Both the position numbers and the translations under genes were made by a program. Under the pieces are notes generated by a model. The model was not told where the DNA came from and did no database searches. It saw nothing but the letters and a program-made list of their open reading frames with translations. 64,000 nucleotides of DNA from Eggerthellaceae bacterium. GTDB taxonomy: Bacteria > Actinomycetota > Coriobacteriia > Coriobacteriales > Eggerthellaceae. This document shows positions 1 to 64,000 of the stretch, piece after piece; position 1 is the stretch's first letter; each line of letters starts with the position of its first letter. The stretch is from positions 1 to 64,000 of the forward strand of contig JAFRGA010000023.1 of assembly GCA_017434045.1 (NCBI GenBank). The letters are read 5' to 3'.

Positions 1-87
1 CGGGGTGAGGGGATTCGCGCTTGTCCTCGGTTAGCATTAGATTGTTTTAATACAGTATCTGCGGAATCGCGCTCACCCCTCACCCCG
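1..87. repeat. Inverted repeat, same family as the 35.4 kb repeat
   Basis: Perfect 12-bp arms CGGGGTGAGGGG (1-12) and CCCCTCACCCCG (76-87) enclose an AT-rich loop. The interior shares the strings TTCGCGCT.GTCCTCG (14-29) and CTGCGGAAT (59-67), in the same order, with the larger repeat at 35446-35558, although the outer arms differ. It lies upstream of ligA, and the left side may continue before the window. Confidence 0.6.
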
Positions 88-185
88 GCCCGCTTAACTG
101 AATGACATTGCCATGTGAGCAGTAACCATGCAAGCACGAGATAACAGAATCGTTTCCCCTTCTGAGTTTACTGAGTTTACAATAG

Positions 186-2351
<2,166 letters not shown>

Positions 2352-2458
2352 TCCCGAGGTGCTCTATAGCTTTGGGAGGCGACTTGGGAGGCGTCTCGAG
2401 TAAGCAGGTGCTGCCCGGCTGGCGTCGAAGGGCAGGCAGCATGGGGGCTGTCTTGTCG

Positions 2459-4042
2459 CTATAGGTAAATCAACGGGTCGACGGCTACGCCGTTGATTTC
2501 TACCTGGAAGTGCAGGTGGGAACCGAAAGAGTTGCCCGTGTTGCCCACGAGGCCGATGTTCTGACCGCGTACGACGGTGTCGCCCGGGACGACGAACGTC
2601 ACTGCCGAATGCATGTATTTTGTGACGACGCCGTTTCCGTGGTCGATGACAATCCAGTTGCCGGCGCCCCCGTTGTAGCCTCCACCGTTCGTGGCATCTA
2701 TCACTACGCCATCGTCAGCTGCGTAATAAGGCGTTCCTTCACCTATCGCCATATCCAATCCCAGGTGGTACGCGTTGTCGAATGTGCGGTATCCGAACCC
2801 GCTCGAATATGCGGCATCAGGGCAGGGGTTGGTGAAAATGCCTTCGCCCTCCAACCTGCCGGCTTCGGCGAGGCCCTGATCGAGCGCATTTCTGAGCTCG
2901 GCGGAGGCACTGTCATACTCGGCTTGCGCGGATGCAAGTCCCGCATTGTCCCCGAGCATCGCGGCGGCTTCCATTCTCAGCGATGCGGCATGTGGCGCGA
3001 GGGAAAGATACGTCAGCCAGGATCGGTTGAGCTTCACCCGGGTGTCCTCTGCCTCTTTCTCGGCTGCCTCGATTCGGTCATCAGCGTCGCCCATCTTGGC
3101 TTCGAGAGCCTTGACAATCTCTTCTTGTTCGCGGAATTCGCTTTCTCCGTAATGTGCCACCTTGCCAAGCATGTGCCAAAGTGAGAGGAACTCCTCGTAT
3201 GAAGCGGCACCGCAGAGCACGTCGAGATATGGCGTAGTGCCTCCTTGCTTGTACATCTCCACAACGTGGCTCGACATCTCCTCTTTGAGCATGTTCAGCT
3301 TTTTCCGCTCCAGTTTCAGGGCTTCTCTTGTCTTCTTGTGATGAGAAGAAGCCTCGTCGCTGGCAGCCTTGAGTTCGTCATAGCGTGCTTGGAGCGCGTC
3401 GATCTCGCCGGCCAACCGGCTCATATGGTCATAAATAGCGTTCGCTTGCGCCAACTTGTCGAGGGCCTCCTCTTCGGGGGTTTTCTGCTCGCCCTCAATT
3501 GTGCCGTCTCGATCGTCCTCCTCTTCGGTGGCGCTCTCCGTATAATCCGAATCAGGGCTTTCTACCCAAATCGTCTCGATAGGGCCATCATCAGCGTTCG
3601 CATCTGCGGATGGGTTTGCTTCTTCAGACGTCGTTGGATTTGAGGGCGTCGTATCCAGCGTCTCATCACTTACGAGGTTTTCGCTTGATGATGTATCAGC
3701 ATCCGGCACAACGTTTTCATTGATGCTATCGCTTGGGTTTTCCGGTGTGCTGCTGCTGGCTTCGGTGTCGGCGCTAGCGTCCGGATTGGATTCCTCGGAA
3801 GGCTCGGGAGATTGTGCTTCTTCGGAGGGCTCAGGAGGCAGGTCTTCTTCAGGTGGTTCGGGCGGTTGGGTCTCTTCTGAAAGCCCGGGTGTTTCGGGAG
3901 GGTTCTCGTCTGCCAGAGCTCCTACGGGAATAGCGGTGCAGCATAGCGTTGCCGCCAGCGCCGCAGCACATGCGCGCGAACGCAAGCGAGACGTTCGGAC
4001 TCGTGCGAATGTCCAAGTTGATTTCTGCCCATGTTTGTCCAT
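2459..4042 (-). CDS. Secreted M23-family peptidase with coiled coil
   Basis: This is a likely cell-wall endopeptidase, or a relative that activates amidases, acting outside the membrane. I chose the ATG at 4042 because it gives an Arg-rich n-region, a hydrophobic core and an ALADE-type cleavage site; a TTG at 4090 would add 16 residues. A long Pro/Glu/Ser acidic linker follows. Next comes a coiled coil of about 200 residues as in EnvC/NlpD/CwlO-like proteins, then a C-terminal LytM domain with HLGLDMAIGEGTPYYA, the HGNGVVTKYMH stretch and GSHLHFQVEING. The HxxxD and HLH zinc-site signatures are both present, which suggests an active enzyme. It ends about 107 bp from the convergent ligA. No downstream partner is evident. 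Confidence 0.9.
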   Translation of the reverse strand: MDKHGQKSTWTFARVRTSRLRSRACAAALAATLCCTAIPVGALADENPPETPGLSEETQPPEPPEEDLPPEPSEEAQSPEPSEESNPDASADTEASSSTPENPSDSINENVVPDADTSSSENLVSDETLDTTPSNPTTSEEANPSADANADDGPIETIWVESPDSDYTESATEEEDDRDGTIEGEQKTPEEEALDKLAQANAIYDHMSRLAGEIDALQARYDELKAASDEASSHHKKTREALKLERKKLNMLKEEMSSHVVEMYKQGGTTPYLDVLCGAASYEEFLSLWHMLGKVAHYGESEFREQEEIVKALEAKMGDADDRIEAAEKEAEDTRVKLNRSWLTYLSLAPHAASLRMEAAAMLGDNAGLASAQAEYDSASAELRNALDQGLAEAGRLEGEGIFTNPCPDAAYSSGFGYRTFDNAYHLGLDMAIGEGTPYYAADDGVVIDATNGGGYNGGAGNWIVIDHGNGVVTKYMHSAVTFVVPGDTVVRGQNIGLVGNTGNSFGSHLHFQVEINGVAVDPLIYL

Positions 4043-4249
4043 GGCAAGTAATTCTACAACGAGTAAGGATTTCTGCACCCAATTATTCAACTTTTGAAGC
4101 TTGTTGCAGGCGGTTGGTCATCTACGAGCAATCTTCGAGAGCGTGAACCCAGTCGCTGGGCGATTCGACAGTCGCGGAATAAAACATGTACAGAGATGAA
4201 TGCTATTCAGGCGCTATGCAGAATCGAAGCCACATCGATTGGCCACCCT

Positions 4250-4281
4250 AACGATCACCCGCTTAGGAACGGGTGATCGTT
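4250..4281. terminator. 12-bp perfect hairpin between two minus-strand genes
   Basis: Arms AACGATCACCCG and CGGGTGATCGTT enclose an 8-nt loop. A short T tract follows on the plus strand. It lies upstream of the M23 gene and downstream of the lipoprotein gene. It could be a second terminator or an operator; the sequence does not decide. Confidence 0.6.
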
Positions 4282-4320
4282 TTGAGGCGATTGCTTGTGG
4301 GGAGCGGCTGCACAACAACA

Positions 4321-4346
4321 GAAGGCCGCCTCGCCGGGCGGCCTTC
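4321..4346 (-). terminator. Rho-independent terminator of the lipoprotein gene
   Basis: A GC-rich hairpin (GAAGGCCGCC / GGCGGCCTTC) lies just after the minus-strand lipoprotein stop. On that strand it is followed by a T/G-rich tract (TGTTGTTGTG). Confidence 0.7.
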
Positions 4347-4374
4347 GTAAAGGAAGGAACGAAACGGGTAATCG

Positions 4375-5556
4375 CTATTTGGGGCGCTCGCCTGCGAGGA
4401 TCATGTTTGCCTGCTCGTCTGTCAGCTTGCATCCGTAGAACTGCATGTAGAAATCCTTCGTCTCCTGGACCATGTCGATGTCCTTGAACAGATCAGGGTT
4501 GAGCTGCTTGGCCGCCCAGAGCACCTGCAGCGCCCCTTCTCCGGAGTAGCGGTCCCATGGGAAGACGCCGCTTGGATTGGCAAAGACGTTGCCCTCCTGA
4601 ATGGCGCGCAGGCCGGCGAAGGCCTCGTCGGCCTTGAATCGTTCGACATCTTCGGGTCCTGCGTTGCCGATGATGACGACATCGGGATCGCTGTTGAGGA
4701 TTTCCTCGGCTGTGACCTCGAGGCGGTTGCCTTCCTTATCGATGGCGATCTCACCGCCGGCAAGCTTGATCCACTCTTCGACGATGGTCTTCGGACCGTC
4801 GACCATTGTGAAGTCATTGGCGTTCGCAATATGCAGGATTCTCTTCTTCTTGCCCGTAACGTCCTTCATTCGGTCGGCAACCAATGCGATGTTGTCGTCG
4901 AGCTGGCCCTCCCATTCTTTAGCGATATCGATGGCGTCGCCGCCCAGGACTTTCGCAGTGAGATTGACGTTGTCTCGAAGGCCCTGGTAATCGATAAAGC
5001 CGACATTGAGGGCCGCCAAACCCTGCTTGCGTGCAGTTTCCGTCACCTCGTCATCGGAGGCGAAGACAACATCGGGTTCAAGCTTGAGGGCTTCTTCGTA
5101 GTTGACTTCTCCGGCGCCACTGCCGACGACGAGGGTTTCGACTTCGGGAAGGCGCGGGTAGACGATGGCGGACCATGGCATGTTCTTGAAGTTCTCGGTT
5201 GTGCCCACGAGCTTGTCCCCGGCGCCAAGCATTAGGACAACCTGGTTGTGGGCGTGCCAGAGGTCGGCGATCTTGTTGATCTCGACGGGAACCTCGACCG
5301 TGGCGCCCTTGAGGTCTGTGACGGTTTGCGTAGCTGCAGCGGCTGAAGACGCGGCGCTTGCCGAAGCGGAGGCGCTTTCCGAAGCGGAGGCGTTCGCCGA
5401 TGCGCTTCCGGAGGCTTCAGCCGAAGCCGAAGTGCTGGCGGAGCCCGAACCGGAGCCACTCGAGCAGCCTGCCAGGCCGGCAAATGCGCCGGCAATGGCA
5501 ACACCCGAGCTGATTCTCACGAATTGCCTTCTCGAAATACCATCCTGATATGACAT
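4375..5556 (-). CDS. Tat-exported substrate-binding lipoprotein of FecB/BtuF type
   Basis: This lipoprotein probably captures an iron-siderophore, heme or corrinoid outside the membrane and delivers it to the FecCD permease encoded divergently. The ATG at 5556 has a strong AAGGAGGAG site. The signal has a twin-arginine motif (SRRQFVRIS) and a lipobox (GLAGC). A Ser/Ala/Glu-rich tether of about 45 residues follows, then a two-lobe TroA-like fold with the typical IADLWHAHNQ, VVFASDDE and PDVVIIGN segments. The spacing between lobes fits the class III binding proteins that carry a rigid helix. The gene is divergent from the permease/ATPase pair across an AT-rich region. The substrate is unresolved: no cobalamin riboswitch was recognised. 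Confidence 0.88.
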   Translation of the reverse strand: MSYQDGISRRQFVRISSGVAIAGAFAGLAGCSSGSGSGSASTSASAEASGSASANASASESASASASAASSAAAATQTVTDLKGATVEVPVEINKIADLWHAHNQVVLMLGAGDKLVGTTENFKNMPWSAIVYPRLPEVETLVVGSGAGEVNYEEALKLEPDVVFASDDEVTETARKQGLAALNVGFIDYQGLRDNVNLTAKVLGGDAIDIAKEWEGQLDDNIALVADRMKDVTGKKKRILHIANANDFTMVDGPKTIVEEWIKLAGGEIAIDKEGNRLEVTAEEILNSDPDVVIIGNAGPEDVERFKADEAFAGLRAIQEGNVFANPSGVFPWDRYSGEGALQVLWAAKQLNPDLFKDIDMVQETKDFYMQFYGCKLTDEQANMILAGERPK

Positions 5557-5689
5557 GCGCTCCTCCTTCATCCTTTGACGCATCATGTCCAGAATGCAGG
5601 ATTAACCTGCATATTCGTTTCCAAACCATGGGATTGTCGGATGCGAGTTAGCAAGTGGCTACCCGCTTAGCCCCGCTTTGCCATCTAGT

Positions 5690-5790
5690 CATGAAAACGA
5701 ATATTCTGATAAGTATATATTAATGAAGATATATAATAGATACAAGATAATATTAAAATATGAGAATAATTATCTTATTTAATCTCGTCG
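5690..5790. promoter_or_regulatory. AT-rich divergent control region of ABC importer 1
   Basis: A strongly AT-rich island lies between the lipoprotein (minus) and the permease (plus). It holds several GATAAT/ATTATC-like half sites and, at 5761-5777, an AT-rich string loosely resembling Fur-type iron boxes. It is a plausible metal-responsive divergent promoter. The exact -35/-10 elements could not be assigned with certainty. Confidence 0.4.
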
Positions 5791-5810
5791 CTTCGGGAAG
5801 CGAGGTGCGC

Positions 5811-6881
5811 ATGGCGGATGACAAGCCCAAGAAGAAAAAGCTCTTTGCGGAGGACGTCACCATCGAGGGCAAGAAACAAGTTCCGTTGGGGATTGTCCTC
5901 ATCGGCTGCGGTATCGTAGTCATAGCGCTTGCAATTGCCTCGCTTTGCATAGGGCGCTATTCCGTTGACCTGCAGACGACGGTTGCCATCCTCACCTCGC
6001 CGTTCACGGGTGCTGAGACAACGTGGACGCCGAACGACTACAACGTCATCATGAACATTCGCCTGCCACGTGTGGTCGGTGCGTTTCTCGTGGGCGCGGC
6101 GCTTGCGCTATCGGGTGCCTCGTACCAGGGCGTATTCCAGAACCCACTCGTTTCCCCCGATATCCTTGGCGTTTCGTATGGCGCATGCGTGGGCGCAGCG
6201 CTTTCCATCCTGTTGTACATGAACACGTGGCAGACGCAGATCTTCGCGTTTGTGGGCGGCCTGGTCACCGTGTTCATAACCGTCAGCATTCCCAAATTCA
6301 TGCATCGGCACTCCAACGTGATGATGGTGCTTTCGGGCGTCATTGTGGGCGGGTTCATGTCCTCGATCCTAGGCCTGATGAAGTACGTGGCCGATCCCGA
6401 TACGCAACTCGCTTCGATTGTGTATTGGCAGCTCGGTTCAATTGCGAAGATTGACTCCGATGTGCTGTGCTACACGGCACCCGTCATGATCGTGGCGGCC
6501 GTCGTGCTTGTGGCAATGCGCTGGCGGCTGAACCTGATATCGCTCGGAGAAGAAGAGGCGCGTTCACTCGGTGTCGATCTAAAACGCGAACGCAACATCA
6601 TAATTATTGCATCGACCCTGCTCACAGCTTCGGCGGTATCGATTGCAGGCACCATCGGCTGGGTGGGTCTCATCATCCCGCATGTCACGCGGCGCATCGT
6701 GGGATCCGACAACAAGCGGCTCATCCCCACGGTCATCCTGGTGGCAGCAGCGTTCATGATTCTGGTCGATTTGTTCGCGCGTAACATTTCGGGCTTCGAA
6801 ATTCCGCTCGGCATCCTGACGGGCCTCGTGGGCGCACCGATCTTTGGCTACATCCTCGTGAAGCAACGCGACGTCGACTAA
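5811..6881 (+). CDS. FecCD-family ABC permease, importer 1
   Basis: Integral membrane permease for an iron-chelate, heme or corrinoid importer. Family signatures are clear: SGASYQGVFQNPLVSPDILG after the second or third helix, GEEEARSLGVDL in the cytoplasmic coupling loop, GWVGLIIPHVTRRIVG and a C-terminal FEIPLGILTGLVGAPIF. About ten hydrophobic segments are visible. The ATG at 5811 (MADDKPKKKK) follows GAGGTGCGC and begins a basic cytoplasmic head; an ATG at 5760 would add 17 residues inside the AT-rich control region. The stop codon overlaps the start of the ATPase gene, so the two are translationally coupled. The matching binding protein is divergent. Confidence 0.92.
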   Translation: MADDKPKKKKLFAEDVTIEGKKQVPLGIVLIGCGIVVIALAIASLCIGRYSVDLQTTVAILTSPFTGAETTWTPNDYNVIMNIRLPRVVGAFLVGAALALSGASYQGVFQNPLVSPDILGVSYGACVGAALSILLYMNTWQTQIFAFVGGLVTVFITVSIPKFMHRHSNVMMVLSGVIVGGFMSSILGLMKYVADPDTQLASIVYWQLGSIAKIDSDVLCYTAPVMIVAAVVLVAMRWRLNLISLGEEEARSLGVDLKRERNIIIIASTLLTASAVSIAGTIGWVGLIIPHVTRRIVGSDNKRLIPTVILVAAAFMILVDLFARNISGFEIPLGILTGLVGAPIFGYILVKQRDVD

Positions 6882-7684
6882 TGGAAGGGCTTACGGACAT
6901 GGCACCTCTGATCGAAGTCAAAGACCTGGCTTTCCAATACTCGGCCCATCGTGGCAACGTGTTCCAGAACGTCTCGTTCACCGTGGAGAAAGGCGAGATG
7001 CTGACACTGCTCGGGCCTAACGGTGCGGGCAAGTCGACGTTGCTGAACTGTATTGCCGGCCTTGCCTCTCCGACCGAGGGCTCTGTGAAGCTGAACGGCG
7101 AACCCGTCGAGAGCTACTCCACGCGGCGTCTGGCGAAGCACATAGGCTACGTGCGCCAGCACATAGCCGTGACCTACGGCTATACCGTGCGCGAGTATTT
7201 GGTGATGGGTGCCGCCCCCCGCATCGGCATGTTCTCCACACCGAAAGAGGAGGACTACGAGCGTGTGGAGGAGGCCATCGTCGACCTGGAGCTCCAAAAG
7301 TTGGCCGACCGCACCGTTTCGCACTTGTCGGGTGGCGAGCGCCAACGTGTGGCCGTAGCGCGTTCCATTGTACAGAATCCCGAGGTCATCCTGTTCGACG
7401 AGCCGACGAGTGCGCTTGACTTCGGAAATCAGATCCGCGTCATGCGCACGTGCAAGCAGTTGGTCGAGCGCGGGTACGCTGTGGTCATGACGACGCATAA
7501 CCCCGACCAGCCCATCCTGCTCGGTGGCAGGGTGGCAATGCTGAACGCCGACGGAACTCTAGCCGTGGGAGATGCCGAGACGACGCTCACGAGCGAGCGC
7601 TTGAGCGAACTGTACGGCACCGAGCTGCATCTGGTGTACGTTGACGAGGTCGATCGCGTCGCCTGCGTGTCGAGCAAGTTGTAA
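6881..7684 (+). CDS. ABC transporter ATPase, importer 1 (FecE/BtuD type)
   Basis: This cytoplasmic ATPase drives importer 1. It has Walker A GPNGAGKST, a Q-loop at YVRQH, the ABC signature LSGGERQRVA, Walker B VILFDEPTSALD and an H-loop histidine in MTTHNPD. Its length of about 267 residues is normal for the family. The ATG overlaps the permease stop (TAATG); a second ATG at 6899 is possible. About 290 bp without a gene separate it from the second importer. Confidence 0.94.
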   Translation: MEGLTDMAPLIEVKDLAFQYSAHRGNVFQNVSFTVEKGEMLTLLGPNGAGKSTLLNCIAGLASPTEGSVKLNGEPVESYSTRRLAKHIGYVRQHIAVTYGYTVREYLVMGAAPRIGMFSTPKEEDYERVEEAIVDLELQKLADRTVSHLSGGERQRVAVARSIVQNPEVILFDEPTSALDFGNQIRVMRTCKQLVERGYAVVMTTHNPDQPILLGGRVAMLNADGTLAVGDAETTLTSERLSELYGTELHLVYVDEVDRVACVSSKL

Positions 7685-7974
7685 GCATAGCTTATGAGCA
7701 GTTGACAAACGATCATTCACTTCCGAGGTGAGCAATCGTCGCGCATGGCGAGAAACCTTCTCCAATCGCCGATACCGCGGTCCAAGGTCGTTGTTTTTTA
7801 TGCAAGTGGGAATACGTCGATATCGTAACGGTTCATCACGTTTAATATCGCTTCAAATCATTATAATCCCAGTTAGAAATTATATAGTATTGCAAATAGT
7901 ATTACATACGAATAAACTTAATCAGATATAGATTTACTACGCGCATTGTGCGAAACGAGGGGAAGGTGCCCGGC
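7685..7974 (+). promoter_or_regulatory. Intergenic control region of importer 2 and the surface operon
   Basis: The 290-bp gap has a GC-balanced left part with an imperfect hairpin (near 7707-7738, possibly terminating importer 1) and a strongly AT-rich right part. A TATAAT at 7862-7867 and a TTGCAA-17-TAAACT pair (7890-7918) are candidate promoters. No riboswitch consensus was recognised. Confidence 0.4.
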
Positions 7975-9105
7975 GTGGCATCTGGGTTGACATACGAGGG
8001 GAACGCATCCGCCGCAACGGTATTGCCCAATTCGCCGGGTACCGCCGAGGAAGTGGAGGCTGCGTTCGGACGCAAGGTGCCCGCTTGGGTGGCGGTCGCT
8101 CTCGTGGTGATGCTACTCGTGCTCGTGGGCATCTCGTATGCCATCGGTCGCTTTGCGGTGCCGGTGAACGAGCTCGTCAGCGGCGTGCTCACGCATTTCT
8201 TCAGGCCGGAGCTGATCGATCCGGCAAGCGCTGCGTATTCGGTCGAGGCCGAGCGCATTGACCGCGTTATCTTCAACATCCGTGGTCCCCGTATCTTGCT
8301 CGTTTGCCTGGTGGGCGCGGCACTCGCATGCGCCGGCGCTAGCTACCAGGGGATGTTCAAGAACCCGCTTGTCTCACCCGACATCTTGGGATCGTCGGCG
8401 GGCGCCTCCATGGGCGCGTGCCTGGCCATGCTGTTGAACCTTCCTGGCTTCTACATCCAAGTGTTCGCGTTCGTGGGCGGACTTGCGGCTGTGTCCTTGG
8501 CAGTGCTGCTGAACCGCCTTGTGAAATACGATCCGACACTCGGACTCGTACTTGGTGGCATTTTGGTGTCCAGCCTGTTCTCGTCGGGTACGTCGTTCAT
8601 CAAGCTCGTGGCCGACTCGCAAGACCAGTTGCCCACCATCCAGTTCTGGCTCATGGGTAGTTTCAACCGCGTCGACTCGGACGATTTGCTGCTTGCAGTT
8701 GTGCCGCTCGTTGTGGGCTTCGTCATCCTGATGATCATGTCGTGGCGCCTGAACGTGCTGTCGTTCGGTGACGACGAGGCGCGAGCGATGGGCGTGAACA
8801 CACGCAGCACGCGGCTGCTTGTTATTTTCGCCTCCACGATGCTGGCGTCGGTGTCGGTGGCCGTGGCGGGCATCATCGGCTACGTTGGCTTGGTCGTGCC
8901 ACACCTGGCGCGTGCTATCGTGGGTCCCAACTACAAGGTGCTGCTTCCCACATCCATGTTCGTAGGCGCGGCTTTTCTGCTGATCATCGACAATATCGCA
9001 CGCGTCGCCTTTGCGGTGGAGATTCCCATCGGCATCTTGACTGCCATCGTGGGCGTGCCGTTCTTCGTCGTCATCTTCCGCAACCAGATGAGGGGGTGGA
9101 AGTGA
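7975..9105 (+). CDS. FecCD-family ABC permease, importer 2
   Basis: Second permease of the iron-chelate/heme/corrinoid class, with about 35% of positions visibly shared with importer 1. Diagnostic segments are CAGASYQGMFKNPLVSPDIL, FGDDEARAMGVNTRSTR, GIIGYVGLVVPHLARAIVG and VEIPIGILTAIVGVPFF. I prefer the GTG at 7975, which follows GAGGGGAAGG with proper spacing, over the GTG at 7948, which lacks a ribosome site. A soluble N-terminal head of about 40 residues precedes the first helix. The stop overlaps the start of the next ATPase gene. This gene opens a plus-strand run that continues through the ExbB-like and surface-protein genes. Confidence 0.92.
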   Translation: MASGLTYEGNASAATVLPNSPGTAEEVEAAFGRKVPAWVAVALVVMLLVLVGISYAIGRFAVPVNELVSGVLTHFFRPELIDPASAAYSVEAERIDRVIFNIRGPRILLVCLVGAALACAGASYQGMFKNPLVSPDILGSSAGASMGACLAMLLNLPGFYIQVFAFVGGLAAVSLAVLLNRLVKYDPTLGLVLGGILVSSLFSSGTSFIKLVADSQDQLPTIQFWLMGSFNRVDSDDLLLAVVPLVVGFVILMIMSWRLNVLSFGDDEARAMGVNTRSTRLLVIFASTMLASVSVAVAGIIGYVGLVVPHLARAIVGPNYKVLLPTSMFVGAAFLLIIDNIARVAFAVEIPIGILTAIVGVPFFVVIFRNQMRGWK

Positions 9106-10163
9106 TGGGAATGGTCGCTCGGCTGCATCGCTCGGGCGGGGGGACGGGTCTCGCCTACAGCTCCTCGGCGGATGGAGGGTTTACCTTCCCGTTGTCATCG
9201 GCCGCCTGCGGAAGCGGCTCAACCCATCCGCCCGCCCGGGCGGCAGAGGGCGCCGCGCAGCCCGATTTGCCGAGCAGCCAAGGTATAGTCGCGAAGGGGC
9301 GTAGCGGCGAGGCTGCCAGGAATGGTGAGCTTTCCGGTGTAGGAGAGCCGCTCTTGCAGGTCGAGGGTCTGCATGTGGGGTATGGCGATGTCGAGATTGT
9401 GCACGGGGTCAGCTTCACGGCAGAGCGGGGGCAGTTCGTGTGCATCATCGGTGCGAACGGGTGCGGCAAGACGACGACGCTCAAGTGCATGCTGGGGCTT
9501 CTGGTGCCGACGGCGGGAAGCGTGCATGTGGATGGACACGACACGTTGCGCATGACCGAGAAGGAACGCGCGCGCCATTTCGCGTACATTCCGCAAGCGC
9601 ACACGCCGCCGTTCCCGTTTAGCGTTGCCGACGTGGTCATCCTGGGACGCACGCCCTACGTGAACAGTTTGGCACACGTGACGCACGAGGACAAACGCAT
9701 CGCATACGAGGCCATGGTGCTTTTAGGCATCCAAGACCTGGCTGGACGCATCTATACCGAACTTTCGGGCGGACAGCAGCAGCTCGTGCTGATTGCTCGG
9801 GCGCTTGCGCAGCAGCCCGATGTGCTGGTCATGGATGAGCCTACGGCTTCTTTGGACTTCGGGAATCAGCAGATGGTGCTCTCGCAGATGAAGAACCTCA
9901 CGCGGGCTGGCACGAGCGTGGTAATGGTCACGCATGACCCCGATCATGCGCTGTTCTGCGCCGATAAGGTGGTGGTGATGCACAAGGGCCTGATAATGGC
10001 CGAAGGTACACCCGATGACGTCATGACCGACGAATGCCTGCACACGATTTACAGCACGGCAGCGCGTATCGTGTCCGTCGAGCTGGAGCCTGGTTGGCAG
10101 GTGAAGGTGTGTGTACCGCTGATGAGGGAAAGCAACTCCGTAGGCATCGATGTCTACAGGTAG
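9105..10163 (+). CDS. ABC transporter ATPase, importer 2, with N-terminal extension
   Basis: ATPase partner of the preceding permease. Motifs are Walker A GANGCGKTTT, signature LSGGQQQLVLIA, Walker B VLVMDEPTASLD and H-loop VTHDPDHA. The ATPase core starts only at about residue 82. The first 80 residues are Gly/Ser/Ala-rich, look disordered and are unusual for the family. Their DNA holds a short GC palindrome (CCGCCCGCCCGGGCGG) and may derive from inserted intergenic sequence. The ATG overlapping the permease stop follows AGGGGGTGG; a GTG at 9096 and an ATG at 9111 are alternatives. A later internal start cannot be excluded, so the extension may be partly untranslated. Confidence 0.9.
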   Translation: MGMVARLHRSGGGTGLAYSSSADGGFTFPLSSAACGSGSTHPPARAAEGAAQPDLPSSQGIVAKGRSGEAARNGELSGVGEPLLQVEGLHVGYGDVEIVHGVSFTAERGQFVCIIGANGCGKTTTLKCMLGLLVPTAGSVHVDGHDTLRMTEKERARHFAYIPQAHTPPFPFSVADVVILGRTPYVNSLAHVTHEDKRIAYEAMVLLGIQDLAGRIYTELSGGQQQLVLIARALAQQPDVLVMDEPTASLDFGNQQMVLSQMKNLTRAGTSVVMVTHDPDHALFCADKVVVMHKGLIMAEGTPDDVMTDECLHTIYSTAARIVSVELEPGWQVKVCVPLMRESNSVGIDVYR

Positions 10164-10186
10164 TTGACCGAAAAGAGGGAGTGCTC

Positions 10187-11482
10187 ATGATCAGAAAACG
10201 AGAAGAGGGTATGACCATGGCTCAGGGCGGGGAGAGCCGTTCTTGCTGTCATCCTGAGTGTAGCGAAGAATCTTCGCGAAGCGGCTTGCCCAGTTCGTCG
10301 TTTAGTGGCGATCCTTCGTTTTCTGCCCGGGATGACAGCGGGCGAATGGTCAATCGCCAATGGGCGAGCGTTCTCTCGCGCAGGGCCTTCCTGCGGACGT
10401 GCGCAGCGGCGGCATTGGCCGTCGGGAGCGTGCCAGTGCTTTCAAGCTGCCGCTCGGAGGCGGGCGACGCGCTCATCAAGGGGCAGCGCCAGTTCACCGA
10501 CGATGCGGGGCGCGAGCATACGATTCCCACGCCCGACAAGCTGACCCGTGTGTATTTCACCTCGGGCTTGGCGCAGCTGTTCGTCATGACGCTGAAACCC
10601 GAGGCCATGGGCGCCACGTGCTCTCGGTTTTCCGAAGAGGATATGAAGTACCTGCCCAACATGCAGGGGCTGGAATACCTGGGAGCCGTCGAGACGGGGC
10701 AGATGGATGTCGAGGCCGTCATGCAGGCGGGCATCCAGCTGATTTTCTCCATCTCGTCAATCGAGCTGGTGGAAGCCAACATAGAGGAGGCCGACAACAT
10801 CGAGAAGCTCTCGGGCATTCCCGTCATCCTGATCGACGGTTCCACCGAGCGCATCAGCGAGGCCTACCAGAAGCTCGGCGATATCCTGGGCTGCGAGGAG
10901 CGCGCTTCCGAGCTGGCCGCGTACTGTGAGGACGTCGTCGCGCGCGTGGAGGCTGCTGTGGCCGACGTGCCCGAGGACGAGCGCGTCAGCGTGTATTACG
11001 CCGAGGGGCCACAAGGTCTACAAACCGAACCCGCGAACAGCCAGCATGCCTGGTCGTTCGTCACAGCGGGCGGCAAAGTGGTAGCCGAGGTGGACTGGTT
11101 TGACGCAACCGGCATGTCGGATGTGTCGTTGGAGTCGGTCATTGGGTGGAATCCCGAGGTCATCGTTACGTGGGATTCCGAAATCCGCGGCGGCGCCGAG
11201 GAGATCATCCGCAGCAGCGCGGACTGGGCTGTCATCGATGCTGTGCGCAACGGCCGCGTGTATGCCATGCCGAACATACCCGTGGCCTGGGTCGACCGTC
11301 CCATGGCGTGCAACCGCTTCCTAGGCGTGCAGTGGCTGGCGAACATGTTCTATCCCGACCGCTTCGACGTGGACATGGTCGAGGTAGGCCGTGAGTACTA
11401 CAAGCTGTTTTTCGGCTGCGACGTGGATGCCGAGACGATGAAGGGTTTTTTGGGCGAAAGCTACCCACCGTACAGGAAATGA
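10187..11482 (+). CDS. Tat-exported substrate-binding lipoprotein, importer 2
   Basis: Binding protein of importer 2, FecB/BtuF class, anchored to the outer face of the membrane. The signal peptide proper begins near 10345, with a twin-arginine motif (LSRRAFLRTC) and a Cys in VLSSC as the probable lipid site. The mature part keeps the family pattern (TRVYFTSGLAQLFVMTLKPEAMG, IPVILIDGS, NPEVIVTWDSE). The best ribosome site (AGAGGGAG) serves the ATG at 10187, which puts about 50 residues before the Tat motif. Most of those are encoded by a REP-like repeat (10247-10337) that keeps the frame open. If translation starts at 10345, the repeat is untranslated leader. It is followed by a 31-bp palindrome and then the ExbB-like gene. 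Confidence 0.86.
   Translation: MIRKREEGMTMAQGGESRSCCHPECSEESSRSGLPSSSFSGDPSFSARDDSGRMVNRQWASVLSRRAFLRTCAAAALAVGSVPVLSSCRSEAGDALIKGQRQFTDDAGREHTIPTPDKLTRVYFTSGLAQLFVMTLKPEAMGATCSRFSEEDMKYLPNMQGLEYLGAVETGQMDVEAVMQAGIQLIFSISSIELVEANIEEADNIEKLSGIPVILIDGSTERISEAYQKLGDILGCEERASELAAYCEDVVARVEAAVADVPEDERVSVYYAEGPQGLQTEPANSQHAWSFVTAGGKVVAEVDWFDATGMSDVSLESVIGWNPEVIVTWDSEIRGGAEEIIRSSADWAVIDAVRNGRVYAMPNIPVAWVDRPMACNRFLGVQWLANMFYPDRFDVDMVEVGREYYKLFFGCDVDAETMKGFLGESYPPYRK
10247..10337. repeat. REP-like imperfect inverted repeat inside the lipoprotein leader
   Basis: The left end TGTCATCCTGAG.GTAGCGAAG and the right end, whose reverse complement begins TGTCATCCCGGG and ends GAAGGATC, form an imperfect inverted repeat of about 91 bp. 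The left end matches a dispersed bacterial repeat well known for being translated as HPE/SERSEES-like peptides; here the reading frame gives CHPECSEES. The similarity to that class is from memory and was not searched. Confidence 0.7.
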
Positions 11483-11488
11483 CGAGCA

Positions 11489-11519
11489 ATGTGGAAAAGG
11501 GTCTGACCCTTTTCCACAT
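11489..11519. repeat. 31-bp perfect palindrome, copy 1
   Basis: Perfect 15-bp arms (ATGTGGAAAAGGGTC) flank a single central T. An identical copy is found at 37832-37862. This copy sits in the 55-bp gap between the binding-protein gene and the ExbB-like gene, where it would form a strong hairpin in the message. Confidence 0.85.
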
Positions 11520-11537
11520 GAGGAAGGTTAGCGTCAA

Positions 11538-12365
11538 ATGGAGTTATTGCAGCAAACGTATTTCAGCGACATTCTGCACGTAATCGCGCAGTCGCTGCTG
11601 CTGCCGGCGGTCATCGCGCTGATTGCGCTAGTAGTGTACGCGCTGTGGTGCGTGGGCAGCGCGGTGGTGGAATGGCGCACCGAGAACAGGCATTTCCGCG
11701 TGAGTATGCCGGAATTCCTGGATCAGATCGACGAAGCCGCTTCCGAAGAGCTGCCGGACGTCATCGCTGGATCGGGCTTGCTCGGACGCCAGAAACGCAC
11801 GTTGCTCCAGCTGTGGGACTATCGCAGTCTTCCCGTCGACTCGCACGTGGCGTTGGCGAAACGTCTGATTGAGGAGCATGAAGACTACCACATGAGAATC
11901 CTGCAGCGCACGCAGACCGTAAGCAAGGTGGCGCCGATGCTCGGCCTCATGGGCACGTTGATTCCGTTGGGACCCGGTCTCATATCGCTGGGTCAGGGCG
12001 ACACGCTTACGCTTTCGGCATCGCTGCTGGTGGCCTTCGACACGACCGTTGCGGGGCTGGTCATCGCGCTCGTGACCTACGTCGTCACGAAGGTGCGCCA
12101 GCGCTGGTACGACAACTACCTGTCGGCGCTCGAGGCGGCGAGCACAGCCATCTTGGAGAAAGTGGACGGCATGCGTCAGGCGGGCACCCTCAATGTTGAA
12201 CGCCCTACGCATTACCTGGAAGATCTCGAGCGCGCAGGTGGTATCGGGCCAGCCAAGCCTCGGAAGACCCGCCGGCAGCGTGGCAGCGGGCAAAGCGGGC
12301 AGGATGAATCGAACGATCGGAAAAGGACCGTTCCCTACGGTTCCGCCAAAGAGGTTATTTCGTGA
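11538..12365 (+). CDS. MotA/TolQ/ExbB-type proton channel protein
   Basis: Probable proton-conducting subunit of an ExbB/ExbD-like motor in the cytoplasmic membrane. The 275-residue protein has one N-terminal helix (about 16-40), a cytoplasmic domain of about 90 residues and two helices. The first of these carries VSKVAPMLGLMGTLIPLG and the second LVAFDTTVAGLVIALVTY. Together they form the family core, with the conserved Thr/Gly pattern of TM3. The tail is basic and rich in Arg/Lys/Ser. The start follows GAGGAAGG. The next gene encodes an ExbD-like one-helix protein, which fits a two-subunit channel. There is no flagellar gene nearby and no outer membrane is expected, so the coupling partner is likely a surface protein of the same operon. 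Confidence 0.88.
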   Translation: MELLQQTYFSDILHVIAQSLLLPAVIALIALVVYALWCVGSAVVEWRTENRHFRVSMPEFLDQIDEAASEELPDVIAGSGLLGRQKRTLLQLWDYRSLPVDSHVALAKRLIEEHEDYHMRILQRTQTVSKVAPMLGLMGTLIPLGPGLISLGQGDTLTLSASLLVAFDTTVAGLVIALVTYVVTKVRQRWYDNYLSALEAASTAILEKVDGMRQAGTLNVERPTHYLEDLERAGGIGPAKPRKTRRQRGSGQSGQDESNDRKRTVPYGSAKEVIS

Positions 12366-12428
12366 TGAGCGGCAAGTGTGCATCGGAGGGGCCGTCCTTT
12401 CCAATGCGGTCAGAGGTGGTGTTTTGAG

Positions 12429-12749
12429 ATGGGCAGGTTTGCGAGCCTTACGGCGGACAACTTGCGGCGTCGCCGCACACTAGAAGACGAGGATCCCACG
12501 GCGGGTCTCTCGAACTTGGCTGACTGCATGCTCGTGCTGGCGTGCGGACTTATGGTGGCGCTTGTTGTGGCCTGGAACATCGATATCCAAACCGTGACCG
12601 AGGTGCAGATGACCGACAACAAGAAGGAAATCGAAAACGTCGAAGACATCACCGGCGATTTCGAATCGGGTGGTACGAAATACGTTGACGTTGGGCGCGT
12701 GTACCAAGATCCCGATACCGGCACGTACTACATATTGGAGGAACAGTAG
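12429..12749 (+). CDS. DUF2149-like, ExbD-like single-helix protein
   Basis: A 106-residue protein with a basic cytoplasmic head, one helix (about 31-52) and an extracellular tail. The helix begins NLADCMLVLACGLMVALVV. Its Asp32 followed by MLVL matches the position of the essential proton-carrying Asp of ExbD/TolR helices. The pattern GLSNLxDxMLVxAxGLMVAL fits my recollection of DUF2149. The ATG at 12429 follows AGAGGTGG at a long distance; an upstream start at 12378 would add 17 residues unlike the family. It lies 63 bp after the ExbB-like gene and 39 bp before the first giant surface protein. It probably forms the channel with its upstream neighbour. Confidence 0.8.
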   Translation: MGRFASLTADNLRRRRTLEDEDPTAGLSNLADCMLVLACGLMVALVVAWNIDIQTVTEVQMTDNKKEIENVEDITGDFESGGTKYVDVGRVYQDPDTGTYYILEEQ

Positions 12750-12788
12750 GGGCGGGTAATGTAGCCTGCCATCAGGAAAAACATACGG

Positions 12789-15700
12789 ATGAAGCAAGTA
12801 CGTAGGCATACCTTGACTCAGGTGGCGCAAGCAGCTGGAAGGCTGCTTCTGTCGCTCGCCGTGCTATTCACGCTCATGGTGCCGACTGCATTCCTGTCGT
12901 CTGTAGCAGCCTATGCAGGTGAACAATCAGCAGCTGCCGATAAGCCTGACGATGCCGCGGGCGAAGAACTGAAGCAGAAAAGCCAGGTGGAAGAGGTTAA
13001 ATCGGTTGAACCTGATGATACGGCGGAACAGGTCGAGCCGGATTCCAACGACGCATCGGGTCAAGCTGAAGGAGACGAAGTTGCGCCGGACGCCAGCCAG
13101 ACACAAGCCGACGGCGGAAACGAGAACACAGAACAAGGCGAAGCTCCTATCGAGGAATTCAAACAAGAGCAAGTTGAACCGGAAAAGCCTGCGGACAAAA
13201 GTCAAGACAGCGAACCTGTCGAGAAAACATCTGCGGAGAACGATGCTGCGAAGGGCGAATCCGTACGTCAGGAAGCTGCAGAAACGATCGACAGCGTAGC
13301 TTCTGCTTCTCGTACGGAAAAAGCATCGCGCCTGCGTTCGCAATCGAAATCAGATGAAGACCCCGAAAAGATCGAATCTGCCCGTCTGCTGATCATGGAC
13401 CCCGTCACGGGAGAGTACGTGCTGTTCGACAAGACGTCGTCCGAGGACAAGCCCCGCAAAGTCGCCGCCGTACGCGATGCCGCCTACTTTGATGTGCAGC
13501 TCAACTACAGCGATGGCACGGTCAAAAGGGCTAGTGAAGCTAGCGTTGGGGTGAAGTGGAAGCTTGGCAACAACGTCAAAGACGGCAGGACAGTGGCCTC
13601 AGTCGACGGTGAGGGAAAGGTGTCGATTTCGGGCGTTTCGTCCAAGCTCGTACAGCTCAAGGCAACCGTCAGCGGGGTGAAAGTTGTAGGCTCGCCTGCT
13701 TACGTCAATCTGGTAAGCGATACCATCGCGCCAGATTCGGGTGAGGCCATCGACTCGGTTTCCATCACGTATACAGGATCGGGCGAAGGTGCGTCTACCG
13801 GCACGGTCGCACCTGTAAACGATGTGGCCAGCGCTGGGGACGGCGTGGCCGAGGAGGATGTTCCCGCAATAACCCAGGCTGGCGGCTCACTCGACCTGGA
13901 CGCGACGGTAACCTATGTGGATGCTTCGGGTAACAAGCGGACGAGCGATGGCAGTATGGCAGGCGCTCAGCTGGTGTGGCAGATTGTCGCGCTTTACGAC
14001 GAGATGCAGGAGCACGCAGATGTGCTTATTGCTACTCTGTGGCAAGACGGGCAGAAAGCTACGCTCAAGGCGACACAGGCTGGAAATGGTTGGGTAGCCC
14101 TGCGCTGCGCATCGAATGCCTATCCGGAATTTGCAGGGCAAGAACTGCTGGTTCGCATCGTGGGAAATGTTGCTGCTAGCGGTGCTGTCGTGGCAGCTAG
14201 CACGATAAGCGAGGCAAAACTGGTTTACGAGGATGTCGCAACGGGCTCGTACAAACCGTATGCGGGCTCGATTGCGAACACGCCCACTGTCATACTCTCG
14301 CCGGGTGGTAGCGTCAGCTTCGATGCGGAGCTGTCCTTAGAGGGCGGGGGTAACGTCCTCGCGTCCCAGTGTGGGCTTGCTGTCGATTACGCCCTTGCGG
14401 GACTTGTAAGCGCAGGTACGACCATTGCGAAAATGGCCCCCGATGGCACGCTCACGGCAACAAAGCAGAAGAACGGCACCGTGCGCATCGCCGGCGCTAC
14501 TGTCAACGGGAAGACAGTGGGCGGCACGCCGGCCTACGTGCGCATTGCGAACAACGACGCCAGCATTAGACCAACTTCGGACTCTCTAGACATCTCGGCG
14601 CTTTCCAACTACTGGGTGGGGGCTTCCCAACGTCCCGATGACGTCACCCAGGACTGGTACTGGCGAGCTGTGCCCACCACCGGGACGGGCTCGAAGTCGG
14701 TACCGTTGGTCGTGTTGGCCCCTTCATCGACGTCAAGTTGCAAGCTTTCCGCCTCGATTCGTTGGACCAACTCGGCCGTGACCACGTCGCAAGAGCAGGA
14801 CGGTGGCGAGCGTTCTTGGTCTGTCGTGAAGTCTGTCGACTACGACGGCAAGGCATGCAGTGCGCTCGTGGCTGTGGGAAGCGACGGCACAGTGAGGCCC
14901 ATAGGCTCGAAAAGCGGCTACGCGACGGTGCTCTGCACAGTCGATTTGCCCGTTTACGATTCAGATGGCAACCGTACGACCAGGAGACTTTCCGGCGAGT
15001 ACAAGGTGGCCGTGTACGCATCGCAGAACTACGTGAAGAAGATGGTGCTGCTCGACGAGAAAGGCTCGCCCATCCAGACGTCGGCAATCAAGCTCGCTTC
15101 AGGCAAGAACACCTACAACTTCTCAGCGCTCATCACCTACGTCGGCTACAACGAGGAAGCGCATCGCGTCGAGGAATACGAAGTCAACACAAAGACCGAC
15201 CCACAGAAGGCAGTGGGCTTGACGTGGAAGGTATACCGCAGTGAGGAACGCGTGAACGACGAATTGTATTCGCAAATTCGCGATGACGGTAGCTTCCGGG
15301 CGCTTTCGGGTTTCGCGCGCGGTTTCGTGTATGCGAATATGCCGCACGCCTCGTTTACTGGCAAGGACATTGGCGTTGGCGTAAGCGTCATCGCAGAGGA
15401 CAGCATCGAGTACCTGGGCCATACCGACAGCATGACCGTTACGATGTACCACTATAGCGATTACCTGAATCATGGCGAGGAGGCGAAGCCGGCCAAGGAA
15501 GTCGAGCTCACACGCGGTCAGCTCGAAGGTTTGGCCGACTACACCACCTGGTACACGTTCCACCGCCGCGGGGATGCGTTCTCGACGGCATACGCGCGGG
15601 GGCTCACCATGCGCACGCTTCTGGCCGTGTGCGGAGTCGATCCCGACCGCCTTATCAGCATGGTGTTCACAGGAACCGACGGCTACTTTGCCGAGAGGCA

Positions 15701-16619
15701 CAGCGCGAGCTTCATCCTCGGCACGCAGTATCGCTACACCAACTACTACTACCATAAAGACCTGCCTGGCCTCGTGGGCGCGCAATCTGTTTCCCCCATG
15801 CTCGCGCTTTCGTATTACATGAAGAACAACGCCGGTTATGAAGACGCCACCGACAAGAACAACGCGGGCTCTGCAGGTTACGGCTACATGACCAACGACT
15901 CCACATTTCGCGTGATCTTCGGGATGACAGGGGTGGGTATCCGCAACGCCAACCAGTCCATCAGCAATGTGAATAGGATCACGATCGTAGTCGAAGACAA
16001 CACGTTCCCGCCCGACGAAGAGGAAGAGCAGACAGAGCCTGATCCAAAGCCCGAGGATCCCGATGTGCCGCCACCTCCTCCTGAAGAGGAAAACGGTACG
16101 CCCGGCATACAGGGCGACATAGAAGGAGGTGACCGGGCCGACGAGAAGGGTCGGGGCGAAGCGCGCGAGTCGTCCAATCCGTTCAATGGTGAGTCGTACG
16201 AGGGCGTGGGTACCGACGAGAAGCAGGGTGGAACGGTTGCTGTTTCCGACAAGGGCGACTCGGAGGAGGTCGGGAAGAAGGACGCCACGAACGATCACAA
16301 CGACGACAAGGGCAGCGCTCCGGGTCAGTCCACGCAGGATAGCTCACCAGACCAATCTGCGCAGGACAGCGAGCCGGATCAATCCCCGCAAGTCAAAGAG
16401 ATCGCCAAGGGAGAGACCGATCAGTCGGGCAACCCGCTCATCCGAGAATTGCGCGAGAACCCCAAGCCGGTGCTTCCTCCCGCGGAAATCGATGCAATTT
16501 GGTGGATGCTCGTGGTGATGACGGCAATCGTTGCCCTGCTCTTCGGCGGTATGTTCCAGGGCCGCCGCTATGCGGTCGATCGCGCTGACGGTTTGATGAT
16601 ACGCATGCGGAACAAATGA
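12789..16619 (+). CDS. Giant membrane-anchored surface protein with Ig-like and sulfite-oxidase-like domains
   Basis: A 1276-residue exported protein. A signal peptide (1-42) is followed by an acidic Glu/Gln/Ser/Asp-rich stalk (about 43-195). Several bacterial Ig-like (Big2-like) beta domains come next (about 195-880), recognisable by repeated DGTVKxAS, VDGEGKVSISG and TVNGKTVGGTPAYVRI strings. At about 898-1071 a segment with the order VELTRGQL, GLTMRTLLAVCGVDPDR, GTDGYF and FRVIFGMTGVG resembles the molybdopterin-binding fold of sulfite oxidases without its catalytic Cys. A Pro/Asp/Gln-rich linker leads to one C-terminal helix (about 1234-1258) and a basic tail, so it is anchored in the membrane rather than by sortase. 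It directly follows the ExbB/ExbD-like pair, which suggests the channel acts on it. Confidence 0.82.
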   Translation: MKQVRRHTLTQVAQAAGRLLLSLAVLFTLMVPTAFLSSVAAYAGEQSAAADKPDDAAGEELKQKSQVEEVKSVEPDDTAEQVEPDSNDASGQAEGDEVAPDASQTQADGGNENTEQGEAPIEEFKQEQVEPEKPADKSQDSEPVEKTSAENDAAKGESVRQEAAETIDSVASASRTEKASRLRSQSKSDEDPEKIESARLLIMDPVTGEYVLFDKTSSEDKPRKVAAVRDAAYFDVQLNYSDGTVKRASEASVGVKWKLGNNVKDGRTVASVDGEGKVSISGVSSKLVQLKATVSGVKVVGSPAYVNLVSDTIAPDSGEAIDSVSITYTGSGEGASTGTVAPVNDVASAGDGVAEEDVPAITQAGGSLDLDATVTYVDASGNKRTSDGSMAGAQLVWQIVALYDEMQEHADVLIATLWQDGQKATLKATQAGNGWVALRCASNAYPEFAGQELLVRIVGNVAASGAVVAASTISEAKLVYEDVATGSYKPYAGSIANTPTVILSPGGSVSFDAELSLEGGGNVLASQCGLAVDYALAGLVSAGTTIAKMAPDGTLTATKQKNGTVRIAGATVNGKTVGGTPAYVRIANNDASIRPTSDSLDISALSNYWVGASQRPDDVTQDWYWRAVPTTGTGSKSVPLVVLAPSSTSSCKLSASIRWTNSAVTTSQEQDGGERSWSVVKSVDYDGKACSALVAVGSDGTVRPIGSKSGYATVLCTVDLPVYDSDGNRTTRRLSGEYKVAVYASQNYVKKMVLLDEKGSPIQTSAIKLASGKNTYNFSALITYVGYNEEAHRVEEYEVNTKTDPQKAVGLTWKVYRSEERVNDELYSQIRDDGSFRALSGFARGFVYANMPHASFTGKDIGVGVSVIAEDSIEYLGHTDSMTVTMYHYSDYLNHGEEAKPAKEVELTRGQLEGLADYTTWYTFHRRGDAFSTAYARGLTMRTLLAVCGVDPDRLISMVFTGTDGYFAERHSASFILGTQYRYTNYYYHKDLPGLVGAQSVSPMLALSYYMKNNAGYEDATDKNNAGSAGYGYMTNDSTFRVIFGMTGVGIRNANQSISNVNRITIVVEDNTFPPDEEEEQTEPDPKPEDPDVPPPPPEEENGTPGIQGDIEGGDRADEKGRGEARESSNPFNGESYEGVGTDEKQGGTVAVSDKGDSEEVGKKDATNDHNDDKGSAPGQSTQDSSPDQSAQDSEPDQSPQVKEIAKGETDQSGNPLIRELRENPKPVLPPAEIDAIWWMLVVMTAIVALLFGGMFQGRRYAVDRADGLMIRMRNK

Positions 16620-16630
16620 CGAGCACGAGA

Positions 16631-16652
16631 CAACCTGGAACGTACCAGGTTG
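16631..16652 (+). other. Intercistronic hairpin
   Basis: Perfect 8-bp arms CAACCTGG / CCAGGTTG enclose a 6-nt loop and have no T tract. It lies between the first and second giant genes and could stabilise or process the message. Confidence 0.5.
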
Positions 16653-16685
16653 ACCGTTCCCGCCATCTCGGAAGGATGTGAGGTC

Positions 16686-19600
16686 ATGGTCGGAAAGAAT
16701 GACTCGGGAATTCGGAGTCTTACAAGTTGGGCTTTGGCGGCGATGCTGGCCCTATGTGTATTTGGGTTTGGGATTGCCCCAGCATTTGCGGTTGGTGACG
16801 GGACGGGCGCCTCCACCACGCTTGTGGCAGCTACCGGGCTTCGGAATACCGTGGATTACGATATCGATTGGTACGTGAACGACCCCGATAGCCCCGAGTT
16901 CCTCATCCAAACCTCTGCAGAGCTACGAGGGCTTTCCGCTCTTGTGAATGGAACGGCCGTGAACGATGGCGCTACGATCGAAGCCGTGAGCTTCCAGGAC
17001 AAGACCATCTACCTTGGCGGCGACATAGACCTATCGGAGGGCGTTTCCGAAGGCGCCGGCTTCATTCCAGTGGGCAGCCCCGACCATCCATTCTCCGGCA
17101 CGTTCGACGGTTACAATCACCACATCTCGAATTTGCGCATATCCGAAACGTACACCTTTTCGGGGCTGTTCGGATATGCTTCAGATACCTCGACTCTGCG
17201 TAATGTCTCGCTTGGCGGGGGAGATTGCGGTATAAGCCTCGTGACCGATTCCGAGTACGTCGGCGATGTGGGGTCACTAGTGGGCAAGTCCGATGGCGTG
17301 GTGCGAAATTGCTCGTCGAGCGTCGACATTACCGTGTCCAGCGACGCGCCTGCCAGCGCGAGCAAACCCTATACCGTGCAGCGAGTCGGTGGCCTGGTGG
17401 GTTACGCGCGGGGCGATATGGACGGCTGCTCGTACACCGGAGACCTCGAAATATCCGTAGGCGCTGATGTCCTGAACGCTGACAGTTCCAGCGAGTCGCT
17501 GCGTGTGGCCGATAGCTTCGGCGGAGTCGTGGGGCGTTTCGGAGACCCGAATAAGCACGGTGTGCTCTCCAACTCGTTTAACTTGGGAAACATTACCGTG
17601 CAAACGCCCGGTGCCGGCGCGGTGGACCGTTTCGGCACGGTGACGTACGCCGTGGCGTTCTATGTAGGCGGTGTCGCCGGCTACAGTAATGGTTCCATCA
17701 TATGTTGCCATAACGGCGCCTACAACGAGCAGACCAGGAAAGTGACGGGCATGGTCTTCACGGGTATCCGCGCCTCCGACGGTATATCCCTTGCCAACAA
17801 CCGTGGAGCCGACGAGGTGGGTGGCATCGTAGGCAGTCTGCGTGGCAACAGCGAGGATCCCGACAAATACAACGACGGAGATCCCGAAGATCCCATGGTA
17901 GTTGTAGATTGCTATAACGAGGCGCAGGTCACGGGCCTCAATGCCACGGGCGGTATTGTGGGGCAGGCAGGTGTGTACACCACTATCACGCGCTGCTACA
18001 ACGGCACCATAACCGACCTTTCAGACTGGACACGCAACCAGGAGGCGGGCAAGGTCATCACAACTCGTTGGAACAAGCCGCTATCGGGTGGCATCGTGGG
18101 CCAGACGCGCAGCGGCGTGGTGAGCTACTGCGCCAACTACGCCGAGGTGCGCAACATCCAGACTGGCTACTACATGGCGGGCATCGCGGGAGGCATCTTC
18201 ACGTCGGATGACTACCCTGGCGTCACTGGCGAGATCTACGCCTGCTTCAATTCGGGCGGCATCTACACCATCAACACGACGCAAGGCGTCGAATACCGCG
18301 AGGCGGGCATCTGCGGTGACAACGAGGGAAACGTGCACGACTGCATCGTCATGGAAGGCTCTGTTCCCTACCACAACGACCAGGCAATTGGCAACATGGA
18401 TTGGGGAGTTACGAGCAACCTGTTCGTGAAGAGCCCGACGGATTTGGCCAAGCCCGAGAGTGCAGCCATCTTGAACGCTGTGGCATCCCAGACGCAGGAC
18501 TGGAGCACATATTGGTTCATAAACGGGCGAGGTTATCCCGTGCTCAACACCTGGGTTGAAAGTGGCACCCGACCGCTCACCGCCGATGTCATAGCATCAG
18601 TCGAGCAGCTTGCGCCTGCGCCGTACGTGGGTGCCGGCGCTATGGCCATGCCCACGCTCAAAGTGGTGCTCACCGATGGAACGGTGCTCGTGCAGGACAC
18701 CGATTTCCGCGTCATCCCGCAGCCTGGCGCTTACGAGATGTCGGTTGAGCCCATCTATACTGCTAGCATCGCGGGTCTGGGCATGTACACGGGTACGGTT
18801 TCCGATTGTGCCCGATATGGCATTGCTGCAGCGGACCTCTCCATGGCGACCGTACAAGTATCCTCAATGAAATACCGGTTTGGAAATGTAGTGTTCCCAG
18901 CGGAGGTGAGAGTCCTGGTCTCCGGATCGGCAATCGACGCCGACAACTATGATTACGTCATCTACAACAATGCCACCTCTGCCGCCAACGTGATAGAGGG
19001 AAAGGGCTTCGCAGTTTTGGATTCGCGGGGTTATGTGTCGTTCGATGAAAATGGAGCGGTGAAGATTCCCCTGGCCGAGTTCGAGGGAGGTATTGCAGCG
19101 TTAAATGCCGAGACACGCGATTGGCGTCTTTACGATCGCAACGGCGTTCTCATCTCCGACAGTGCGGGTAATTCGTATTATCCGAGTGGTGCGGTATATG
19201 GAGCGGGCACGAGCTGCGTGAACCTGAAGAGCGGAACGCCGGCAGGCTATGTTGTCAAGGTTTCGGCAAAGGATGACTCCCTGTCGCTTTCGGGTGGTGC
19301 GATCGGTTATTACGTTATCGAGCCAGTGGATCTGTACCGCGAATGCACTTTCGAGGGCGCGACGTTTGGCGAGGGCGATGACGCCCAGACGTGGGCATGG
19401 GATGTCGACAAGGCAAAGTTCTACCGCGAAGCCAACGACGGTCAGCGCGTGTACGGGGCGTCTGTCACGTTCACGGGCGAGCAGGTAAAGCCCAATGTGG
19501 CCGTGACATGTGGTGGATATACGCTTGTCGAGGGCGTCGACTACCGCATCATCTGCGGAGACCCCAATCCTTCTGAGGCGGGCGTGGTAATCGACGAGAC

Positions 19601-22256
19601 GATGGCCAACCGCAACGTGACAGGCGCCGAGGGCGCAGCGCGCGCAGCAATTACAGTTTACCCGATAAACACGATGAACTTGAGCAATTACATCATCGCC
19701 TACTTCGATATAGAGCCAGCCCATTTCGAAGATTGCGAGGTCTCTCTTACGCGCACGACGTGGGCCTACACGGGCGAGGCGGTCGAACCTGATGTGAAGG
19801 TGACGCTTCATGGGGTGGAGCTTAAAGCCGGTGTTGACTATCAGGTAACGTACGCCAACAACGTTGAGAAAGGCCAGGCCAGCTACGTGGTGACACCGCT
19901 CGCCAACCTGAGCGGGGGTACGTCCAGCCCGATATCGGGTACGTTTACCATCGATGATGGCACGAATCTTGATGACCTTACAATCGACGCCGTTTCCGAC
20001 CAACCGTTCAATTGGGGATACGACGTGCATCCCAAGTTCGTGTTCCGTGACGGCGAGGGCGATGAGGTGCCACTCGTAGAAGGTGAGGACTTCACGGTCG
20101 GGTATTCGACTGCCAACATCACGAAATGGCCTGCATACGAAGCGGTGGCAGAATCGCATACAACGCCCTGCACGGCTACGGTAACAGGCAAGGCTGGCTA
20201 CGTAGGGACGAAAAGCATCACCTTCGACATCGTGCCCTACAATGCGACGTTGAACACGACTGACCAGCTGCGCGCCATCGTGAGGGATATCGATTACGGT
20301 ACATGGGGCTTGCCTGCGAAGGCGACGACCAAGCTCCCTGACGGGACGACGATCCCGCGTGAAAACAACATAGCGAACGTTGGGCCATCTTACCCTGTCA
20401 TGGCAATTATGGCCTATCCGATTGTCGACTGGGCTGCTTACGATGATGGAGACGTCTTACACTGCTATGGTGATCCCATCCCCCTTACGACGACTAACAA
20501 TAATGTAAATGGCGGACTGATCAACCGCTACCCAGCACGATACTTCGACGCGCTCGGCAACGAAGTTAACGGAAACGGCGCCGTCTACACCGATACGAAC
20601 GGCGCTGTGATTGCGCAGCCGACGCTGGCACAGCCCGGCCCGATGACGGCAAAGGTGTATTTCCGTACGGGTACAAGCGGTGTAAAAGGTGGTGCAACAG
20701 GTTATCTGACCTGTGGTTTCGTGTATCGTGCCACCGCTGATATCTCGACGGTGGGCTGGACGGTTGCAGGTGGTAACTGCACGTACAGCGGCACGGCTCT
20801 CACCCCCATCGTCGGTACCATGACCGGTTCTGGGGCCACGCTCGTGGAAGGGTCTGAAGCCGACTACACTGTTCGTTACGAGAACAACGTAAACACCGGC
20901 GTGGCGACGTACGCTGTCACAGCTATCGAGGGTGCAGACAAGCATTTTACCGGCACGTACGAAGGCTCCTTCTCGATCTTGCCCGCTGACTTCTCGAGCA
21001 CCGATGGCTTCGAGATAGGAGGAATCGAAGACCAGGCGTGCACTCCCGAGCAGCTCGAGGGCGACGGATCCAGGCCTGAGCCTGCGGTGACGTACAATGG
21101 CACGTTGTTGCAAAAGGATGCGGATTACGAGCTGAGCTACCGGAACAACCATGAACCCGGCGACGAGGCGTATGTGCGTATCTTGGGTAGGGGCAACTAT
21201 ACCGGTTTCAGAGACGTTCGCTTCCGCATCGTGGATAACAGAGTCTATGACCTCGCGCAGGCTAGTATTTCGGGGCTCTCGAACAAGGTGTACAACGGCT
21301 CAGCACAGAAGCTGGCACCCGTCGTCACAGTTGATGGTATAACGCTCTCGGCAAGTGAGGGCTATACGGTTTCCTATCTGCGCAACGGAGCGGCAACGAC
21401 CGATTTCACGAACGTCGGGACGATTACGGTCCAAGTGACGGGAAATGGTGGTCGATGCATCAATTCGAAGAGTGCGACGTACGCGATAACATGCGCCCAA
21501 CTTTCTAAAGCGTCGGTCTCCGGGCTTTCCTCCGCGACCTACGACGGCGCCGCCAAGAAGCCCGTCCCCGTGCTCAAGGTGGGGGGCCGCACGCTTTCCT
21601 CCGGGACCGACTACACGCTGTCGTATACGGGCAACGTGGCCGCCGGCACGGCGAAGGTGACCGCCACCGGGAAGGGCAACTACGCCGGCACGAGGACCGC
21701 GACGTTCACCATCGCCAAGGCATCGATTGCGAGTGCTACGGTTTCGGGGATTCCCTCCTACACCTACGACGGATCACCCAAGCTGCCTGCGCCTAGCCTG
21801 AAGCTAGGCAACCGCTGGCTCGCTCCCGGACGTGATTTCAAGCTCTCGATTATCAACAATAGGAATGCGGGGAAGGCTAGCGTCAAGGCAACGGGTATTG
21901 GCAACTATACGGGGACGAAAACCGTGAGCTTCACCATTGCCAAGGCAAACCAGCCACTTGTGGCAAAGGCGAAAGCAAAGAAGGTGAAGGTCAAGCTTTC
22001 GAAAGTCAAGAAGAAGGCTTTCACCACAAGTGCTACCGTGAAGGTGTCGAAAGCACAGGGCAAGGTGACCTACAAGAACATCAGTGCAAAGAAGTCTGTG
22101 AAGAAGTGGAAGGTGAACGCGAAAACCGGCAAGGTGACTGTGCCCAAGGGTACGAAGAAGGGCACGTACGCCGTGAAGCTGCGCATTACCGCCGCAGGCA
22201 ATGCCAACTACAAATCCGGCTCGAAGATTGTATCCTTCAAGATCATCGTCAATTGA
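16686..22256 (+). CDS. Giant secreted wall protein with GLUG repeats, beta repeats and Lys-rich C-terminus
   Basis: About 1856 residues. The ATG at 16686 follows GGAAGG/GAGG and opens a signal peptide ending AFAVGDG. From about residue 155 to 560 there are GLUG-type repeats (GLFGYAS, GGLVGYARG, GGVAGYSNG, GGIVGQAG, GGIVGQTRSG). From about 640 to 1755 a long series of beta domains of roughly 80-90 residues carries the pattern YTG.A..P.V.V..G..L..G.DY.V.Y.NN...G.A. The last 100 residues are Lys-rich (KAKKVKVKLSKVKKKAF) and resemble the end of the next giant protein. There is no LPXTG or C-terminal helix, so wall attachment is probably electrostatic. An adhesin or scaffold role is likely. It lies 66 bp after the membrane-anchored surface protein. 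Confidence 0.82.
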   Translation: MVGKNDSGIRSLTSWALAAMLALCVFGFGIAPAFAVGDGTGASTTLVAATGLRNTVDYDIDWYVNDPDSPEFLIQTSAELRGLSALVNGTAVNDGATIEAVSFQDKTIYLGGDIDLSEGVSEGAGFIPVGSPDHPFSGTFDGYNHHISNLRISETYTFSGLFGYASDTSTLRNVSLGGGDCGISLVTDSEYVGDVGSLVGKSDGVVRNCSSSVDITVSSDAPASASKPYTVQRVGGLVGYARGDMDGCSYTGDLEISVGADVLNADSSSESLRVADSFGGVVGRFGDPNKHGVLSNSFNLGNITVQTPGAGAVDRFGTVTYAVAFYVGGVAGYSNGSIICCHNGAYNEQTRKVTGMVFTGIRASDGISLANNRGADEVGGIVGSLRGNSEDPDKYNDGDPEDPMVVVDCYNEAQVTGLNATGGIVGQAGVYTTITRCYNGTITDLSDWTRNQEAGKVITTRWNKPLSGGIVGQTRSGVVSYCANYAEVRNIQTGYYMAGIAGGIFTSDDYPGVTGEIYACFNSGGIYTINTTQGVEYREAGICGDNEGNVHDCIVMEGSVPYHNDQAIGNMDWGVTSNLFVKSPTDLAKPESAAILNAVASQTQDWSTYWFINGRGYPVLNTWVESGTRPLTADVIASVEQLAPAPYVGAGAMAMPTLKVVLTDGTVLVQDTDFRVIPQPGAYEMSVEPIYTASIAGLGMYTGTVSDCARYGIAAADLSMATVQVSSMKYRFGNVVFPAEVRVLVSGSAIDADNYDYVIYNNATSAANVIEGKGFAVLDSRGYVSFDENGAVKIPLAEFEGGIAALNAETRDWRLYDRNGVLISDSAGNSYYPSGAVYGAGTSCVNLKSGTPAGYVVKVSAKDDSLSLSGGAIGYYVIEPVDLYRECTFEGATFGEGDDAQTWAWDVDKAKFYREANDGQRVYGASVTFTGEQVKPNVAVTCGGYTLVEGVDYRIICGDPNPSEAGVVIDETMANRNVTGAEGAARAAITVYPINTMNLSNYIIAYFDIEPAHFEDCEVSLTRTTWAYTGEAVEPDVKVTLHGVELKAGVDYQVTYANNVEKGQASYVVTPLANLSGGTSSPISGTFTIDDGTNLDDLTIDAVSDQPFNWGYDVHPKFVFRDGEGDEVPLVEGEDFTVGYSTANITKWPAYEAVAESHTTPCTATVTGKAGYVGTKSITFDIVPYNATLNTTDQLRAIVRDIDYGTWGLPAKATTKLPDGTTIPRENNIANVGPSYPVMAIMAYPIVDWAAYDDGDVLHCYGDPIPLTTTNNNVNGGLINRYPARYFDALGNEVNGNGAVYTDTNGAVIAQPTLAQPGPMTAKVYFRTGTSGVKGGATGYLTCGFVYRATADISTVGWTVAGGNCTYSGTALTPIVGTMTGSGATLVEGSEADYTVRYENNVNTGVATYAVTAIEGADKHFTGTYEGSFSILPADFSSTDGFEIGGIEDQACTPEQLEGDGSRPEPAVTYNGTLLQKDADYELSYRNNHEPGDEAYVRILGRGNYTGFRDVRFRIVDNRVYDLAQASISGLSNKVYNGSAQKLAPVVTVDGITLSASEGYTVSYLRNGAATTDFTNVGTITVQVTGNGGRCINSKSATYAITCAQLSKASVSGLSSATYDGAAKKPVPVLKVGGRTLSSGTDYTLSYTGNVAAGTAKVTATGKGNYAGTRTATFTIAKASIASATVSGIPSYTYDGSPKLPAPSLKLGNRWLAPGRDFKLSIINNRNAGKASVKATGIGNYTGTKTVSFTIAKANQPLVAKAKAKKVKVKLSKVKKKAFTTSATVKVSKAQGKVTYKNISAKKSVKKWKVNAKTGKVTVPKGTKKGTYAVKLRITAAGNANYKSGSKIVSFKIIVN

Positions 22257-22372
22257 TCGCCTGCCCCCGCTGGTGATTGATTGCCTCTGGGATAAACGAT
22301 TATTCGTCGTATTTCAGTTCGTTACATAACTATTCGAAACCATTAAAATACCAGTTCAACGCAACAATATAC

Positions 22373-22401
22373 TTGACTGCGCATTTTGAATCGCTTATTA
22401 T
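22373..22401 (+). promoter_or_regulatory. Sigma-70-type promoter for the third giant gene
   Basis: TTGACT (22373-22378) and TATTAT (22396-22401) are separated by exactly 17 bp within an AT-rich island, and would give a leader of about 180 nt. The third giant gene is therefore probably transcribed independently of the upstream operon. The rest of the 330-bp gap holds no convincing gene. Confidence 0.65.
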
Positions 22402-22481
22402 TCGTGATACCGATTATACGAAAAAGGAAATATTAACAAAACAGAATAACATAAACAAAGACAAAACGTGACGAGGAAGCA

Positions 22482-22533
22482 ATGCGGGGATAGTTGCCTG
22501 CCCCGCATAGGTTGTTTTGTTCTCTTTTTCGGA
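22482..22533 (+). terminator. Attenuator-like hairpin in the leader of the third giant gene
   Basis: Arms ATGCGGGG (22482-22489) and CCCCGCAT (22501-22508) are followed by a T-rich tract reaching 22533. It lies between the promoter at 22373 and the start codon at 22589, so it would interrupt transcription of its own gene unless bypassed. Confidence 0.6.
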
Positions 22534-22588
22534 AGGCGCACTCCAGCGTTGATCGGAGTTAGGTAGGACGAATTGAAAGGAGATGCAC

Positions 22589-25500
22589 ATGCGAAGTTGC
22601 AAGCGTGCGAGAGGGGGAATCTTCACCTCGAAGGTTTTCGCGACCCTCATGGCGATTGTTCTGTGCGTTGGGTTCATACCTTACGTGCCCGCAGTCGCTT
22701 ACGCCGACACATTGGTCGGAGGTGAGCCGCTGTTCGGTGCGCAAGCGGCAGGTGATACGGTAAACGGTGGTGCCGACATCACCGAGGATGGCACATATTA
22801 TCTGGCCGATGATGCTACCGGCGCCATAACTATTGGCGAGAACTTGAAAGTTACGATTGTAGGAAAAGGAGCCGAAAAGAGGTTTGAGGGTCTCAACATC
22901 AAAGTCGGCAATGGAACGACGCTTACCATCCAGGACCTTTACGCAAACCAGGGTACCGGGGAAACAGCTGGTTCAACGGTCGATTTTCTGGGTAACGGCA
23001 CGCTGAAGGTCGAAGGTCAGAACCTCATCGACAACGATGGCGGGCTGAATGCGGCTGTTGTCCATGTGGGTGCTGGCAATGAGGTACATTTTGCGGGCAC
23101 TGGCACTCTTTACGGCTACAAGTCAGCCTTGTGCTCTTATATCGGCGCCAATGTCGGCGAAGCTAACGGCAAGATCGTCTTTGATGGTGGTTACTGGTTC
23201 CTCAAGGGTACGAAAACCGGCGCCGTTATCGGCGGTGATTCAGTGACCGACAAAGGTGGCGACATCGTCATCAACGGCGGCGAGCTCTATGTCAAAGGCA
23301 TAGCTAAAGGCGCGCTGATCGGCGGCTCGAATCAAGGCAAATCTGGCGATGTCTACATCAACGGCGGCCTCGTAGAGCTGTTTGAGGATTTCTCAGGTCC
23401 GGCAATTGGAGCAGGTAACGCCGTCAATGCCGGCAGTGTTACGGTAACGGGCGGCTCATTGAAGACAACGCTGTCCTCCAATTCTTCCAACTCCTACGGC
23501 GCACCCGCCGACTTCAACGGCCTGGCTTACATAAGCTGGGATGCCGTGAAGGCGACAAACGCGAATGACTACGCGCTCCTCGCATTCGACGCGAGCGCCT
23601 ATATCTCCGACTTGGCAACGGACACCGTCGACGTGTATGTCGATGGTGGGCAGTTCTACTCCGGTCGTGCCTATACGTACGTTACCAACGAGGTGAAGAA
23701 CCCCAGTGACATCACCGGCACGACAACAGACAACTGGTTGCCCAACGACGCGAGCTATAAGCTCGGCGAAAGCGACTTTGCTGGCGCCTATCCAACGAAG
23801 AGTGGCTCCAGCCTAGCTCCTGAAAAGAGCCTGTACTTTGCGTTATCCAAGACTGACCACGTTCTTAAGGTCAATGGCGACAAGTACACCGCCACATGGG
23901 ATGAGGCTGCTGGTGCGTTTGTCGTGGCGGCTGTTCCCGATCCTGCAACGACGTATGATTGGGATTCCACGACGTGGGCTGGTGGCTTGGACTTCACTTG
24001 GTATGACGCCGAGAATCCTCAGACCGAGTACCACCTTACCACGCCTGCGCAGTGGGAGGCTCTGGCGTGGATGTGTTCCGAGGATTTGGCTAAGCTTGCC
24101 GACTACGAGGCGAACACCAATGGCAACGTAACTGCAATTCGCGGCACAGTGCCCGCAGCCCAAAACACGTTCGAGGGTGTGAAGTTCTATCTGGACAACG
24201 ATATCGACATGGGCGGCGTGTACAACGCCGAGACCGATACGTGGTCTGGCTACAATTACTATCCAATCGGTTCTCAGGCGCAAAACGACCTCGCTAACGG
24301 CCAGTTCTTTGGTCTGTTCTATGGTTCTTTTGACGGTCAGGGACATTATGTGAACAACATCTACTGCGAGCGCGGTACCGATCAGAGCTCGCAATCGGTC
24401 GGCTTGTTCGGTCGTGTCGGAGCGGCTGATGGCACTCCGGCTCCCGCATGTGACATTACGATCGAGAACGTCGGCGTCTCCGGCTTCATCAAGTCGGGCC
24501 GTTCGGTCGGCGGCATCGTTGGCAAGACGCTGCACGTCGCTACCGACAAACATGTGTATATCAAGAACTGCGTGAACCGCGCGACTGTGCGCTCCACTCA
24601 GAAGAAGGGCGTTGGCGGTATTGTCGGAGCGTTCTGGAACGATCCCGTGATGGAGAATTGCTACAGCCTGGGCACCGCTGGTGGCGGTACCCCGCTCGGC
24701 AGCATCGTCGGTGGCAACGAGGGCACGATTACCAACGTGTACGCTACACAGCCGGTGGCCGTTTCGGGCGATAAGGCAACGTCAGCTGCATCCGTCAACA
24801 ATGCTTACCAGCTCGAGCCTGGCACGGGATCGCAGCCTGGTGCAAACAAAACCGAAGCCGAGATGAAGGACAAGGCTTTCGTCCTCGAGCTCAACGGCGA
24901 AGGTTCCGCGTTCAATGTCGACACGGGCAACCTCAATGGCGGGTTCCCCTGCTTGGCATGGGAAGGTGGCACTCCCTATACAGCTGGCGATACACAGGTT
25001 ATCGATAATGTCGTCAACGTTGTCGCCGCCATCGGCGGTGAAGTGACCGTCGACAGCAAGGATGCCATCGAGGCTGCCAAGGCCGCTTACGGAGCGCTGA
25101 CCGACGACCAGAAGGCACTGCTCCCGGCTGAGTCCCGGGCCGCTTACGACAACGCGCTTGCTTCGTATACGGGCGCTTTGGTGGGAGCTATCCCGAGCGA
25201 TGCGACGTCTGCGGCCGGCATCGCCGCCGTCGAGGAGGCGCTGAACGCTTACAACAGCCTGACTGCCGAGCAGAAGGCGCTCGTCCCCGCCGCTTCCGTT
25301 GCCACGTTGGTAAGTGCTCAGCAATCGGCGTCAAATGCACAAATCAAGTCGGCAAATGAGAAGGCGAGCGCAGCTGACGCTTCTGCTTCGGCAGCTGCTG
25401 CCGATGCGGCCGCTCAGAAAGCTCGCGCTGATACCGCCGAGAAGGGACTCGCGGCCAAGGCCGCAGAGGTCGCTGCCGCACAAGCTAAGGCAGTCGCCGC

Positions 25501-25891
25501 CCAGGCAAAGGCCGCGGCGCTGCAGAAGGACGTTTCAGCAGCCAAGGCAGCCCAAAAGGCTGCCGAATCGAAAGCAGCGAAGGCCTCCTCGGGCCTGAAG
25601 GCAAACACGATGACCGTCAAGGCCAAGACCATCAAGTCCAGCACCAAGAAGAACAAGACCTTCAAGAAAGCCACAGCGTTCACCGTGAAGAAAGCCAAGG
25701 GCAAAGTAACCTTCACCAAGGTCTCCGGAAACGCGAAGATTACCGTTACCAAGGCGGGCAAGGTGAAGGTCAAGAAGGGACTGAAGAAGAATAAGACCTA
25801 CAAAGTCAAGGTGCTCGTATACGCAGCGGGCAATAAGGCCTATGCACCGGTTATGAAGACCGTGACGCTCAAGGTCAAGATAACGAAGTAA
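22589..25891 (+). CDS. Giant secreted wall protein with beta-helix, GLUG and coiled-coil regions
   Basis: About 1100 residues. The ATG at 22589 has AAAGGAG at correct distance; an ATG at 22583 is too close to it. The signal peptide ends near AVAYADT. Residues about 50-300 are rich in short Gly/Asn beta turns like right-handed beta-helix proteins (VNGG, INGGELYVKG). A region with TPAQWEALAWM and YYPIGS leads to GLUG-type repeats (about 604-727). Then come two helical repeats ending LTDDQKALLPAE and LTAEQKALVPAA, an Ala-rich coiled coil and a Lys-rich C-terminal module like that of the preceding giant protein. It is probably a wall-bound adhesin or polysaccharide-binding protein. It has its own promoter and an attenuator-like leader. 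Confidence 0.8.
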   Translation: MRSCKRARGGIFTSKVFATLMAIVLCVGFIPYVPAVAYADTLVGGEPLFGAQAAGDTVNGGADITEDGTYYLADDATGAITIGENLKVTIVGKGAEKRFEGLNIKVGNGTTLTIQDLYANQGTGETAGSTVDFLGNGTLKVEGQNLIDNDGGLNAAVVHVGAGNEVHFAGTGTLYGYKSALCSYIGANVGEANGKIVFDGGYWFLKGTKTGAVIGGDSVTDKGGDIVINGGELYVKGIAKGALIGGSNQGKSGDVYINGGLVELFEDFSGPAIGAGNAVNAGSVTVTGGSLKTTLSSNSSNSYGAPADFNGLAYISWDAVKATNANDYALLAFDASAYISDLATDTVDVYVDGGQFYSGRAYTYVTNEVKNPSDITGTTTDNWLPNDASYKLGESDFAGAYPTKSGSSLAPEKSLYFALSKTDHVLKVNGDKYTATWDEAAGAFVVAAVPDPATTYDWDSTTWAGGLDFTWYDAENPQTEYHLTTPAQWEALAWMCSEDLAKLADYEANTNGNVTAIRGTVPAAQNTFEGVKFYLDNDIDMGGVYNAETDTWSGYNYYPIGSQAQNDLANGQFFGLFYGSFDGQGHYVNNIYCERGTDQSSQSVGLFGRVGAADGTPAPACDITIENVGVSGFIKSGRSVGGIVGKTLHVATDKHVYIKNCVNRATVRSTQKKGVGGIVGAFWNDPVMENCYSLGTAGGGTPLGSIVGGNEGTITNVYATQPVAVSGDKATSAASVNNAYQLEPGTGSQPGANKTEAEMKDKAFVLELNGEGSAFNVDTGNLNGGFPCLAWEGGTPYTAGDTQVIDNVVNVVAAIGGEVTVDSKDAIEAAKAAYGALTDDQKALLPAESRAAYDNALASYTGALVGAIPSDATSAAGIAAVEEALNAYNSLTAEQKALVPAASVATLVSAQQSASNAQIKSANEKASAADASASAAAADAAAQKARADTAEKGLAAKAAEVAAAQAKAVAAQAKAAALQKDVSAAKAAQKAAESKAAKASSGLKANTMTVKAKTIKSSTKKNKTFKKATAFTVKKAKGKVTFTKVSGNAKITVTKAGKVKVKKGLKKNKTYKVKVLVYAAGNKAYAPVMKTVTLKVKITK

Positions 25892-25944
25892 AGAGTTCTC
25901 GCTTTAGTTTCGGGGCGTTTGATCGCCCGTAAAGGAGAGCGATT

Positions 25945-26061
25945 ATGAGTTGGGGCGAATCGCGAAAGAGCAGCGATTCGCCTCGACCATTCTTCTTGCA
26001 GATGGTTTTCCAACCATTCCCCTGCAGGCGAATGTTAATGATGAAAATGGTCGGGGTTTGA
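25945..26061 (+). CDS. Possible 38-residue peptide over a hairpin
   Basis: An ATG follows a strong AAAGGAG with 7-bp spacing and opens a 38-codon frame rich in Phe, Arg and Met. The same DNA forms a 10-bp hairpin (GGCGAATCGC / GCGATTCGCC, 25954-25982) and a wider pairing CGACCATT/AATGGTCG. It may be a leader peptide for the molybdenum genes or a chance frame over an RNA structure. No family was recognised. Confidence 0.22.
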   Translation: MSWGESRKSSDSPRPFFLQMVFQPFPCRRMLMMKMVGV

Positions 26062-26113
26062 GGACGGCGGCCTTCATCTAGTCAGCATCAGCGACCCATT
26101 AGAGTTCTGGCGC

Positions 26114-26119
26114 TATAAT
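26114..26119 (+). promoter_or_regulatory. Candidate -10 element before the DUF364 gene
   Basis: A perfect TATAAT lies 65 bp before the chosen start. No good -35 is visible at 17 bp, so an activator may be needed. Confidence 0.4.
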
Positions 26120-26183
26120 GATCAGCGGCAATCAAGCGAAAGAGCTCGGCAATAGAGCCGACCTGCAAAAGGAGATGCTTCAC

Positions 26184-27029
26184 ATGGGACGCATGGATGA
26201 CTTAAAAGGTGGAAAAGCTCAAGCAACAGGGGCAATTGCATTTCCCGGAACGGATGCCCATGAGGGCCCGTGGGCGTTGTACAACGAGTTGATCGAGGGG
26301 ATTCCCGAAGGCATCGCCGTACGCGATTACTGCCTGGGCACGCATTGGTCGTATGTCGAGGCTGACAGCGGCATGGGCATTGCGTGGACGGCAAGTGGCG
26401 GCGCCAAGCGTCAGTACAAGGGTGATTTGCGTGGTCGCGAGTTACGCGAGATGGCGCAGCTGGCCAAGTCGTGGTGCTTCGAGGAAGCCACGTTGGGCAT
26501 CGCGGCGTTGAACGCCTGGTATGCGCAACGCGACAAGCTCGATTCTCTGGGAGCGCGTTACGACGAGCCTGTCGACCTTCCTGATGGCACCCGTCGGAAA
26601 ATGGATGCTTTCGAGCTGCATGCCGACCAGATGAACGGAAAGAAAGTCGTGATGGTGGGGCATTTCCCGCACCCTGAGCGCTTGGTGGACTACGGTGCCG
26701 ACCTGACTGTCCTGGAGCGTAACTGCCGCGATGAGCTTGACACGCCCGATCCGGCATGCGAGTACATCATACCCGGTGCTGATCTGGTGTTCTATACCGG
26801 CGTGACGTTCATCAACAAGACGGCCCCACGTTTGTTGGCGCTTGCGGCCAATGCGCGCACCGTCATGGTCGGGCCGAGCGTCATCATGGCGCCTCGCCTG
26901 TTCGACCGCGGAGTGGACATGCTCGCAGGCAGCGTCGTAGCCGATCCCGACAAGACGCGCTTTGCCGTGCAAAATGGCGCGGGGCAGTTTTTCGGCGAAG
27001 CATTGAGCATGCTTTACCTGGAAAAATAA
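26184..27029 (+). CDS. DUF364 (putative heavy-metal chelation) protein
   Basis: A 281-residue cytoplasmic protein. Its N-terminal half resembles DUF4213 (GLGTHWSYVEA-like start, GIAWTASGG). Its C-terminal half has the DUF364 Rossmann-like pattern (KKVVMVGHFPH, LTVLERNCRDELDTPDPACEYIIP, DLVFYTGVTFINKT, VMVGPSVIMAPRLFDRGVDMLAGSVV). Members of the family are proposed to bind metals and often lie near molybdenum or iron genes. The ATG at 26184 follows AAAAGGAG; earlier ATGs lack proper spacing. It is 24 bp upstream of moeA and probably co-transcribed with it, which points to a role in molybdenum handling. The biochemical activity is unknown. Confidence 0.82.
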   Translation: MGRMDDLKGGKAQATGAIAFPGTDAHEGPWALYNELIEGIPEGIAVRDYCLGTHWSYVEADSGMGIAWTASGGAKRQYKGDLRGRELREMAQLAKSWCFEEATLGIAALNAWYAQRDKLDSLGARYDEPVDLPDGTRRKMDAFELHADQMNGKKVVMVGHFPHPERLVDYGADLTVLERNCRDELDTPDPACEYIIPGADLVFYTGVTFINKTAPRLLALAANARTVMVGPSVIMAPRLFDRGVDMLAGSVVADPDKTRFAVQNGAGQFFGEALSMLYLEK

Positions 27030-27053
27030 ACACTTTGGAAGGAGAATGCCCAC

Positions 27054-28337
27054 ATGCGCGACCATTCGAAGCACGTGCAAGTTTCCAAGGAGCAGGCAAT
27101 AGACCTGATTTTAGGAGCTTGCAGGTTCTCGCCTGATTTCGAAGAGGTGCCCATTGGCCAGGCAATAGGGCGCGTACTTGCCCATGATGCCGTAGCTCGA
27201 CTCGACATGCCGAATGCCCTGACGTGCTGCATGGATTCGATTGCCGTGCATTGGGACGACTTTGCCGAGCTCGATGGAGGCCTTCCCAACACCACCGATT
27301 GGGTGCGTGGGCGCGATTGGGAGTTCGCAAACACGGGTGTCGCCATGCCGGAGGGCTTCGACACGGCCATTGTCGTAGAGCACGTGCGCGTGAGCGCGGA
27401 CGAGCAGCATGTCGAATTGGAAGCCGCGCCGTCCAAGCGTTTCGCCGGCACGCGTCCTGCTGGCAGCAAGTTTCATGAAGGTGATGTGCTCGTAGAGGCT
27501 GGCACGACAATAACGCCCTTGCTTGCAGCCCATATCGCAAGCGGTAACAACTCAGTTGTCGAAGTCATCGCCAAACCGAAGGTCGCCTTCCTCCCCACGG
27601 GCAACGAGCTGGTGCCTGTGGGAGGCGAAATACCCCTTGGGCGGAATATCGAGACGAATAGCCTGCTCATGAAGGGCAAGATCGAGCAATGGGGCGGTCA
27701 GGCGCTGTTGTACCCAATTACGCCGGACGATCCCGAGGCGCTTGAAGCCGCATTGCGCAAGGCATCGGCAGAAGCCGATATAGTCGTCCTAAACGCCGGG
27801 TCGTCGAAAGGTTCCGACGACTGGTCGCTCGAGATTCTAGAACGCATCGGGAAGGTGCTGTATCACCAGACGAGCCATGGGCCGGGGCATCACAGCTCGT
27901 GTTCTGTTCTGGATAACACACCCGTCATCGGCATCTCGGGTCCTCCTGGCGGCGCTGCCTTCACAGCCGATTTCTACCTCTGGCCGGCCATGCGGAAATT
28001 CTTGGGCCAGGATCCGCAGCCTGCGCGTGTTCTGACGCGGTTGGCGAACGCATTTCCAAGCGGGGGTCCGGGCGGCGCAGCGGGGCAAACAGGTGCGTCG
28101 TCGAAGCCGGCGGGAGAGGTGCGTCCGAGCGAGACCGGGCTGTTCTATGGGATCAAGCAAATGGTGTTGCACCAGGCAGACGATGGTTTCATCGAAGCTT
28201 GCCCGGCGTCCTCGAGTCATCCTGGCCCAGTTGAAGCAGAGGCTGCCGATGCGTACTACGCATTGAAGACCGGCCCGGGAATCCAACCGCCTGCTGTGGG
28301 GGACCTCGTCGAGGTCGTCTTGCGACCCGAGCGGTAG
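27054..28337 (+). CDS. moeA: Molybdopterin molybdenumtransferase MoeA
   Basis: Inserts molybdate into adenylylated molybdopterin, the last step of basic molybdenum cofactor synthesis. At 427 residues it has near-normal length. The N-terminal MoeA region is visible (EEVPIGQAIGRVLAHDAVARLDMP), although the usual small-residue motif around DGYA is altered to CMDSIAVH. The central domain has VAFLPTGNELVPVGGEIPLGRNIETNS, the MoCF motif NAGSSKGSDDWS and ISGPPGGAAF. The C-terminal domain is divergent. The ATG follows GGAAGGAG. It is co-directional with the DUF364 gene, and a convergent NTPase gene ends 43 bp downstream. Confidence 0.93.
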   Translation: MRDHSKHVQVSKEQAIDLILGACRFSPDFEEVPIGQAIGRVLAHDAVARLDMPNALTCCMDSIAVHWDDFAELDGGLPNTTDWVRGRDWEFANTGVAMPEGFDTAIVVEHVRVSADEQHVELEAAPSKRFAGTRPAGSKFHEGDVLVEAGTTITPLLAAHIASGNNSVVEVIAKPKVAFLPTGNELVPVGGEIPLGRNIETNSLLMKGKIEQWGGQALLYPITPDDPEALEAALRKASAEADIVVLNAGSSKGSDDWSLEILERIGKVLYHQTSHGPGHHSSCSVLDNTPVIGISGPPGGAAFTADFYLWPAMRKFLGQDPQPARVLTRLANAFPSGGPGGAAGQTGASSKPAGEVRPSETGLFYGIKQMVLHQADDGFIEACPASSSHPGPVEAEAADAYYALKTGPGIQPPAVGDLVEVVLRPER

Positions 28338-28380
28338 CGGCTGCATCCAGGTAGGCGAGCGACCACCTGCAGGGAAGCGA

Positions 28381-29004
28381 TCAGACGCAATGGGCCAGAA
28401 GCTCGTCACGGGTTTCGCTCACGGGGAAAACGGGCGTCATTCCACCCCAAGGCGCATTGGCGAATCGTTCTTTCGCCTGATCTAACAGCTGCTCTCGCAC
28501 GACGATCAACGCATGGGGAAGCGCGGGGGTTGCACCGCGCTCCACAAGGGCGAGCGCGTTCGTGAGGCCGCCGCCATGGAGCAGCTCCAGCCTTCCGAGC
28601 TCGTCGATGATGAGCATGCCCTTGGAGGAAGCGTCGGCGTTTGCAGGCTCGGCTTCAGTCACACGTGCCACCCAGGAGAGGTGCTCGTTGACGCAGTCCA
28701 ACGCCGCGTCGTCAATGGCCCAGCTGAGTTTGGCCTTGTGCGCTTGCGAGCAAGTCGTCCGTTCTTCGACGTCGCCCAAATCGCTTGCACGCCGCGCGAA
28801 CGGGATGACGTCGTGTTGGGGAAGCAGCTCGTTGTCAATTCCAGTCTTCTCGTACGTTACCGTCCCGTTTTCACGGTGTTCAATCCACTCTCCTGGGGCG
28901 ATGACGCCATAGGGGAAGACGCCGCTTGCCTCGAGAGCCGCGATCGTATCCTGTAGCCATCGGGTCTTGCCTGTCTGAATATCTCCGGTGAGCACGTATA
29001 GCAT
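28381..29004 (-). CDS. THEP1-like P-loop nucleoside triphosphatase
   Basis: A 207-residue cytoplasmic protein. It opens directly with a P-loop (LTGDIQTGKTRW) and carries a Walker B-like LIIDELGRLEL, the signature of the NTPase_1/THEP1 family. The length fits. The ATG follows GGAAGGACCGCA. Its position between moeA and modA suggests a link to molybdenum cofactor or pterin-nucleotide chemistry, but this is inference from neighbours only. It is convergent with moeA and divergent from the next gene. Confidence 0.8.
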   Translation of the reverse strand: MLYVLTGDIQTGKTRWLQDTIAALEASGVFPYGVIAPGEWIEHRENGTVTYEKTGIDNELLPQHDVIPFARRASDLGDVEERTTCSQAHKAKLSWAIDDAALDCVNEHLSWVARVTEAEPANADASSKGMLIIDELGRLELLHGGGLTNALALVERGATPALPHALIVVREQLLDQAKERFANAPWGGMTPVFPVSETRDELLAHCV

Positions 29005-29141
29005 TGCGGTCCTTCCGTTGTGCCATGTTGGGTTTTCGTTTGCATTGTCGCACTAAACGCACACAGTCCGATGCAATAATACTGGCAAAGGAGCATTACT
29101 GGGCAGCGGAAACGATGAAGAGAGCTGGAACGGAGCAGGTT

Positions 29142-29720
29142 ATGTCAGGAAAAGCGGCGAAGGGGCTCAAGTTCGCGGTGGACAAGGTGGCGGATGCGGC
29201 GAAGAAGGCCGGATCGTATCTTGAGAAGAAGCGGGCGAGCGCCGATGGTTCGCATGGAACTGTGGTTTCAGCTGCTAATGCTGGAGTCGTCGGCAAGTCC
29301 GCGCTTTCGGCAACTGCTCATGCCGTCGAGCCGTACTCCGCCCGCATCCCGTTCGGAGTCATGCCTCGTCCGGCAATGCAGGTGCCTGCCGAGGAACTTC
29401 CGCGTGTGGCGAGCGATCGGGATGCCTACCATGCGCTTATCGATAAACGAGCTTACGAATTGCGAGTACGTATTGCTGAGCAGGCGTATGCCACTGTGTT
29501 GTCTGGCGGAAAAGCCGATGAAGACAGCCCGGTCCAAGCCGAGGCGGTGGAGATTCTACACGAGGATGCTCGTGTGCAGACTTATCAGATCAACCCGGAT
29601 ATCCCAACGGAGCCGGAACCATACGAGAAGATTCAAGACGCTCTGAAGACCTCGAGGCTTTTCTCCGAGGGGAGCGATGACGCGTACAAGCCGACGCCTT
29701 TCTCGATGCCGCGAACTTAA
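29142..29720 (+). CDS. Uncharacterised soluble protein
   Basis: I do not recognise a family. With the ATG at 29142 (preceded by GGAGCAGGTT) it has 192 residues; an ATG at 29115 is possible. The N-terminus is Lys/Ala-rich and probably helical (GLKFAVDKVADAAKKAGSYLEKK). A middle part with a Pro-rich hinge leads to an acidic C-terminal half (PDIPTEPEPYEKIQDALK). There is no signal peptide or membrane helix. Codon use matches its neighbours. It sits between the divergent NTPase gene and modA and has its own downstream terminator, so a molybdenum role is not assured. Confidence 0.7.
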   Translation: MSGKAAKGLKFAVDKVADAAKKAGSYLEKKRASADGSHGTVVSAANAGVVGKSALSATAHAVEPYSARIPFGVMPRPAMQVPAEELPRVASDRDAYHALIDKRAYELRVRIAEQAYATVLSGGKADEDSPVQAEAVEILHEDARVQTYQINPDIPTEPEPYEKIQDALKTSRLFSEGSDDAYKPTPFSMPRT

Positions 29721-29766
29721 TTAGCAGAAAAGCAACCGCATCCGCCCGAATTTTGGGCGAAACGTT

Positions 29767-29807
29767 CGCCCCACAGCAAGCTGGTGATTGCCGGCTGCTG
29801 TGGGGCG
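29767..29807 (+). terminator. Strong hairpin after the uncharacterised gene
   Basis: Perfect 12-bp arms CGCCCCACAGCA / TGCTGTGGGGCG enclose a 17-nt loop and are followed by a T-containing tract (TTCGAGTTCTTTG). It separates the upstream gene from the modA promoter. The rest of the 316-bp gap is AT-rich control sequence. Confidence 0.65.
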
Positions 29808-29932
29808 TTCGAGTTCTTTGTCGGTTATGAGGCTGTAAAGGGAAGCGCTTTAGCCGCTTTTTCAGAGCAGAAGTTAGGTACGAACAGGTATATACTGGTA
29901 TGAAATGTGATATAAGTAAAAATAATTCATTA

Positions 29933-29961
29933 TTGACAATAATTTTTATCAGCTCTAACAT
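29933..29961 (+). promoter_or_regulatory. Sigma-70-type promoter of modA
   Basis: TTGACA (29933-29938) and TAACAT (29956-29961) are separated by 17 bp in an AT-rich island. A GTATATACTGGTAT string lies upstream at about 29888 and might be a regulator site. No ModE consensus was recognised with confidence. Confidence 0.65.
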
Positions 29962-30036
29962 GTCAAAAGATTGAGCAATATGAATGAATCTACGCATATT
30001 GCCTAAAACAGGGAAGGAATACGAGAAGGGATATAT

Positions 30037-31038
30037 ATGAAAAAGCTTAGCGTTGTGTTAACTGCGGCGTTCGTTGCCGCGCTCGTGGCTGCATTTGCCC
30101 TGGCGGGCTGCTCATCGGGCTCATCGGCGTCTGCGAGTGCCGCTTCGAGCTCGGAAGCCGCGAGCTCCTCGAGTGCAGCCGCGAGCTCTGAGGCTGCGTC
30201 GTCGAGCGCCGCAAGCTCTGAGGCCGCGAGCTCTGAGGCCGCGTCGTCGAGCGCCGCTACTCCGACCGAAGCCGTCCAGCTGCAGATCTTCGCAGCGAAC
30301 TCGCTGTCCAAGGCCATGGCGGAAGCCCAGGAGCTCTACACCAAGGACAACCCCAACGTCACGTTCGCTGACACGCAGTACAAGAGCTCCGGCGAGCTGA
30401 ATTCCATGCTCGAGGGTGGCGCCTATGCCGATCTCGAGATCACCGCTTCCAAGGGCACCATGGACACCGCCGAGGAAAAGGGCTACATCGACCCGGCGAC
30501 CCGCGTCACCATGTTCAAGAACGACCTGGTCATGGTCACCTCTGCTAACAATGCCGACATCAACGAGGTCACGCTTGACGACATCGCCGCCGGCAAGTAC
30601 ACCGTGTGCGTGGGCGACGACTCCGTGCCTGCTGGCAACTACGCCAACCAGTCGCTGAGCACCGTCGGCTGCTTCAAGGATCCGGATGGCAAGACCGGCT
30701 CTGAAAGCGCCGGCAAGGCCAACGGCACCGACGCCTATGCGGGCACTCCGCTCGAGGGCAAGGTCGTCACCGACACCTCCGTCGGCAACGTCTGCAAGCA
30801 TGCCGAGTCCGGCGACGTCGACATCGCCTTCGTCTACACCTCCGACGTCGAGCGCTTCGGCGGCGTGAAGGTCGTCGGCGTTGTCCCGGGCGACACGCAC
30901 AAGAACATCACCGACCCCGGTGCTGTATGCGCTCAGTCCACGAACGCTGCTGCTGCGAAGGCCTTCCTCGACTGGTGCATGACCGACAAGGGTGCTGCTG
31001 AAGTCTGGCAGAAGTGGGGCTTCGAGCTCGCCGCTTAA
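30037..31038 (+). CDS. modA: Molybdate-binding lipoprotein ModA
   Basis: Extracellular binding protein for molybdate (or tungstate). The signal peptide ends in a lipobox (LAGC). A Ser/Ala/Glu tether of about 50 residues built from repeated AASSEAASS-like units follows. The mature domain starts VQLQIFAANSLSKAMAEAQ, the typical ModA opening with a conserved Ser for oxyanion binding. It continues with YADLEITASKGTMD, GNVCKHAESGDVDIAFVYTSD and the C-terminal FLDWCMTDKGAAEVWQKWGF. The ATG follows AGAAGGG. A terminator-like hairpin separates it from modB, which probably raises ModA levels relative to the permease. Confidence 0.93.
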   Translation: MKKLSVVLTAAFVAALVAAFALAGCSSGSSASASAASSSEAASSSSAAASSEAASSSAASSEAASSEAASSSAATPTEAVQLQIFAANSLSKAMAEAQELYTKDNPNVTFADTQYKSSGELNSMLEGGAYADLEITASKGTMDTAEEKGYIDPATRVTMFKNDLVMVTSANNADINEVTLDDIAAGKYTVCVGDDSVPAGNYANQSLSTVGCFKDPDGKTGSESAGKANGTDAYAGTPLEGKVVTDTSVGNVCKHAESGDVDIAFVYTSDVERFGGVKVVGVVPGDTHKNITDPGAVCAQSTNAAAAKAFLDWCMTDKGAAEVWQKWGFELAA

Positions 31039-31094
31039 ATCGGAATAGTTCATTTCTACGCCAACTCGAATATTCAAGAATTGGTATAGTACGG

Positions 31095-31120
31095 GGGGCT
31101 GGGTTTCCAGCCCCTCTTTT
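31095..31120 (+). terminator. Intercistronic terminator between modA and modB
   Basis: Perfect 8-bp arms GGGGCTGG / CCAGCCCC with a GTTT loop are followed by TCTTTT. It is likely a partial terminator setting the binding protein to permease ratio. Confidence 0.75.
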
Positions 31121-31140
31121 CTCGGATGAAGGAATGTCCA

Positions 31141-32523
31141 ATGCGAAGACGCATGTTGTTATTAGCTACTGCGCTGGCGCTCGTGTTCGCCACCATGGCT
31201 GCACCCCTGGCGTATGCAAGCGAAGCTGTTTCCCTGGATGCGACGAAGGCGGATGTCAGCACCGACGATGTCACGATATCGGCTGACGACGAGAACCAGA
31301 CGGCCGTCATAGACGGGTGCGATTTCGCAGTGGACCATTTCGAACGTGCGAGCAAAGGCTCGAACCGCGACATTGCGGGATCGTACCAAGGCTACGCGTA
31401 TTACAACGGGACGAAACCCAACACGCTCATGTACCTGGTGACCAACGACATGGTCCTGGTGTACGTGGACCCAGAACATGCGAAGCTCAACGGCTTCGAT
31501 CCCGCCTCTGCCGACGATCGGGCCCGCCTCCAGCAGATGCTCGTGTCTTTGGACACGGCGGTCGGCAAGGGCAACGCCCTCATCGGCTCGTCTGTGCCGT
31601 GGTATTTCACGACCGAGCGGGAAAATGAGCTTGACGGCGTGCTGTACAAGTTTGGACAGGAAATCGACGGCGATTCGTACAACCTCATCGTGGGCGCGGA
31701 CGGCAGCGACGTCACCGACTCGTCCAACGCGCATTACGTGCAACCGTCGTTTGCGTGCTATGGCCGCTTGATTCTCGCAAGCGAGGCGGTCATTGCCCAA
31801 CAGCCCGGCTGGCTCGAGACATTCGGCGCGTTCGTGTCCACGCTCGACTGGTCGCCGCTGTTCGTCACGTTGAAGACGACGTTCACCGCCATCGTCTTCA
31901 TTTTCATCCTCGGTCTTGCGGCGGCGTATTTCTGCCTGCACCGCACGCCGAAGTTCCGCAACCTCTTCGACACCATCTTCACCATCCCCATGGTGCTGCC
32001 GCCCACGGTCTGCGGCTTTTTGCTGCTGCTGGCCCTTGGAAGCAACACGCCGGTGGGCAAGTGGTTCATCGACATCGGCTTCCCGCTCATCTTCAGCTGG
32101 CCGGCCACCGTCATCGCGGCGGTCATCGTGGCGTTCCCGCTGATGTACCGCGGAGCGCTGGGCGCGTTCGACAACCTGGACCCGAACATGCTGGACGCGG
32201 CGCGCACGCTGGGCTGGTCCGAATCGAAGATCTTCTTCAAGATCATGCTGCCGCTGTCGTGGTCGTCCATCGCGGCGTCCACGGTGCTCGCGTTCGCCCG
32301 CGCGCTCGGCGAATTCGGCGCCACGCTGTTCCTGGCGGGCAATTACCTGGGCATCACGCGCACCATTCCCATCGCCATCTACTTCGAGTGGATGAACGGC
32401 AACACCGACATCGCCATATTCTGGACCATCATCCTGGTCATATTCAGCTTCTTGGTCATCATGTTCATCAACTTGTGGTCACAGCATACGACCCGTTACC
32501 GTAAGGGGGCGGTGGAAGAATGA
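31141..32523 (+). CDS. modB: Molybdate permease ModB with an N-terminal extracellular domain
   Basis: The C-terminal half (from about residue 235) is a ModB-type permease. It has FTIPMVLPPTVCGFLLLLALG, the EAA-loop region DAARTLGWSESKIFFKIMLPLSW and ARALGEFGATLFLAGN, with five or six helices. Unusually it is preceded by a cleavable-looking signal (MRRRMLLLATALALV...ASEA) and about 200 extracellular residues, including a Tyr-rich GYAYYNGTKPNTLMYLVTND segment. I recognise no family for that domain. The ATG at 31141 follows GAAGGAATG; an ATG at 31126 is also in frame. It overlaps modC by 4 bp. Total length of about 460 residues is twice that of ordinary ModB. Confidence 0.88.
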   Translation: MRRRMLLLATALALVFATMAAPLAYASEAVSLDATKADVSTDDVTISADDENQTAVIDGCDFAVDHFERASKGSNRDIAGSYQGYAYYNGTKPNTLMYLVTNDMVLVYVDPEHAKLNGFDPASADDRARLQQMLVSLDTAVGKGNALIGSSVPWYFTTERENELDGVLYKFGQEIDGDSYNLIVGADGSDVTDSSNAHYVQPSFACYGRLILASEAVIAQQPGWLETFGAFVSTLDWSPLFVTLKTTFTAIVFIFILGLAAAYFCLHRTPKFRNLFDTIFTIPMVLPPTVCGFLLLLALGSNTPVGKWFIDIGFPLIFSWPATVIAAVIVAFPLMYRGALGAFDNLDPNMLDAARTLGWSESKIFFKIMLPLSWSSIAASTVLAFARALGEFGATLFLAGNYLGITRTIPIAIYFEWMNGNTDIAIFWTIILVIFSFLVIMFINLWSQHTTRYRKGAVEE

Positions 32524-33638
32524 GCCTCGAGGTAGATATTCGCAAGACGTTCGGCTCCTACTCCCTCGATGTCAGCTTCACTGCTGAAAACGAAGTATTC
32601 GGCCTGCTCGGGGCATCAGGGTGCGGAAAGTCGCTAACAATGCGCTCCATCGCCGGCATCGAGACGCCCGATGAGGGTCGCATCGTGGTGAACGGTCAAG
32701 TCTTCTTCGACAGCGAGCAGGGCATCAACCTGAAACCCCAGGTGCGCAAAACGGCGCTGCTGTTCCAGAGTTACATGCTGTTTCCCAACCTCACGGTGGA
32801 GGACAACGTAGCGGCGGGCATTCCTAAGCAAACGCCGAAGGCCGAACGCGATGCTATCGTGCTCGAGGAGCTGCGTCGCTTTGACGTGGCCGCATTTGCC
32901 AAGCGCTATCCCGCGCAGCTTTCAGGTGGTCAGCAGCAGCGTGTTGCACTCGCCCGCATGCTGGCGGCGCGCCCCGGCATCCTGATGCTCGACGAGCCGT
33001 TCTCGGCGCTCGATTCGCACTTGAAAAGCGTCCTCGAGCAGAATCTGACAGGTCTGTTCGACGTCTTCGACGGCACCATCTTGTACGTGAGCCACGATAT
33101 CGACGAGGCGGTTCGCTTCTGCGACACCATTGCCGTTATGGAGCAGGGCAAACTCATGGAGGTAGATAAAGGCCGAGAGCTCATCGAGAACCCGAAGAGC
33201 CTGGCGGGCATAAAGCTGAGCGGTTGCAAGAACGCGCCAGAAGCTGAGTATGTCGATGACCACACCGTATATTGTCCGGCTTGGGGGGTGGAGATCCGCA
33301 CCGAGCAACAGGTGCCGCACGATGTCAAGGCAATCGGCTTGCGCGCGTTCAACTTGCAGAAGGCGGACGGTCCGGGCGAGGACGTGTATCGTATGCGCGT
33401 TGACCGCGTCAGCGATTCGCGGTTCGACCGAATGGCCTTGTTGGAGTTTCTCGACCGTCGTGAAGACGCAGACGCGCTCGTGGGCGCATCAGATCAGGAG
33501 ATGCATTACCTCCACCAGCGCGTATTTTGGCGCATTGACGCTGGCGAGGGTAAAAGCAATTGGGACGACTTGCCCAAACCTGGTGATGAGCTGTGGATGC
33601 GCATCCCTGTTGGCAAGATCTACATCGTAAACAAGTGA
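32520..33638 (+). CDS. modC: Molybdate ABC transporter ATPase ModC
   Basis: Cytoplasmic ATPase of the molybdate importer, 372 residues. Walker A is LGASGCGKSLT, the Q-loop is at LLFQSYMLFPN, the signature is LSGGQQQRVALAR, Walker B is ILMLDEPFSALD and the H-loop is YVSHDIDEAVRF. The C-terminal third (about 270-372) is a TOBE-like domain that could bind molybdate and regulate activity. The ATG overlaps the modB stop (ATGA), showing translational coupling. About 220 bp without a recognised element separate it from moaA. Confidence 0.94.
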   Translation: MSLEVDIRKTFGSYSLDVSFTAENEVFGLLGASGCGKSLTMRSIAGIETPDEGRIVVNGQVFFDSEQGINLKPQVRKTALLFQSYMLFPNLTVEDNVAAGIPKQTPKAERDAIVLEELRRFDVAAFAKRYPAQLSGGQQQRVALARMLAARPGILMLDEPFSALDSHLKSVLEQNLTGLFDVFDGTILYVSHDIDEAVRFCDTIAVMEQGKLMEVDKGRELIENPKSLAGIKLSGCKNAPEAEYVDDHTVYCPAWGVEIRTEQQVPHDVKAIGLRAFNLQKADGPGEDVYRMRVDRVSDSRFDRMALLEFLDRREDADALVGASDQEMHYLHQRVFWRIDAGEGKSNWDDLPKPGDELWMRIPVGKIYIVNK

Positions 33639-33861
33639 TCCGTTGGGAATGTCGCTCGTCTTTCCCTCAACGGTTATCCTGCTATCCTCCAGCGTCGCCC
33701 ACCATTGCGTGCTGTCCCATTACGGTCAGGTATGAACGGTGATGAAGTTAATGCATATCCGAGACTATATCTAGAAAAGAATGCTGCATACCGTTACACT
33801 CAATTGAAATGCTATGAAGAGTGGCTTGCGGAAAGCGGGCGGCTTAAACGATGGGGAAGGC

Positions 33862-34866
33862 ATGAAGGACTCACACGGTCGGGTAATCGACTACTTGCGC
33901 ATATCGCTAACGGACAAATGCAATTTCCGCTGCATCTACTGCATGCCGGCTGAAGGCGTGTGCATGATGGGCCATGACGAGATTTTGCGCATTGAGGAGA
34001 TAGAAGCCATCACTCGTGTTGCCACGCGCATCGGTATCCGCAGTGTGCGCCTGACTGGCGGGGAGCCGCTCGTGCGCAAGGGCGTGGTCGACCTGGTGCG
34101 CTCGTTGCGCGACATGCCGGGCATCGAGAACATCTCCATGACGACCAACGGCGTGCTGCTGCCTCAGATGGCAAGCGAGTTGAAGGAAGCTGGGCTTTCA
34201 CGCGTGAACATTTCCCTCGACACGCTCGATCCGGATCAATTCACATTCATAACGCGCGTGGGGAAGATAGAGTCGACGCTCAAAGGTATCGATGCGGCTC
34301 TCGAGGCCGGCTTCAACCCTGTCAAGATCAATGCCGTGACGGTGCGCAGCCTCAACCAGGATTTCCTCGGGTTTGCCAAGCTGTCCATCGACAGGCCGCT
34401 TCATGTGCGCTTTATCGAGTACATGCCGGTAGGCTCGTCAACGGGTTCGGACGGTTCGGGATGGGGTAAGCAGGACGTCGTGCCGAGCGAAGAGCTCTTG
34501 CAGATAATCAACGACCGCGCTCGCGCTGAAGGCCTTTCCGAGCTCGAACCGCTCAACGGAGAAGGAAAGCCCCTCGGATGGGGGCCCGCCCGTTACTACG
34601 CCTTCCCCGATGCCAAAGGCACGGTCGGATTCATATCGCCGCTTTCGCGCCATTTCTGCAGCGAATGCAATCGCTTGCGTCTCACCGCCGACGGAAAGCT
34701 ACGCCCCTGCCTGTTCTCAGATCGGGAGATCGACGTTCGCGGTGCCTTGCGCGAACGTGGGGAAGACGGTGTATATGAGTGCTTCTTGAAAGCGCTTGAT
34801 TTAAAGCCGGACGAGCATCACGATAAGATTGGCACTGAGCGGAAGATGTCGCAAATCGGCGGTTAA
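33862..34866 (+). CDS. moaA: GTP 3',8-cyclase MoaA
   Basis: Radical SAM enzyme that starts molybdenum cofactor synthesis by converting GTP to a cyclic intermediate. The N-terminal cluster motif CNFRCIYC, preceded by YLRISLTDK, and the second cluster Cys in [21 protein letters not shown] are both present. The protein ends in a Gly-Gly dipeptide, which is needed in known MoaA enzymes. The ATG at 33862 gives the standard [15 protein letters not shown] start, though GGGGAAGG is close to it; an in-frame ATG at 33814 would add 16 residues. It is followed 68 bp later by moaC, the next enzyme of the pathway. Confidence 0.95.
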
Positions 34867-34934
34867 AGCGCGCCTGGAGCCTGAAGGATCATGAGTTTGA
34901 AGTCAACGTGCGGACGTTGCAGAGGGAGGTTTCG

Positions 34935-35432
34935 ATGGGCGAGCAGTTAACCCACATCGACGAGAAGGGCGACGTGCGCATGGTTGACGTGTCGGCAAAG
35001 CCCGATACCGAGCGCATTGCCATTGCCGAAGGGTTCATCAGCATGAAACCGTCGACGCTCGCGCTGATCGTGGAAGGCAAGGCGGCCAAAGGCGACGTGC
35101 TCGCCTGCGCACGCGTAGCGGGCGTCATGGCGGCCAAGCAGACGAGCTCGCTCATCCCGATGTGCCATCCGCTCAACATCACGAAAGCCAAGGTGGAATG
35201 CACGCCCGTGTTCGAGGGCGAGCGCGATGACGACCGCGTGGGCATCCATATCATCACGACGTGCGGTGTCACCGGCAAGACTGGCATCGAGATGGAGGCG
35301 CTGACGGCTGCGAGCATGGCCTGCCTGACTGTTTACGACATGTGCAAGGCTGTCGACCGCGGTATGGAGATCACCGACGTGCGGCTGCTTAAGAAGGACG
35401 GCGGCAAGACCGGGCTTTGGTTGAGGGCGTAA
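34935..35432 (+). CDS. moaC: Cyclic pyranopterin monophosphate synthase MoaC
   Basis: Second enzyme of molybdenum cofactor synthesis, completing the MoaA reaction. The 165-residue length is normal. Family signatures are [20 protein letters not shown], the [12 protein letters not shown] segment with the conserved His, [19 protein letters not shown] and the C-terminal Lys-rich [10 protein letters not shown]. The ATG at 34935 follows GGGAGG. It closes the molybdenum island. Moa D/E and later steps are not in the window. Confidence 0.96.
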
Positions 35433-35445
35433 GGTCTATCCCTCC

Positions 35446-35558
35446 GCTCTCGTGGTGCCGGTGGCCGTTTTCGCGCTAGTCCTCGCGCGTCGGGGTGACC
35501 CGTCCCCGGCCCCCGCTGCTGCGGAATGCGCGAAAACGGCCACCGGCACCACGAGAGC
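35446..35558. repeat. Large inverted repeat with 31-bp perfect arms
   Basis: Arms 35446-35476 and 35528-35558 are exact reverse complements (left arm begins GCTCTCGTGGTGCCGGTGGC). The 51-nt interior contains a nested GC hairpin (GGGGTGACCCGTCCCC). The interior strings TTCGCGCTAGTCCTCG and CTGCGGAAT recur at 1-87. Confidence 0.85.
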
Positions 35559-35790
35559 TTCGGCGTTCCGCGGGGACGTGGGGCGCGGAGGCGATGGCGG
35601 TCTGGCTGGCGGCGCCGGCTGTGCGCTTCGCGCTAGTCCTCGCGCGTCGGGGTGACCCGTCCCCGGCCCCAGCTGCTGCGGAATGCGCGAAAACGGCCGC
35701 CGGCACCACGAGAGCTTCGGCGTTCCGTGGGGGGGGACGTGGGGCGCGGAGGCGATGGCGGTTCGGTCGGCGGCGTCGGCTGCGCGAAGG
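35474..35790. repeat. Tandem duplication, two units of about 157 bp
   Basis: The unit starting CGCTAGTCCTCGCGCGTCGG at 35474 is repeated at 35631 with few changes, including one G-run expansion near 35740. Each unit carries the right arm of the inverted repeat and the tail GCGCGGAGGCGATGGCGG. The tract fills the 390-bp gap between moaC and the next gene; no gene is supported inside it. Confidence 0.85.
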
Positions 35791-35823
35791 ACGTTCGCCC
35801 GATGGTGAGGTAATGGGGGGTTT

Positions 35824-36402
35824 ATGGCGAGACCACAGATAAAAATGGGAGCATCTATTTCCGACTACCATCTGGTGAAGATGGATGAAAGCGCTTGCCT
35901 CTCGCCCTATGCCAGCATATGCGGGGATGTGAGCATCGGTGCGGAAACGTCGGTGTTCGCGGGAACGCAGATTCGCGGCGATTGCGAACCCATCGTCGTG
36001 GGCGAGCGAACCAACATCCAAGAGAACTCGTGCCTGCATGTGAGCGCGGGCAGCAAGCTGACTGTCGGGAATCATGTGACCGTTGGCCACATGGCCATGC
36101 TGCACGGATGTACGATAGACGACAACGTGCTCGTGGGAATGGGCTCGATCGTCATGGACGATGCGCATATCAGCTCGGATTGCGTTATCGCCGCCGGATC
36201 GCTCGTGACGCAGGGCAAGGAGTTCCCGCCGCGTTCGCTCATCATGGGCCAGCCTGCTCGTCTGGTACGCGAGCTGACCGACGAGGAGGTCGAGGCCATG
36301 GTGACAGTGGCTGCCGACGCCTATTACGAAGTTGCGAAAGCGATGGTGGCTGACGGCCTCATGGAACACCCAACCGCCGAATCGAGTATCTGGCCATCCT
36401 AA
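35824..36402 (+). CDS. Gamma-carbonic-anhydrase-like left-handed beta-helix protein
   Basis: A 192-residue hexapeptide-repeat protein. The three metal-binding histidines of the gamma class can be read in NIQENSCLHVS and VTVGHMAMLHGC, so it probably binds zinc or iron; true carbonic anhydrase activity cannot be inferred. The repeats (VSIGAETSVFAGTQIRGD, DNVLVGMGSIV, DCVIAAGSLV) cover residues 28-135, and a helical tail follows. The ATG is preceded by a GGGGGG run. Nearest neighbours are the repeat tract and an operator-controlled membrane protein, so context is uninformative. Confidence 0.87.
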   Translation: MARPQIKMGASISDYHLVKMDESACLSPYASICGDVSIGAETSVFAGTQIRGDCEPIVVGERTNIQENSCLHVSAGSKLTVGNHVTVGHMAMLHGCTIDDNVLVGMGSIVMDDAHISSDCVIAAGSLVTQGKEFPPRSLIMGQPARLVRELTDEEVEAMVTVAADAYYEVAKAMVADGLMEHPTAESSIWPS

Positions 36403-36473
36403 CTGCGGATTCGAATTTGCCCTGCGGGGCGGCGCGTAATTCGAAGACTCGTCCCAACGTTTCGGCTTCCCTC

Positions 36474-36502
36474 TTGCAAAAGGTAACATTTGTCTCTATA
36501 AT
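36474..36502 (+). promoter_or_regulatory. Promoter of the membrane-protein gene
   Basis: TTGCAA (36474-36479) and a perfect TATAAT (36497-36502) are separated by 17 bp. The -10 lies in the centre of the operator described next. Confidence 0.8.
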
Positions 36503-36517
36503 ATAGACAAATGTTAC
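36483..36517. promoter_or_regulatory. Operator: 13-bp perfect dyad over the -10
   Basis: Arms GTAACATTTGTCT (36483-36495) and AGACAAATGTTAC (36505-36517) flank a 9-bp spacer that contains the TATAAT. A third GTAAC half-site follows at about 36522. This is the layout of a repressor operator. The TetR-family regulator encoded at 37901-38491 is a candidate ligand, but the pairing is inference. Confidence 0.8.
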
Positions 36518-36538
36518 TAAAGTAACAAAGGGGGAATC

Positions 36539-37753
36539 ATGAAAAAATCGAACCATAGCGAATTTCCCATTCCGCCCGCAGGATGGGCCGCTTGCAATCT
36601 GTCCGCCGTGGTCTGCCCGCCTCAGTATGCGAGCGAAGAGCCGCATGCAGCGCATCAGGATCAGCCGATTGCCGTTCGGAGGGAGGTGCAACCCGTTGCT
36701 TTTCAGGCTGAGCCGCAGAATGCACAGGCGAGAGGGCTTCAAAGTGCGCCTGATGTCGCCGCCCAAGTCGACATTTCCCGGAAATCGGCTTATTCTGCAC
36801 CAAACTCGGCGCCAGCCCCATTGGCTCCAGATGCTGCCCAGAAAACTCACGAGAACACTGAGATGTGGTTCGGCAAATATGCGACGAGCGTCATCGCCGC
36901 CGTCCTGGTTTTCATAGGGCTCGCGCTGCTTGGGAGCGCAGCCTTCCCGCAGTTGCCGGACGAGGTGCGGGTGACCATCATGTTCATGGTATCGGGCTCC
37001 CTTGCTGTGATCGGTAGCGTGCTCGAGCTGCGGCGCGGCAACGGGCTCACACTCGCGCTCATGTCCTGCGGCATGCTCTCGGCGTACGCTTCGACGCTCG
37101 CTGTGCGGTTTTCCTTCGGGCTTGTGCCGGAGGCAATCGCGTTCGCGCTCATCCTCTTGTTGATGGCGGTTCGCCTGCTGGCTGGCCGCAAGCTGCGGGA
37201 ATCCGAGGATTTCGTGCTCGATGCCGCGTTTGCGGACAAACGTTTCCGCGTCGTCTCAGCAGCCTTCGTGTCCCTCGTTGCCGCGTACGAATGCGCTTTC
37301 GGGTTCTGGTCATTCTCCTATGACCTCGACGCCGTCGGAGCGGCCCTGCTGGGCGCATGCTACGTTGCCATGCTCGGCGGCATCGGCGTCCTGCTCTTGC
37401 GGCTAATGGGAGTGTCGTCAACGGGTATCGTGGGCTATGCGGTTTCTTTCACGGTGCTTCTCATGTCGTACCTGCGGTTTTGCACTCCTGTGGCGGGTGA
37501 GGGCTATGCATGGAGCGTTTGCTGCATGATTTGCGCCCTTGTATGTGCGGTAATCGGTTTCCGCGCTGGAGTCGGCGGGCTGCGCCTGTATGGTCTCATC
37601 CTCACCCTGGTCTGCGTTGTGAAGCTTGTCATGATAGACATTACGGGCTTGAACGGATTCGAGCACGCGTTGGCTTTCGTGGCGGGCGGTCTCGTTTGCT
37701 TCGGCATTAGCGCCCTTTACCATTATGCCGTCAAACGATTGCTTGCGGCGTAA
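36539..37753 (+). CDS. Polytopic membrane protein under operator control
   Basis: A 404-residue protein. About 100 hydrophilic, Ala/Pro/Gln-rich residues precede at least eight hydrophobic segments (SVIAAVLVFIGLALLG, VTIMFMVSGSLAVIG, YAVSFTVLLMSYL and others). The layout resembles DUF2339-type membrane proteins, though I would not assign it firmly. The ATG follows AAGGGGG. It is convergent with the TetR gene and has the clearest promoter-operator in the window, so its expression is probably inducible. Function is unknown. Confidence 0.75.
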   Translation: MKKSNHSEFPIPPAGWAACNLSAVVCPPQYASEEPHAAHQDQPIAVRREVQPVAFQAEPQNAQARGLQSAPDVAAQVDISRKSAYSAPNSAPAPLAPDAAQKTHENTEMWFGKYATSVIAAVLVFIGLALLGSAAFPQLPDEVRVTIMFMVSGSLAVIGSVLELRRGNGLTLALMSCGMLSAYASTLAVRFSFGLVPEAIAFALILLLMAVRLLAGRKLRESEDFVLDAAFADKRFRVVSAAFVSLVAAYECAFGFWSFSYDLDAVGAALLGACYVAMLGGIGVLLLRLMGVSSTGIVGYAVSFTVLLMSYLRFCTPVAGEGYAWSVCCMICALVCAVIGFRAGVGGLRLYGLILTLVCVVKLVMIDITGLNGFEHALAFVAGGLVCFGISALYHYAVKRLLAA

Positions 37754-37831
37754 GCGAGTTCACCCCATTCGCGCTTTCCCGAATTCCAGAGAAGTAAAGA
37801 ACTGTATTCCTGCGTACATGCAGAGAGCAAA

Positions 37832-37862
37832 ATGTGGAAAAGGGTCTGACCCTTTTCCACAT
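37832..37862. repeat. 31-bp perfect palindrome, copy 2
   Basis: Identical to the element at 11489-11519. It lies between the convergent membrane-protein and TetR genes, where it could act as a two-way terminator. Confidence 0.85.
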
Positions 37863-37900
37863 CGGATTGATCGAGGCTGGTTTCCCGCTCGCTCGTTAGC

Positions 37901-38491
37901 TCATCTCGCGGGGTAGGGGGTTTCGCGGTGCGGGTCGGCCACATGCATGAGGGCTGCCGCTTGCTTCACGATGTCATCGGCCGATAGGTCGGGAAGGTCG
38001 AATAGCCAGTGACGCACGACGCCGAATAGCCCCGATACGGCAAAGTAGAACAGGAACTCAACGTCGTTGGCGGGCAAGTCGGGGTTCGCTTGTTCCCAAT
38101 CCTGCCGGTAGGTGGCGAAAAGGTCGTCAAGTACGCGGTCGACGAAATTGCCCTGACCCTGATTGGCAAACGCCGCGCGCACGAGTACGCGGTTCTCGCC
38201 GACGAAGCGTATGAGTATGGGCATGATGTGCTCGACATCGGCGGGATTCCCCTTCAGGCGTTCGCGGTACTCTTCGAACAGGTCATCCTGCATGGCCATG
38301 AGCAGCGCGAACTGATCGGAATAATATTTATAGAACGTCTTGCGCGACACGCCTGCACGCTCGCATACCTCGATTACCGTGATGTCGCTCACAGGTTTTT
38401 CCTCCAGGAATTGCAGGAACGATTCGTACAGGCATTTCCTTGTGTAGCGCAGGCGTGAATCACGAGGGTCCCGTTCTATGGCGGTCATCAT
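37901..38491 (-). CDS. TetR-family transcriptional regulator
   Basis: A 196-residue DNA-binding repressor. The N-terminal helix-turn-helix is typical (TRKCLYESFLQFLEEKPVSDITVIEVCERAGVSRKTFYKYYSDQFALL). The C-terminal ligand-binding domain is helical and variable, resembling the subgroup with TetR_C-type 'DQ' and 'YF' features. The message has GGAAGGAATATGATG, so either of two adjacent ATGs may be used (38491 or 38488). It is convergent with the membrane-protein gene and divergent from the YfcE-like gene. It may bind the 36483-36517 dyad; no copy of that dyad was found before its own start. Confidence 0.9.
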   Translation of the reverse strand: MMTAIERDPRDSRLRYTRKCLYESFLQFLEEKPVSDITVIEVCERAGVSRKTFYKYYSDQFALLMAMQDDLFEEYRERLKGNPADVEHIMPILIRFVGENRVLVRAAFANQGQGNFVDRVLDDLFATYRQDWEQANPDLPANDVEFLFYFAVSGLFGVVRHWLFDLPDLSADDIVKQAAALMHVADPHRETPYPAR

Positions 38492-38641
38492 ATTCCTTCC
38501 ACTGATGTTTCCTTATTCCATTATAGTGCAGTAATGGGTAAAAGAGAGCACGCCATCATCGCGTGCGCTTTCTACGCCCTTGGTCAATTGGCTCTCGGCG
38601 AGTATGAAGTGGGGAACGGTTCGCCTGTGGTTCACAAGCGT

Positions 38642-38647
38642 TATACT
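38642..38647 (+). promoter_or_regulatory. -10 element suggesting a leaderless message
   Basis: TATACT lies 6 bp before the ATG at 38654, and no ribosome site is visible. Transcription from this hexamer would begin at about the start codon. The -35 region is weak. Confidence 0.45.
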
Positions 38648-38653
38648 GGCTTC

Positions 38654-39172
38654 ATGACGATTGTTGGGGTTATATCGGATACGCATGGTCGGCTCGACGA
38701 GCGGGCTTATATGGCGTTGGCCGATTGCGACCATATCATCCATGCGGGAGATATAGGCGGGCCGGATATCCTGCGCGAGTTGCGTACGCTCGCGCCTGTC
38801 ACGGCCGTCCTAGGCAACAACGATTTCGTCGAGTACGGTGCAGACGTCAAGCGTTTCGCGCATCCCACGATTGGGGGAGTGAAATTCCTGGTGGCGCATT
38901 ATCCGTACGATGTTGATATTTCCAAGTCCGGTTCGCGTGGCCTTGCAGCGGGAGACCCCATTCCCGACGTATGCATTCACGGCCACACCCACATGCCGCG
39001 TCTGGATTACGGCAAGAAGGCCCGTCCTGCGCAGTTCATCCTCAATCCCGGTTCTGCAAGCTGGCCACGTGGCGGGAATCCGGCTTCCGTTGCCAGGATT
39101 GTTATAACCCAGGGTTCCGTAGAGAGCATCTGCATAGCGTCCCTCGATGGCGAAGTCCTGATGAGAGTGTAG
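38654..39172 (+). CDS. YfcE/MJ0936-type metallophosphoesterase
   Basis: A 172-residue calcineurin-like phosphodiesterase. Metal ligands are visible in order: GVISDTHGRLD, HAGDIGG, GNNDFVE, VAHYP and the GHTHMPRLD tail motif. It likely cleaves small phosphodiesters in the cytoplasm. The ATG at 38654 starts exactly at the usual first strand. An upstream in-frame start at 38534 would add 40 residues without similarity. The gene seems leaderless. It is divergent from the TetR gene. Confidence 0.9.
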   Translation: MTIVGVISDTHGRLDERAYMALADCDHIIHAGDIGGPDILRELRTLAPVTAVLGNNDFVEYGADVKRFAHPTIGGVKFLVAHYPYDVDISKSGSRGLAAGDPIPDVCIHGHTHMPRLDYGKKARPAQFILNPGSASWPRGGNPASVARIVITQGSVESICIASLDGEVLMRV

Positions 39173-39257
39173 AAATGCGAAACGTGACGCGCGTGCTGTC
39201 TTCTTATCGGATGGTAAGCGCCTTCCCTGGCAAACAACTCCGAGGAGGTTGTGGATT

Positions 39258-40583
39258 ATGACGCATTCGCCCACGAAGCTTCCAAGGAAAACCTGGACGA
39301 TAATCGTATTGCTGGCATTGGTGGGCCAGATTGCCTGGGCGGTTGAAAACAACTTCTTCAACCTGTTCATCCAGGACGCCTTCGGAGCCTCTCTCTCGGA
39401 TGTGGCGCTTATGGTCAGCGCATCGGCGCTAACCGCTACAGCGACGACGTTGCTCGTGGGCGTGTGGTCGGACCGTGTGGGCAGGCGCAAGGTCTTCGTG
39501 GTGACAGGCACGCTTGTCTGGGGCCTTTCCATCTGCGCATTCTCGGTGCTGCAAAACGTGTCGGGTGCGCTTGCGCGGGATGCGGCGGCCGCAGCTGCGT
39601 TGGGCATCACGCTGACCATCGTGTTCGACTGTCTCATGACCTTCTTCGGAAGCCTCGCGAACGATTCTTGCTTCAACGCCTGGATGACCGACATCACCGA
39701 CGAGACGAACCGCGGACGCGTTGAGGGCGTTAACTCCGCGATGCCCCTTTTGAGCATGCTCGTCGTGTTCGGTGGCGCGATGTTCTTCATGATCGTGGGC
39801 GACGACGGGTCGGTCACATACGACTACCCGCTGTTCTTCACCATAATTGGCGGCGTGGTGCTGGCCACGGGCGTGGCTGCGGCGCTCCTCATGGACGACT
39901 CGCATCCCGAGCCGCGGGCGCATGAGGGTTACTTGACCGAGCTCGCTTACGGCTTCCGCCCCTCGTCGGCACGGGGCAACCGCATGCTGTATCTAGTGTT
40001 GGCGGCATACTGCGTGTTTGCCGTGGCCATGCAGGTCATCATGCCCTATTACGTGCTGTATCTGCGCCTTCCCTACATTTTGGGCGAGAATTACGTGTTC
40101 GTCATGGCGCCGTGCATCGTTATCGCAGCCGTGTTCACCATCATCTACGGGCGGCGCGTCGACCGATGCGGTTTCAGCAGGACGGTTTGGGTGCCGCTCG
40201 TGTTGTTCTTAGCGGGGTGCGCTCTTCTCACGGCCTTGTCCCAGGCGCCGGCGGTGTTCGTGGGCAGCATGCTCATGCTGTCGGGCTATTTGGGTGCCGT
40301 CGCGTGTTTCGGGGCGGCAATTAGAAATCACACGCCAGTCGATCGCGTGGGTTTGTACCAGGGCGTGCGCATCTTCATGGTCGTGTTGGTACCCATGCTC
40401 ATCGGTCCTTGGATCGGCAGCGCCATCAGCGCCTCGTCTGGAGCCATGGTGGGCTTTGGCGTGGTTGGCGACGGTTTCACCCCCTCCTCGCTCATCTTTG
40501 CGGGTGGAGCTTGCGTGGCGTTGCTCACGTTCGTGGTCCTTGCCTTTATCCGCCGCTTGGAAAGGAGGGCTCGTGATGAGTAG
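39258..40583 (+). CDS. MFS transporter
   Basis: A 441-residue membrane transporter with about 12 hydrophobic segments and the MFS loop motif GVWSDRVGRRKVFVV between helices 2 and 3. A second such loop (YGRRVDRCGFSR) follows helix 8. The family is sugar/cation-symporter or sugar-exporter-like by general look (SCFNAWMTDITDETNRGRVEGVNSA); the substrate is unknown. The ATG at 39258 follows GAGGAGG with 9-bp spacing. It overlaps the following gene by 8 bp, which implies a two-gene operon. Confidence 0.88.
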   Translation: MTHSPTKLPRKTWTIIVLLALVGQIAWAVENNFFNLFIQDAFGASLSDVALMVSASALTATATTLLVGVWSDRVGRRKVFVVTGTLVWGLSICAFSVLQNVSGALARDAAAAAALGITLTIVFDCLMTFFGSLANDSCFNAWMTDITDETNRGRVEGVNSAMPLLSMLVVFGGAMFFMIVGDDGSVTYDYPLFFTIIGGVVLATGVAAALLMDDSHPEPRAHEGYLTELAYGFRPSSARGNRMLYLVLAAYCVFAVAMQVIMPYYVLYLRLPYILGENYVFVMAPCIVIAAVFTIIYGRRVDRCGFSRTVWVPLVLFLAGCALLTALSQAPAVFVGSMLMLSGYLGAVACFGAAIRNHTPVDRVGLYQGVRIFMVVLVPMLIGPWIGSAISASSGAMVGFGVVGDGFTPSSLIFAGGACVALLTFVVLAFIRRLERRARDE

Positions 40584-41166
40584 CGGAAACGGCTCTAAGC
40601 AAAGCTGCGCAATCATCCTGTTCGCCCTGTTCTCATGTGCAGGCTGGCTGTACGAGACCATCGAGAACATCTTCACTTTCGGTGGTTTCTACCTCCGAGC
40701 CCAACTCATGTTGCCCTGGTGTCCTATTTACGGCATCGGCGGCTTGCTGATCGTCGCGCTGCTCGAGCCTTTGCGCAGGAATCTCAGAGACCGCATGCCT
40801 GCACCAGTTCAGTTCTTGATCATCGCGCTTGGCATATACGTTCTCGCATCTGTTGTGGAGCTCGCGGGCAGTTTCGTGTGCGAGTGGATTATGGGGTATG
40901 TGCCCTGGGACTATTCCCATGCGTGGGGTAACATCGGGGGACGCATAGCGCCGCTTTACTCGATGCGCTTCGTAGTTCTAGGCCTCATCGCCTTGTATGT
41001 TCTGCTTCCCATCGTCACTTTGTTCGTCGAGGCCAGGCCGAGCACGGCCCGAAACGCAGCGATAGCCATCATGGTCGCGCTCGTCGCCGACTTCGCGCTG
41101 GAGTTTGTGGGTGTATGGTCCGTTGTCAAAGGCGGCTTGACGGCAATCGGCATCAATCATTGGTGA
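40576..41166 (+). CDS. PF06541-like membrane protein (putative ABC transporter type IV)
   Basis: A 196-residue protein with five or six helices. It has the conserved GWLYETIENIFTFGGFYLRAQLMLPWCPIYG-type opening and WDYSHAWGNIGGRIAPLYSMRF, features I associate with the PF06541 family. The family function is unknown despite the ABC label. The ATG at 40576 follows AAAGGAGG inside the end of the MFS gene, so translation is coupled. It is likely part of the same operon. Confidence 0.78.
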   Translation: MSSGNGSKQSCAIILFALFSCAGWLYETIENIFTFGGFYLRAQLMLPWCPIYGIGGLLIVALLEPLRRNLRDRMPAPVQFLIIALGIYVLASVVELAGSFVCEWIMGYVPWDYSHAWGNIGGRIAPLYSMRFVVLGLIALYVLLPIVTLFVEARPSTARNAAIAIMVALVADFALEFVGVWSVVKGGLTAIGINHW

Positions 41167-41288
41167 CGGGGCTACTGTTCTGCGGCAAAGGAACAGCATG
41201 TGCCTAGAGTCCCTCGTCTGCCTGGGTTCACCTGCCTGCGGTTTTGCGAAGAAAGCTTGCAGAAACACCTAGCTGGAAATCGAAGTGC

Positions 41289-41316
41289 TTGCGAGTATTG
41301 GAAACCGTGCTATCAT
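41289..41316 (+). promoter_or_regulatory. Promoter of the infC operon
   Basis: TTGCGA (41289-41294) and TATCAT (41311-41316) are separated by 16 bp. The resulting leader of about 170 nt contains a long imperfect stem (CATGAA...TTCATG around an inner GTATGCGC/GCGCGTAC) and then a terminator. Confidence 0.55.
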
Positions 41317-41430
41317 AGGCAAGCTAAATCAAGTGAGGGGAACCTCCACCTGGTTCGGCGCTAAGGCAGCCGATGGGTTTCATGAATATGGGTCGTGTAT
41401 GCGCAGCAGCGCGTACCGTTCATGCATGTG

Positions 41431-41453
41431 CCCGCTGTCTAGCGGGTTTTTTA
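41431..41453 (+). terminator. Attenuator terminator in the infC leader
   Basis: CCCGC / GCGGG with a 6-nt loop is followed by TTTTTTATT. It lies 38 bp before the infC start, downstream of its promoter, as in ribosomal-protein-regulated leaders. L20 or IF3 control is inferred from the operon content. Confidence 0.75.
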
Positions 41454-41491
41454 TTGAGAGCGCGAAAGCGCAGGATGGACGTAGAAAGTAG

Positions 41492-42070
41492 GTGAGCGCA
41501 ATAGCTGCTCAGGAGCCCCGGCTCAACGAACAGATCACCGTGCGCGAATGCAGGCTGATCGGCTACGACGGTAACCAAATGGGTATTTACCCCACCGTGC
41601 AGGCTCGTCGCATCGCGGAAGACCAGGGTTACGATTTGGTCGAAATCGCACCGAACGCCAACCCTCCCGTCTGCCGCATCATGGATTACGGCAAGTACAA
41701 ATACGATCAGGCCATCAAAGCCAAGCAGGCGCGCAAGAACCAAAGCAAGATCGAGACCAAGGAAATGAAGTTCCGCCCGAAAATCGACGTGGGCGACTAC
41801 ACGACCAAGAAGAAGCACGTCCTGCGCTTCCTCAGCCAAGGGAACAAGGTCAAGATCACCATCATGTTCAGGGGACGCGAGATGTCTCACCCTGATCAAG
41901 GCTTGTCAATCCTCGAGCGACTGGCAGACGACTTGAAGGACGTCGCCGTCATCGAGAGTCCGCCGAAGATGGAAGGGCGCAACATGCACATGCTGATTGC
42001 CCCTTTGCCCGGAGCGGGTAAGAAGAAGAAAGACACAGAGTCTAAGAGCACCGAAGGAAAGGACGAGTAA
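41492..42070 (+). CDS. infC: Translation initiation factor IF-3
   Basis: IF-3 keeps ribosomal subunits apart and proofreads start-codon selection. The 192-residue protein has the N-terminal domain RLNEQITVRECRLIGYDGNQMGIYPT...MDYGKYKY, a Lys-rich linker and the C-terminal domain KIDVGDYTTKKKHVLRFLSQGNKVKITIMFRGREM. A Lys/Ser/Glu tail is added. The start is read as GTG at 41492, with only a weak AAAGTAG upstream; weak or rare starts are common for IF-3. It is followed directly by rpmI and rplT. Confidence 0.96.
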   Translation: MSAIAAQEPRLNEQITVRECRLIGYDGNQMGIYPTVQARRIAEDQGYDLVEIAPNANPPVCRIMDYGKYKYDQAIKAKQARKNQSKIETKEMKFRPKIDVGDYTTKKKHVLRFLSQGNKVKITIMFRGREMSHPDQGLSILERLADDLKDVAVIESPPKMEGRNMHMLIAPLPGAGKKKKDTESKSTEGKDE

Positions 42071-42268
42071 ATGCCCAAGATGAAATCTCATCGCGGAACC
42101 GCCAAGCGATTCCGCGTGACTGGAACCGGCAAGATTGTTCGTGCAAAAGCTTACAAGAGCCACATTCTCACCAAGAAGAGCCCCAAGCGTAAGCGCAACT
42201 TCCGCAAGGAAACCGTCATCGCCGAGGCCGATCGCAAGGTAATTGCCCGCAACCTGGGCCTTCGTTAA
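42071..42268 (+). CDS. rpmI: 50S ribosomal protein L35
   Basis: Small basic protein of the large ribosomal subunit, 65 residues. It starts [21 protein letters not shown] and contains [16 protein letters not shown], the standard L35 sequence. The start codon follows the infC stop immediately (TAAATG), so the two genes are translationally coupled. Confidence 0.97.
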
Positions 42269-42323
42269 TGTCAAATGACGAAGTTGCCCAAGGGGTGCTT
42301 CGTGGAACCAAAGGAGATTTATC

Positions 42324-42683
42324 ATGGCACGTGTTAAGCGTTCGGTTAACGCTCGCAAGAAGCGTCGTACAACTCTCGATCGCGCGAAGGGCTACTATGG
42401 CGCGAAATCACGCACGTATACTAAGGCCAAGGAACAGGTCCAGCATTCGCTGCAGTACCAGTACCGTGACCGTCGCAACAAGAAGCGCGAGATCCGCAAG
42501 CTCTGGATCACCCGCATCAACGCTGGCGCCCGCGCCAACGGCATGTCTTACTCGGTGTTCATGAACGGCCTGAAGAAGGCTGGCGTCGAGCTGGACCGCA
42601 AGGTTCTCTCCGACATGGCCATCAACGATCCGGCTGCTTTTGCCCAGCTGGTCGAGGTTGCCCGCAAGACGTTGGCAGCCTAG
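42324..42683 (+). CDS. rplT: 50S ribosomal protein L20
   Basis: Early-assembly protein of the large subunit and the known autoregulator of infC-rpmI-rplT operons in several bacteria. The 119-residue protein reads [26 protein letters not shown] and [18 protein letters not shown], both typical. The ATG follows AAAGGAG. A terminator follows within 30 bp. Confidence 0.97.
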
Positions 42684-42708
42684 CTAAACTTGATACGAAT
42701 GTGCGAGG

Positions 42709-42736
42709 GGGCCGATGACTTGCTCGTCGGCCCTTT
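42709..42736 (+). terminator. Terminator of the infC-rpmI-rplT operon
   Basis: Stem GGGCCGATGA / TCGTCGGCCC, with one G-T pair and a 5-nt loop, is followed by TTTCGC. Confidence 0.75.
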
Positions 42737-42812
42737 CGCATGAAAAATACACTTGCATTGCGCTAGTTGTTTTGCGATACTATTCTGGCTGTTTTGCGGC
42801 AGCATAGTAAAG

Positions 42813-42887
42813 GTCCCCATAGTCTAGAGGTCAGGACGCGGCCCTTTCAAGGCTGAGACACGAGTTCGATTCTCGTTGGGGGCACCA
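42813..42887 (+). tRNA. tRNA-Glu (UUC)
   Basis: A full cloverleaf can be read. The acceptor GTCCCCA pairs with TGGGGGC (one G-T pair). The D-arm is GTCTAGAGGTCAGGAC, the anticodon loop has TTC in CCTTTCAAG, the T-arm is ACGAGTTCGATTCTCGT, and CCA is encoded. A terminator follows 9 bp later. Confidence 0.96.
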
Positions 42888-42896
42888 GCTCAGTTA

Positions 42897-42921
42897 AAGC
42901 CGTCTCATGGGCGGCTTTTTT
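42897..42921 (+). terminator. Terminator of tRNA-Glu
   Basis: Stem AAGCCG / CGGCTT with a 9-nt loop, followed by TTTT. Confidence 0.8.
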
Positions 42922-42945
42922 ATTGGAATGGTGGATAGTGATGGA

Positions 42946-43076
42946 TGGGGACGGGTTCGGTCCATCATTCCGTTCGATTGATAACTCTTTTGCAGATGTT
43001 GAACGCACGATGACGGACTGAATCCGTCTCCACTTATCGACGCTAAACGCAAAACGACGAACGAAATCCGTACCCA
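42946..43076. repeat. Three degenerate copies of a REP-like module
   Basis: One copy on the plus strand (42946-42978, TGGGGACGGGTTCGGTCC...) faces two copies on the minus strand (42998-43032, TGGAGACGGATTCAGTCC..., and 43043-43076, TGGGTACGGATTTCGTTC...). All continue as GTCATNNNGCGTT-like sequence. The arrangement fills the gap between tRNA-Glu and the helicase gene. Confidence 0.5.
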
Positions 43077-43101
43077 TCTACCACTGAAAGGCAATGTAAA
43101 C

Positions 43102-44661
43102 ATGGCATCATTTGAAGAATTGGGGTTGCCCGAAGCAAGCCTGGCGGCCGCCAAGAGAATGGGGTACACCAAGCCAACGCCCGTCCAGGAAAGGGCGATA
43201 CCCATCGTGTTGGCAGGTCGCGACGTCATAGCTGCAGCTCAAACGGGAACAGGAAAGACGGCGGCGTTCACGTTACCCCTGATGGGCGCCCTTGCCCACA
43301 CCGAACAAGGTTCGGGGCCGCTAATGCTCGTCATTACCCCGACCCGCGAGCTAGCACAGCAAATCGGCGAAGTAGCCGATCAGGTCGCAGTGTCAACGCA
43401 TCATCGGATAGCCGTCGTGGTGGGCGGCTTGTCGTATAAGCCGCAAATCGAGAAGCTGCGTAGGGGGGTCGATGTGCTCATCGCCACCCCAGGACGCCTC
43501 ATCGACCTCATGGACCAGAAGGCAGTTTGCCTCTCGAATGTTGAAGCACTCGTCCTGGACGAGGCTGACCGCATGCTCGACATGGGATTTCTGCCTGCGG
43601 TTAAGAGAATCGTGGCCGAGACGCCGAAGGCCCGTCAAACGCTTCTATTCTCGGCGACAATCGATGGGTCGATCAAGTCCATCACCGGCTCGATGCTCCG
43701 CGATCCCGAGACGGTCGAGATAGCGCGGAAGGGCGATGTTGCCGAAACGGTTGAACAGTATGTGATCCATGCCCCTCAGTCTGTGAAGCCCGCGCTCATC
43801 AAAGCCGTGCTTGCAGAGAAGGGGGCAGAGCGCGTCATCGTGTTCGCGCGTACGCGCAGCCGCGCTGATTCCACGTGTCGCCGTCTTCGCAAGGCGGGTT
43901 ATGCTGCGGAGGCAATCCACTCGGATCGCAGCCAAAACCAGCGCCGCAGGGCATTGGCGAGTTTCGCGGAAGGCAAGGTGAACATCATCACCGCCACTGA
44001 CGTGCTCGCGCGTGGCATCGACGTTGACGAGGTCGATTACGTCATCAACTACGATGCTCCCGAACAGGCAGAAGACTACGTTCACCGTATTGGACGAACG
44101 GGCCGCGCGGGAAAATGCGGATTTGCCGTGACGTTCGTGACGCCCGAGAACGAGGGCGAGCTTCGTGCAATCCAGAAGCTCGTGAAGAAGACGATTCCTG
44201 AGATGAAGCTCGAGCACTTCGACATTGCGGAAGCCGAGGCCGCTGCGGCGGAGGCGTCGATAACGGCGCAATCGAAACGCGATCCGGAGGTGAACAAGAT
44301 CAAGCGCCAGCTAGCGGGCAAAGCTCGGGAGAAGGCGGGTGCAGCTGCGGTGCGCAGCGCTTCCGAGGAAGGCGTCAGGGAGCGCAAGGGCCCGCAGAAG
44401 AAAAGAGTGGCGAACAAGGCTTCCGGCACTGGGAAGACGACAAGCGAAAAGCCCAAGAACACGAAGGCAAAAGGGCGGAAGCCATCGAATGCCCAACTGC
44501 CCAAGAAGTCGGCCAAATTGGCTAAGCAAGGAGGCCCTACAAGGCCGGCAAAAGACGCAAAGCGAACAAAGAAGCAGGTTGAAGCGAGAGATTGCAAGCC
44601 GGGACGTTCGCGTCGCGCAGAGGTGGCCCGCTCCCGGACCGCCTCCAGCACACGCCGTTGA
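43102..44661 (+). CDS. DEAD-box RNA helicase
   Basis: ATP-dependent RNA helicase of RhlE/CsdA type, 519 residues, likely acting in ribosome assembly or RNA decay. It has a Q-motif (GYTKPTPVQERAIP), motif I AQTGTGKT, Ia PTRELAQQ, Ib TPGR, II DEAD, III SAT, V ATDVLARGIDV and VI HRIGRTGRAG. The last 130 residues are a Lys/Arg/Ala-rich disordered tail that probably binds RNA. The ATG follows GAAAGG. It is the only gene between the two tRNA genes on the plus strand and ends before two inverted repeats. Confidence 0.94.
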   Translation: MASFEELGLPEASLAAAKRMGYTKPTPVQERAIPIVLAGRDVIAAAQTGTGKTAAFTLPLMGALAHTEQGSGPLMLVITPTRELAQQIGEVADQVAVSTHHRIAVVVGGLSYKPQIEKLRRGVDVLIATPGRLIDLMDQKAVCLSNVEALVLDEADRMLDMGFLPAVKRIVAETPKARQTLLFSATIDGSIKSITGSMLRDPETVEIARKGDVAETVEQYVIHAPQSVKPALIKAVLAEKGAERVIVFARTRSRADSTCRRLRKAGYAAEAIHSDRSQNQRRRALASFAEGKVNIITATDVLARGIDVDEVDYVINYDAPEQAEDYVHRIGRTGRAGKCGFAVTFVTPENEGELRAIQKLVKKTIPEMKLEHFDIAEAEAAAAEASITAQSKRDPEVNKIKRQLAGKAREKAGAAAVRSASEEGVRERKGPQKKRVANKASGTGKTTSEKPKNTKAKGRKPSNAQLPKKSAKLAKQGGPTRPAKDAKRTKKQVEARDCKPGRSRRAEVARSRTASSTRR

Positions 44662-44714
44662 TTTTGTGCAGAACGAACAAACCCAATTCTATCAAAGCGT
44701 TGTGCTACAGTATC

Positions 44715-44779
44715 GAAGGGGAGTCGGTGGAGTATTTGTCATTCTTGGCCGGAGCGACAGTTCACTTCGACTCCCCTTC
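44715..44779. repeat. Inverted repeat with 12-bp perfect arms
   Basis: GAAGGGGAGTCG (44715-44726) and CGACTCCCCTTC (44768-44779) flank 41 bp. It lies just past the helicase gene, in the 290-bp convergent gap. Confidence 0.7.
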
Positions 44780-44863
44780 TATTCATGATGTTAACAGGGT
44801 TTGTTATCTCGTTAACTCACATAAGGCGTTTCGTTTATTTTCGAACTTATTCGGTAAGAAATA

Positions 44864-44897
44864 CCCCTTTCTGTAATCGCGCGATTACAGAAAGGGG
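44864..44897. repeat. 34-bp perfect palindrome
   Basis: The sequence beginning CCCCTTTCTGTAATCGC is its own reverse complement over 34 bp with no spacer. It lies 57 bp from the end of the convergent methyltransferase gene. It could be a two-way terminator, or a binding site for a dimeric protein. Confidence 0.85.
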
Positions 44898-44954
44898 CGG
44901 ATTGCTTCCTTGAAGCGTCAGCTTCTTCACGGGTTCACCACAGTTAGGGTGGTG

Positions 44955-46271
44955 TTATTCGGGCTCGAAGAAGCTCACGATTTCGACATGGTACGTTTGG
45001 GGGAACATGTCCACCGGCTTAGCCTGCACGAGCTTGTAACCGCGTTTAGCGAAGCGTGCCACATCGCGCGCCCACGTGGAAGGATTACAGCTCACGTACG
45101 CTATACGAGCTGGCTTGGCGGTGGCAATGCCGTCGACGACGCCCTCGAACAAGCCAGCGCGTGGCGGATCGACGACGAGCGCATCGAGCTCTCCGAGCAT
45201 TTCAAGTTCATATGCGACATCGCCGCCCACGACTTCGATGTCCACTTCGTTATGATCGGTGTTGGCACGTAAATCTCGTACCGACCACTTCGAGGACTCT
45301 ATGGCGACCACTTCTGCCCCTGCGATGGCGAGCGGGATGCCGAACGTTCCGCCGCCAGCGTAAAGGTCGGCTACGTATGCTCCTCTGACATCGCCGAGCC
45401 CTTCGAGAACCATATCGACCATATGGGAAGCTTGGGCGGTGTTGACCTGGAAGAACGCAGGTGCGGAGGTGGCGTATTCTATTTTGCCTAGGTTCTCGCG
45501 CCAACGCCCTCGTCCGTCAAGCACCTCCACGCCCTTCACGTTGCGCGCCTTGCCAGGCTCCGCGAGAACGCGGATGATGCCGGAAGCCTTGCATGCAGAG
45601 CCAAGCGTTTTAGCGAATAAAGCCCGAGGAAATGGTCCCGGTTTTGTCCAAATCGCGACTTCCAAATCGCCCGTTGCGAAGCTATGGCGTACGCCGATGC
45701 GGTGTATACCCAGGTCGCGGGAACCTTGGGCGTATCTAATAGCCCCGCAGAGCGCTTTAGGGACCTTCTCGATTTTCTTGTGGACGAGGCGGGATGAATC
45801 GGCGCCGGTCAGCTCATCGGAACCTTCCTTGTGGAAGCCGACGGTGAAGAGGCCCTTGTCGTCCATTACGCAGCCCATCTCGAGCTTGTTGCGGTAACCC
45901 CATTCACGTTTGCTCGGAAGGCAGGTTTCCACTACGGATTCCGCAAACTCCTCGGCCGCTTTTCCCGTTCGGATTAACGCATCGACGACATTCGCCCGCT
46001 TGTATTCGAGCTGTGCGTCGTACTGCAGATGCTGCCATGGTGCCGTGCCGCACAAAAGGTCGACCTGCGAAGTTGGGGCAGTGCGTACGGGGGATGCCTC
46101 CAGGATTCTCTCCACGCGAGCCCGAGCATAGGTGCTCTTGTCCTCGGTCACTTTGATGTCCACGGTATCGCCTGGGGCCGCTCCCTCCACAAAGACCGTC
46201 TTACCGTTCGGAAGATGCCCAACAGCATCAGGGCTGTATGCCATGCGTTCGATTTTGACTACTGCGTCCAT
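44955..46271 (-). CDS. TrmA/RlmD-type 23S rRNA or tRNA uracil-5 methyltransferase
   Basis: SAM-dependent RNA methyltransferase of 438 residues with an N-terminal TRAM-like domain (VVKIERMAYSPDAVGHLPNGKTVFVEGAAPGDTV). The C-terminal Rossmann fold has DLYAGGGTFGIPLA, DALVVDPPRAGL and the catalytic Cys in VSCNPSTWARD. The Fe-S cysteine set found in many RlmD proteins is not complete: only the Cys in VDLLCGTAPWQHLQY remains where a CPxCGGCxLQH is usual. The exact target base cannot be inferred. It is transcribed towards the helicase gene and is divergent from tRNA-Arg. Confidence 0.9.
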   Translation of the reverse strand: MDAVVKIERMAYSPDAVGHLPNGKTVFVEGAAPGDTVDIKVTEDKSTYARARVERILEASPVRTAPTSQVDLLCGTAPWQHLQYDAQLEYKRANVVDALIRTGKAAEEFAESVVETCLPSKREWGYRNKLEMGCVMDDKGLFTVGFHKEGSDELTGADSSRLVHKKIEKVPKALCGAIRYAQGSRDLGIHRIGVRHSFATGDLEVAIWTKPGPFPRALFAKTLGSACKASGIIRVLAEPGKARNVKGVEVLDGRGRWRENLGKIEYATSAPAFFQVNTAQASHMVDMVLEGLGDVRGAYVADLYAGGGTFGIPLAIAGAEVVAIESSKWSVRDLRANTDHNEVDIEVVGGDVAYELEMLGELDALVVDPPRAGLFEGVVDGIATAKPARIAYVSCNPSTWARDVARFAKRGYKLVQAKPVDMFPQTYHVEIVSFFEPE

Positions 46272-46336
46272 GAACTGTGAATCCTTTGTCCTCAGTGCGA
46301 AAGCACCCTTATCATAGCGTATAATCCAACCGTTTA

Positions 46337-46413
46337 GTCCCCTTAGCTCAGCTGGATAGAGCGTCTGCCTCCGGAGCAGAAGGCCGTGGGTTCGAATCCC
46401 GCAGGGGACGCCA
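46337..46413 (+). tRNA. tRNA-Arg (CCG)
   Basis: Acceptor GTCCCCT pairs with AGGGGAC. The D-arm is GCTCAGCTGGATAGAGC, the anticodon stem-loop TCTGC-CTCCGGA-GCAGA gives CCG, and the T-arm is GTGGGTTCGAATCCCGC. CCA is encoded. A terminator follows. Confidence 0.96.
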
Positions 46414-46423
46414 GAGCACAGAA

Positions 46424-46448
46424 TGGCCCCGCAACAGCGGGGTCATTT
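46424..46448 (+). terminator. Terminator of tRNA-Arg
   Basis: TGGCCCCGC / GCGGGGTCA with an AACA loop is followed by TTT. Confidence 0.75.
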
Positions 46449-46541
46449 CATGTCAACCCACATTGCGGGGATTCGAACCTTGCCAAACCCTGGTCTGTCG
46501 ATTTCAAACCATACAGGGGAGGAAGGACTTGGTGTAACGGG

Positions 46542-47681
46542 TTATTTGCCGCCAGTTTCCTTCGAGGTTTCCTGAATGTCCTCGTAAGCTGCTTTGCCGA
46601 TTTCCGCCATGGTGTCCTGGGCGTTGCCCGCGCCGAAACCTTTGCCACCGCAGAGCGCCACGATGATGAAGGGCGTTTTCCCCTCCACGATGCCGCCGTC
46701 ATGGCGCACCGTGGGAAGCGATCCGGTTTTGTGCGCGAAAACCGTTCCCGATGGCAAGCCCTGGGAGATGCAGGTGCTATCCGTTTGGGCTTTCAGGCAT
46801 TCGAGCATGAACGCGCTCATCTTCTCGTTCACGAAGGTCTTGTCGTAAACCATCTTGAGCAGCACCATCAGGTCGTCGGCGGACGTGTAGTTGTCGTGTC
46901 CCTTCTCCGCGGCCTCGGTGTCCATCATGTGCCGTCCGAGCTTTGTTTCCTTCAGCCCGAGCCGTTTCGCCTCGGCATTGATCGCATCCATTCCGCACAG
47001 GTCGATGAGCACGTTGGCAGCCACGTTGTCGCTCTCGGCGATCATAAGCTTCAGCATTTCACGCTTGGTGACTTTGGCTCCGGCGCCTCTTCCTCCCAAG
47101 GAGCCGGTGCCGCCCACGATGTCGCTTTCTTTGAGCGTATAGGTGTCTTCGAGTTTGTGCTTGCCTTCGGAGACCTGATTGAGGAAGGCTTCCGCGATGA
47201 GGAGCTTGATCATGCTCGCCGAGAGCATTTTCTTATCGGAACGGTAGGTGACCGACTCGCCCGTCACGGGGTTCAAGGCACTTACGGAAACATCCATGCC
47301 CGAAGCCTTCGCCAAGCGCTTGAAATCAGCTTCCCATGCCTTTTCCAAAGGGGTACTCGCCGTATGAGCTGCCGATGAGCTTGCAGAGCTTACCGAGGAG
47401 GCGCTTGCCGAAGATGCCGAAGATGCCGAAGACGCGCTTGACGACCTTTCGGAAAGCGCCAAGTCATCTGGGGACGTGTCGGCAAAGATTTCGTCAGAAG
47501 AGCCTTCCGAGGCCGAGCTCACCAAGCTCGTCGATGAGGCGCCTTCCTGGCTGTTCGATTGACCTTGGGCACAGCCGCATGCGGAAAACAGCAGGGCGGC
47601 CACGCATGCGAAAACGACGACGAACCGTACTACTAACTGGGGGAGCAAAGTTTTCGGAATGATGGCGATAGGCGTAAACAC
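46542..47681 (-). CDS. Secreted serine hydrolase of the class A beta-lactamase fold
   Basis: A 379-residue exported protein with the three active-site motifs of penicillin-recognising serine enzymes: SMIK (in MLSASMIKLLIAEA), SDN (in IAESDNVAANVL) and KTG (in FAHKTGSLPTVRHDGGI). It may be a beta-lactamase or a peptidase-like relative. The class A omega-loop Glu is not obvious, so resistance should not be assumed. The start is a GTG at 47681 after GAGGAGG. A hydrophobic signal ends near SACGC, a possible lipidation site. A Ser/Ala linker of about 60 residues, coded by short GCCGAAGAT-type repeats, precedes the catalytic domain. Confidence 0.88.
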   Translation of the reverse strand: MFTPIAIIPKTLLPQLVVRFVVVFACVAALLFSACGCAQGQSNSQEGASSTSLVSSASEGSSDEIFADTSPDDLALSERSSSASSASSASSASASSVSSASSSAAHTASTPLEKAWEADFKRLAKASGMDVSVSALNPVTGESVTYRSDKKMLSASMIKLLIAEAFLNQVSEGKHKLEDTYTLKESDIVGGTGSLGGRGAGAKVTKREMLKLMIAESDNVAANVLIDLCGMDAINAEAKRLGLKETKLGRHMMDTEAAEKGHDNYTSADDLMVLLKMVYDKTFVNEKMSAFMLECLKAQTDSTCISQGLPSGTVFAHKTGSLPTVRHDGGIVEGKTPFIIVALCGGKGFGAGNAQDTMAEIGKAAYEDIQETSKETGGK

Positions 47682-47719
47682 GTGGTTCCTCCTCACGGCT
47701 AGCATGCGGAAGTTCGAGT

Positions 47720-49246
47720 TTAGGCTTGCTCGACAGCTTCCAGTTGGGTTTCGGGGGTTTGCTCGACGGATCCCAGGTCGGCTTCGGGGACTTTTTCGGC
47801 AGCTTCTAGCTGGGCATGGCCCTCTTCGGTCTCGCCCTGCTCGGCTTCGCTTGCCTCGGTTTCTTCCTGCTCCTCGTCGGCGCGTTTCTTCTTGCGCTTG
47901 CTGCGCTTCTCTTTGGGGATGACCGTATGGTCCGTGAACGCCATGCGCACGTCATCGCGGCGCAGCCAGCGCGCCAAGGCGGAATTCTCGTTGTTCACCA
48001 TGAGCGTCAAGATCATGCCGAGGACTATGGGCAGGTAGAATGTGAAGAAACGCCAGATGAACGTTGAAAGGGCAACGATCGAGGCATCGCCGTACACGTA
48101 GTTGAAGAACGTGATGTAGCTTGCTTCGGATGCGCCGATTGCGCCCGGCAACGGGACGAACGATGCGATGAGGTAGACGAACGCTTGGCACGACACGACG
48201 GTGAAGTAGTCGTTCGCCTCGACCCCGAACCCCGCGAAAATGACCCATGAGAGGGAAAAGTAAACGGTAAGCTGGACGAAGGTCACGAGCGATACCTTTG
48301 CCAAAACGGCAGGCCTCTTGAGGAGGAAGCGGATTCCCTCGTACGATTCCTCGAGCGATTTGGTGGCGTTCTCCAGCGTTTCCTCGGGGGTTTTCAAAAT
48401 GCCGATGCGCCCGAACAGCCTGATGGCCCAACGGGTTGTCTTGACGATGGCGTTTTTCGCGAACGCGAGGGAGAACAGCATGGCTATGAGCACGAAACCG
48501 CCGACGAAGCCGATGGCGACGAGGTACATGATCGGCCGCAGGTCCTGCATGAAGTAATTGAACCTGAGGATGAGCACGATGACCGCGTAAACGGTCATCG
48601 TGAGCTGATAGACGATGAAGCGGCACAGCAGCATGGGCATGGCGTGCTCCACCGGGAGTCCGAAACGCGAGTAGTAGTACGCCTGCATGGGTTGGCCACC
48701 GCTCGAAAGGGGCGTGATGCAGTTGAAGTACTGCCCGATGACGGTGACGATGTTCGTCTTAACGAACGAGAACCCCCGGTACAGCTCGTCGCAGATCAGC
48801 TGCATGCTCAAGGACTCGAGCATCCAGTAGATGACGATTCCCACGAGAGCTAGCAGCAGGAATGCGTAATTGAACGATGTGAAGGCGTTGAGCGTCTGCT
48901 CGCCTTCGCCCGCGATGAACAGATAACCGAATAGAACGATGAAGGCGAGCGCGCAGAGGGCGACGTTGAGTTTGCGGCCGAACGAGTGCGCCGTCCCCCT
49001 GTCGGGCAATGGTAGCGAGTCATCGCCGCCGATGGCCGACAGGTCGATATCGGTGAAGCCAATCTTGGCACCCGATTCGGCCATCTCGATGTCGTCAGCT
49101 GAAAGGGAGTGCATCCAGTGGTCGGCATCCGCATATACGGGTGCGTCTTCGGAAAGGCCGGATTGTGGTTCGATGGGATTCGGCTCTGGTGCAGTTGATT
49201 GCTCGCCGTTCCGTTCATCTGGCTTTGTCAGCTGAGCCTTTGCCAT
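47720..49246 (-). CDS. Flippase-like integral membrane protein (lysyl-PG synthase TM family)
   Basis: A 508-residue protein with seven or eight helices. It has the pattern of the UPF0104/LPG_synthase_TM family (ITPLSSGGQPMQAYYYSRFGLPVEHAMPMLLCRFIVYQL, LPGAIGASEASYITFFNYVYG). No C-terminal MprF catalytic domain is present. The N-terminal 80 and C-terminal 75 residues are acidic and probably cytoplasmic. The ATG follows GGAAGG. It lies 24 bp downstream of a GT2 glycosyltransferase gene on the same strand, so a role in moving or decorating a lipid-linked sugar is likely. Confidence 0.85.
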   Translation of the reverse strand: MAKAQLTKPDERNGEQSTAPEPNPIEPQSGLSEDAPVYADADHWMHSLSADDIEMAESGAKIGFTDIDLSAIGGDDSLPLPDRGTAHSFGRKLNVALCALAFIVLFGYLFIAGEGEQTLNAFTSFNYAFLLLALVGIVIYWMLESLSMQLICDELYRGFSFVKTNIVTVIGQYFNCITPLSSGGQPMQAYYYSRFGLPVEHAMPMLLCRFIVYQLTMTVYAVIVLILRFNYFMQDLRPIMYLVAIGFVGGFVLIAMLFSLAFAKNAIVKTTRWAIRLFGRIGILKTPEETLENATKSLEESYEGIRFLLKRPAVLAKVSLVTFVQLTVYFSLSWVIFAGFGVEANDYFTVVSCQAFVYLIASFVPLPGAIGASEASYITFFNYVYGDASIVALSTFIWRFFTFYLPIVLGMILTLMVNNENSALARWLRRDDVRMAFTDHTVIPKEKRSKRKKKRADEEQEETEASEAEQGETEEGHAQLEAAEKVPEADLGSVEQTPETQLEAVEQA

Positions 49247-49270
49247 ATTGTCCTTCCAACAAGCACGCGC

Positions 49271-50341
49271 TTATGCGAATTTATACAGTTTTTGCGCAAT
49301 GCCGAAGCCCAGGCGTGCAACGCGACGACCAAGCGCGGTTTTCCGGTTGGCGCGTCCAGCCCACGAGTGGCACACCCGCTCGTAGAGCGCTGGGTTTTTA
49401 CCGTGCAAGTACTCCCAAAGATCATAGTTCTTCTTGATCGACTCCTCGGTGTCGATCATAAACAGGTGAATCGTCGACACGCTCATCATGCACGACACGT
49501 AGCCTATCATGAGCATGGCGCAGTTGGGCTCGCGTTCGAGCAGCTCCGCATAGTCGATATCATCGATGGCGAGTTTCGTTGCCATGAGTTGCTCATCGAT
49601 GTGCTTCATGACAACGTCGATTTCAACCGATTGGCCTTCCCGACCGATGAGGTAATGGTATGGGGCGACATCGAGGTAGTAGAGCGTCTTGACGAAGGGC
49701 ATGGGATGGAGCAGAAGATGGCTGTCCATGTAGGAGACGCCCGTCGGGAGCACGGTGTTCGACTTGCGCAGGATGCTGGTCTTGTACCATGCGGCATGTA
49801 TCATGATGAACTTGTCTAGGCCGGTGCGGCCCATTTCCGGCCAGGTGAAAACCCTATCTGCCGGGAAGAAGCTTCGATACTGCATCGTGCGGTTGGATTT
49901 GCTGGCCAAATGGTCGTACACGTAGTTCGTGATCAACAAGTCGGGAGCGTTGCCCGCGCTCACGGCAGCCTGGAGCGTATCGAGGACGCACTGCAGCGCG
50001 TCCTGGTCGAAGCGGTCGTCTGAATCGATAACCTTGAAATAGATGCCCTTCGCGAGCTTGATTCCATGGTTGACGACGCCACCCCAGTTGGAGTTCTCCT
50101 GGTTTATGGCCACAACGTTTTGGTAGCTATCGGCATACTCTTGGGCGATATCGCCGGTGTTGTCGGACGAACCGTCGTTTATGAGGATGATCTCGCAGGA
50201 TTGTTCGATCTTCAGCAAAGACTCTATGCCGTTCCTCATGAATTTCGCCGAATTGTAGCAAGGCATGACGAACGTGATGAGAGGCGCGTCAAGCTGGGTT
50301 GCCGCATCGGCTCTCCTCTGTGCGCTTTCTGCAGCGACCAC
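49271..50341 (-). CDS. GT2-family glycosyltransferase
   Basis: A 356-residue GT-A fold enzyme. It starts with ITFVMPCYNSAKFMRNGIESLL, then IILINDGSSDNTGDIAQEYAD, the GVVNHGIKLAKGIYFKVIDSDDRFD stretch (DxD-like SDD) and a helical C-terminal region. It transfers a sugar from a nucleotide-sugar to an unknown acceptor, probably a lipid or wall polymer. The start is a GTG at 50341 after AAAGGAGC. It is co-transcribed with the flippase-like gene. The gene is divergent from the cyclophilin gene, with about 225 bp between them holding an AT-rich promoter stretch. Confidence 0.9.
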   Translation of the reverse strand: MVAAESAQRRADAATQLDAPLITFVMPCYNSAKFMRNGIESLLKIEQSCEIILINDGSSDNTGDIAQEYADSYQNVVAINQENSNWGGVVNHGIKLAKGIYFKVIDSDDRFDQDALQCVLDTLQAAVSAGNAPDLLITNYVYDHLASKSNRTMQYRSFFPADRVFTWPEMGRTGLDKFIMIHAAWYKTSILRKSNTVLPTGVSYMDSHLLLHPMPFVKTLYYLDVAPYHYLIGREGQSVEIDVVMKHIDEQLMATKLAIDDIDYAELLEREPNCAMLMIGYVSCMMSVSTIHLFMIDTEESIKKNYDLWEYLHGKNPALYERVCHSWAGRANRKTALGRRVARLGFGIAQKLYKFA

Positions 50342-50566
50342 GCCGCTCCTTTCGCCTAACTCTGCCGTATCCGAACAGTATAGCCGTCAATTACCACAAG
50401 ATTTCGAATGACATGAAACGAGGATACTAAATATTCGGTTTGCAGCAAGGGCGGAACAGCTGCTTGACAGCTTCCCATGAATATTGGACGGTTTTTCGCC
50501 TGCAGCTGGTATTCCCTGATAAAATCCCGAATATGTATGTTCGCGAGAATGCGGAAAGGAAACGAC

Positions 50567-51103
50567 GTGACTGAACTTTACACTCCTGCATACAAGCCGA
50601 CCGGCAATGAGGTCGCTGTGCTCACCACGACGCAGGGTACGATCCGCGTCCAGCTGGCCGGTCTCGATGCGCCCATCCATGTAGGCAACTTCGTCGAGCT
50701 GTCGCAAAAGGGTTTTTACGACGGCCTGAAATTCCATCGCTATGTACCCGGCTTCGTCATTCAAGGCGGATGCCCCAACACGCGTGATATGACCCCCGAG
50801 GACGTTGCGCGCGGTTTGAGGGGACCTCAAGGGCAGCCTGGAACCGGCGGTCCCGGCTATCAGATCAAAGGCGAATGGCGCACGAACCCCAACAACGAGC
50901 ATAAGGACGGCACGCTGGCAATGGCGCGCTCCCAGATGCCCGATTCGGCTGGATCCCAGTTCTACTTCTGCCTCGGCCCCCAGCCGTTCCTGGATTCCGA
51001 CTACACCGTTTTCGGTCAGACGATCGAGGGGTTTGACGTCATCGGCAAGCTGCGCGCCGGAGATGTCATCGAGCACATTGAGATAGAGAACGCAGCCCAG
51101 TAG
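50567..51103 (+). CDS. Cyclophilin-type peptidyl-prolyl isomerase
   Basis: Catalyses cis-trans isomerisation at proline. Cyclophilin signatures are VGNFVELSQKGFYDGLKFHRYVPGFVIQGG with the catalytic Arg, then SQMPDSAGSQFYFCLGPQPFLD and YTVFGQTIEGFDVI. The 178-residue protein lacks a signal peptide when started at the GTG at 50567, which follows GGAAAGGAAACGAC. Earlier ATGs (50477, 50537) have no ribosome site. The CLG variant replaces the usual FITT string. It is followed 62 bp later by the TPR gene. Confidence 0.92.
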   Translation: MTELYTPAYKPTGNEVAVLTTTQGTIRVQLAGLDAPIHVGNFVELSQKGFYDGLKFHRYVPGFVIQGGCPNTRDMTPEDVARGLRGPQGQPGTGGPGYQIKGEWRTNPNNEHKDGTLAMARSQMPDSAGSQFYFCLGPQPFLDSDYTVFGQTIEGFDVIGKLRAGDVIEHIEIENAAQ

Positions 51104-51164
51104 TTCTTGAGCTCCGAGCGTCCTGTTCCAGACGCTCACCTTGCAGGCCGACAAAAGGACCCTT

Positions 51165-52697
51165 ATGAACAACGAATTATTCCAGCAAGCCAAAACAGCA
51201 ATGGGCGCTCGTGACTACAATCGGGCTTACGATTTGTTCATGCAATGCCTCAACGATCCGGAGAACCCTCCTGCTCCTGGCGAGGTGGGCTTAATTTATC
51301 ATCAGGCTGGCAATTGTCTTGTTAAGCTGAAGAGCTACTACGAGGCTATAGAAGCCTACACGAAGTCGACTGCCGATTCCGAATACGATGCGGTGGGTAC
51401 GGTGAACTGCAATCTCGGCATGGCGTATGCCGCGCTGAGGGATTGGGTTAACGCAGTCAAGCACTTCGAGATCGCCGTTTCCGATCGCAACTATCCCACG
51501 CCTTACAAGGCGTATATGGGTATGGGCAACGCCTTGTTGAAGCAAGGGAAATCTGCTGAAGCCGGAGTGGCGTTCCGCGAGGCTGCCCTTGACGAGTCGA
51601 ACCCGGATCCGACGAAGGCCCTCCTCAACCTCGGTGTGTGCTTTATGGCTCTCAACCGTCCCGCCGATGCAGTCGCATCGTATGAGAGCGCGCTTCAGTT
51701 CGACATGTCGAGCGATACGAGAAACAAGCTGTATGCCAGTTTGGGACAGGCTTACGTGGCAACGGGGCAGATGGATCAGGCTGTAGCCGCATTCGAGCGT
51801 GCGATTGCCGACAAGACGTACTTCTTGTCCGATTCGGCGAGCGTTGACTACCAAAGGGCCATTGGGGCCATATCGCAGGGCAATTCCGAGAACACCCAAT
51901 CCCTGCCTGCCATCGATATGTCCGGCTTGGACGTGTTGTCCGACTCGCCGGCTGTCTCGGTGGAGCATGAGGCTTACGTTGTGGATAACCAGGCCGTTTC
52001 GGGAGACTATTATTTCGCAGACCAATATGCCCATCAGGGCGACCCGATGAACAATGCCGACTACTTCTTCGAGGCAAGCGACCAGGAGCTCGAGCAGTGG
52101 TCAAGAGGCGTGGTGAAACTCGAGCGCAAGCGCCGCGGTGTTGGCCTCAAGATCCTCGTCGTCATCATCTTGCTGCTGCTTGCTGCACTGGGCGCGGGCT
52201 TGTACCTGTATCTGCAAGGTTACGGCTATCCGACGCAAGAGGCTATGGTCGAGCGGCTGTTCCAGGATCCAAGCTCGTCGGATGTATATGTCGATGGTCT
52301 GAGCGAGAAGGACATCCAGGATGCGTCCTCGCTTATCGAACCTGGCTCGACAATCGTGGTCGATGGCGTTTCGCGTGGAACCACCGCATCGACGGCATAC
52401 GTTACCGCCACGACTCCCGAGGGTGGGAAGGTTACCTACGAAGTGGACTTGGTGCGCAATCTCATCGGCTGGAAGGTGTCGAACGTCGATTTGTACTTCG
52501 CAAGCCAGCATAGCAGTGCTGAAAGCTCGGATCAGCAATCGCAAGGTTCCGTATCCGAGGGGGCTTCTGCCGCAGGTCAGGATTCGGCGGCTGCCTCTAC
52601 TTCCGCAGGGTCCGCTTCTGCTGAGTCCGCTTCCGCAGGGTCCGCTTCTGCTGAGTCCGCCTCGTCGGAAGCTGCATCGTCTGCATCGGCAAGTTAG
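51165..52697 (+). CDS. TPR-repeat membrane protein
   Basis: A 510-residue protein whose first 220 residues contain five or six TPR repeats (LFQQAKTAMGARDYNRAYDLFMQ, YYEAIEAYTKSTADSEYDAVG, PADAVASYESALQFD). An acidic linker follows, then a basic stretch and one helix (KILVVIILLLLAALGAGLYLYLQG). The extracellular part of about 100 residues resembles the start of DUF4878-like lipoproteins. The Ser/Ala/Glu tail is encoded by an exact 2 x 30-bp tandem repeat. TPRs are cytoplasmic, so it may couple a cytoplasmic partner to an outer domain. The ATG at 51165 follows AAAGGACC. Confidence 0.84.
   Translation: MNNELFQQAKTAMGARDYNRAYDLFMQCLNDPENPPAPGEVGLIYHQAGNCLVKLKSYYEAIEAYTKSTADSEYDAVGTVNCNLGMAYAALRDWVNAVKHFEIAVSDRNYPTPYKAYMGMGNALLKQGKSAEAGVAFREAALDESNPDPTKALLNLGVCFMALNRPADAVASYESALQFDMSSDTRNKLYASLGQAYVATGQMDQAVAAFERAIADKTYFLSDSASVDYQRAIGAISQGNSENTQSLPAIDMSGLDVLSDSPAVSVEHEAYVVDNQAVSGDYYFADQYAHQGDPMNNADYFFEASDQELEQWSRGVVKLERKRRGVGLKILVVIILLLLAALGAGLYLYLQGYGYPTQEAMVERLFQDPSSSDVYVDGLSEKDIQDASSLIEPGSTIVVDGVSRGTTASTAYVTATTPEGGKVTYEVDLVRNLIGWKVSNVDLYFASQHSSAESSDQQSQGSVSEGASAAGQDSAAASTSAGSASAESASAGSASAESASSEAASSASAS
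52601..52660 (+). repeat. Exact 2 x 30-bp tandem repeat in the TPR gene
   Basis: The 30-bp unit beginning TTCCGCAGGGTCCGCTTCTG occurs twice without mismatch (52601-52630, 52631-52660) and encodes part of the Ser/Ala/Glu tail in frame. Copy number could vary between strains. Confidence 0.9.
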
Positions 52698-52751
52698 CCT
52701 GATCAAGGGTGCGGGCAGTTTTTGGGCTGCAGCTTCATCTGCGTATTAACA

Positions 52752-52785
52752 GGGCGGGCTTTCAGTTCGAAAGCCCGCCCTTGTT
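52752..52785 (+). terminator. Terminator of the TPR gene
   Basis: Perfect 12-bp stem GGGCGGGCTTTC / GAAAGCCCGCCC with a 5-nt loop is followed by TTGTT. Confidence 0.85.
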
Positions 52786-52922
52786 GTATCAGGATGCCTC
52801 GATGGCTCAACGATGCGCTTTCGGGTGTTTCAAGCCGTCGATGGGGTAAGGGCAATGCGGTAGCCTGAGGGCTTCACAGCTCTGTTGGTTCCCAATCTGT
52901 CATCTTGTTCGAAAGGTCGCCT

Positions 52923-53306
52923 ATGGTGAGGTTAAGCGATGAGGAATTCGAGGGCGCCATCATGGCCGCCATGGACACCATTCCCGACGAGTTTCTTGAC
53001 GAGTTGGAGAACGTGGCCATCGTCATCGCCGACGAACCGGATCTCGATGACTGTTTCGGCGATGGATACTTCGCATCGGGCGGAGAGATGCTCGGCTTAT
53101 ACGACGGGATGTCGTTGGCCGAACGGGATTCGAGTTACGGAATGGGTGATTATCCAGACACCATAACCATCTTCAAGGGACCGCACGAGCGTGTGGCCAG
53201 CTCTCGCGAGAACCTGTTCGAAGAAGTGCGGAAAACCGTCGTTCACGAGATAGCCCACTATTTTGGCCTCGATGAAGACGAGGTCGAGGAGATGGGCTAT
53301 GCATAG
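52923..53306 (+). CDS. Zincin-like metallopeptidase (DUF1025 type)
   Basis: A 127-residue cytoplasmic protein with the zinc motif HEIAHYFGLDEDEVEEMGY at its C-terminus. The FE.A...A.D.IP.EF...L.NV.I.V.DEP start is typical of the small DUF1025 minimal metalloproteases. The ATG at 52923 follows GAAAGG; a TTG at 52905 is possible. It overlaps the next gene by 8 bp. The substrate is unknown. Confidence 0.87.
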   Translation: MVRLSDEEFEGAIMAAMDTIPDEFLDELENVAIVIADEPDLDDCFGDGYFASGGEMLGLYDGMSLAERDSSYGMGDYPDTITIFKGPHERVASSRENLFEEVRKTVVHEIAHYFGLDEDEVEEMGYA

Positions 53307-53778
53307 GGTCTTAGCCTACCTGCTTTGGCAAGTCGTATGGGGCTTTCCGCAGACTGTGCTGGGTGCCTGTGTGTTATTGGCCAACGTGAGAAAACCGCAT
53401 TTCATGCACCATGGCGCTATCGTGACGATATGGGAGCTGAAGGCTGGGTTGTCCCTTGGGCCGTTCGTGTTCCTTAACTCTTGGCCGCGCAGCTCCCTTG
53501 GTGACGAGGGATTTGGCGAGCCCGCTCCCGGCATCGTCCTCAACGACAGGCTTCTCGTGCACGAATACGGTCATACGATTCAATCCCTTATCCTTGGGCC
53601 AGCTTACCTATTCGTGATAGGCATTCCCTCGTATGCGTGGTTCAAGATACCCCGACTTGTGAGGAAACGGCACTCCACCGGCTTGTCCTATTACGCGTTT
53701 TACACCGAGAAATGGGCAAACCATCTGGGAGAATTGGTGCTCGGACGCCCTTCGATGGGGCAGGCGTTCATCGATTAG
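53299..53778 (+). CDS. Small membrane protein with HExxH motif
   Basis: A 159-residue protein with one clear N-terminal helix and further hydrophobic stretches. It contains HEYGHTIQSLILGPAYLF, a putative zinc-binding HExxH in a hydrophobic setting, and NHLGELVLGRP near the C-terminus. The ATG at 53299 follows GAGGAG and lies inside the end of the metallopeptidase gene, so the two HExxH genes form an operon. I do not recognise a named family. It could be a membrane metalloprotease or a structural protein with a chance motif. Confidence 0.72.
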   Translation: MHRVLAYLLWQVVWGFPQTVLGACVLLANVRKPHFMHHGAIVTIWELKAGLSLGPFVFLNSWPRSSLGDEGFGEPAPGIVLNDRLLVHEYGHTIQSLILGPAYLFVIGIPSYAWFKIPRLVRKRHSTGLSYYAFYTEKWANHLGELVLGRPSMGQAFID

Positions 53779-53880
53779 CCCGATGCGAGGTCGCCAGCCT
53801 TGCTCTCTGTTGTTCACTAGTGCAGTTAACGCTAATCCGACCACGATGTAACAATGCTGTTCGACTGATTGTTGGCGCGG

Positions 53881-53886
53881 TATAAT
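53881..53886 (+). promoter_or_regulatory. -10 element before the small protein gene
   Basis: A perfect TATAAT lies 35 bp before the ATG at 53921. The -35 is weak. Confidence 0.5.
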
Positions 53887-53920
53887 CTCTACAAGGTAAA
53901 TTCAACCGAGAGGAGCATAC

Positions 53921-54370
53921 ATGGCATCTCAGGACATTGTTCAGCAGTTGGTGAATAGCGTTGTTTCGAACCCTGAGCTCATGGGCAATCTGGTCGAGCA
54001 TCCCTACTCGACCGTAAGCCAGGCTACGGGCCAGGAAGAAGTTTCCCGTGACGAAGTCAGCGAAGTGCTCGCAGCTCTTTCTGCGTTGGGAAGCGGTCAG
54101 CAAATCGACTTCGGAAACCTCGCTCAAATTGCATCCAGCCTTTTGGCCGACAATGGCGGCAGTGCTCACACGATGGCGCAATCGCTCTTCGGCGCCCCGC
54201 TTGCTGAGTCTCAATCCACCGCGACAGAAGCCGATCCCATTGGCGACATGATCGGCAATCTAGCCAACGTTGCCTTCGGCAACGGCTTTGCCGGCGTTGA
54301 CCTCAGCGATGGTTTCGGTCTTGATGACGCAATCGGCCTTGCGGGCGCTTTCCTCGGAGGAAAGAAGTAG
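53921..54370 (+). CDS. Small acidic protein of unknown function
   Basis: A 149-residue acidic, Gly/Ala/Ser-rich protein without signal peptide or helix long enough for a membrane. It has an N-terminal part MASQDIVQQLVNSVVSNPELMGNLVEHPYSTVSQATG and a Gly-rich C-terminus (GLAGAFLGGKK). The ATG follows GAGAGGAG, a strong ribosome site, and a clean terminator closes the gene, so it is likely a real, well-expressed single gene. I recognise no family. Confidence 0.82.
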   Translation: MASQDIVQQLVNSVVSNPELMGNLVEHPYSTVSQATGQEEVSRDEVSEVLAALSALGSGQQIDFGNLAQIASSLLADNGGSAHTMAQSLFGAPLAESQSTATEADPIGDMIGNLANVAFGNGFAGVDLSDGFGLDDAIGLAGAFLGGKK

Positions 54371-54397
54371 CCTGCGATAGAGCAACTCAGGTTCTCA

Positions 54398-54425
54398 AGG
54401 CGCCTTCATCGAAGGCGCCTTTCGC
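54398..54425 (+). terminator. Terminator of the small acidic protein gene
   Basis: Perfect 10-bp stem AGGCGCCTTC / GAAGGCGCCT with a 3-nt loop, followed by TTTCG. Confidence 0.85.
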
Positions 54426-54515
54426 ATTATGTTGGGTCCGTCCCCATCTGCCACCCCGTCTCCTGCCATGCCCGCACGTATTTTCATGCGCATTCGAGCA
54501 CAGCGTCTAGAGCCT

Positions 54516-54578
54516 TTGACAACAATATCCTGTAGGTAAACCGTGAACATCCCCAAGCGATGTTCACAGGCTGTTCAC
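54516..54578 (+). promoter_or_regulatory. Upstream region of mreB with dyad and repeated TGTTCAC
   Basis: A TTGACA lies at 54516-54521 with no good -10 at 17 bp. GTGAACATC (54543-54551) and GATGTTCAC (54559-54567) form a 9-bp perfect dyad with a 7-bp spacer, and TGTTCAC recurs at 54572. This may be a regulator site for the rod operon. The rest of the 330-bp gap shows no gene. Confidence 0.5.
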
Positions 54579-54701
54579 AGCTGTTGTGGCACGTGTGGAG
54601 TTTGCGCCGTCGTTACTGGTAGAAGCCTATTTTTGCCGCCCTGGCATGGTAACATGAATGGTCACTTCAAACATGTTTTCATACCCGAGGGGTTAGGTTA
54701 T

Positions 54702-55757
54702 ATGTCCATATTTGATAGGTTTTCAGGTCTGGCAGGCAACATGTCTGCCGACATGGCGATCGATCTCGGCACCGCAAACACGCTCATCGCCATTTCAGGT
54801 GAGGGCATCGTGGTGAACGAACCGTCGGTTGTGGCCATCGAGAAAAGCTCTCACCGTGTTCTTGCCGTGGGTCACGAAGCCAAGAACATGATCAACCATA
54901 CGCCTGATGCGTTTTCAGCTGAGCATCCGCTCAAGGATGGCGTCATCGCCGATTACGATGTAACCGAGGCGATGATATCCGCGTTCATCAACAAGGCGGC
55001 TCCGCGCAGATACCCTTGGCAAGCAAAGCCGAGAATCGTCATCTGCATTCCTTGTGGTGCCACGTCTGTCGAGAAACGGGCCGTGTTCGAAGCCGCTATT
55101 CAGGCTGGCGCGCGACAGGCTTACCTTATCGAGGAACCCATGGCTGCAGCCATGGGAGCCGACTTGCCCGTGACCGAGCCGACCGGCAGCATGGTAGTCG
55201 ACATCGGCGGCGGTACAACCGAGGTGGCTGTCATATCGCTAGGAGGCATCGTCACGTCTTCGTCTTTGCGTTTGGCGGGCAATAAGATGGACGAGGCCAT
55301 TCTCATGCACTTGCGCGATTTGCTAGGGATTAAAATCGGCGAGCGTACTGCTGAAGTCATCAAGATCAAACTCGGCTCGATTCTTCCATTTGAGGATGGA
55401 CGTGAGCGTGACATGATAATTTCGGGCCAGGATATGGTTACCGAACAGCCTAAAGAAGTCACCATCCAATCCGAGGATGTGCGAGAGGCGCTCATTGAGC
55501 CCTGCGAGGACATGGTCCTCTCCATCAAGGAGACGTTCAAGAAGACCAATCCAGATTTGGCGAGCGATATCATCCAGAATGGCATCCTGCTCACAGGGGG
55601 CGGTGGATTGCTGTCAGGCTTGGACCGATATCTAACGGACAAACTCGAGATACCAGTGTGGGTTAGCGAGACGGCTTTGACGAACGTTGTCACGGGTTGC
55701 CTGAAAGTGCTCGAAACCCCTACCGCCCTACGCCAAACCCTGATGAGGACCAAGTAG
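54702..55757 (+). CDS. mreB: Rod shape-determining protein MreB
   Basis: Actin-like protein that guides lateral wall synthesis, 351 residues. Phosphate-binding motifs are visible: AIDLGTANTLI near the start and VVDIGGGTTEVAVISLGG in the middle; LLTGGGGLLSGLDRYLTDKLEIPV follows near the end. The ATG at 54702 (MSIFDRFSG) fits the family and follows GAGGGGTTAGG; an earlier frame start adds unrelated residues. It heads mreB-mreC-mreD-PBP2-rodA, the standard elongasome cluster. Confidence 0.96.
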   Translation: MSIFDRFSGLAGNMSADMAIDLGTANTLIAISGEGIVVNEPSVVAIEKSSHRVLAVGHEAKNMINHTPDAFSAEHPLKDGVIADYDVTEAMISAFINKAAPRRYPWQAKPRIVICIPCGATSVEKRAVFEAAIQAGARQAYLIEEPMAAAMGADLPVTEPTGSMVVDIGGGTTEVAVISLGGIVTSSSLRLAGNKMDEAILMHLRDLLGIKIGERTAEVIKIKLGSILPFEDGRERDMIISGQDMVTEQPKEVTIQSEDVREALIEPCEDMVLSIKETFKKTNPDLASDIIQNGILLTGGGGLLSGLDRYLTDKLEIPVWVSETALTNVVTGCLKVLETPTALRQTLMRTK

Positions 55758-55773
55758 GAAACACCCGATAACC

Positions 55774-56838
55774 ATGCCGTCGTTCGCGCAAAAGAGCAAC
55801 GGGTCAACATCGACCCGACGAGTCCTGTTTGCCGTGCTCGTCGTCGTTTCGATCGTGCTGTTGATACTGTACGGTCGAGATGGGGAGGACGGGCCGTTGC
55901 ATGCTGTACAGGCATCGGTGATGGGCGTCACGTCACAGGTCTCGAGTGTCGGGGCAGGCGTGGGGGCGGCGGCTGATTCCGCCTCAACCGCTATCGACGA
56001 TGTCACGGCCAATCCGACGACGCTCGAGGGCTTGCGCCAGCAGAACGAGGAGCTTCGGCAGATGTTGGCTGATATGGATGAGTATCGCCAAGAAGTCGAC
56101 CGCCTCCGCGGCCTTCTGGACATGAAGCAAGTCTCTGCCGTTACTGGGCCAATTGCCCACGTAATCGGCCGTTCGACCAACGCTTGGGACCAGTCGGTGA
56201 CCATCGACCTGGGCTCTGAAGATGGCGTGGTGAGCGGCATGACCGTCATGAGCTCAACGGGTGTCATCGGGCAGGTGTCACGTGCTTCGGAACATACCTC
56301 GACGGTGAGGTTGCTTACGGACCCTAATTCCGGAGCTGCAGTCATGGTGCAGTCGAGCAGGGCGAACGGCATCGTGCGCGGTTCCTTGAACGGCCTTCTG
56401 TATTTGGAAGACATTGATGAGGACAAGCTTCCCGTTGAGGGGGATGTCATTCTCACCTCAGGCTTGGGAGGCAGCTACGAGCGCGGCCTGATTGTCGGCG
56501 CCGTTGCGAGCGTTGGCGATTCCGCATCTAGCACGTCGGGGAGGATCATCATCAACCCAAACGCATCAGCCGAGATGCTGGAGGAGGTCATAGTGGTGTT
56601 CAAGGCTCCCAAAGTGAACGTCACGGCCAAGGACTCCTCCAGCGCGAAAAAAGCCGGCAACGCATCGGCAGATGAGCAGAATGTCGAGGGGCAAGAAGAG
56701 GGCGAGGCTGTTGACGTGACGGCGGTGCAGCAGGAAGACCCGATAGATGCCGTACTTCTCGAAGAATCGCTTCAGGATGATCAAGATTCCGAGGATATGC
56801 AGGCGGAAGATGATGAACAATATAACGATGAAGGCTGA
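55774..56838 (+). CDS. mreC: Rod shape-determining protein MreC
   Basis: Membrane-anchored scaffold of the elongasome, 354 residues. One N-terminal helix (LFAVLVVVSIVLLILYGRDGE) is followed by a coiled coil (GLRQQNEELRQMLADMDEYRQEVDRLRGLLDM). The beta domain has VIGRSTNAWDQSVTIDLGSEDGVVSGMTVMSSTGVIGQV and DVILTSGLGGSYERGLIVGAV. A long acidic tail (about 280-354) after the beta domain is extra. The ribosome site is weak. It starts 16 bp after mreB. Confidence 0.95.
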   Translation: MPSFAQKSNGSTSTRRVLFAVLVVVSIVLLILYGRDGEDGPLHAVQASVMGVTSQVSSVGAGVGAAADSASTAIDDVTANPTTLEGLRQQNEELRQMLADMDEYRQEVDRLRGLLDMKQVSAVTGPIAHVIGRSTNAWDQSVTIDLGSEDGVVSGMTVMSSTGVIGQVSRASEHTSTVRLLTDPNSGAAVMVQSSRANGIVRGSLNGLLYLEDIDEDKLPVEGDVILTSGLGGSYERGLIVGAVASVGDSASSTSGRIIINPNASAEMLEEVIVVFKAPKVNVTAKDSSSAKKAGNASADEQNVEGQEEGEAVDVTAVQQEDPIDAVLLEESLQDDQDSEDMQAEDDEQYNDEG

Positions 56839-56867
56839 TATCTCGGGTCTAGAGCCGTTATAAACGA

Positions 56868-57404
56868 ATGGAGCATGTTGGCGTGGTAACGTCAGAGCAT
56901 ATGATTGTGATTGTCGGTGCAGTTGCGGCATTGGTGTTGCAGCTGTTCTTGGCACCTTATATCGCCCTGTTCGGCATCGTCCCGAATTTCCTCATTGCAT
57001 TTGCGATGGCAATTGCCATAATACGCTCGTCGTCGTATGGGTGCGTGATGCCGTTCGTCTTGGGCTTGGCATTCGATTTTACGAGCGGCGCCCCGTTAGG
57101 GGCCATGGCGTTGTCCCTCATGGTCGCATCGGTGGTTGCCTCAAGTTGTTTTACCCGCTTCAACAACGACTCGTTGTTCATGGCACTTGCGTTCATGGCC
57201 TTTGGCGCGATCATGGCCGAGGTTCTTTACGGTGTCATCATTATTGCGACAGGTTATCAGGCATCGTTGTCGGGTGCGTTCCTCTTCAGGATGCTGCCCT
57301 GCTTCCTCTACGATTTTGCTCTATCCCTGGTTCTGTACCTCATTCTACGTCGTATTGCCAAGCCGAGCGGTGTGGTACGGACCGAGCTGACTCAGCTTCG
57401 CTAG
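56868..57404 (+). CDS. mreD: Rod shape-determining protein MreD
   Basis: Small membrane subunit of the elongasome, about 178 residues with five or six helices. It contains PNFLIAFAMAIAI and GLAFDFTSGAPLGAMALSLMVAS, which match the MreD pattern. The ATG at 56868 lacks a good ribosome site; a GTG at 56883 with GGAG at proper spacing may be the true start. It lies between mreC and the PBP2 gene and is probably coupled to both. Confidence 0.92.
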   Translation: MEHVGVVTSEHMIVIVGAVAALVLQLFLAPYIALFGIVPNFLIAFAMAIAIIRSSSYGCVMPFVLGLAFDFTSGAPLGAMALSLMVASVVASSCFTRFNNDSLFMALAFMAFGAIMAEVLYGVIIIATGYQASLSGAFLFRMLPCFLYDFALSLVLYLILRRIAKPSGVVRTELTQLR

Positions 57405-57413
57405 GGGGAGCGC

Positions 57414-59597
57414 ATGGCAATCGCGATCATCGTTGCTATCGTGACGTTCGTGGTGGCTGCTGTGGCCGTTGCCGCGTTCTTCGTCATCCGTGCGCGTCGC
57501 CGTGATGGGGGCTCGTATGCGGGTGGCCATGCACGTGGTCGTGACCGGGTGAATTCGATTGATAGCACAGGGATCCTATCAACGGGCAGGGGTTCTGCCC
57601 GGGATGGGGAAGGGCGTCATTCGCAAACGACCTCTGCGCCACGCTCCACCACGGGCCGTCCAAGCGAGGCGGTGCGCTCGCGTTTCATCGCAGTAGGGGT
57701 CTTGGCTGCCGCCGTGTTCGGCTCGCTTACGGCAAAGCTCTGGAGCATGCAGGTGCTCGGCTCGCGCGAGTACGAGAGCGAGGCCATGCTGAACAAGTAC
57801 TCGACCATCGCGACGCCGGCTCCTCGGGGCCTAGTCTACGATAGTGATGGCGTTTTGCTGGTCAACAACAAGTCGACGCTCACGGTGCTGGCCGACGCTT
57901 CGGTTGCCGATGATCACGACGTGGTCCAGCGCTTGTCGGCTGTGCTGGGCATTCCCTACAATATCGTGAGGGCACGCATCCTCGACCAGAGCTCAGGTGC
58001 TCAAAGTCAGCGCGTAGTCGCATCGGATGCACGCCAGCGCGACGTCGCGTTCATCGCAGAGCATTCAGATGCCTTTACGGGCGTCACCGTCCAGCAGCGC
58101 ACGAAGCGCGAGTATCCCTTGGGCGCCCTGGCTGCCCACATTTTGGGATACACCGGCCCCGTATCGGAAGAGGAGTTGGCGAACGTTCCGGAAAACCGCT
58201 CCATCGAACTGGGAGATACGGTGGGGAAGAGCGGCATAGAGGCGTTCTACGACAACCTTCTGGCAGGTGAGCATGGTCAACGGCGCGTCATCGCCGACTC
58301 ACATGGCCGCGTCGTGGAAGTCGAGAGCGAAACGCCGGCAAAGCGTGGCAGCGATATGTACTTGACCATAAAAGCCCCTGTTCAATATGTCGCGGAAACG
58401 CGCCTGGCCGAGCTTATCGCGCCCGACAACGTGATTGGGCAGGGCAAGGGTGTGGGTGGCGCCGTCGTGGCGATGGACGTCACCGATGGGAGCATCATCG
58501 CCTTGGCAAGCTATCCTACATTCGAGCCCGAGACGTTCACCGGCGGCATTGCCCAGGATGTTTGGGACCTGTATTCAACGGAGGAAAGCTACTACCCGCT
58601 GTTGAACCGGGCTGTGTCGGGCACGTATCCGGCAGCGTCGACCTACAAGGCGTTCACGAGCCTAGCCGGGTTGAAATACGGCTTCGCAAACACCACGAAG
58701 ACGTGGGAATGTGCTGGCTCCTGGGATGGCTTCAATTCGGGGGACTGGCAGAATTGCTGGTTGCTCGAAGGCCATGGCAAAATCAACCTAAACGATGGCA
58801 TACGCGTCTCGTGCGACGTCGTATTCTACGAGATTGCAAAGGATTTCTTCTATGCAGGCGTCACGCAGGGGGGAGACATCAGCGATACGGCGATGCAGGA
58901 AGAGATTGCGAAATTCGGTTTCGGGAAAACAACCGGCATCGACTTATCAGGTGAGGAGCCTGGGCGTATTCCCACGCCGGAATGGAAAGCTCAGCATTGG
59001 AGCGATGTTCCGACCGAGGGCCAATGGCGTGGCGGCGATTTGACGAACCTGGTCATCGGCCAGGGTGACGTGTTGATTACCCCGTTGCAGAATGCCGTGG
59101 CATACGGCGCCGTCGCGACGGGCAAGCTCATGAAGCCCCATGTGCTGAAAGAAGTGCGCAACTCGACCGATACGACGCCGGTGACCTTCACTCCCGAGGA
59201 ATTGGGCACGCCCGAAGTCGACGAAGCAAATTACAAGATACTGCGGGAAGCGCTGAAGCTCGTCTCGGCAGACTCGCCCGAAGTGACCGCGGAATTTGCC
59301 GAATGGGGTATCGATGCGGCGACGGTTTCCAGCAAGACGGGTACCGGCGAGGTTGCCGGCAAGGGCGACGTGGCGTGGTACGTGTGTTACTATCCGCAGG
59401 ACAAACCCAAGTATGTTGTCTCGACCTGCATAGAGCAAGGTGGAGGCGGTGCCTTGGTGGCAGGTCCGGTGGGGGCAGCGGTGATGGGCGCCATACTTGC
59501 CAACGAGAAGGGCGAGCTCAACGAGGTGAAACGCGTTGCAGGCTCAAGTGGCAAGTCGGTCGCGGTGAATTTCGTCAACACCGCAAGGTCGGATTAA
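57414..59597 (+). CDS. mrdA: Elongation-specific penicillin-binding protein 2 with extra N-terminal helix
   Basis: Transpeptidase that cross-links lateral-wall peptidoglycan, 727 residues. The catalytic SxxK is STYK (Ser at about 409), the second motif is SCD (about 466) in place of SxN, and the third is KTGT (about 641). The dimerisation domain has the usual PRGLVYDSDG start. Unusually, a first hydrophobic helix (about 1-26) and 60 Arg/Gly/Ser-rich residues precede the normal signal anchor at about 88-112. The ATG follows a GGGGGAG site 9 bp after mreD, so the extension is probably translated. It is followed by rodA. Confidence 0.94.
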   Translation: MAIAIIVAIVTFVVAAVAVAAFFVIRARRRDGGSYAGGHARGRDRVNSIDSTGILSTGRGSARDGEGRHSQTTSAPRSTTGRPSEAVRSRFIAVGVLAAAVFGSLTAKLWSMQVLGSREYESEAMLNKYSTIATPAPRGLVYDSDGVLLVNNKSTLTVLADASVADDHDVVQRLSAVLGIPYNIVRARILDQSSGAQSQRVVASDARQRDVAFIAEHSDAFTGVTVQQRTKREYPLGALAAHILGYTGPVSEEELANVPENRSIELGDTVGKSGIEAFYDNLLAGEHGQRRVIADSHGRVVEVESETPAKRGSDMYLTIKAPVQYVAETRLAELIAPDNVIGQGKGVGGAVVAMDVTDGSIIALASYPTFEPETFTGGIAQDVWDLYSTEESYYPLLNRAVSGTYPAASTYKAFTSLAGLKYGFANTTKTWECAGSWDGFNSGDWQNCWLLEGHGKINLNDGIRVSCDVVFYEIAKDFFYAGVTQGGDISDTAMQEEIAKFGFGKTTGIDLSGEEPGRIPTPEWKAQHWSDVPTEGQWRGGDLTNLVIGQGDVLITPLQNAVAYGAVATGKLMKPHVLKEVRNSTDTTPVTFTPEELGTPEVDEANYKILREALKLVSADSPEVTAEFAEWGIDAATVSSKTGTGEVAGKGDVAWYVCYYPQDKPKYVVSTCIEQGGGGALVAGPVGAAVMGAILANEKGELNEVKRVAGSSGKSVAVNFVNTARSD

Positions 59598-59610
59598 GCG
59601 GGGACGATCG

Positions 59611-60831
59611 ATGAACGAGCTGACAAACATTCGGGTTCCCGATCCCGCCCCAGTTCAGGGGAAGCCGCGTCGTGTATTCAAGCTGTCCTCCATCAACTGG
59701 CCGTTCCTCATCGTGACCGTTCTGCTGGTCGCGTATGGGCTTCTGGTCGTGTATTCGGCAGTGAGCGCAAACGAGGACTACAGCTTCACACGCCAATTGG
59801 CCGGCGTTGCGGTTGGCGCCATTGCCATGGCTCTCATCTGGATGTTCGATTACAGGCGCCTGTCGGAATACACGACGCTCTTCATCGTTCTCAACGTCGT
59901 GCTCATTCTTTCGCCTCACGTGCCGGGCATAGGCGTCAACACGATGGGCGCGACATCGTGGGTGAAAATCGGTCCTTTGCCCCAAATACAACCAGGTGAA
60001 TTTGCGAAAATCACCGTCATCTTATTGGATGCGAGCATCATGGCCCGCTATCAGGGCCGGTTGGACGACGTGCGCGAGTACTGCAAGGCAGTCTGTCTCA
60101 TGCTCATCCCGTTCGTCTGCATCATGACCCAACCCGACTTGGGTACGGGCCTGGTGTATCTGTTCATCGCCGCCATAGCTTTGGTTGTCGGGGGTGCGCG
60201 GCTCAAACACCTGCTTATAACCCTAGGCATCTGCGTTGCGCTGGTGACGCTCGTGTTTCTCCTCGACGAGGCGATCAAGGGGTCTTCAGGCGAGTACAAG
60301 CTGCTCAAGCAGTATCAGCGCGATCGCCTGCTCGTTTTCATGAACCAGGATTCTGCCGACCTCACGGATGAAGGCTACAACTTAAAGCAGGCGAAGGTTG
60401 CCATCGGCTCAGGAGGGCTATTTGGCCAAGGTTATATGCAAGGGTCGCAGCATTCGCTCGGGATTCTTCCGGAAGCGCCCACGGACTTCATCTTCTGCGT
60501 TATGGCCGAAGAGCTCGGTTTTTTCGGTGTAATGGTCTTGCTGGGTCTCTACATAGCGCTGTTTGTACTAGGATTTCGCATAGCAAGCGCGTCGAGCGAC
60601 ATGTTCGGCCTGCTCATTGTCATGTGCATTGTGGGTATGTGGCTCTTCCAGATACTCGAGAACATAGGCATGACCTGTGGGCTGATGCCGATTACCGGCA
60701 TTCCGTTGCCGTTCATGAGCTACGGCTCGTCGTTCATGGTCGTGAACTTCGCCTTGCTGGGTTTCATGGGTTCGGTTTGGTCGCACGGTAAGGACAATTC
60801 GAATAGGGTGACGTATGCAGCTTCCAATTGA
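59611..60831 (+). CDS. rodA: Peptidoglycan polymerase RodA (SEDS family)
   Basis: Glycosyltransferase partner of PBP2, 406 residues, with about ten helices. SEDS signatures are PHVPGIGVNTMGATSWVKIGPLPQIQPGEFAKI, the D-containing MTQPDLGTGLVYLFIA and MPITGIPLPFMSYGSSFM. The start is an ATG 13 bp after the PBP2 stop. It overlaps the next gene by 17 bp. Confidence 0.95.
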   Translation: MNELTNIRVPDPAPVQGKPRRVFKLSSINWPFLIVTVLLVAYGLLVVYSAVSANEDYSFTRQLAGVAVGAIAMALIWMFDYRRLSEYTTLFIVLNVVLILSPHVPGIGVNTMGATSWVKIGPLPQIQPGEFAKITVILLDASIMARYQGRLDDVREYCKAVCLMLIPFVCIMTQPDLGTGLVYLFIAAIALVVGGARLKHLLITLGICVALVTLVFLLDEAIKGSSGEYKLLKQYQRDRLLVFMNQDSADLTDEGYNLKQAKVAIGSGGLFGQGYMQGSQHSLGILPEAPTDFIFCVMAEELGFFGVMVLLGLYIALFVLGFRIASASSDMFGLLIVMCIVGMWLFQILENIGMTCGLMPITGIPLPFMSYGSSFMVVNFALLGFMGSVWSHGKDNSNRVTYAASN

Positions 60832-61906
60832 TGTAAGAGCGCTGGTTAACGAGATGACCGATATCAAGGCAGCACGGGCGACCGAGCTGTCCGTAAGCGT
60901 TTATATGGATAACGATGCCGAACCAGGTCTCGTCGCCCATGTGCGGAACGCGTTCGCTTCGACCTTGCCCACGGTGAGACTGTCCTTGTCGTATCTTGAC
61001 AACCGGTTCGCCCCTTATGCTCAAGATGACTTCGCCGTCATAGTGGCCGGTTCCTCGCGCGGCATCGGTGCCGCAGCCGCCGCCCTTCGAGCGGCAGGTG
61101 TTCCCGTGATGATCGTGACCGCCTCGCCGTCCCTTGTCGCGCGGACTGCCGAGGAATTGGGCTATGCCATTCCAGATGGCGATATCGTTGCACCGCCTGC
61201 GGGCGAAGGCGCCGAAGAACCGCTGGAGTTTTCGGATGACTTCGCTATCGAGCTCAATGCGCGTATAGGTCGCTGGATTGTGGCCGTATGCCACGAGAAG
61301 AAGCTCGCAATGGCCATAGCGTTCCCCTTCATGAGGCGCGCCCTTGCCAAAGACTCCGTTCAGGCCACGTCGCTGCAGAATGCCGGCATCGGGCTTATCC
61401 CCCTCATCCCCGGCGCTGACTTGCCGATCTTGACTTTGAACCAAGCCAAGATGGTGCTGCAGATTGCAGCTGCCTATGGGCATGAGATGGACAAGGGCCG
61501 CGTGAAGGAGCTCGCGGCAGTTGTCGGCGGTGCCTACCTGTTCCGCGTCGTGGCGCGCGAACTCCTGGAGCTCGTTCCGGCGCTCGGTCTCGTCATCAGG
61601 CCCGGTATTGCCTATGGCGGCACGGCGGCTGTCGGGAATGCCGCAATCGAGTATTTCGAGGGCGGGGAAGATGCGGCAGGCGTCGCGAACATCGTTTCCC
61701 GGGCCAAGGAAACCGGGACAAATTTCATCTCCAAGGTACGTACGGAAGGCCCCTCCGCCCTTCCAGGCGTATGGGATAAAGTTCAAGGCCTCGGGGAGTA
61801 CATTCCGGTCGTCCAGGGAAAGATCAAGGAGTATGCCCCGAAAGTCGTGGATGTCGTTGACGATCTCATGGGTAGCGTCGTAGCGCAGTCTAATTCGTCG
61901 AAATAG
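60815..61906 (+). CDS. DUF697-like membrane-associated protein
   Basis: A 363-residue protein. The first half has a nucleotide-fold-like pattern (DDFAVIVAGSSRGIGAAAAALRAAGVPVMIVTASPSLV) without a P-loop. The second half resembles DUF697 (GIGLIPLIPGADLPILTLNQAKMVLQIAAAYGHEMDKGRVKELAAVVGGAYLFRVVARELLELVP), a domain found in GTPase-linked membrane proteins. The ATG lies inside the end of rodA, implying coupling to the rod cluster, but no cell-shape role is proven. It is followed 3 bp later by a radical SAM gene. Confidence 0.8.
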   Translation: MQLPIDVRALVNEMTDIKAARATELSVSVYMDNDAEPGLVAHVRNAFASTLPTVRLSLSYLDNRFAPYAQDDFAVIVAGSSRGIGAAAAALRAAGVPVMIVTASPSLVARTAEELGYAIPDGDIVAPPAGEGAEEPLEFSDDFAIELNARIGRWIVAVCHEKKLAMAIAFPFMRRALAKDSVQATSLQNAGIGLIPLIPGADLPILTLNQAKMVLQIAAAYGHEMDKGRVKELAAVVGGAYLFRVVARELLELVPALGLVIRPGIAYGGTAAVGNAAIEYFEGGEDAAGVANIVSRAKETGTNFISKVRTEGPSALPGVWDKVQGLGEYIPVVQGKIKEYAPKVVDVVDDLMGSVVAQSNSSK

Positions 61907-61909
61907 CCT

Positions 61910-63811
61910 ATGACCTTGCCCTACGAAAGCATATGGTCAAAGGTTGCGCCCATTGTCGCCAAAGCGGAGCGGCCATCCCGGTACATTAACCATGAGTGGG
62001 GCAGCGTATGCAAGCGAGACTGCGACTTCCGCTTTTGCATGGTGTACCCCGACACGTACGAGCTCGGGCAGGCTAACCAAGCTTTGCGCATTCTCGTGAA
62101 CGCCGTCAACAGATGTGAGGGCATGGCGGCCGAGCGGGGGTTTTTGCCTGCCGCCGATATGTGCGATGCGCTTCGTGCGGAAGGCCTTCCCCTGTTCTCG
62201 ATCGAGGGGTGCGCACCGCTTTCGTCGTTTGATGCGATTGGCATCACGCTGCCCCATGAGCTTGCGGCGACGAATGTGCTGGAAATCCTCGATTTGGCTG
62301 GAATACCCGTGCGTGCCGAGGATAGATCCGACGATGACCCGATTGTCGTCGGGGGAGGCCCATGCGCTTTGAATCCCGAGCCGTATGCGCTTTTCTTCGA
62401 TGCCATCAATATCGGCGAAGGGGAGGAATCCCTGCCCGAAGGACTGCAGGTCATCCGCGCGCTACGTGCTAACGGGGCGTCGCGGGCCGAAATCAGGCGT
62501 GCACTGGCCGGTCTTGAGGGATGGTATGTCCCTCAACTGTACAGATGGCGCGGCGTGGAAGAGGCACAAGCCGCCGGCTCGTGGATAGAGCCTTTGGAAG
62601 AAGGCGTTCCTAACGTCATTGTCAAGCGGGTGTACAAGGGTTTCTCCAGTAGTTCAGGATGGGAACCGTGTGTCGTACCGTTCGCCGAAGCCGTACACGA
62701 CCGTCTCAACGTCGAGATACTCCGGGGGTGTGCCCGCGGTTGTCGTTTCTGCCAGGCGGGCATGATGTATCGACCCGTACGCGAGCGGTCGGCTGAAAAC
62801 GTGGTGTCCTCGGTTCTTACGGGGCTTGCTGAAACGGGCTATGACGAAGTGTCGCTGACGTCGCTCTCGTCCACGGACCATTCTCAGATTCGCGAGATTC
62901 TCATGCGACTCAACAAAGCTTATGCGGATACGGGTGTGCGCATATCCATTCCCTCCCAACGGCTCGATTCATTCGGGGTTGACATGGCTACCCTGGTAGC
63001 CGGTCAGAAAAAGGGAGGACTCACATTCGCTCCCGAAGCCGGTACGCAACGACTTCGCGATGTCATTAACAAGAACGTGACCGAAGACGATTTGCTTGGA
63101 GCGGTCGATGCTGCCTTCTCGGCAGGCTGGCGCCGTTGCAAGCTGTATTTCATGATCGGTCTCCCGACCGAGACTGATGAGGACGTGAAGGGAATTGCCC
63201 GCCTCGTCCAGAAAGCATACGAACGCGCCCGCGAGGTTGTTCCCAAAGATCAGCGCGGATCGATTCAGATCGGCGCTTCGGTGGCATTGTTCGTCCCGAA
63301 AGCCCAGACGCCTTTCCAGTGGGATGGGCAGATTCCCCCCGAAGAGGCTTTGCGGCGCGTCAACCTCTTGAGGCATTCCGTCAAGTACCGCGCCATTACC
63401 ATCAGCTGGCACGACCCTAAGACGAGTTTCGTCGAGGCGGTGATGAGCAGGGGTGGTCGTGAGGCGTCCTACCTGGTGGAAGGAGCGTGGAAGCGAGGTG
63501 CCCGGTTCGATGCCTGGAGCGAGCATTTCAACGAGCAAGCCTGGCGCGATGCGGCCGCCGATCTCGGCTTCGATGTCGAAGCGGCTGCGCAATCGAGCTA
63601 TCCGCTGGATTACGTGATGCCGTGGGGGCATATCAGCTGCGGAACTTCGCTGAAATGGCTTGCACGTGAGCGGATGTTGGCGGAACGCGCCCAGACGACG
63701 CCCGATTGCACGTTCGACCATTGTTCGGCTTGCGGTGTCTGCATGAGTCTCGGAATCGACAACGAGTTGGCAACAGCCCGGGTGACGGCGAGAGGCGGCG
63801 ACGAACGATGA
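61910..63811 (+). CDS. B12-binding-type radical SAM protein (TIGR03960-like)
   Basis: A 633-residue protein. An N-terminal B12-binding-like domain (FRFCMVYPDTYELGQANQALRILVNAVN, PIVVGGGPCALNPEPYALFFDAINIGEGEE) precedes a radical SAM core with CARGCRFCQAG, a CxxxCxxC cluster motif. A Cys-rich tail (CTFDHCSACGVC) may hold a further cluster. This family is found with the next gene upstream of ribonuclease G and ribosomal protein L21 genes in many Gram-positives and is linked by context to RNA or ribosome modification. The ATG is 3 bp after the previous gene and overlaps the next by 4 bp. Confidence 0.92.
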   Translation: MTLPYESIWSKVAPIVAKAERPSRYINHEWGSVCKRDCDFRFCMVYPDTYELGQANQALRILVNAVNRCEGMAAERGFLPAADMCDALRAEGLPLFSIEGCAPLSSFDAIGITLPHELAATNVLEILDLAGIPVRAEDRSDDDPIVVGGGPCALNPEPYALFFDAINIGEGEESLPEGLQVIRALRANGASRAEIRRALAGLEGWYVPQLYRWRGVEEAQAAGSWIEPLEEGVPNVIVKRVYKGFSSSSGWEPCVVPFAEAVHDRLNVEILRGCARGCRFCQAGMMYRPVRERSAENVVSSVLTGLAETGYDEVSLTSLSSTDHSQIREILMRLNKAYADTGVRISIPSQRLDSFGVDMATLVAGQKKGGLTFAPEAGTQRLRDVINKNVTEDDLLGAVDAAFSAGWRRCKLYFMIGLPTETDEDVKGIARLVQKAYERAREVVPKDQRGSIQIGASVALFVPKAQTPFQWDGQIPPEEALRRVNLLRHSVKYRAITISWHDPKTSFVEAVMSRGGREASYLVEGAWKRGARFDAWSEHFNEQAWRDAAADLGFDVEAAAQSSYPLDYVMPWGHISCGTSLKWLARERMLAERAQTTPDCTFDHCSACGVCMSLGIDNELATARVTARGGDER

Positions 63812-64000
63812 CGGATCCCAATGCACGTCAGCTGTTCCGCCTGCGGTCCACCTATATCGAGACGGGGCGTTTGGCAATGCTCTCGCATCTGGAGGTCGCG
63901 CACACGTTGGAACGTACGGTGCGGCGTGCGGGTCTCCCTTTCGCCGTGAGCCAAGGATTCTCGCCCCATATGAAGATCGCCTTCGGGGCGGCCCTTCCAG
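63808..64000 (+). CDS. TIGR03936-type radical-SAM-associated protein, partial
   Basis: Start of a gene that continues beyond the window. The reading MTDPNARQLFRLRSTYIETGRL then LSHLEVAHTLERTVRRAGLPFAVSQGFSPHMKIAFGAALP matches the DUF2344 family, which pairs with the preceding radical SAM protein. The ATG overlaps the upstream stop (ATGA). Only the first 64 codons are visible. Confidence 0.88.
   Translation, partial: MTDPNARQLFRLRSTYIETGRLAMLSHLEVAHTLERTVRRAGLPFAVSQGFSPHMKIAFGAALP

Follow-up and report, generated by a model that had tools for sequence, protein, structure and literature searches.

An ExbB/ExbD-type motor encoded in a Gram-positive lineage is evolutionarily tied to a surface protein and frequently also to an importer of the FecCD type, an association supported by the comparison of loci given below. 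The genes are found in a 64,000-nucleotide stretch of DNA (hereafter the window) from a gut actinobacterium, an Eggerthellaceae bacterium of the class Coriobacteriia (contig JAFRGA010000023.1 of assembly GCA_017434045.1, positions 1 to 64,000). A conserved domain of the surface protein, designated SD, is predicted to carry the sulfite oxidase (SUOX)/PruR fold, which binds pterins in PruR, without a conserved Mo-ligand cysteine; this assignment is new here. We consider it likely that the motor and the surface protein form a single module. ExbB/ExbD motors are taught as outer-membrane machines. The novelty lies in the partner of this Ton-like motor and in a setting without outer-membrane receptors; the motor families themselves are known. 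In the open-access journal literature searched, five papers mention DUF2149, and no description of a set consisting of motor, SD protein, and importer was found.

The motor genes and their neighborhood

An initial annotation of this DNA described a MotA/TolQ/ExbB channel gene, a one-helix protein with an ExbD-like membrane motif, and a 1276-residue membrane-anchored protein, all located behind an importer operon. The three open reading frames are found at the positions listed in Table 1, and a FecCD permease, an ABC ATPase, a second FecCD permease, a second ABC ATPase, and a binding protein indeed precede the motor. The real start of the latter binding protein is probably later than position 10034, because the frame opened there overlaps the ATPase gene.

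Table 1. Features of the importer, motor, surface-protein, and cofactor genes in the window
Feature	Coordinates	Strand	Evidence
Binding protein 1 of FecCD-type importer (lipoprotein, divergent)	4375..5586	-	PF01497, 78.3 bits
FecCD permease 1	5760..6881	+	PF01032, 281.7 bits
ABC ATPase 1	6881..7684	+	PF00005, 139.4 bits
FecCD permease 2, the copy conserved beside ExbB-DUF2149	7948..9105	+	PF01032, 286.6 bits
ABC ATPase 2	9096..10163	+	PF00005, 113.2 bits
Binding protein 2, Tat-type lipoprotein	10034..11482	+	PF01497, 50.2 bits; TAT signal TIGR01409
ExbB-type motor channel subunit	11538..12365	+	PF01618, 42.3 bits; AF2 model pLDDT 83, top PDB match 5sv0
DUF2149 (HmuV family) one-helix motor subunit	12429..12749	+	PF09919, 33.9 bits; Asp32 nearly invariant
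1276-aa surface protein, membrane-anchored at its C terminus	12789..16619	+	
SD, conserved domain of the 1276-aa protein with predicted SUOX/PruR fold	15408..16058	+	AF2 model, structure matches, profile
C-terminal membrane segment of the 1276-aa protein	16488..16544	+	Hydropathy
Second secreted surface protein, 1868 aa	16650..22256	+	phmmer matches in many family loci
Third secreted surface protein, 1102 aa	22583..25891	+	
DUF4213-DUF364 protein, putative pterin/metal-chelation enzyme	26118..27029	+	PF04016, 119.9 bits; PF13938, 76.9 bits
MoeA, Moco synthesis	27054..28337	+	PF03453, 74.3 bits; PF00994, 57.9 bits
ModA-, ModB-, and ModC-like genes	30037..31038, 31126..32523, 32520..33638	+	PF13531, PF00528, PF00005
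MoaA, Moco synthesis	33814..34866	+	PF06463, 112.1 bits at 34402..34821
MoaC, Moco synthesis	34908..35432	+	PF01967, 184.8 bits

The 275-residue product of the channel gene matches the Pfam MotA_ExbB profile above its cut-off of 22.9 bits. Its AlphaFold2 (AF2) model (pTM 0.70) is closest among PDB structures to Escherichia coli ExbB (E = 2.5e-4; TMt, 0.57), followed by TolQ and then by PomA/MotA, which agrees with the original assignment to this channel family. The sequence itself has no match among PDB sequences at E ≤ 1. Two threonines of the membrane helices, T140 and T170, do not vary in either of two alignments, with 28 and 30 sequences; we equate them with T148 and T181, the pore threonines of E. 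coli ExbB.

The adjacent frame opens at a GTG codon at position 12378, with an ATG at 12429, and its product (12378 to 12749) matches the DUF2149 profile above the cut-off of 27.1 bits. Read from the ATG, the protein has 107 residues (106 residues plus the start, as aligned), and this start agrees with the numbering of Asp32 in its N-L-A-D32-C-M-L-V-L motif. The ExbD-like character noted earlier for this motif is borne out by 27 aligned relatives, in which D32 is kept in at least 90% of the sequences and M34-L35-V36 is invariant. Asp32 is presumably the counterpart of D25 of ExbD. Because the ExbD family profile does not match the window protein at E ≤ 1, the protein is described here as one that would act like ExbD rather than as an ExbD. 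In a control search, DUF2149 was found in Methanosarcina acetivorans.

Downstream of the 1276-residue protein, the window encodes two more secreted surface proteins. Homologs of the 1868-residue one recur in sister clusters, and it matches no Pfam family above the respective cut-off. Next to this block, in the same orientation, lie the genes for the DUF4213-DUF364 protein, MoeA, a ModA-ModB-ModC-like importer, MoaA, and MoaC. Judging from this context, the ModABC-like system would import molybdate or tungstate.

The surface protein and its conserved domain

The 1276-residue protein contains a hydrophobic N-terminal signal, an acidic, proline-rich linker, and a membrane segment at residues about 1234 to 1252, as seen in its hydropathy profile, in line with the membrane anchor attributed to it at the outset. 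As a whole, it retrieves nothing from PDB sequences at E ≤ 1. The SD, found by iterative profile search, scores 161.6 bits with its profile in the same genome. Its AF2 model, built from a 42-row alignment (pLDDT, 87.2; pTM, 0.83), matches PruR (PDB ID 7kp2; Z = 12.3 over 126 residues, 2.5 Å) and sulfite oxidase (PDB ID 3hbg; Z = 12.0), while unrelated folds reach Z values of at most 4.7. The oxidoreductase molybdopterin-binding family (Oxidored_molyb, PF00174) matches Clostridial relatives of the SD with scores of up to 54.7 bits; the window protein has no PF00174 match, and its copy of the SD has no Pfam name. Searches of PDB with the SD profile retrieve PruR and sulfite dehydrogenase sequences with E values of 0.12 to 0.45, with unrelated matches at similar E values, so that the fold assignment is based on the AF2 model and the PF00174 matches of the relatives. 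At the sequence level, the window SD agrees with the fold weakly.

The 42 aligned rows contain no conserved Cys residue, and 15 of them have no Cys at all; the position of the Mo-ligand Cys was judged here from the alignment. PruR, a pterin-binding signaling protein, likewise does not have the Mo-ligand cysteine (PMC13259868). However, PruR is small and periplasmic and pairs with the signaling enzyme DcpA, whereas the SD forms part of large, anchored surface proteins encoded beside a motor. The ligand of the SD would most likely be a pterin or a compound of the molybdopterin type, perhaps with Mo or W.

By visual inspection, a hydrophobic segment followed by a basic tail forms the C terminus of 29 of the 30 SD proteins encoded immediately upstream of ExbB; a hydropathy cut is passed by 25 of these 30 proteins versus 24 of the 83 other SD proteins (p = 3e-7). 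Some SD proteins that are not encoded directly upstream of ExbB contain the SLH or CWB2 wall domains. The C-terminal anchors of the former and the wall domains of the latter suggest an arrangement in which a single anchored receptor stands at the motor while additional SD proteins are held in the wall. In outline, this resembles the Isd heme relay of Gram-positive bacteria, where wall- and membrane-bound proteins that share a single ligand-binding fold precede a lipoprotein and an ABC importer. The differences are that the SD is predicted to have the SUOX fold rather than the NEAT fold and that a proton motor is added here.

The set shares with the ExbB-ExbD-TonB system the predicted fold of ExbB, the ExbD-like membrane motif D-x-MLV, and a third component that combines a membrane helix with a proline-rich linker. 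In contrast to that system, DUF2149 lies outside the ExbD Pfam family, and its short outer tail contains a G-x-VY-x-D-x-x-TG motif. The helix of the third component is C-terminal, which corresponds to the TonB topology with the ends swapped, and there is no receptor barrel.

Conservation of the gene set

The ExbB alignment was scanned against 84,980 species genomes and yielded at least 588 confirmed relatives, the best 80 of which come from Coriobacteriia and Clostridia. Associations were counted in 48 loci from these two classes that have at least 4 kb on both flanks. Gene calls were codon-scored, as the longest open reading frames mislead at high GC content. DUF2149 adjoins ExbB in 47 of these loci. 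An SD is encoded within 6 kb of ExbB in 37 loci and is missing from this range in 11; for the FecCD permease, the respective numbers are 17 and 31, and one or the other is present in 41 loci. The gene order FecCD-ABC-SBP-SD-ExbB-DUF2149 repeats in many Clostridial loci, whereas many other Clostridial clusters use an ECF importer or have no importer nearby. The conserved association with importer or surface-protein genes that the initial annotation called for is therefore present across two phyla. Among cultured carriers, Clostridium ljungdahlii has the ExbB-DUF2149 pair (L148), and Gordonibacter isolates possess all parts of the set (L093 and L098).

The same genome encodes a second ExbB-DUF2149 pair, located between housekeeping genes, with no importer seen there. 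It also encodes exactly two SD proteins, one beside each pair. Gene order varies among the loci and several of them have no copy of one part, which would fit surface protein, importer, and motor being chance neighbors; however, the two adjacent pairings in one genome and the frequency of the SD at the compared loci make this extremely improbable. Within the family, DUF2149 is found in 30 of the 138 genomes and 13 of the 48 genera. By hand count, an SD is present in 26 of the 30 DUF2149-positive genomes versus 22 of the 108 DUF2149-negative ones, the latter mostly as weak matches. The Plug domain of TonB-dependent receptors is absent from the genome under study (77% complete) and appears in a single one of the 138 family genomes, as a weak case, a count by which the absence of an outer membrane is gauged indirectly.

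A 2025 survey labels the Ton parts of monoderms “likely non-functional” (PMC12204202). A functionless vestige of a Ton system is nevertheless a very unlikely description of the ExbB-DUF2149 pair, because the proton-path residues and the adjacent DUF2149 are kept in the aligned relatives from two phyla, a sample of the at least 588 related ExbB genes, with no signs of decay. The presence of a conserved motor together with a surface protein of the SUOX fold in many Gram-positive genomes speaks against that label, and the conserved module would suggest a role for DUF2149. As for the earlier idea that the surface protein is the mechanical partner of the motor, its evolutionary link to the motor stands; an arbitrary partner does not, since the SD has a predicted pterin-binding fold.

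Proposed ligand and mechanism

The Moco genes that follow the surface-protein block in the window are missing from the flank that was sampled at the nearest sister locus (L162), and the same holds for most other loci. Genes for DUF364, MoeA, ModA-ModB, aldehyde:ferredoxin oxidoreductase (AFOR), MobB-FdhD, and ECF importers recur at other loci; AFOR is a tungsten enzyme family. On structural and genome-context grounds, DUF364 has been proposed to synthesize a flavin or pterin derivative that serves metal uptake, and its gene neighbors include molybdate and tungstate transporters (PMC2954201).

In Syntrophomonadaceae and their relatives, the clusters are adjoined by Moco riboswitches (RF01055). 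Seven Clostridial genomes contain 84 of these riboswitches, of which 7 are followed, on their own strand and at no more than 1.2 kb, by an SD gene, compared with 0.15 expected; the Poisson p of 3e-10 is too small, as these genomes were picked for a riboswitch seen near the cluster. No SD gene on the opposite strand lies within range of any of the 84, and the agreement in strand and the short distances are sounder evidence than the p value. A 2008 study left further Moco-riboswitch genes of Syntrophomonas wolfei “of unknown function” (PMC2408646), and the module described here would explain such regulon genes of Syntrophomonas. The present system is tied to Mo/W-cofactor metabolism by its neighbors in the window and by the riboswitch-controlled SD genes of Clostridia; the known ModABC and Moco-riboswitch regulons, by contrast, are made up of transporters, synthesis genes, and Mo enzymes. 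No riboswitch was found in the window. Because no Moco riboswitch is found in the 138 family genomes, the assignment of the window ligand rests on the fold and the gene neighborhood.

Taken with AFOR and DUF364, the Moco genes and the Clostridial riboswitches point to Mo/W-pterin chemistry rather than to heme, iron chelates, or corrinoids, which were the substrates first proposed and are now less likely. Under that proposal, motor and surface protein would take up one of these compounds through the FecCD importer, as a Gram-positive counterpart of HmuUV. HmuU (ExbB-like) and HmuV (DUF2149) belong to the hmuYRSTUV heme operon of Bacteroidota (PMC10434189, PMC12583661), where the same two families, the nearest named relatives of the pair, stand side by side but serve a TonB-dependent outer-membrane receptor together with a dechelatase of the CobN type. 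The genome under study has neither a Plug domain nor CobN, and its pair is accompanied by a surface protein of the SUOX fold and, as in some of the other clusters, by the FecCD importer. The FecCD permeases in the window resemble BtuC most, and the permeases and ATPases score best against BtuC, heme/corrinoid, and iron-dicitrate models, in all cases far under the curated cut-offs. In other Actinomycetota, DUF2149-ExbB is found beside a CobN/HmuS-like protein (L154 and L155) or an FmdE protein (L158). However, a heme/CobN link in the genome under study was rejected, its 77% complete sequence giving no match to the CobN profile. Neither the window nor the 34 loci searched contain a cobalamin riboswitch, the Moco type alone being found, in Clostridia. 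With the Moco/pterin fold of the SD and the adjoining Mo/W genes, this leaves uptake of heme, iron chelates, or corrinoids unlikely.

We tentatively propose that a Ton-like proton motor acts on an anchored surface receptor of the pterin-binding fold and feeds a Mo/W-pterin compound to an importer. In this proposal we infer the ligand, the docking of the anchor on the motor, the direction of transport, and the force step. ExbB and DUF2149 would form the proton-driven motor, with DUF2149 in the role of ExbD, and the 1276-residue protein would be its partner, with the C-terminal helix in the membrane and the linker reaching into the wall. Proton flow through ExbB-DUF2149 might move or reshape the anchored receptor, which would accept its ligand from surface proteins bound to the wall and pass it on to the lipoprotein and the FecCD importer; once imported, the ligand would feed the adjacent Mo/W-cofactor metabolism. 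A bolder form, in which Gram-positive proton motors, in the absence of an outer membrane, pull a Mo/W-pterin or Moco through the wall via a relay of SUOX-fold proteins to FecCD, ModAB, or ECF importers, is doubtful at present. If true, it would represent a dedicated cofactor-scavenging machine, a use of ExbB/ExbD-type motors that is absent from the literature searched. According to a 2026 review, the way in which pterins pass through membranes is unknown (PMC13259868), and the gene set raises the question of whether bacteria have a dedicated route for the uptake of molybdenum cofactor or pterins.

The SUOX-fold proteins might instead act at the surface, as PruR does, as sensors or carriers of a pterin or redox cofactor while the motor drives another wall process, such as signaling, electron transfer, or wall remodeling, with FecCD as an occasional neighbor. 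PruR itself is a signaling protein, the Syntrophomonas cluster is followed by genes for FMN-binding, ApbE, and NapH-like ferredoxin proteins, and the scarcity of FecCD near ExbB and the importer-free surroundings of the second pair would fit as well. Against this, importers of three kinds (FecCD, ModAB, and ECF) recur beside the pair, and the order of genes from FecCD to DUF2149 is repeated across Clostridia, so that we regard a motor unrelated to import as rather improbable.

With regard to the proposed uptake of a Mo/W-pterin compound, MoaA is present in 24 of the 30 DUF2149-positive family genomes, and the idea that the carriers are Moco auxotrophs is rejected on these grounds. Since they mostly keep MoaA, the imported compound would add to their own synthesis or serve as a source of the metal rather than replace the pathway.

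Possible outer partners of the motor

The two giant secreted proteins encoded in the window have similar C-terminal repeat regions. Homologues of the first are found repeatedly in sister clusters and may represent wall-bound first receptors. In other families of Actinomycetota (loci L154, L155, L157, and L158), DUF2149-ExbB pairs adjoin genes for a large CobN-like protein, an FmdE protein, or a PKD surface protein, so this motor apparently works with several different outer partners. The CobN-like protein in L154 has a signal-like N terminus.

Related sets and their neighbors

The same genome encodes a second ExbB-DUF2149-SD set (SD, the SUOX/PruR-fold domain of the surface protein), in an arrangement common to other loci of the genus. 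It is flanked, as read by eye, by glutamine synthetase-like and citramalate/isopropylmalate synthase-like genes, and no importer was seen at this locus. Downstream of the SD cluster in Syntrophomonas lie genes for FMN-binding, membrane SUOX-like, NapH-like ferredoxin, and ApbE proteins, a group resembling an electron transfer module. In several Eggerthellaceae loci (L034, L036, and L037), ExbB-DUF2149 is followed by a gene resembling peptidyl-prolyl isomerases (Rotamase/SurA_N), accompanied by ModA in L034 and L037.

A repeated palindrome

The near-perfect palindrome GAAAAGGGTCTGACCCTTTTC is present in two identical copies in the window (none expected) and also in the sister locus L049/L074. 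It is a candidate dispersed hairpin repeat or attenuator.

Coordinates of the features discussed
Feature	Locus	Positions	Location
Giant secreted proteins	Window	16650-25891	
Second ExbB-DUF2149-SD set	L044 (G000:C57)	4335-12172	
Genes after SD cluster	L111 (Syntrophomonas)	15756-19066	
Palindrome, copy 1	Window	11494-11514	Between binding-protein gene and ExbB
Palindrome, copy 2	Window	37837-37857
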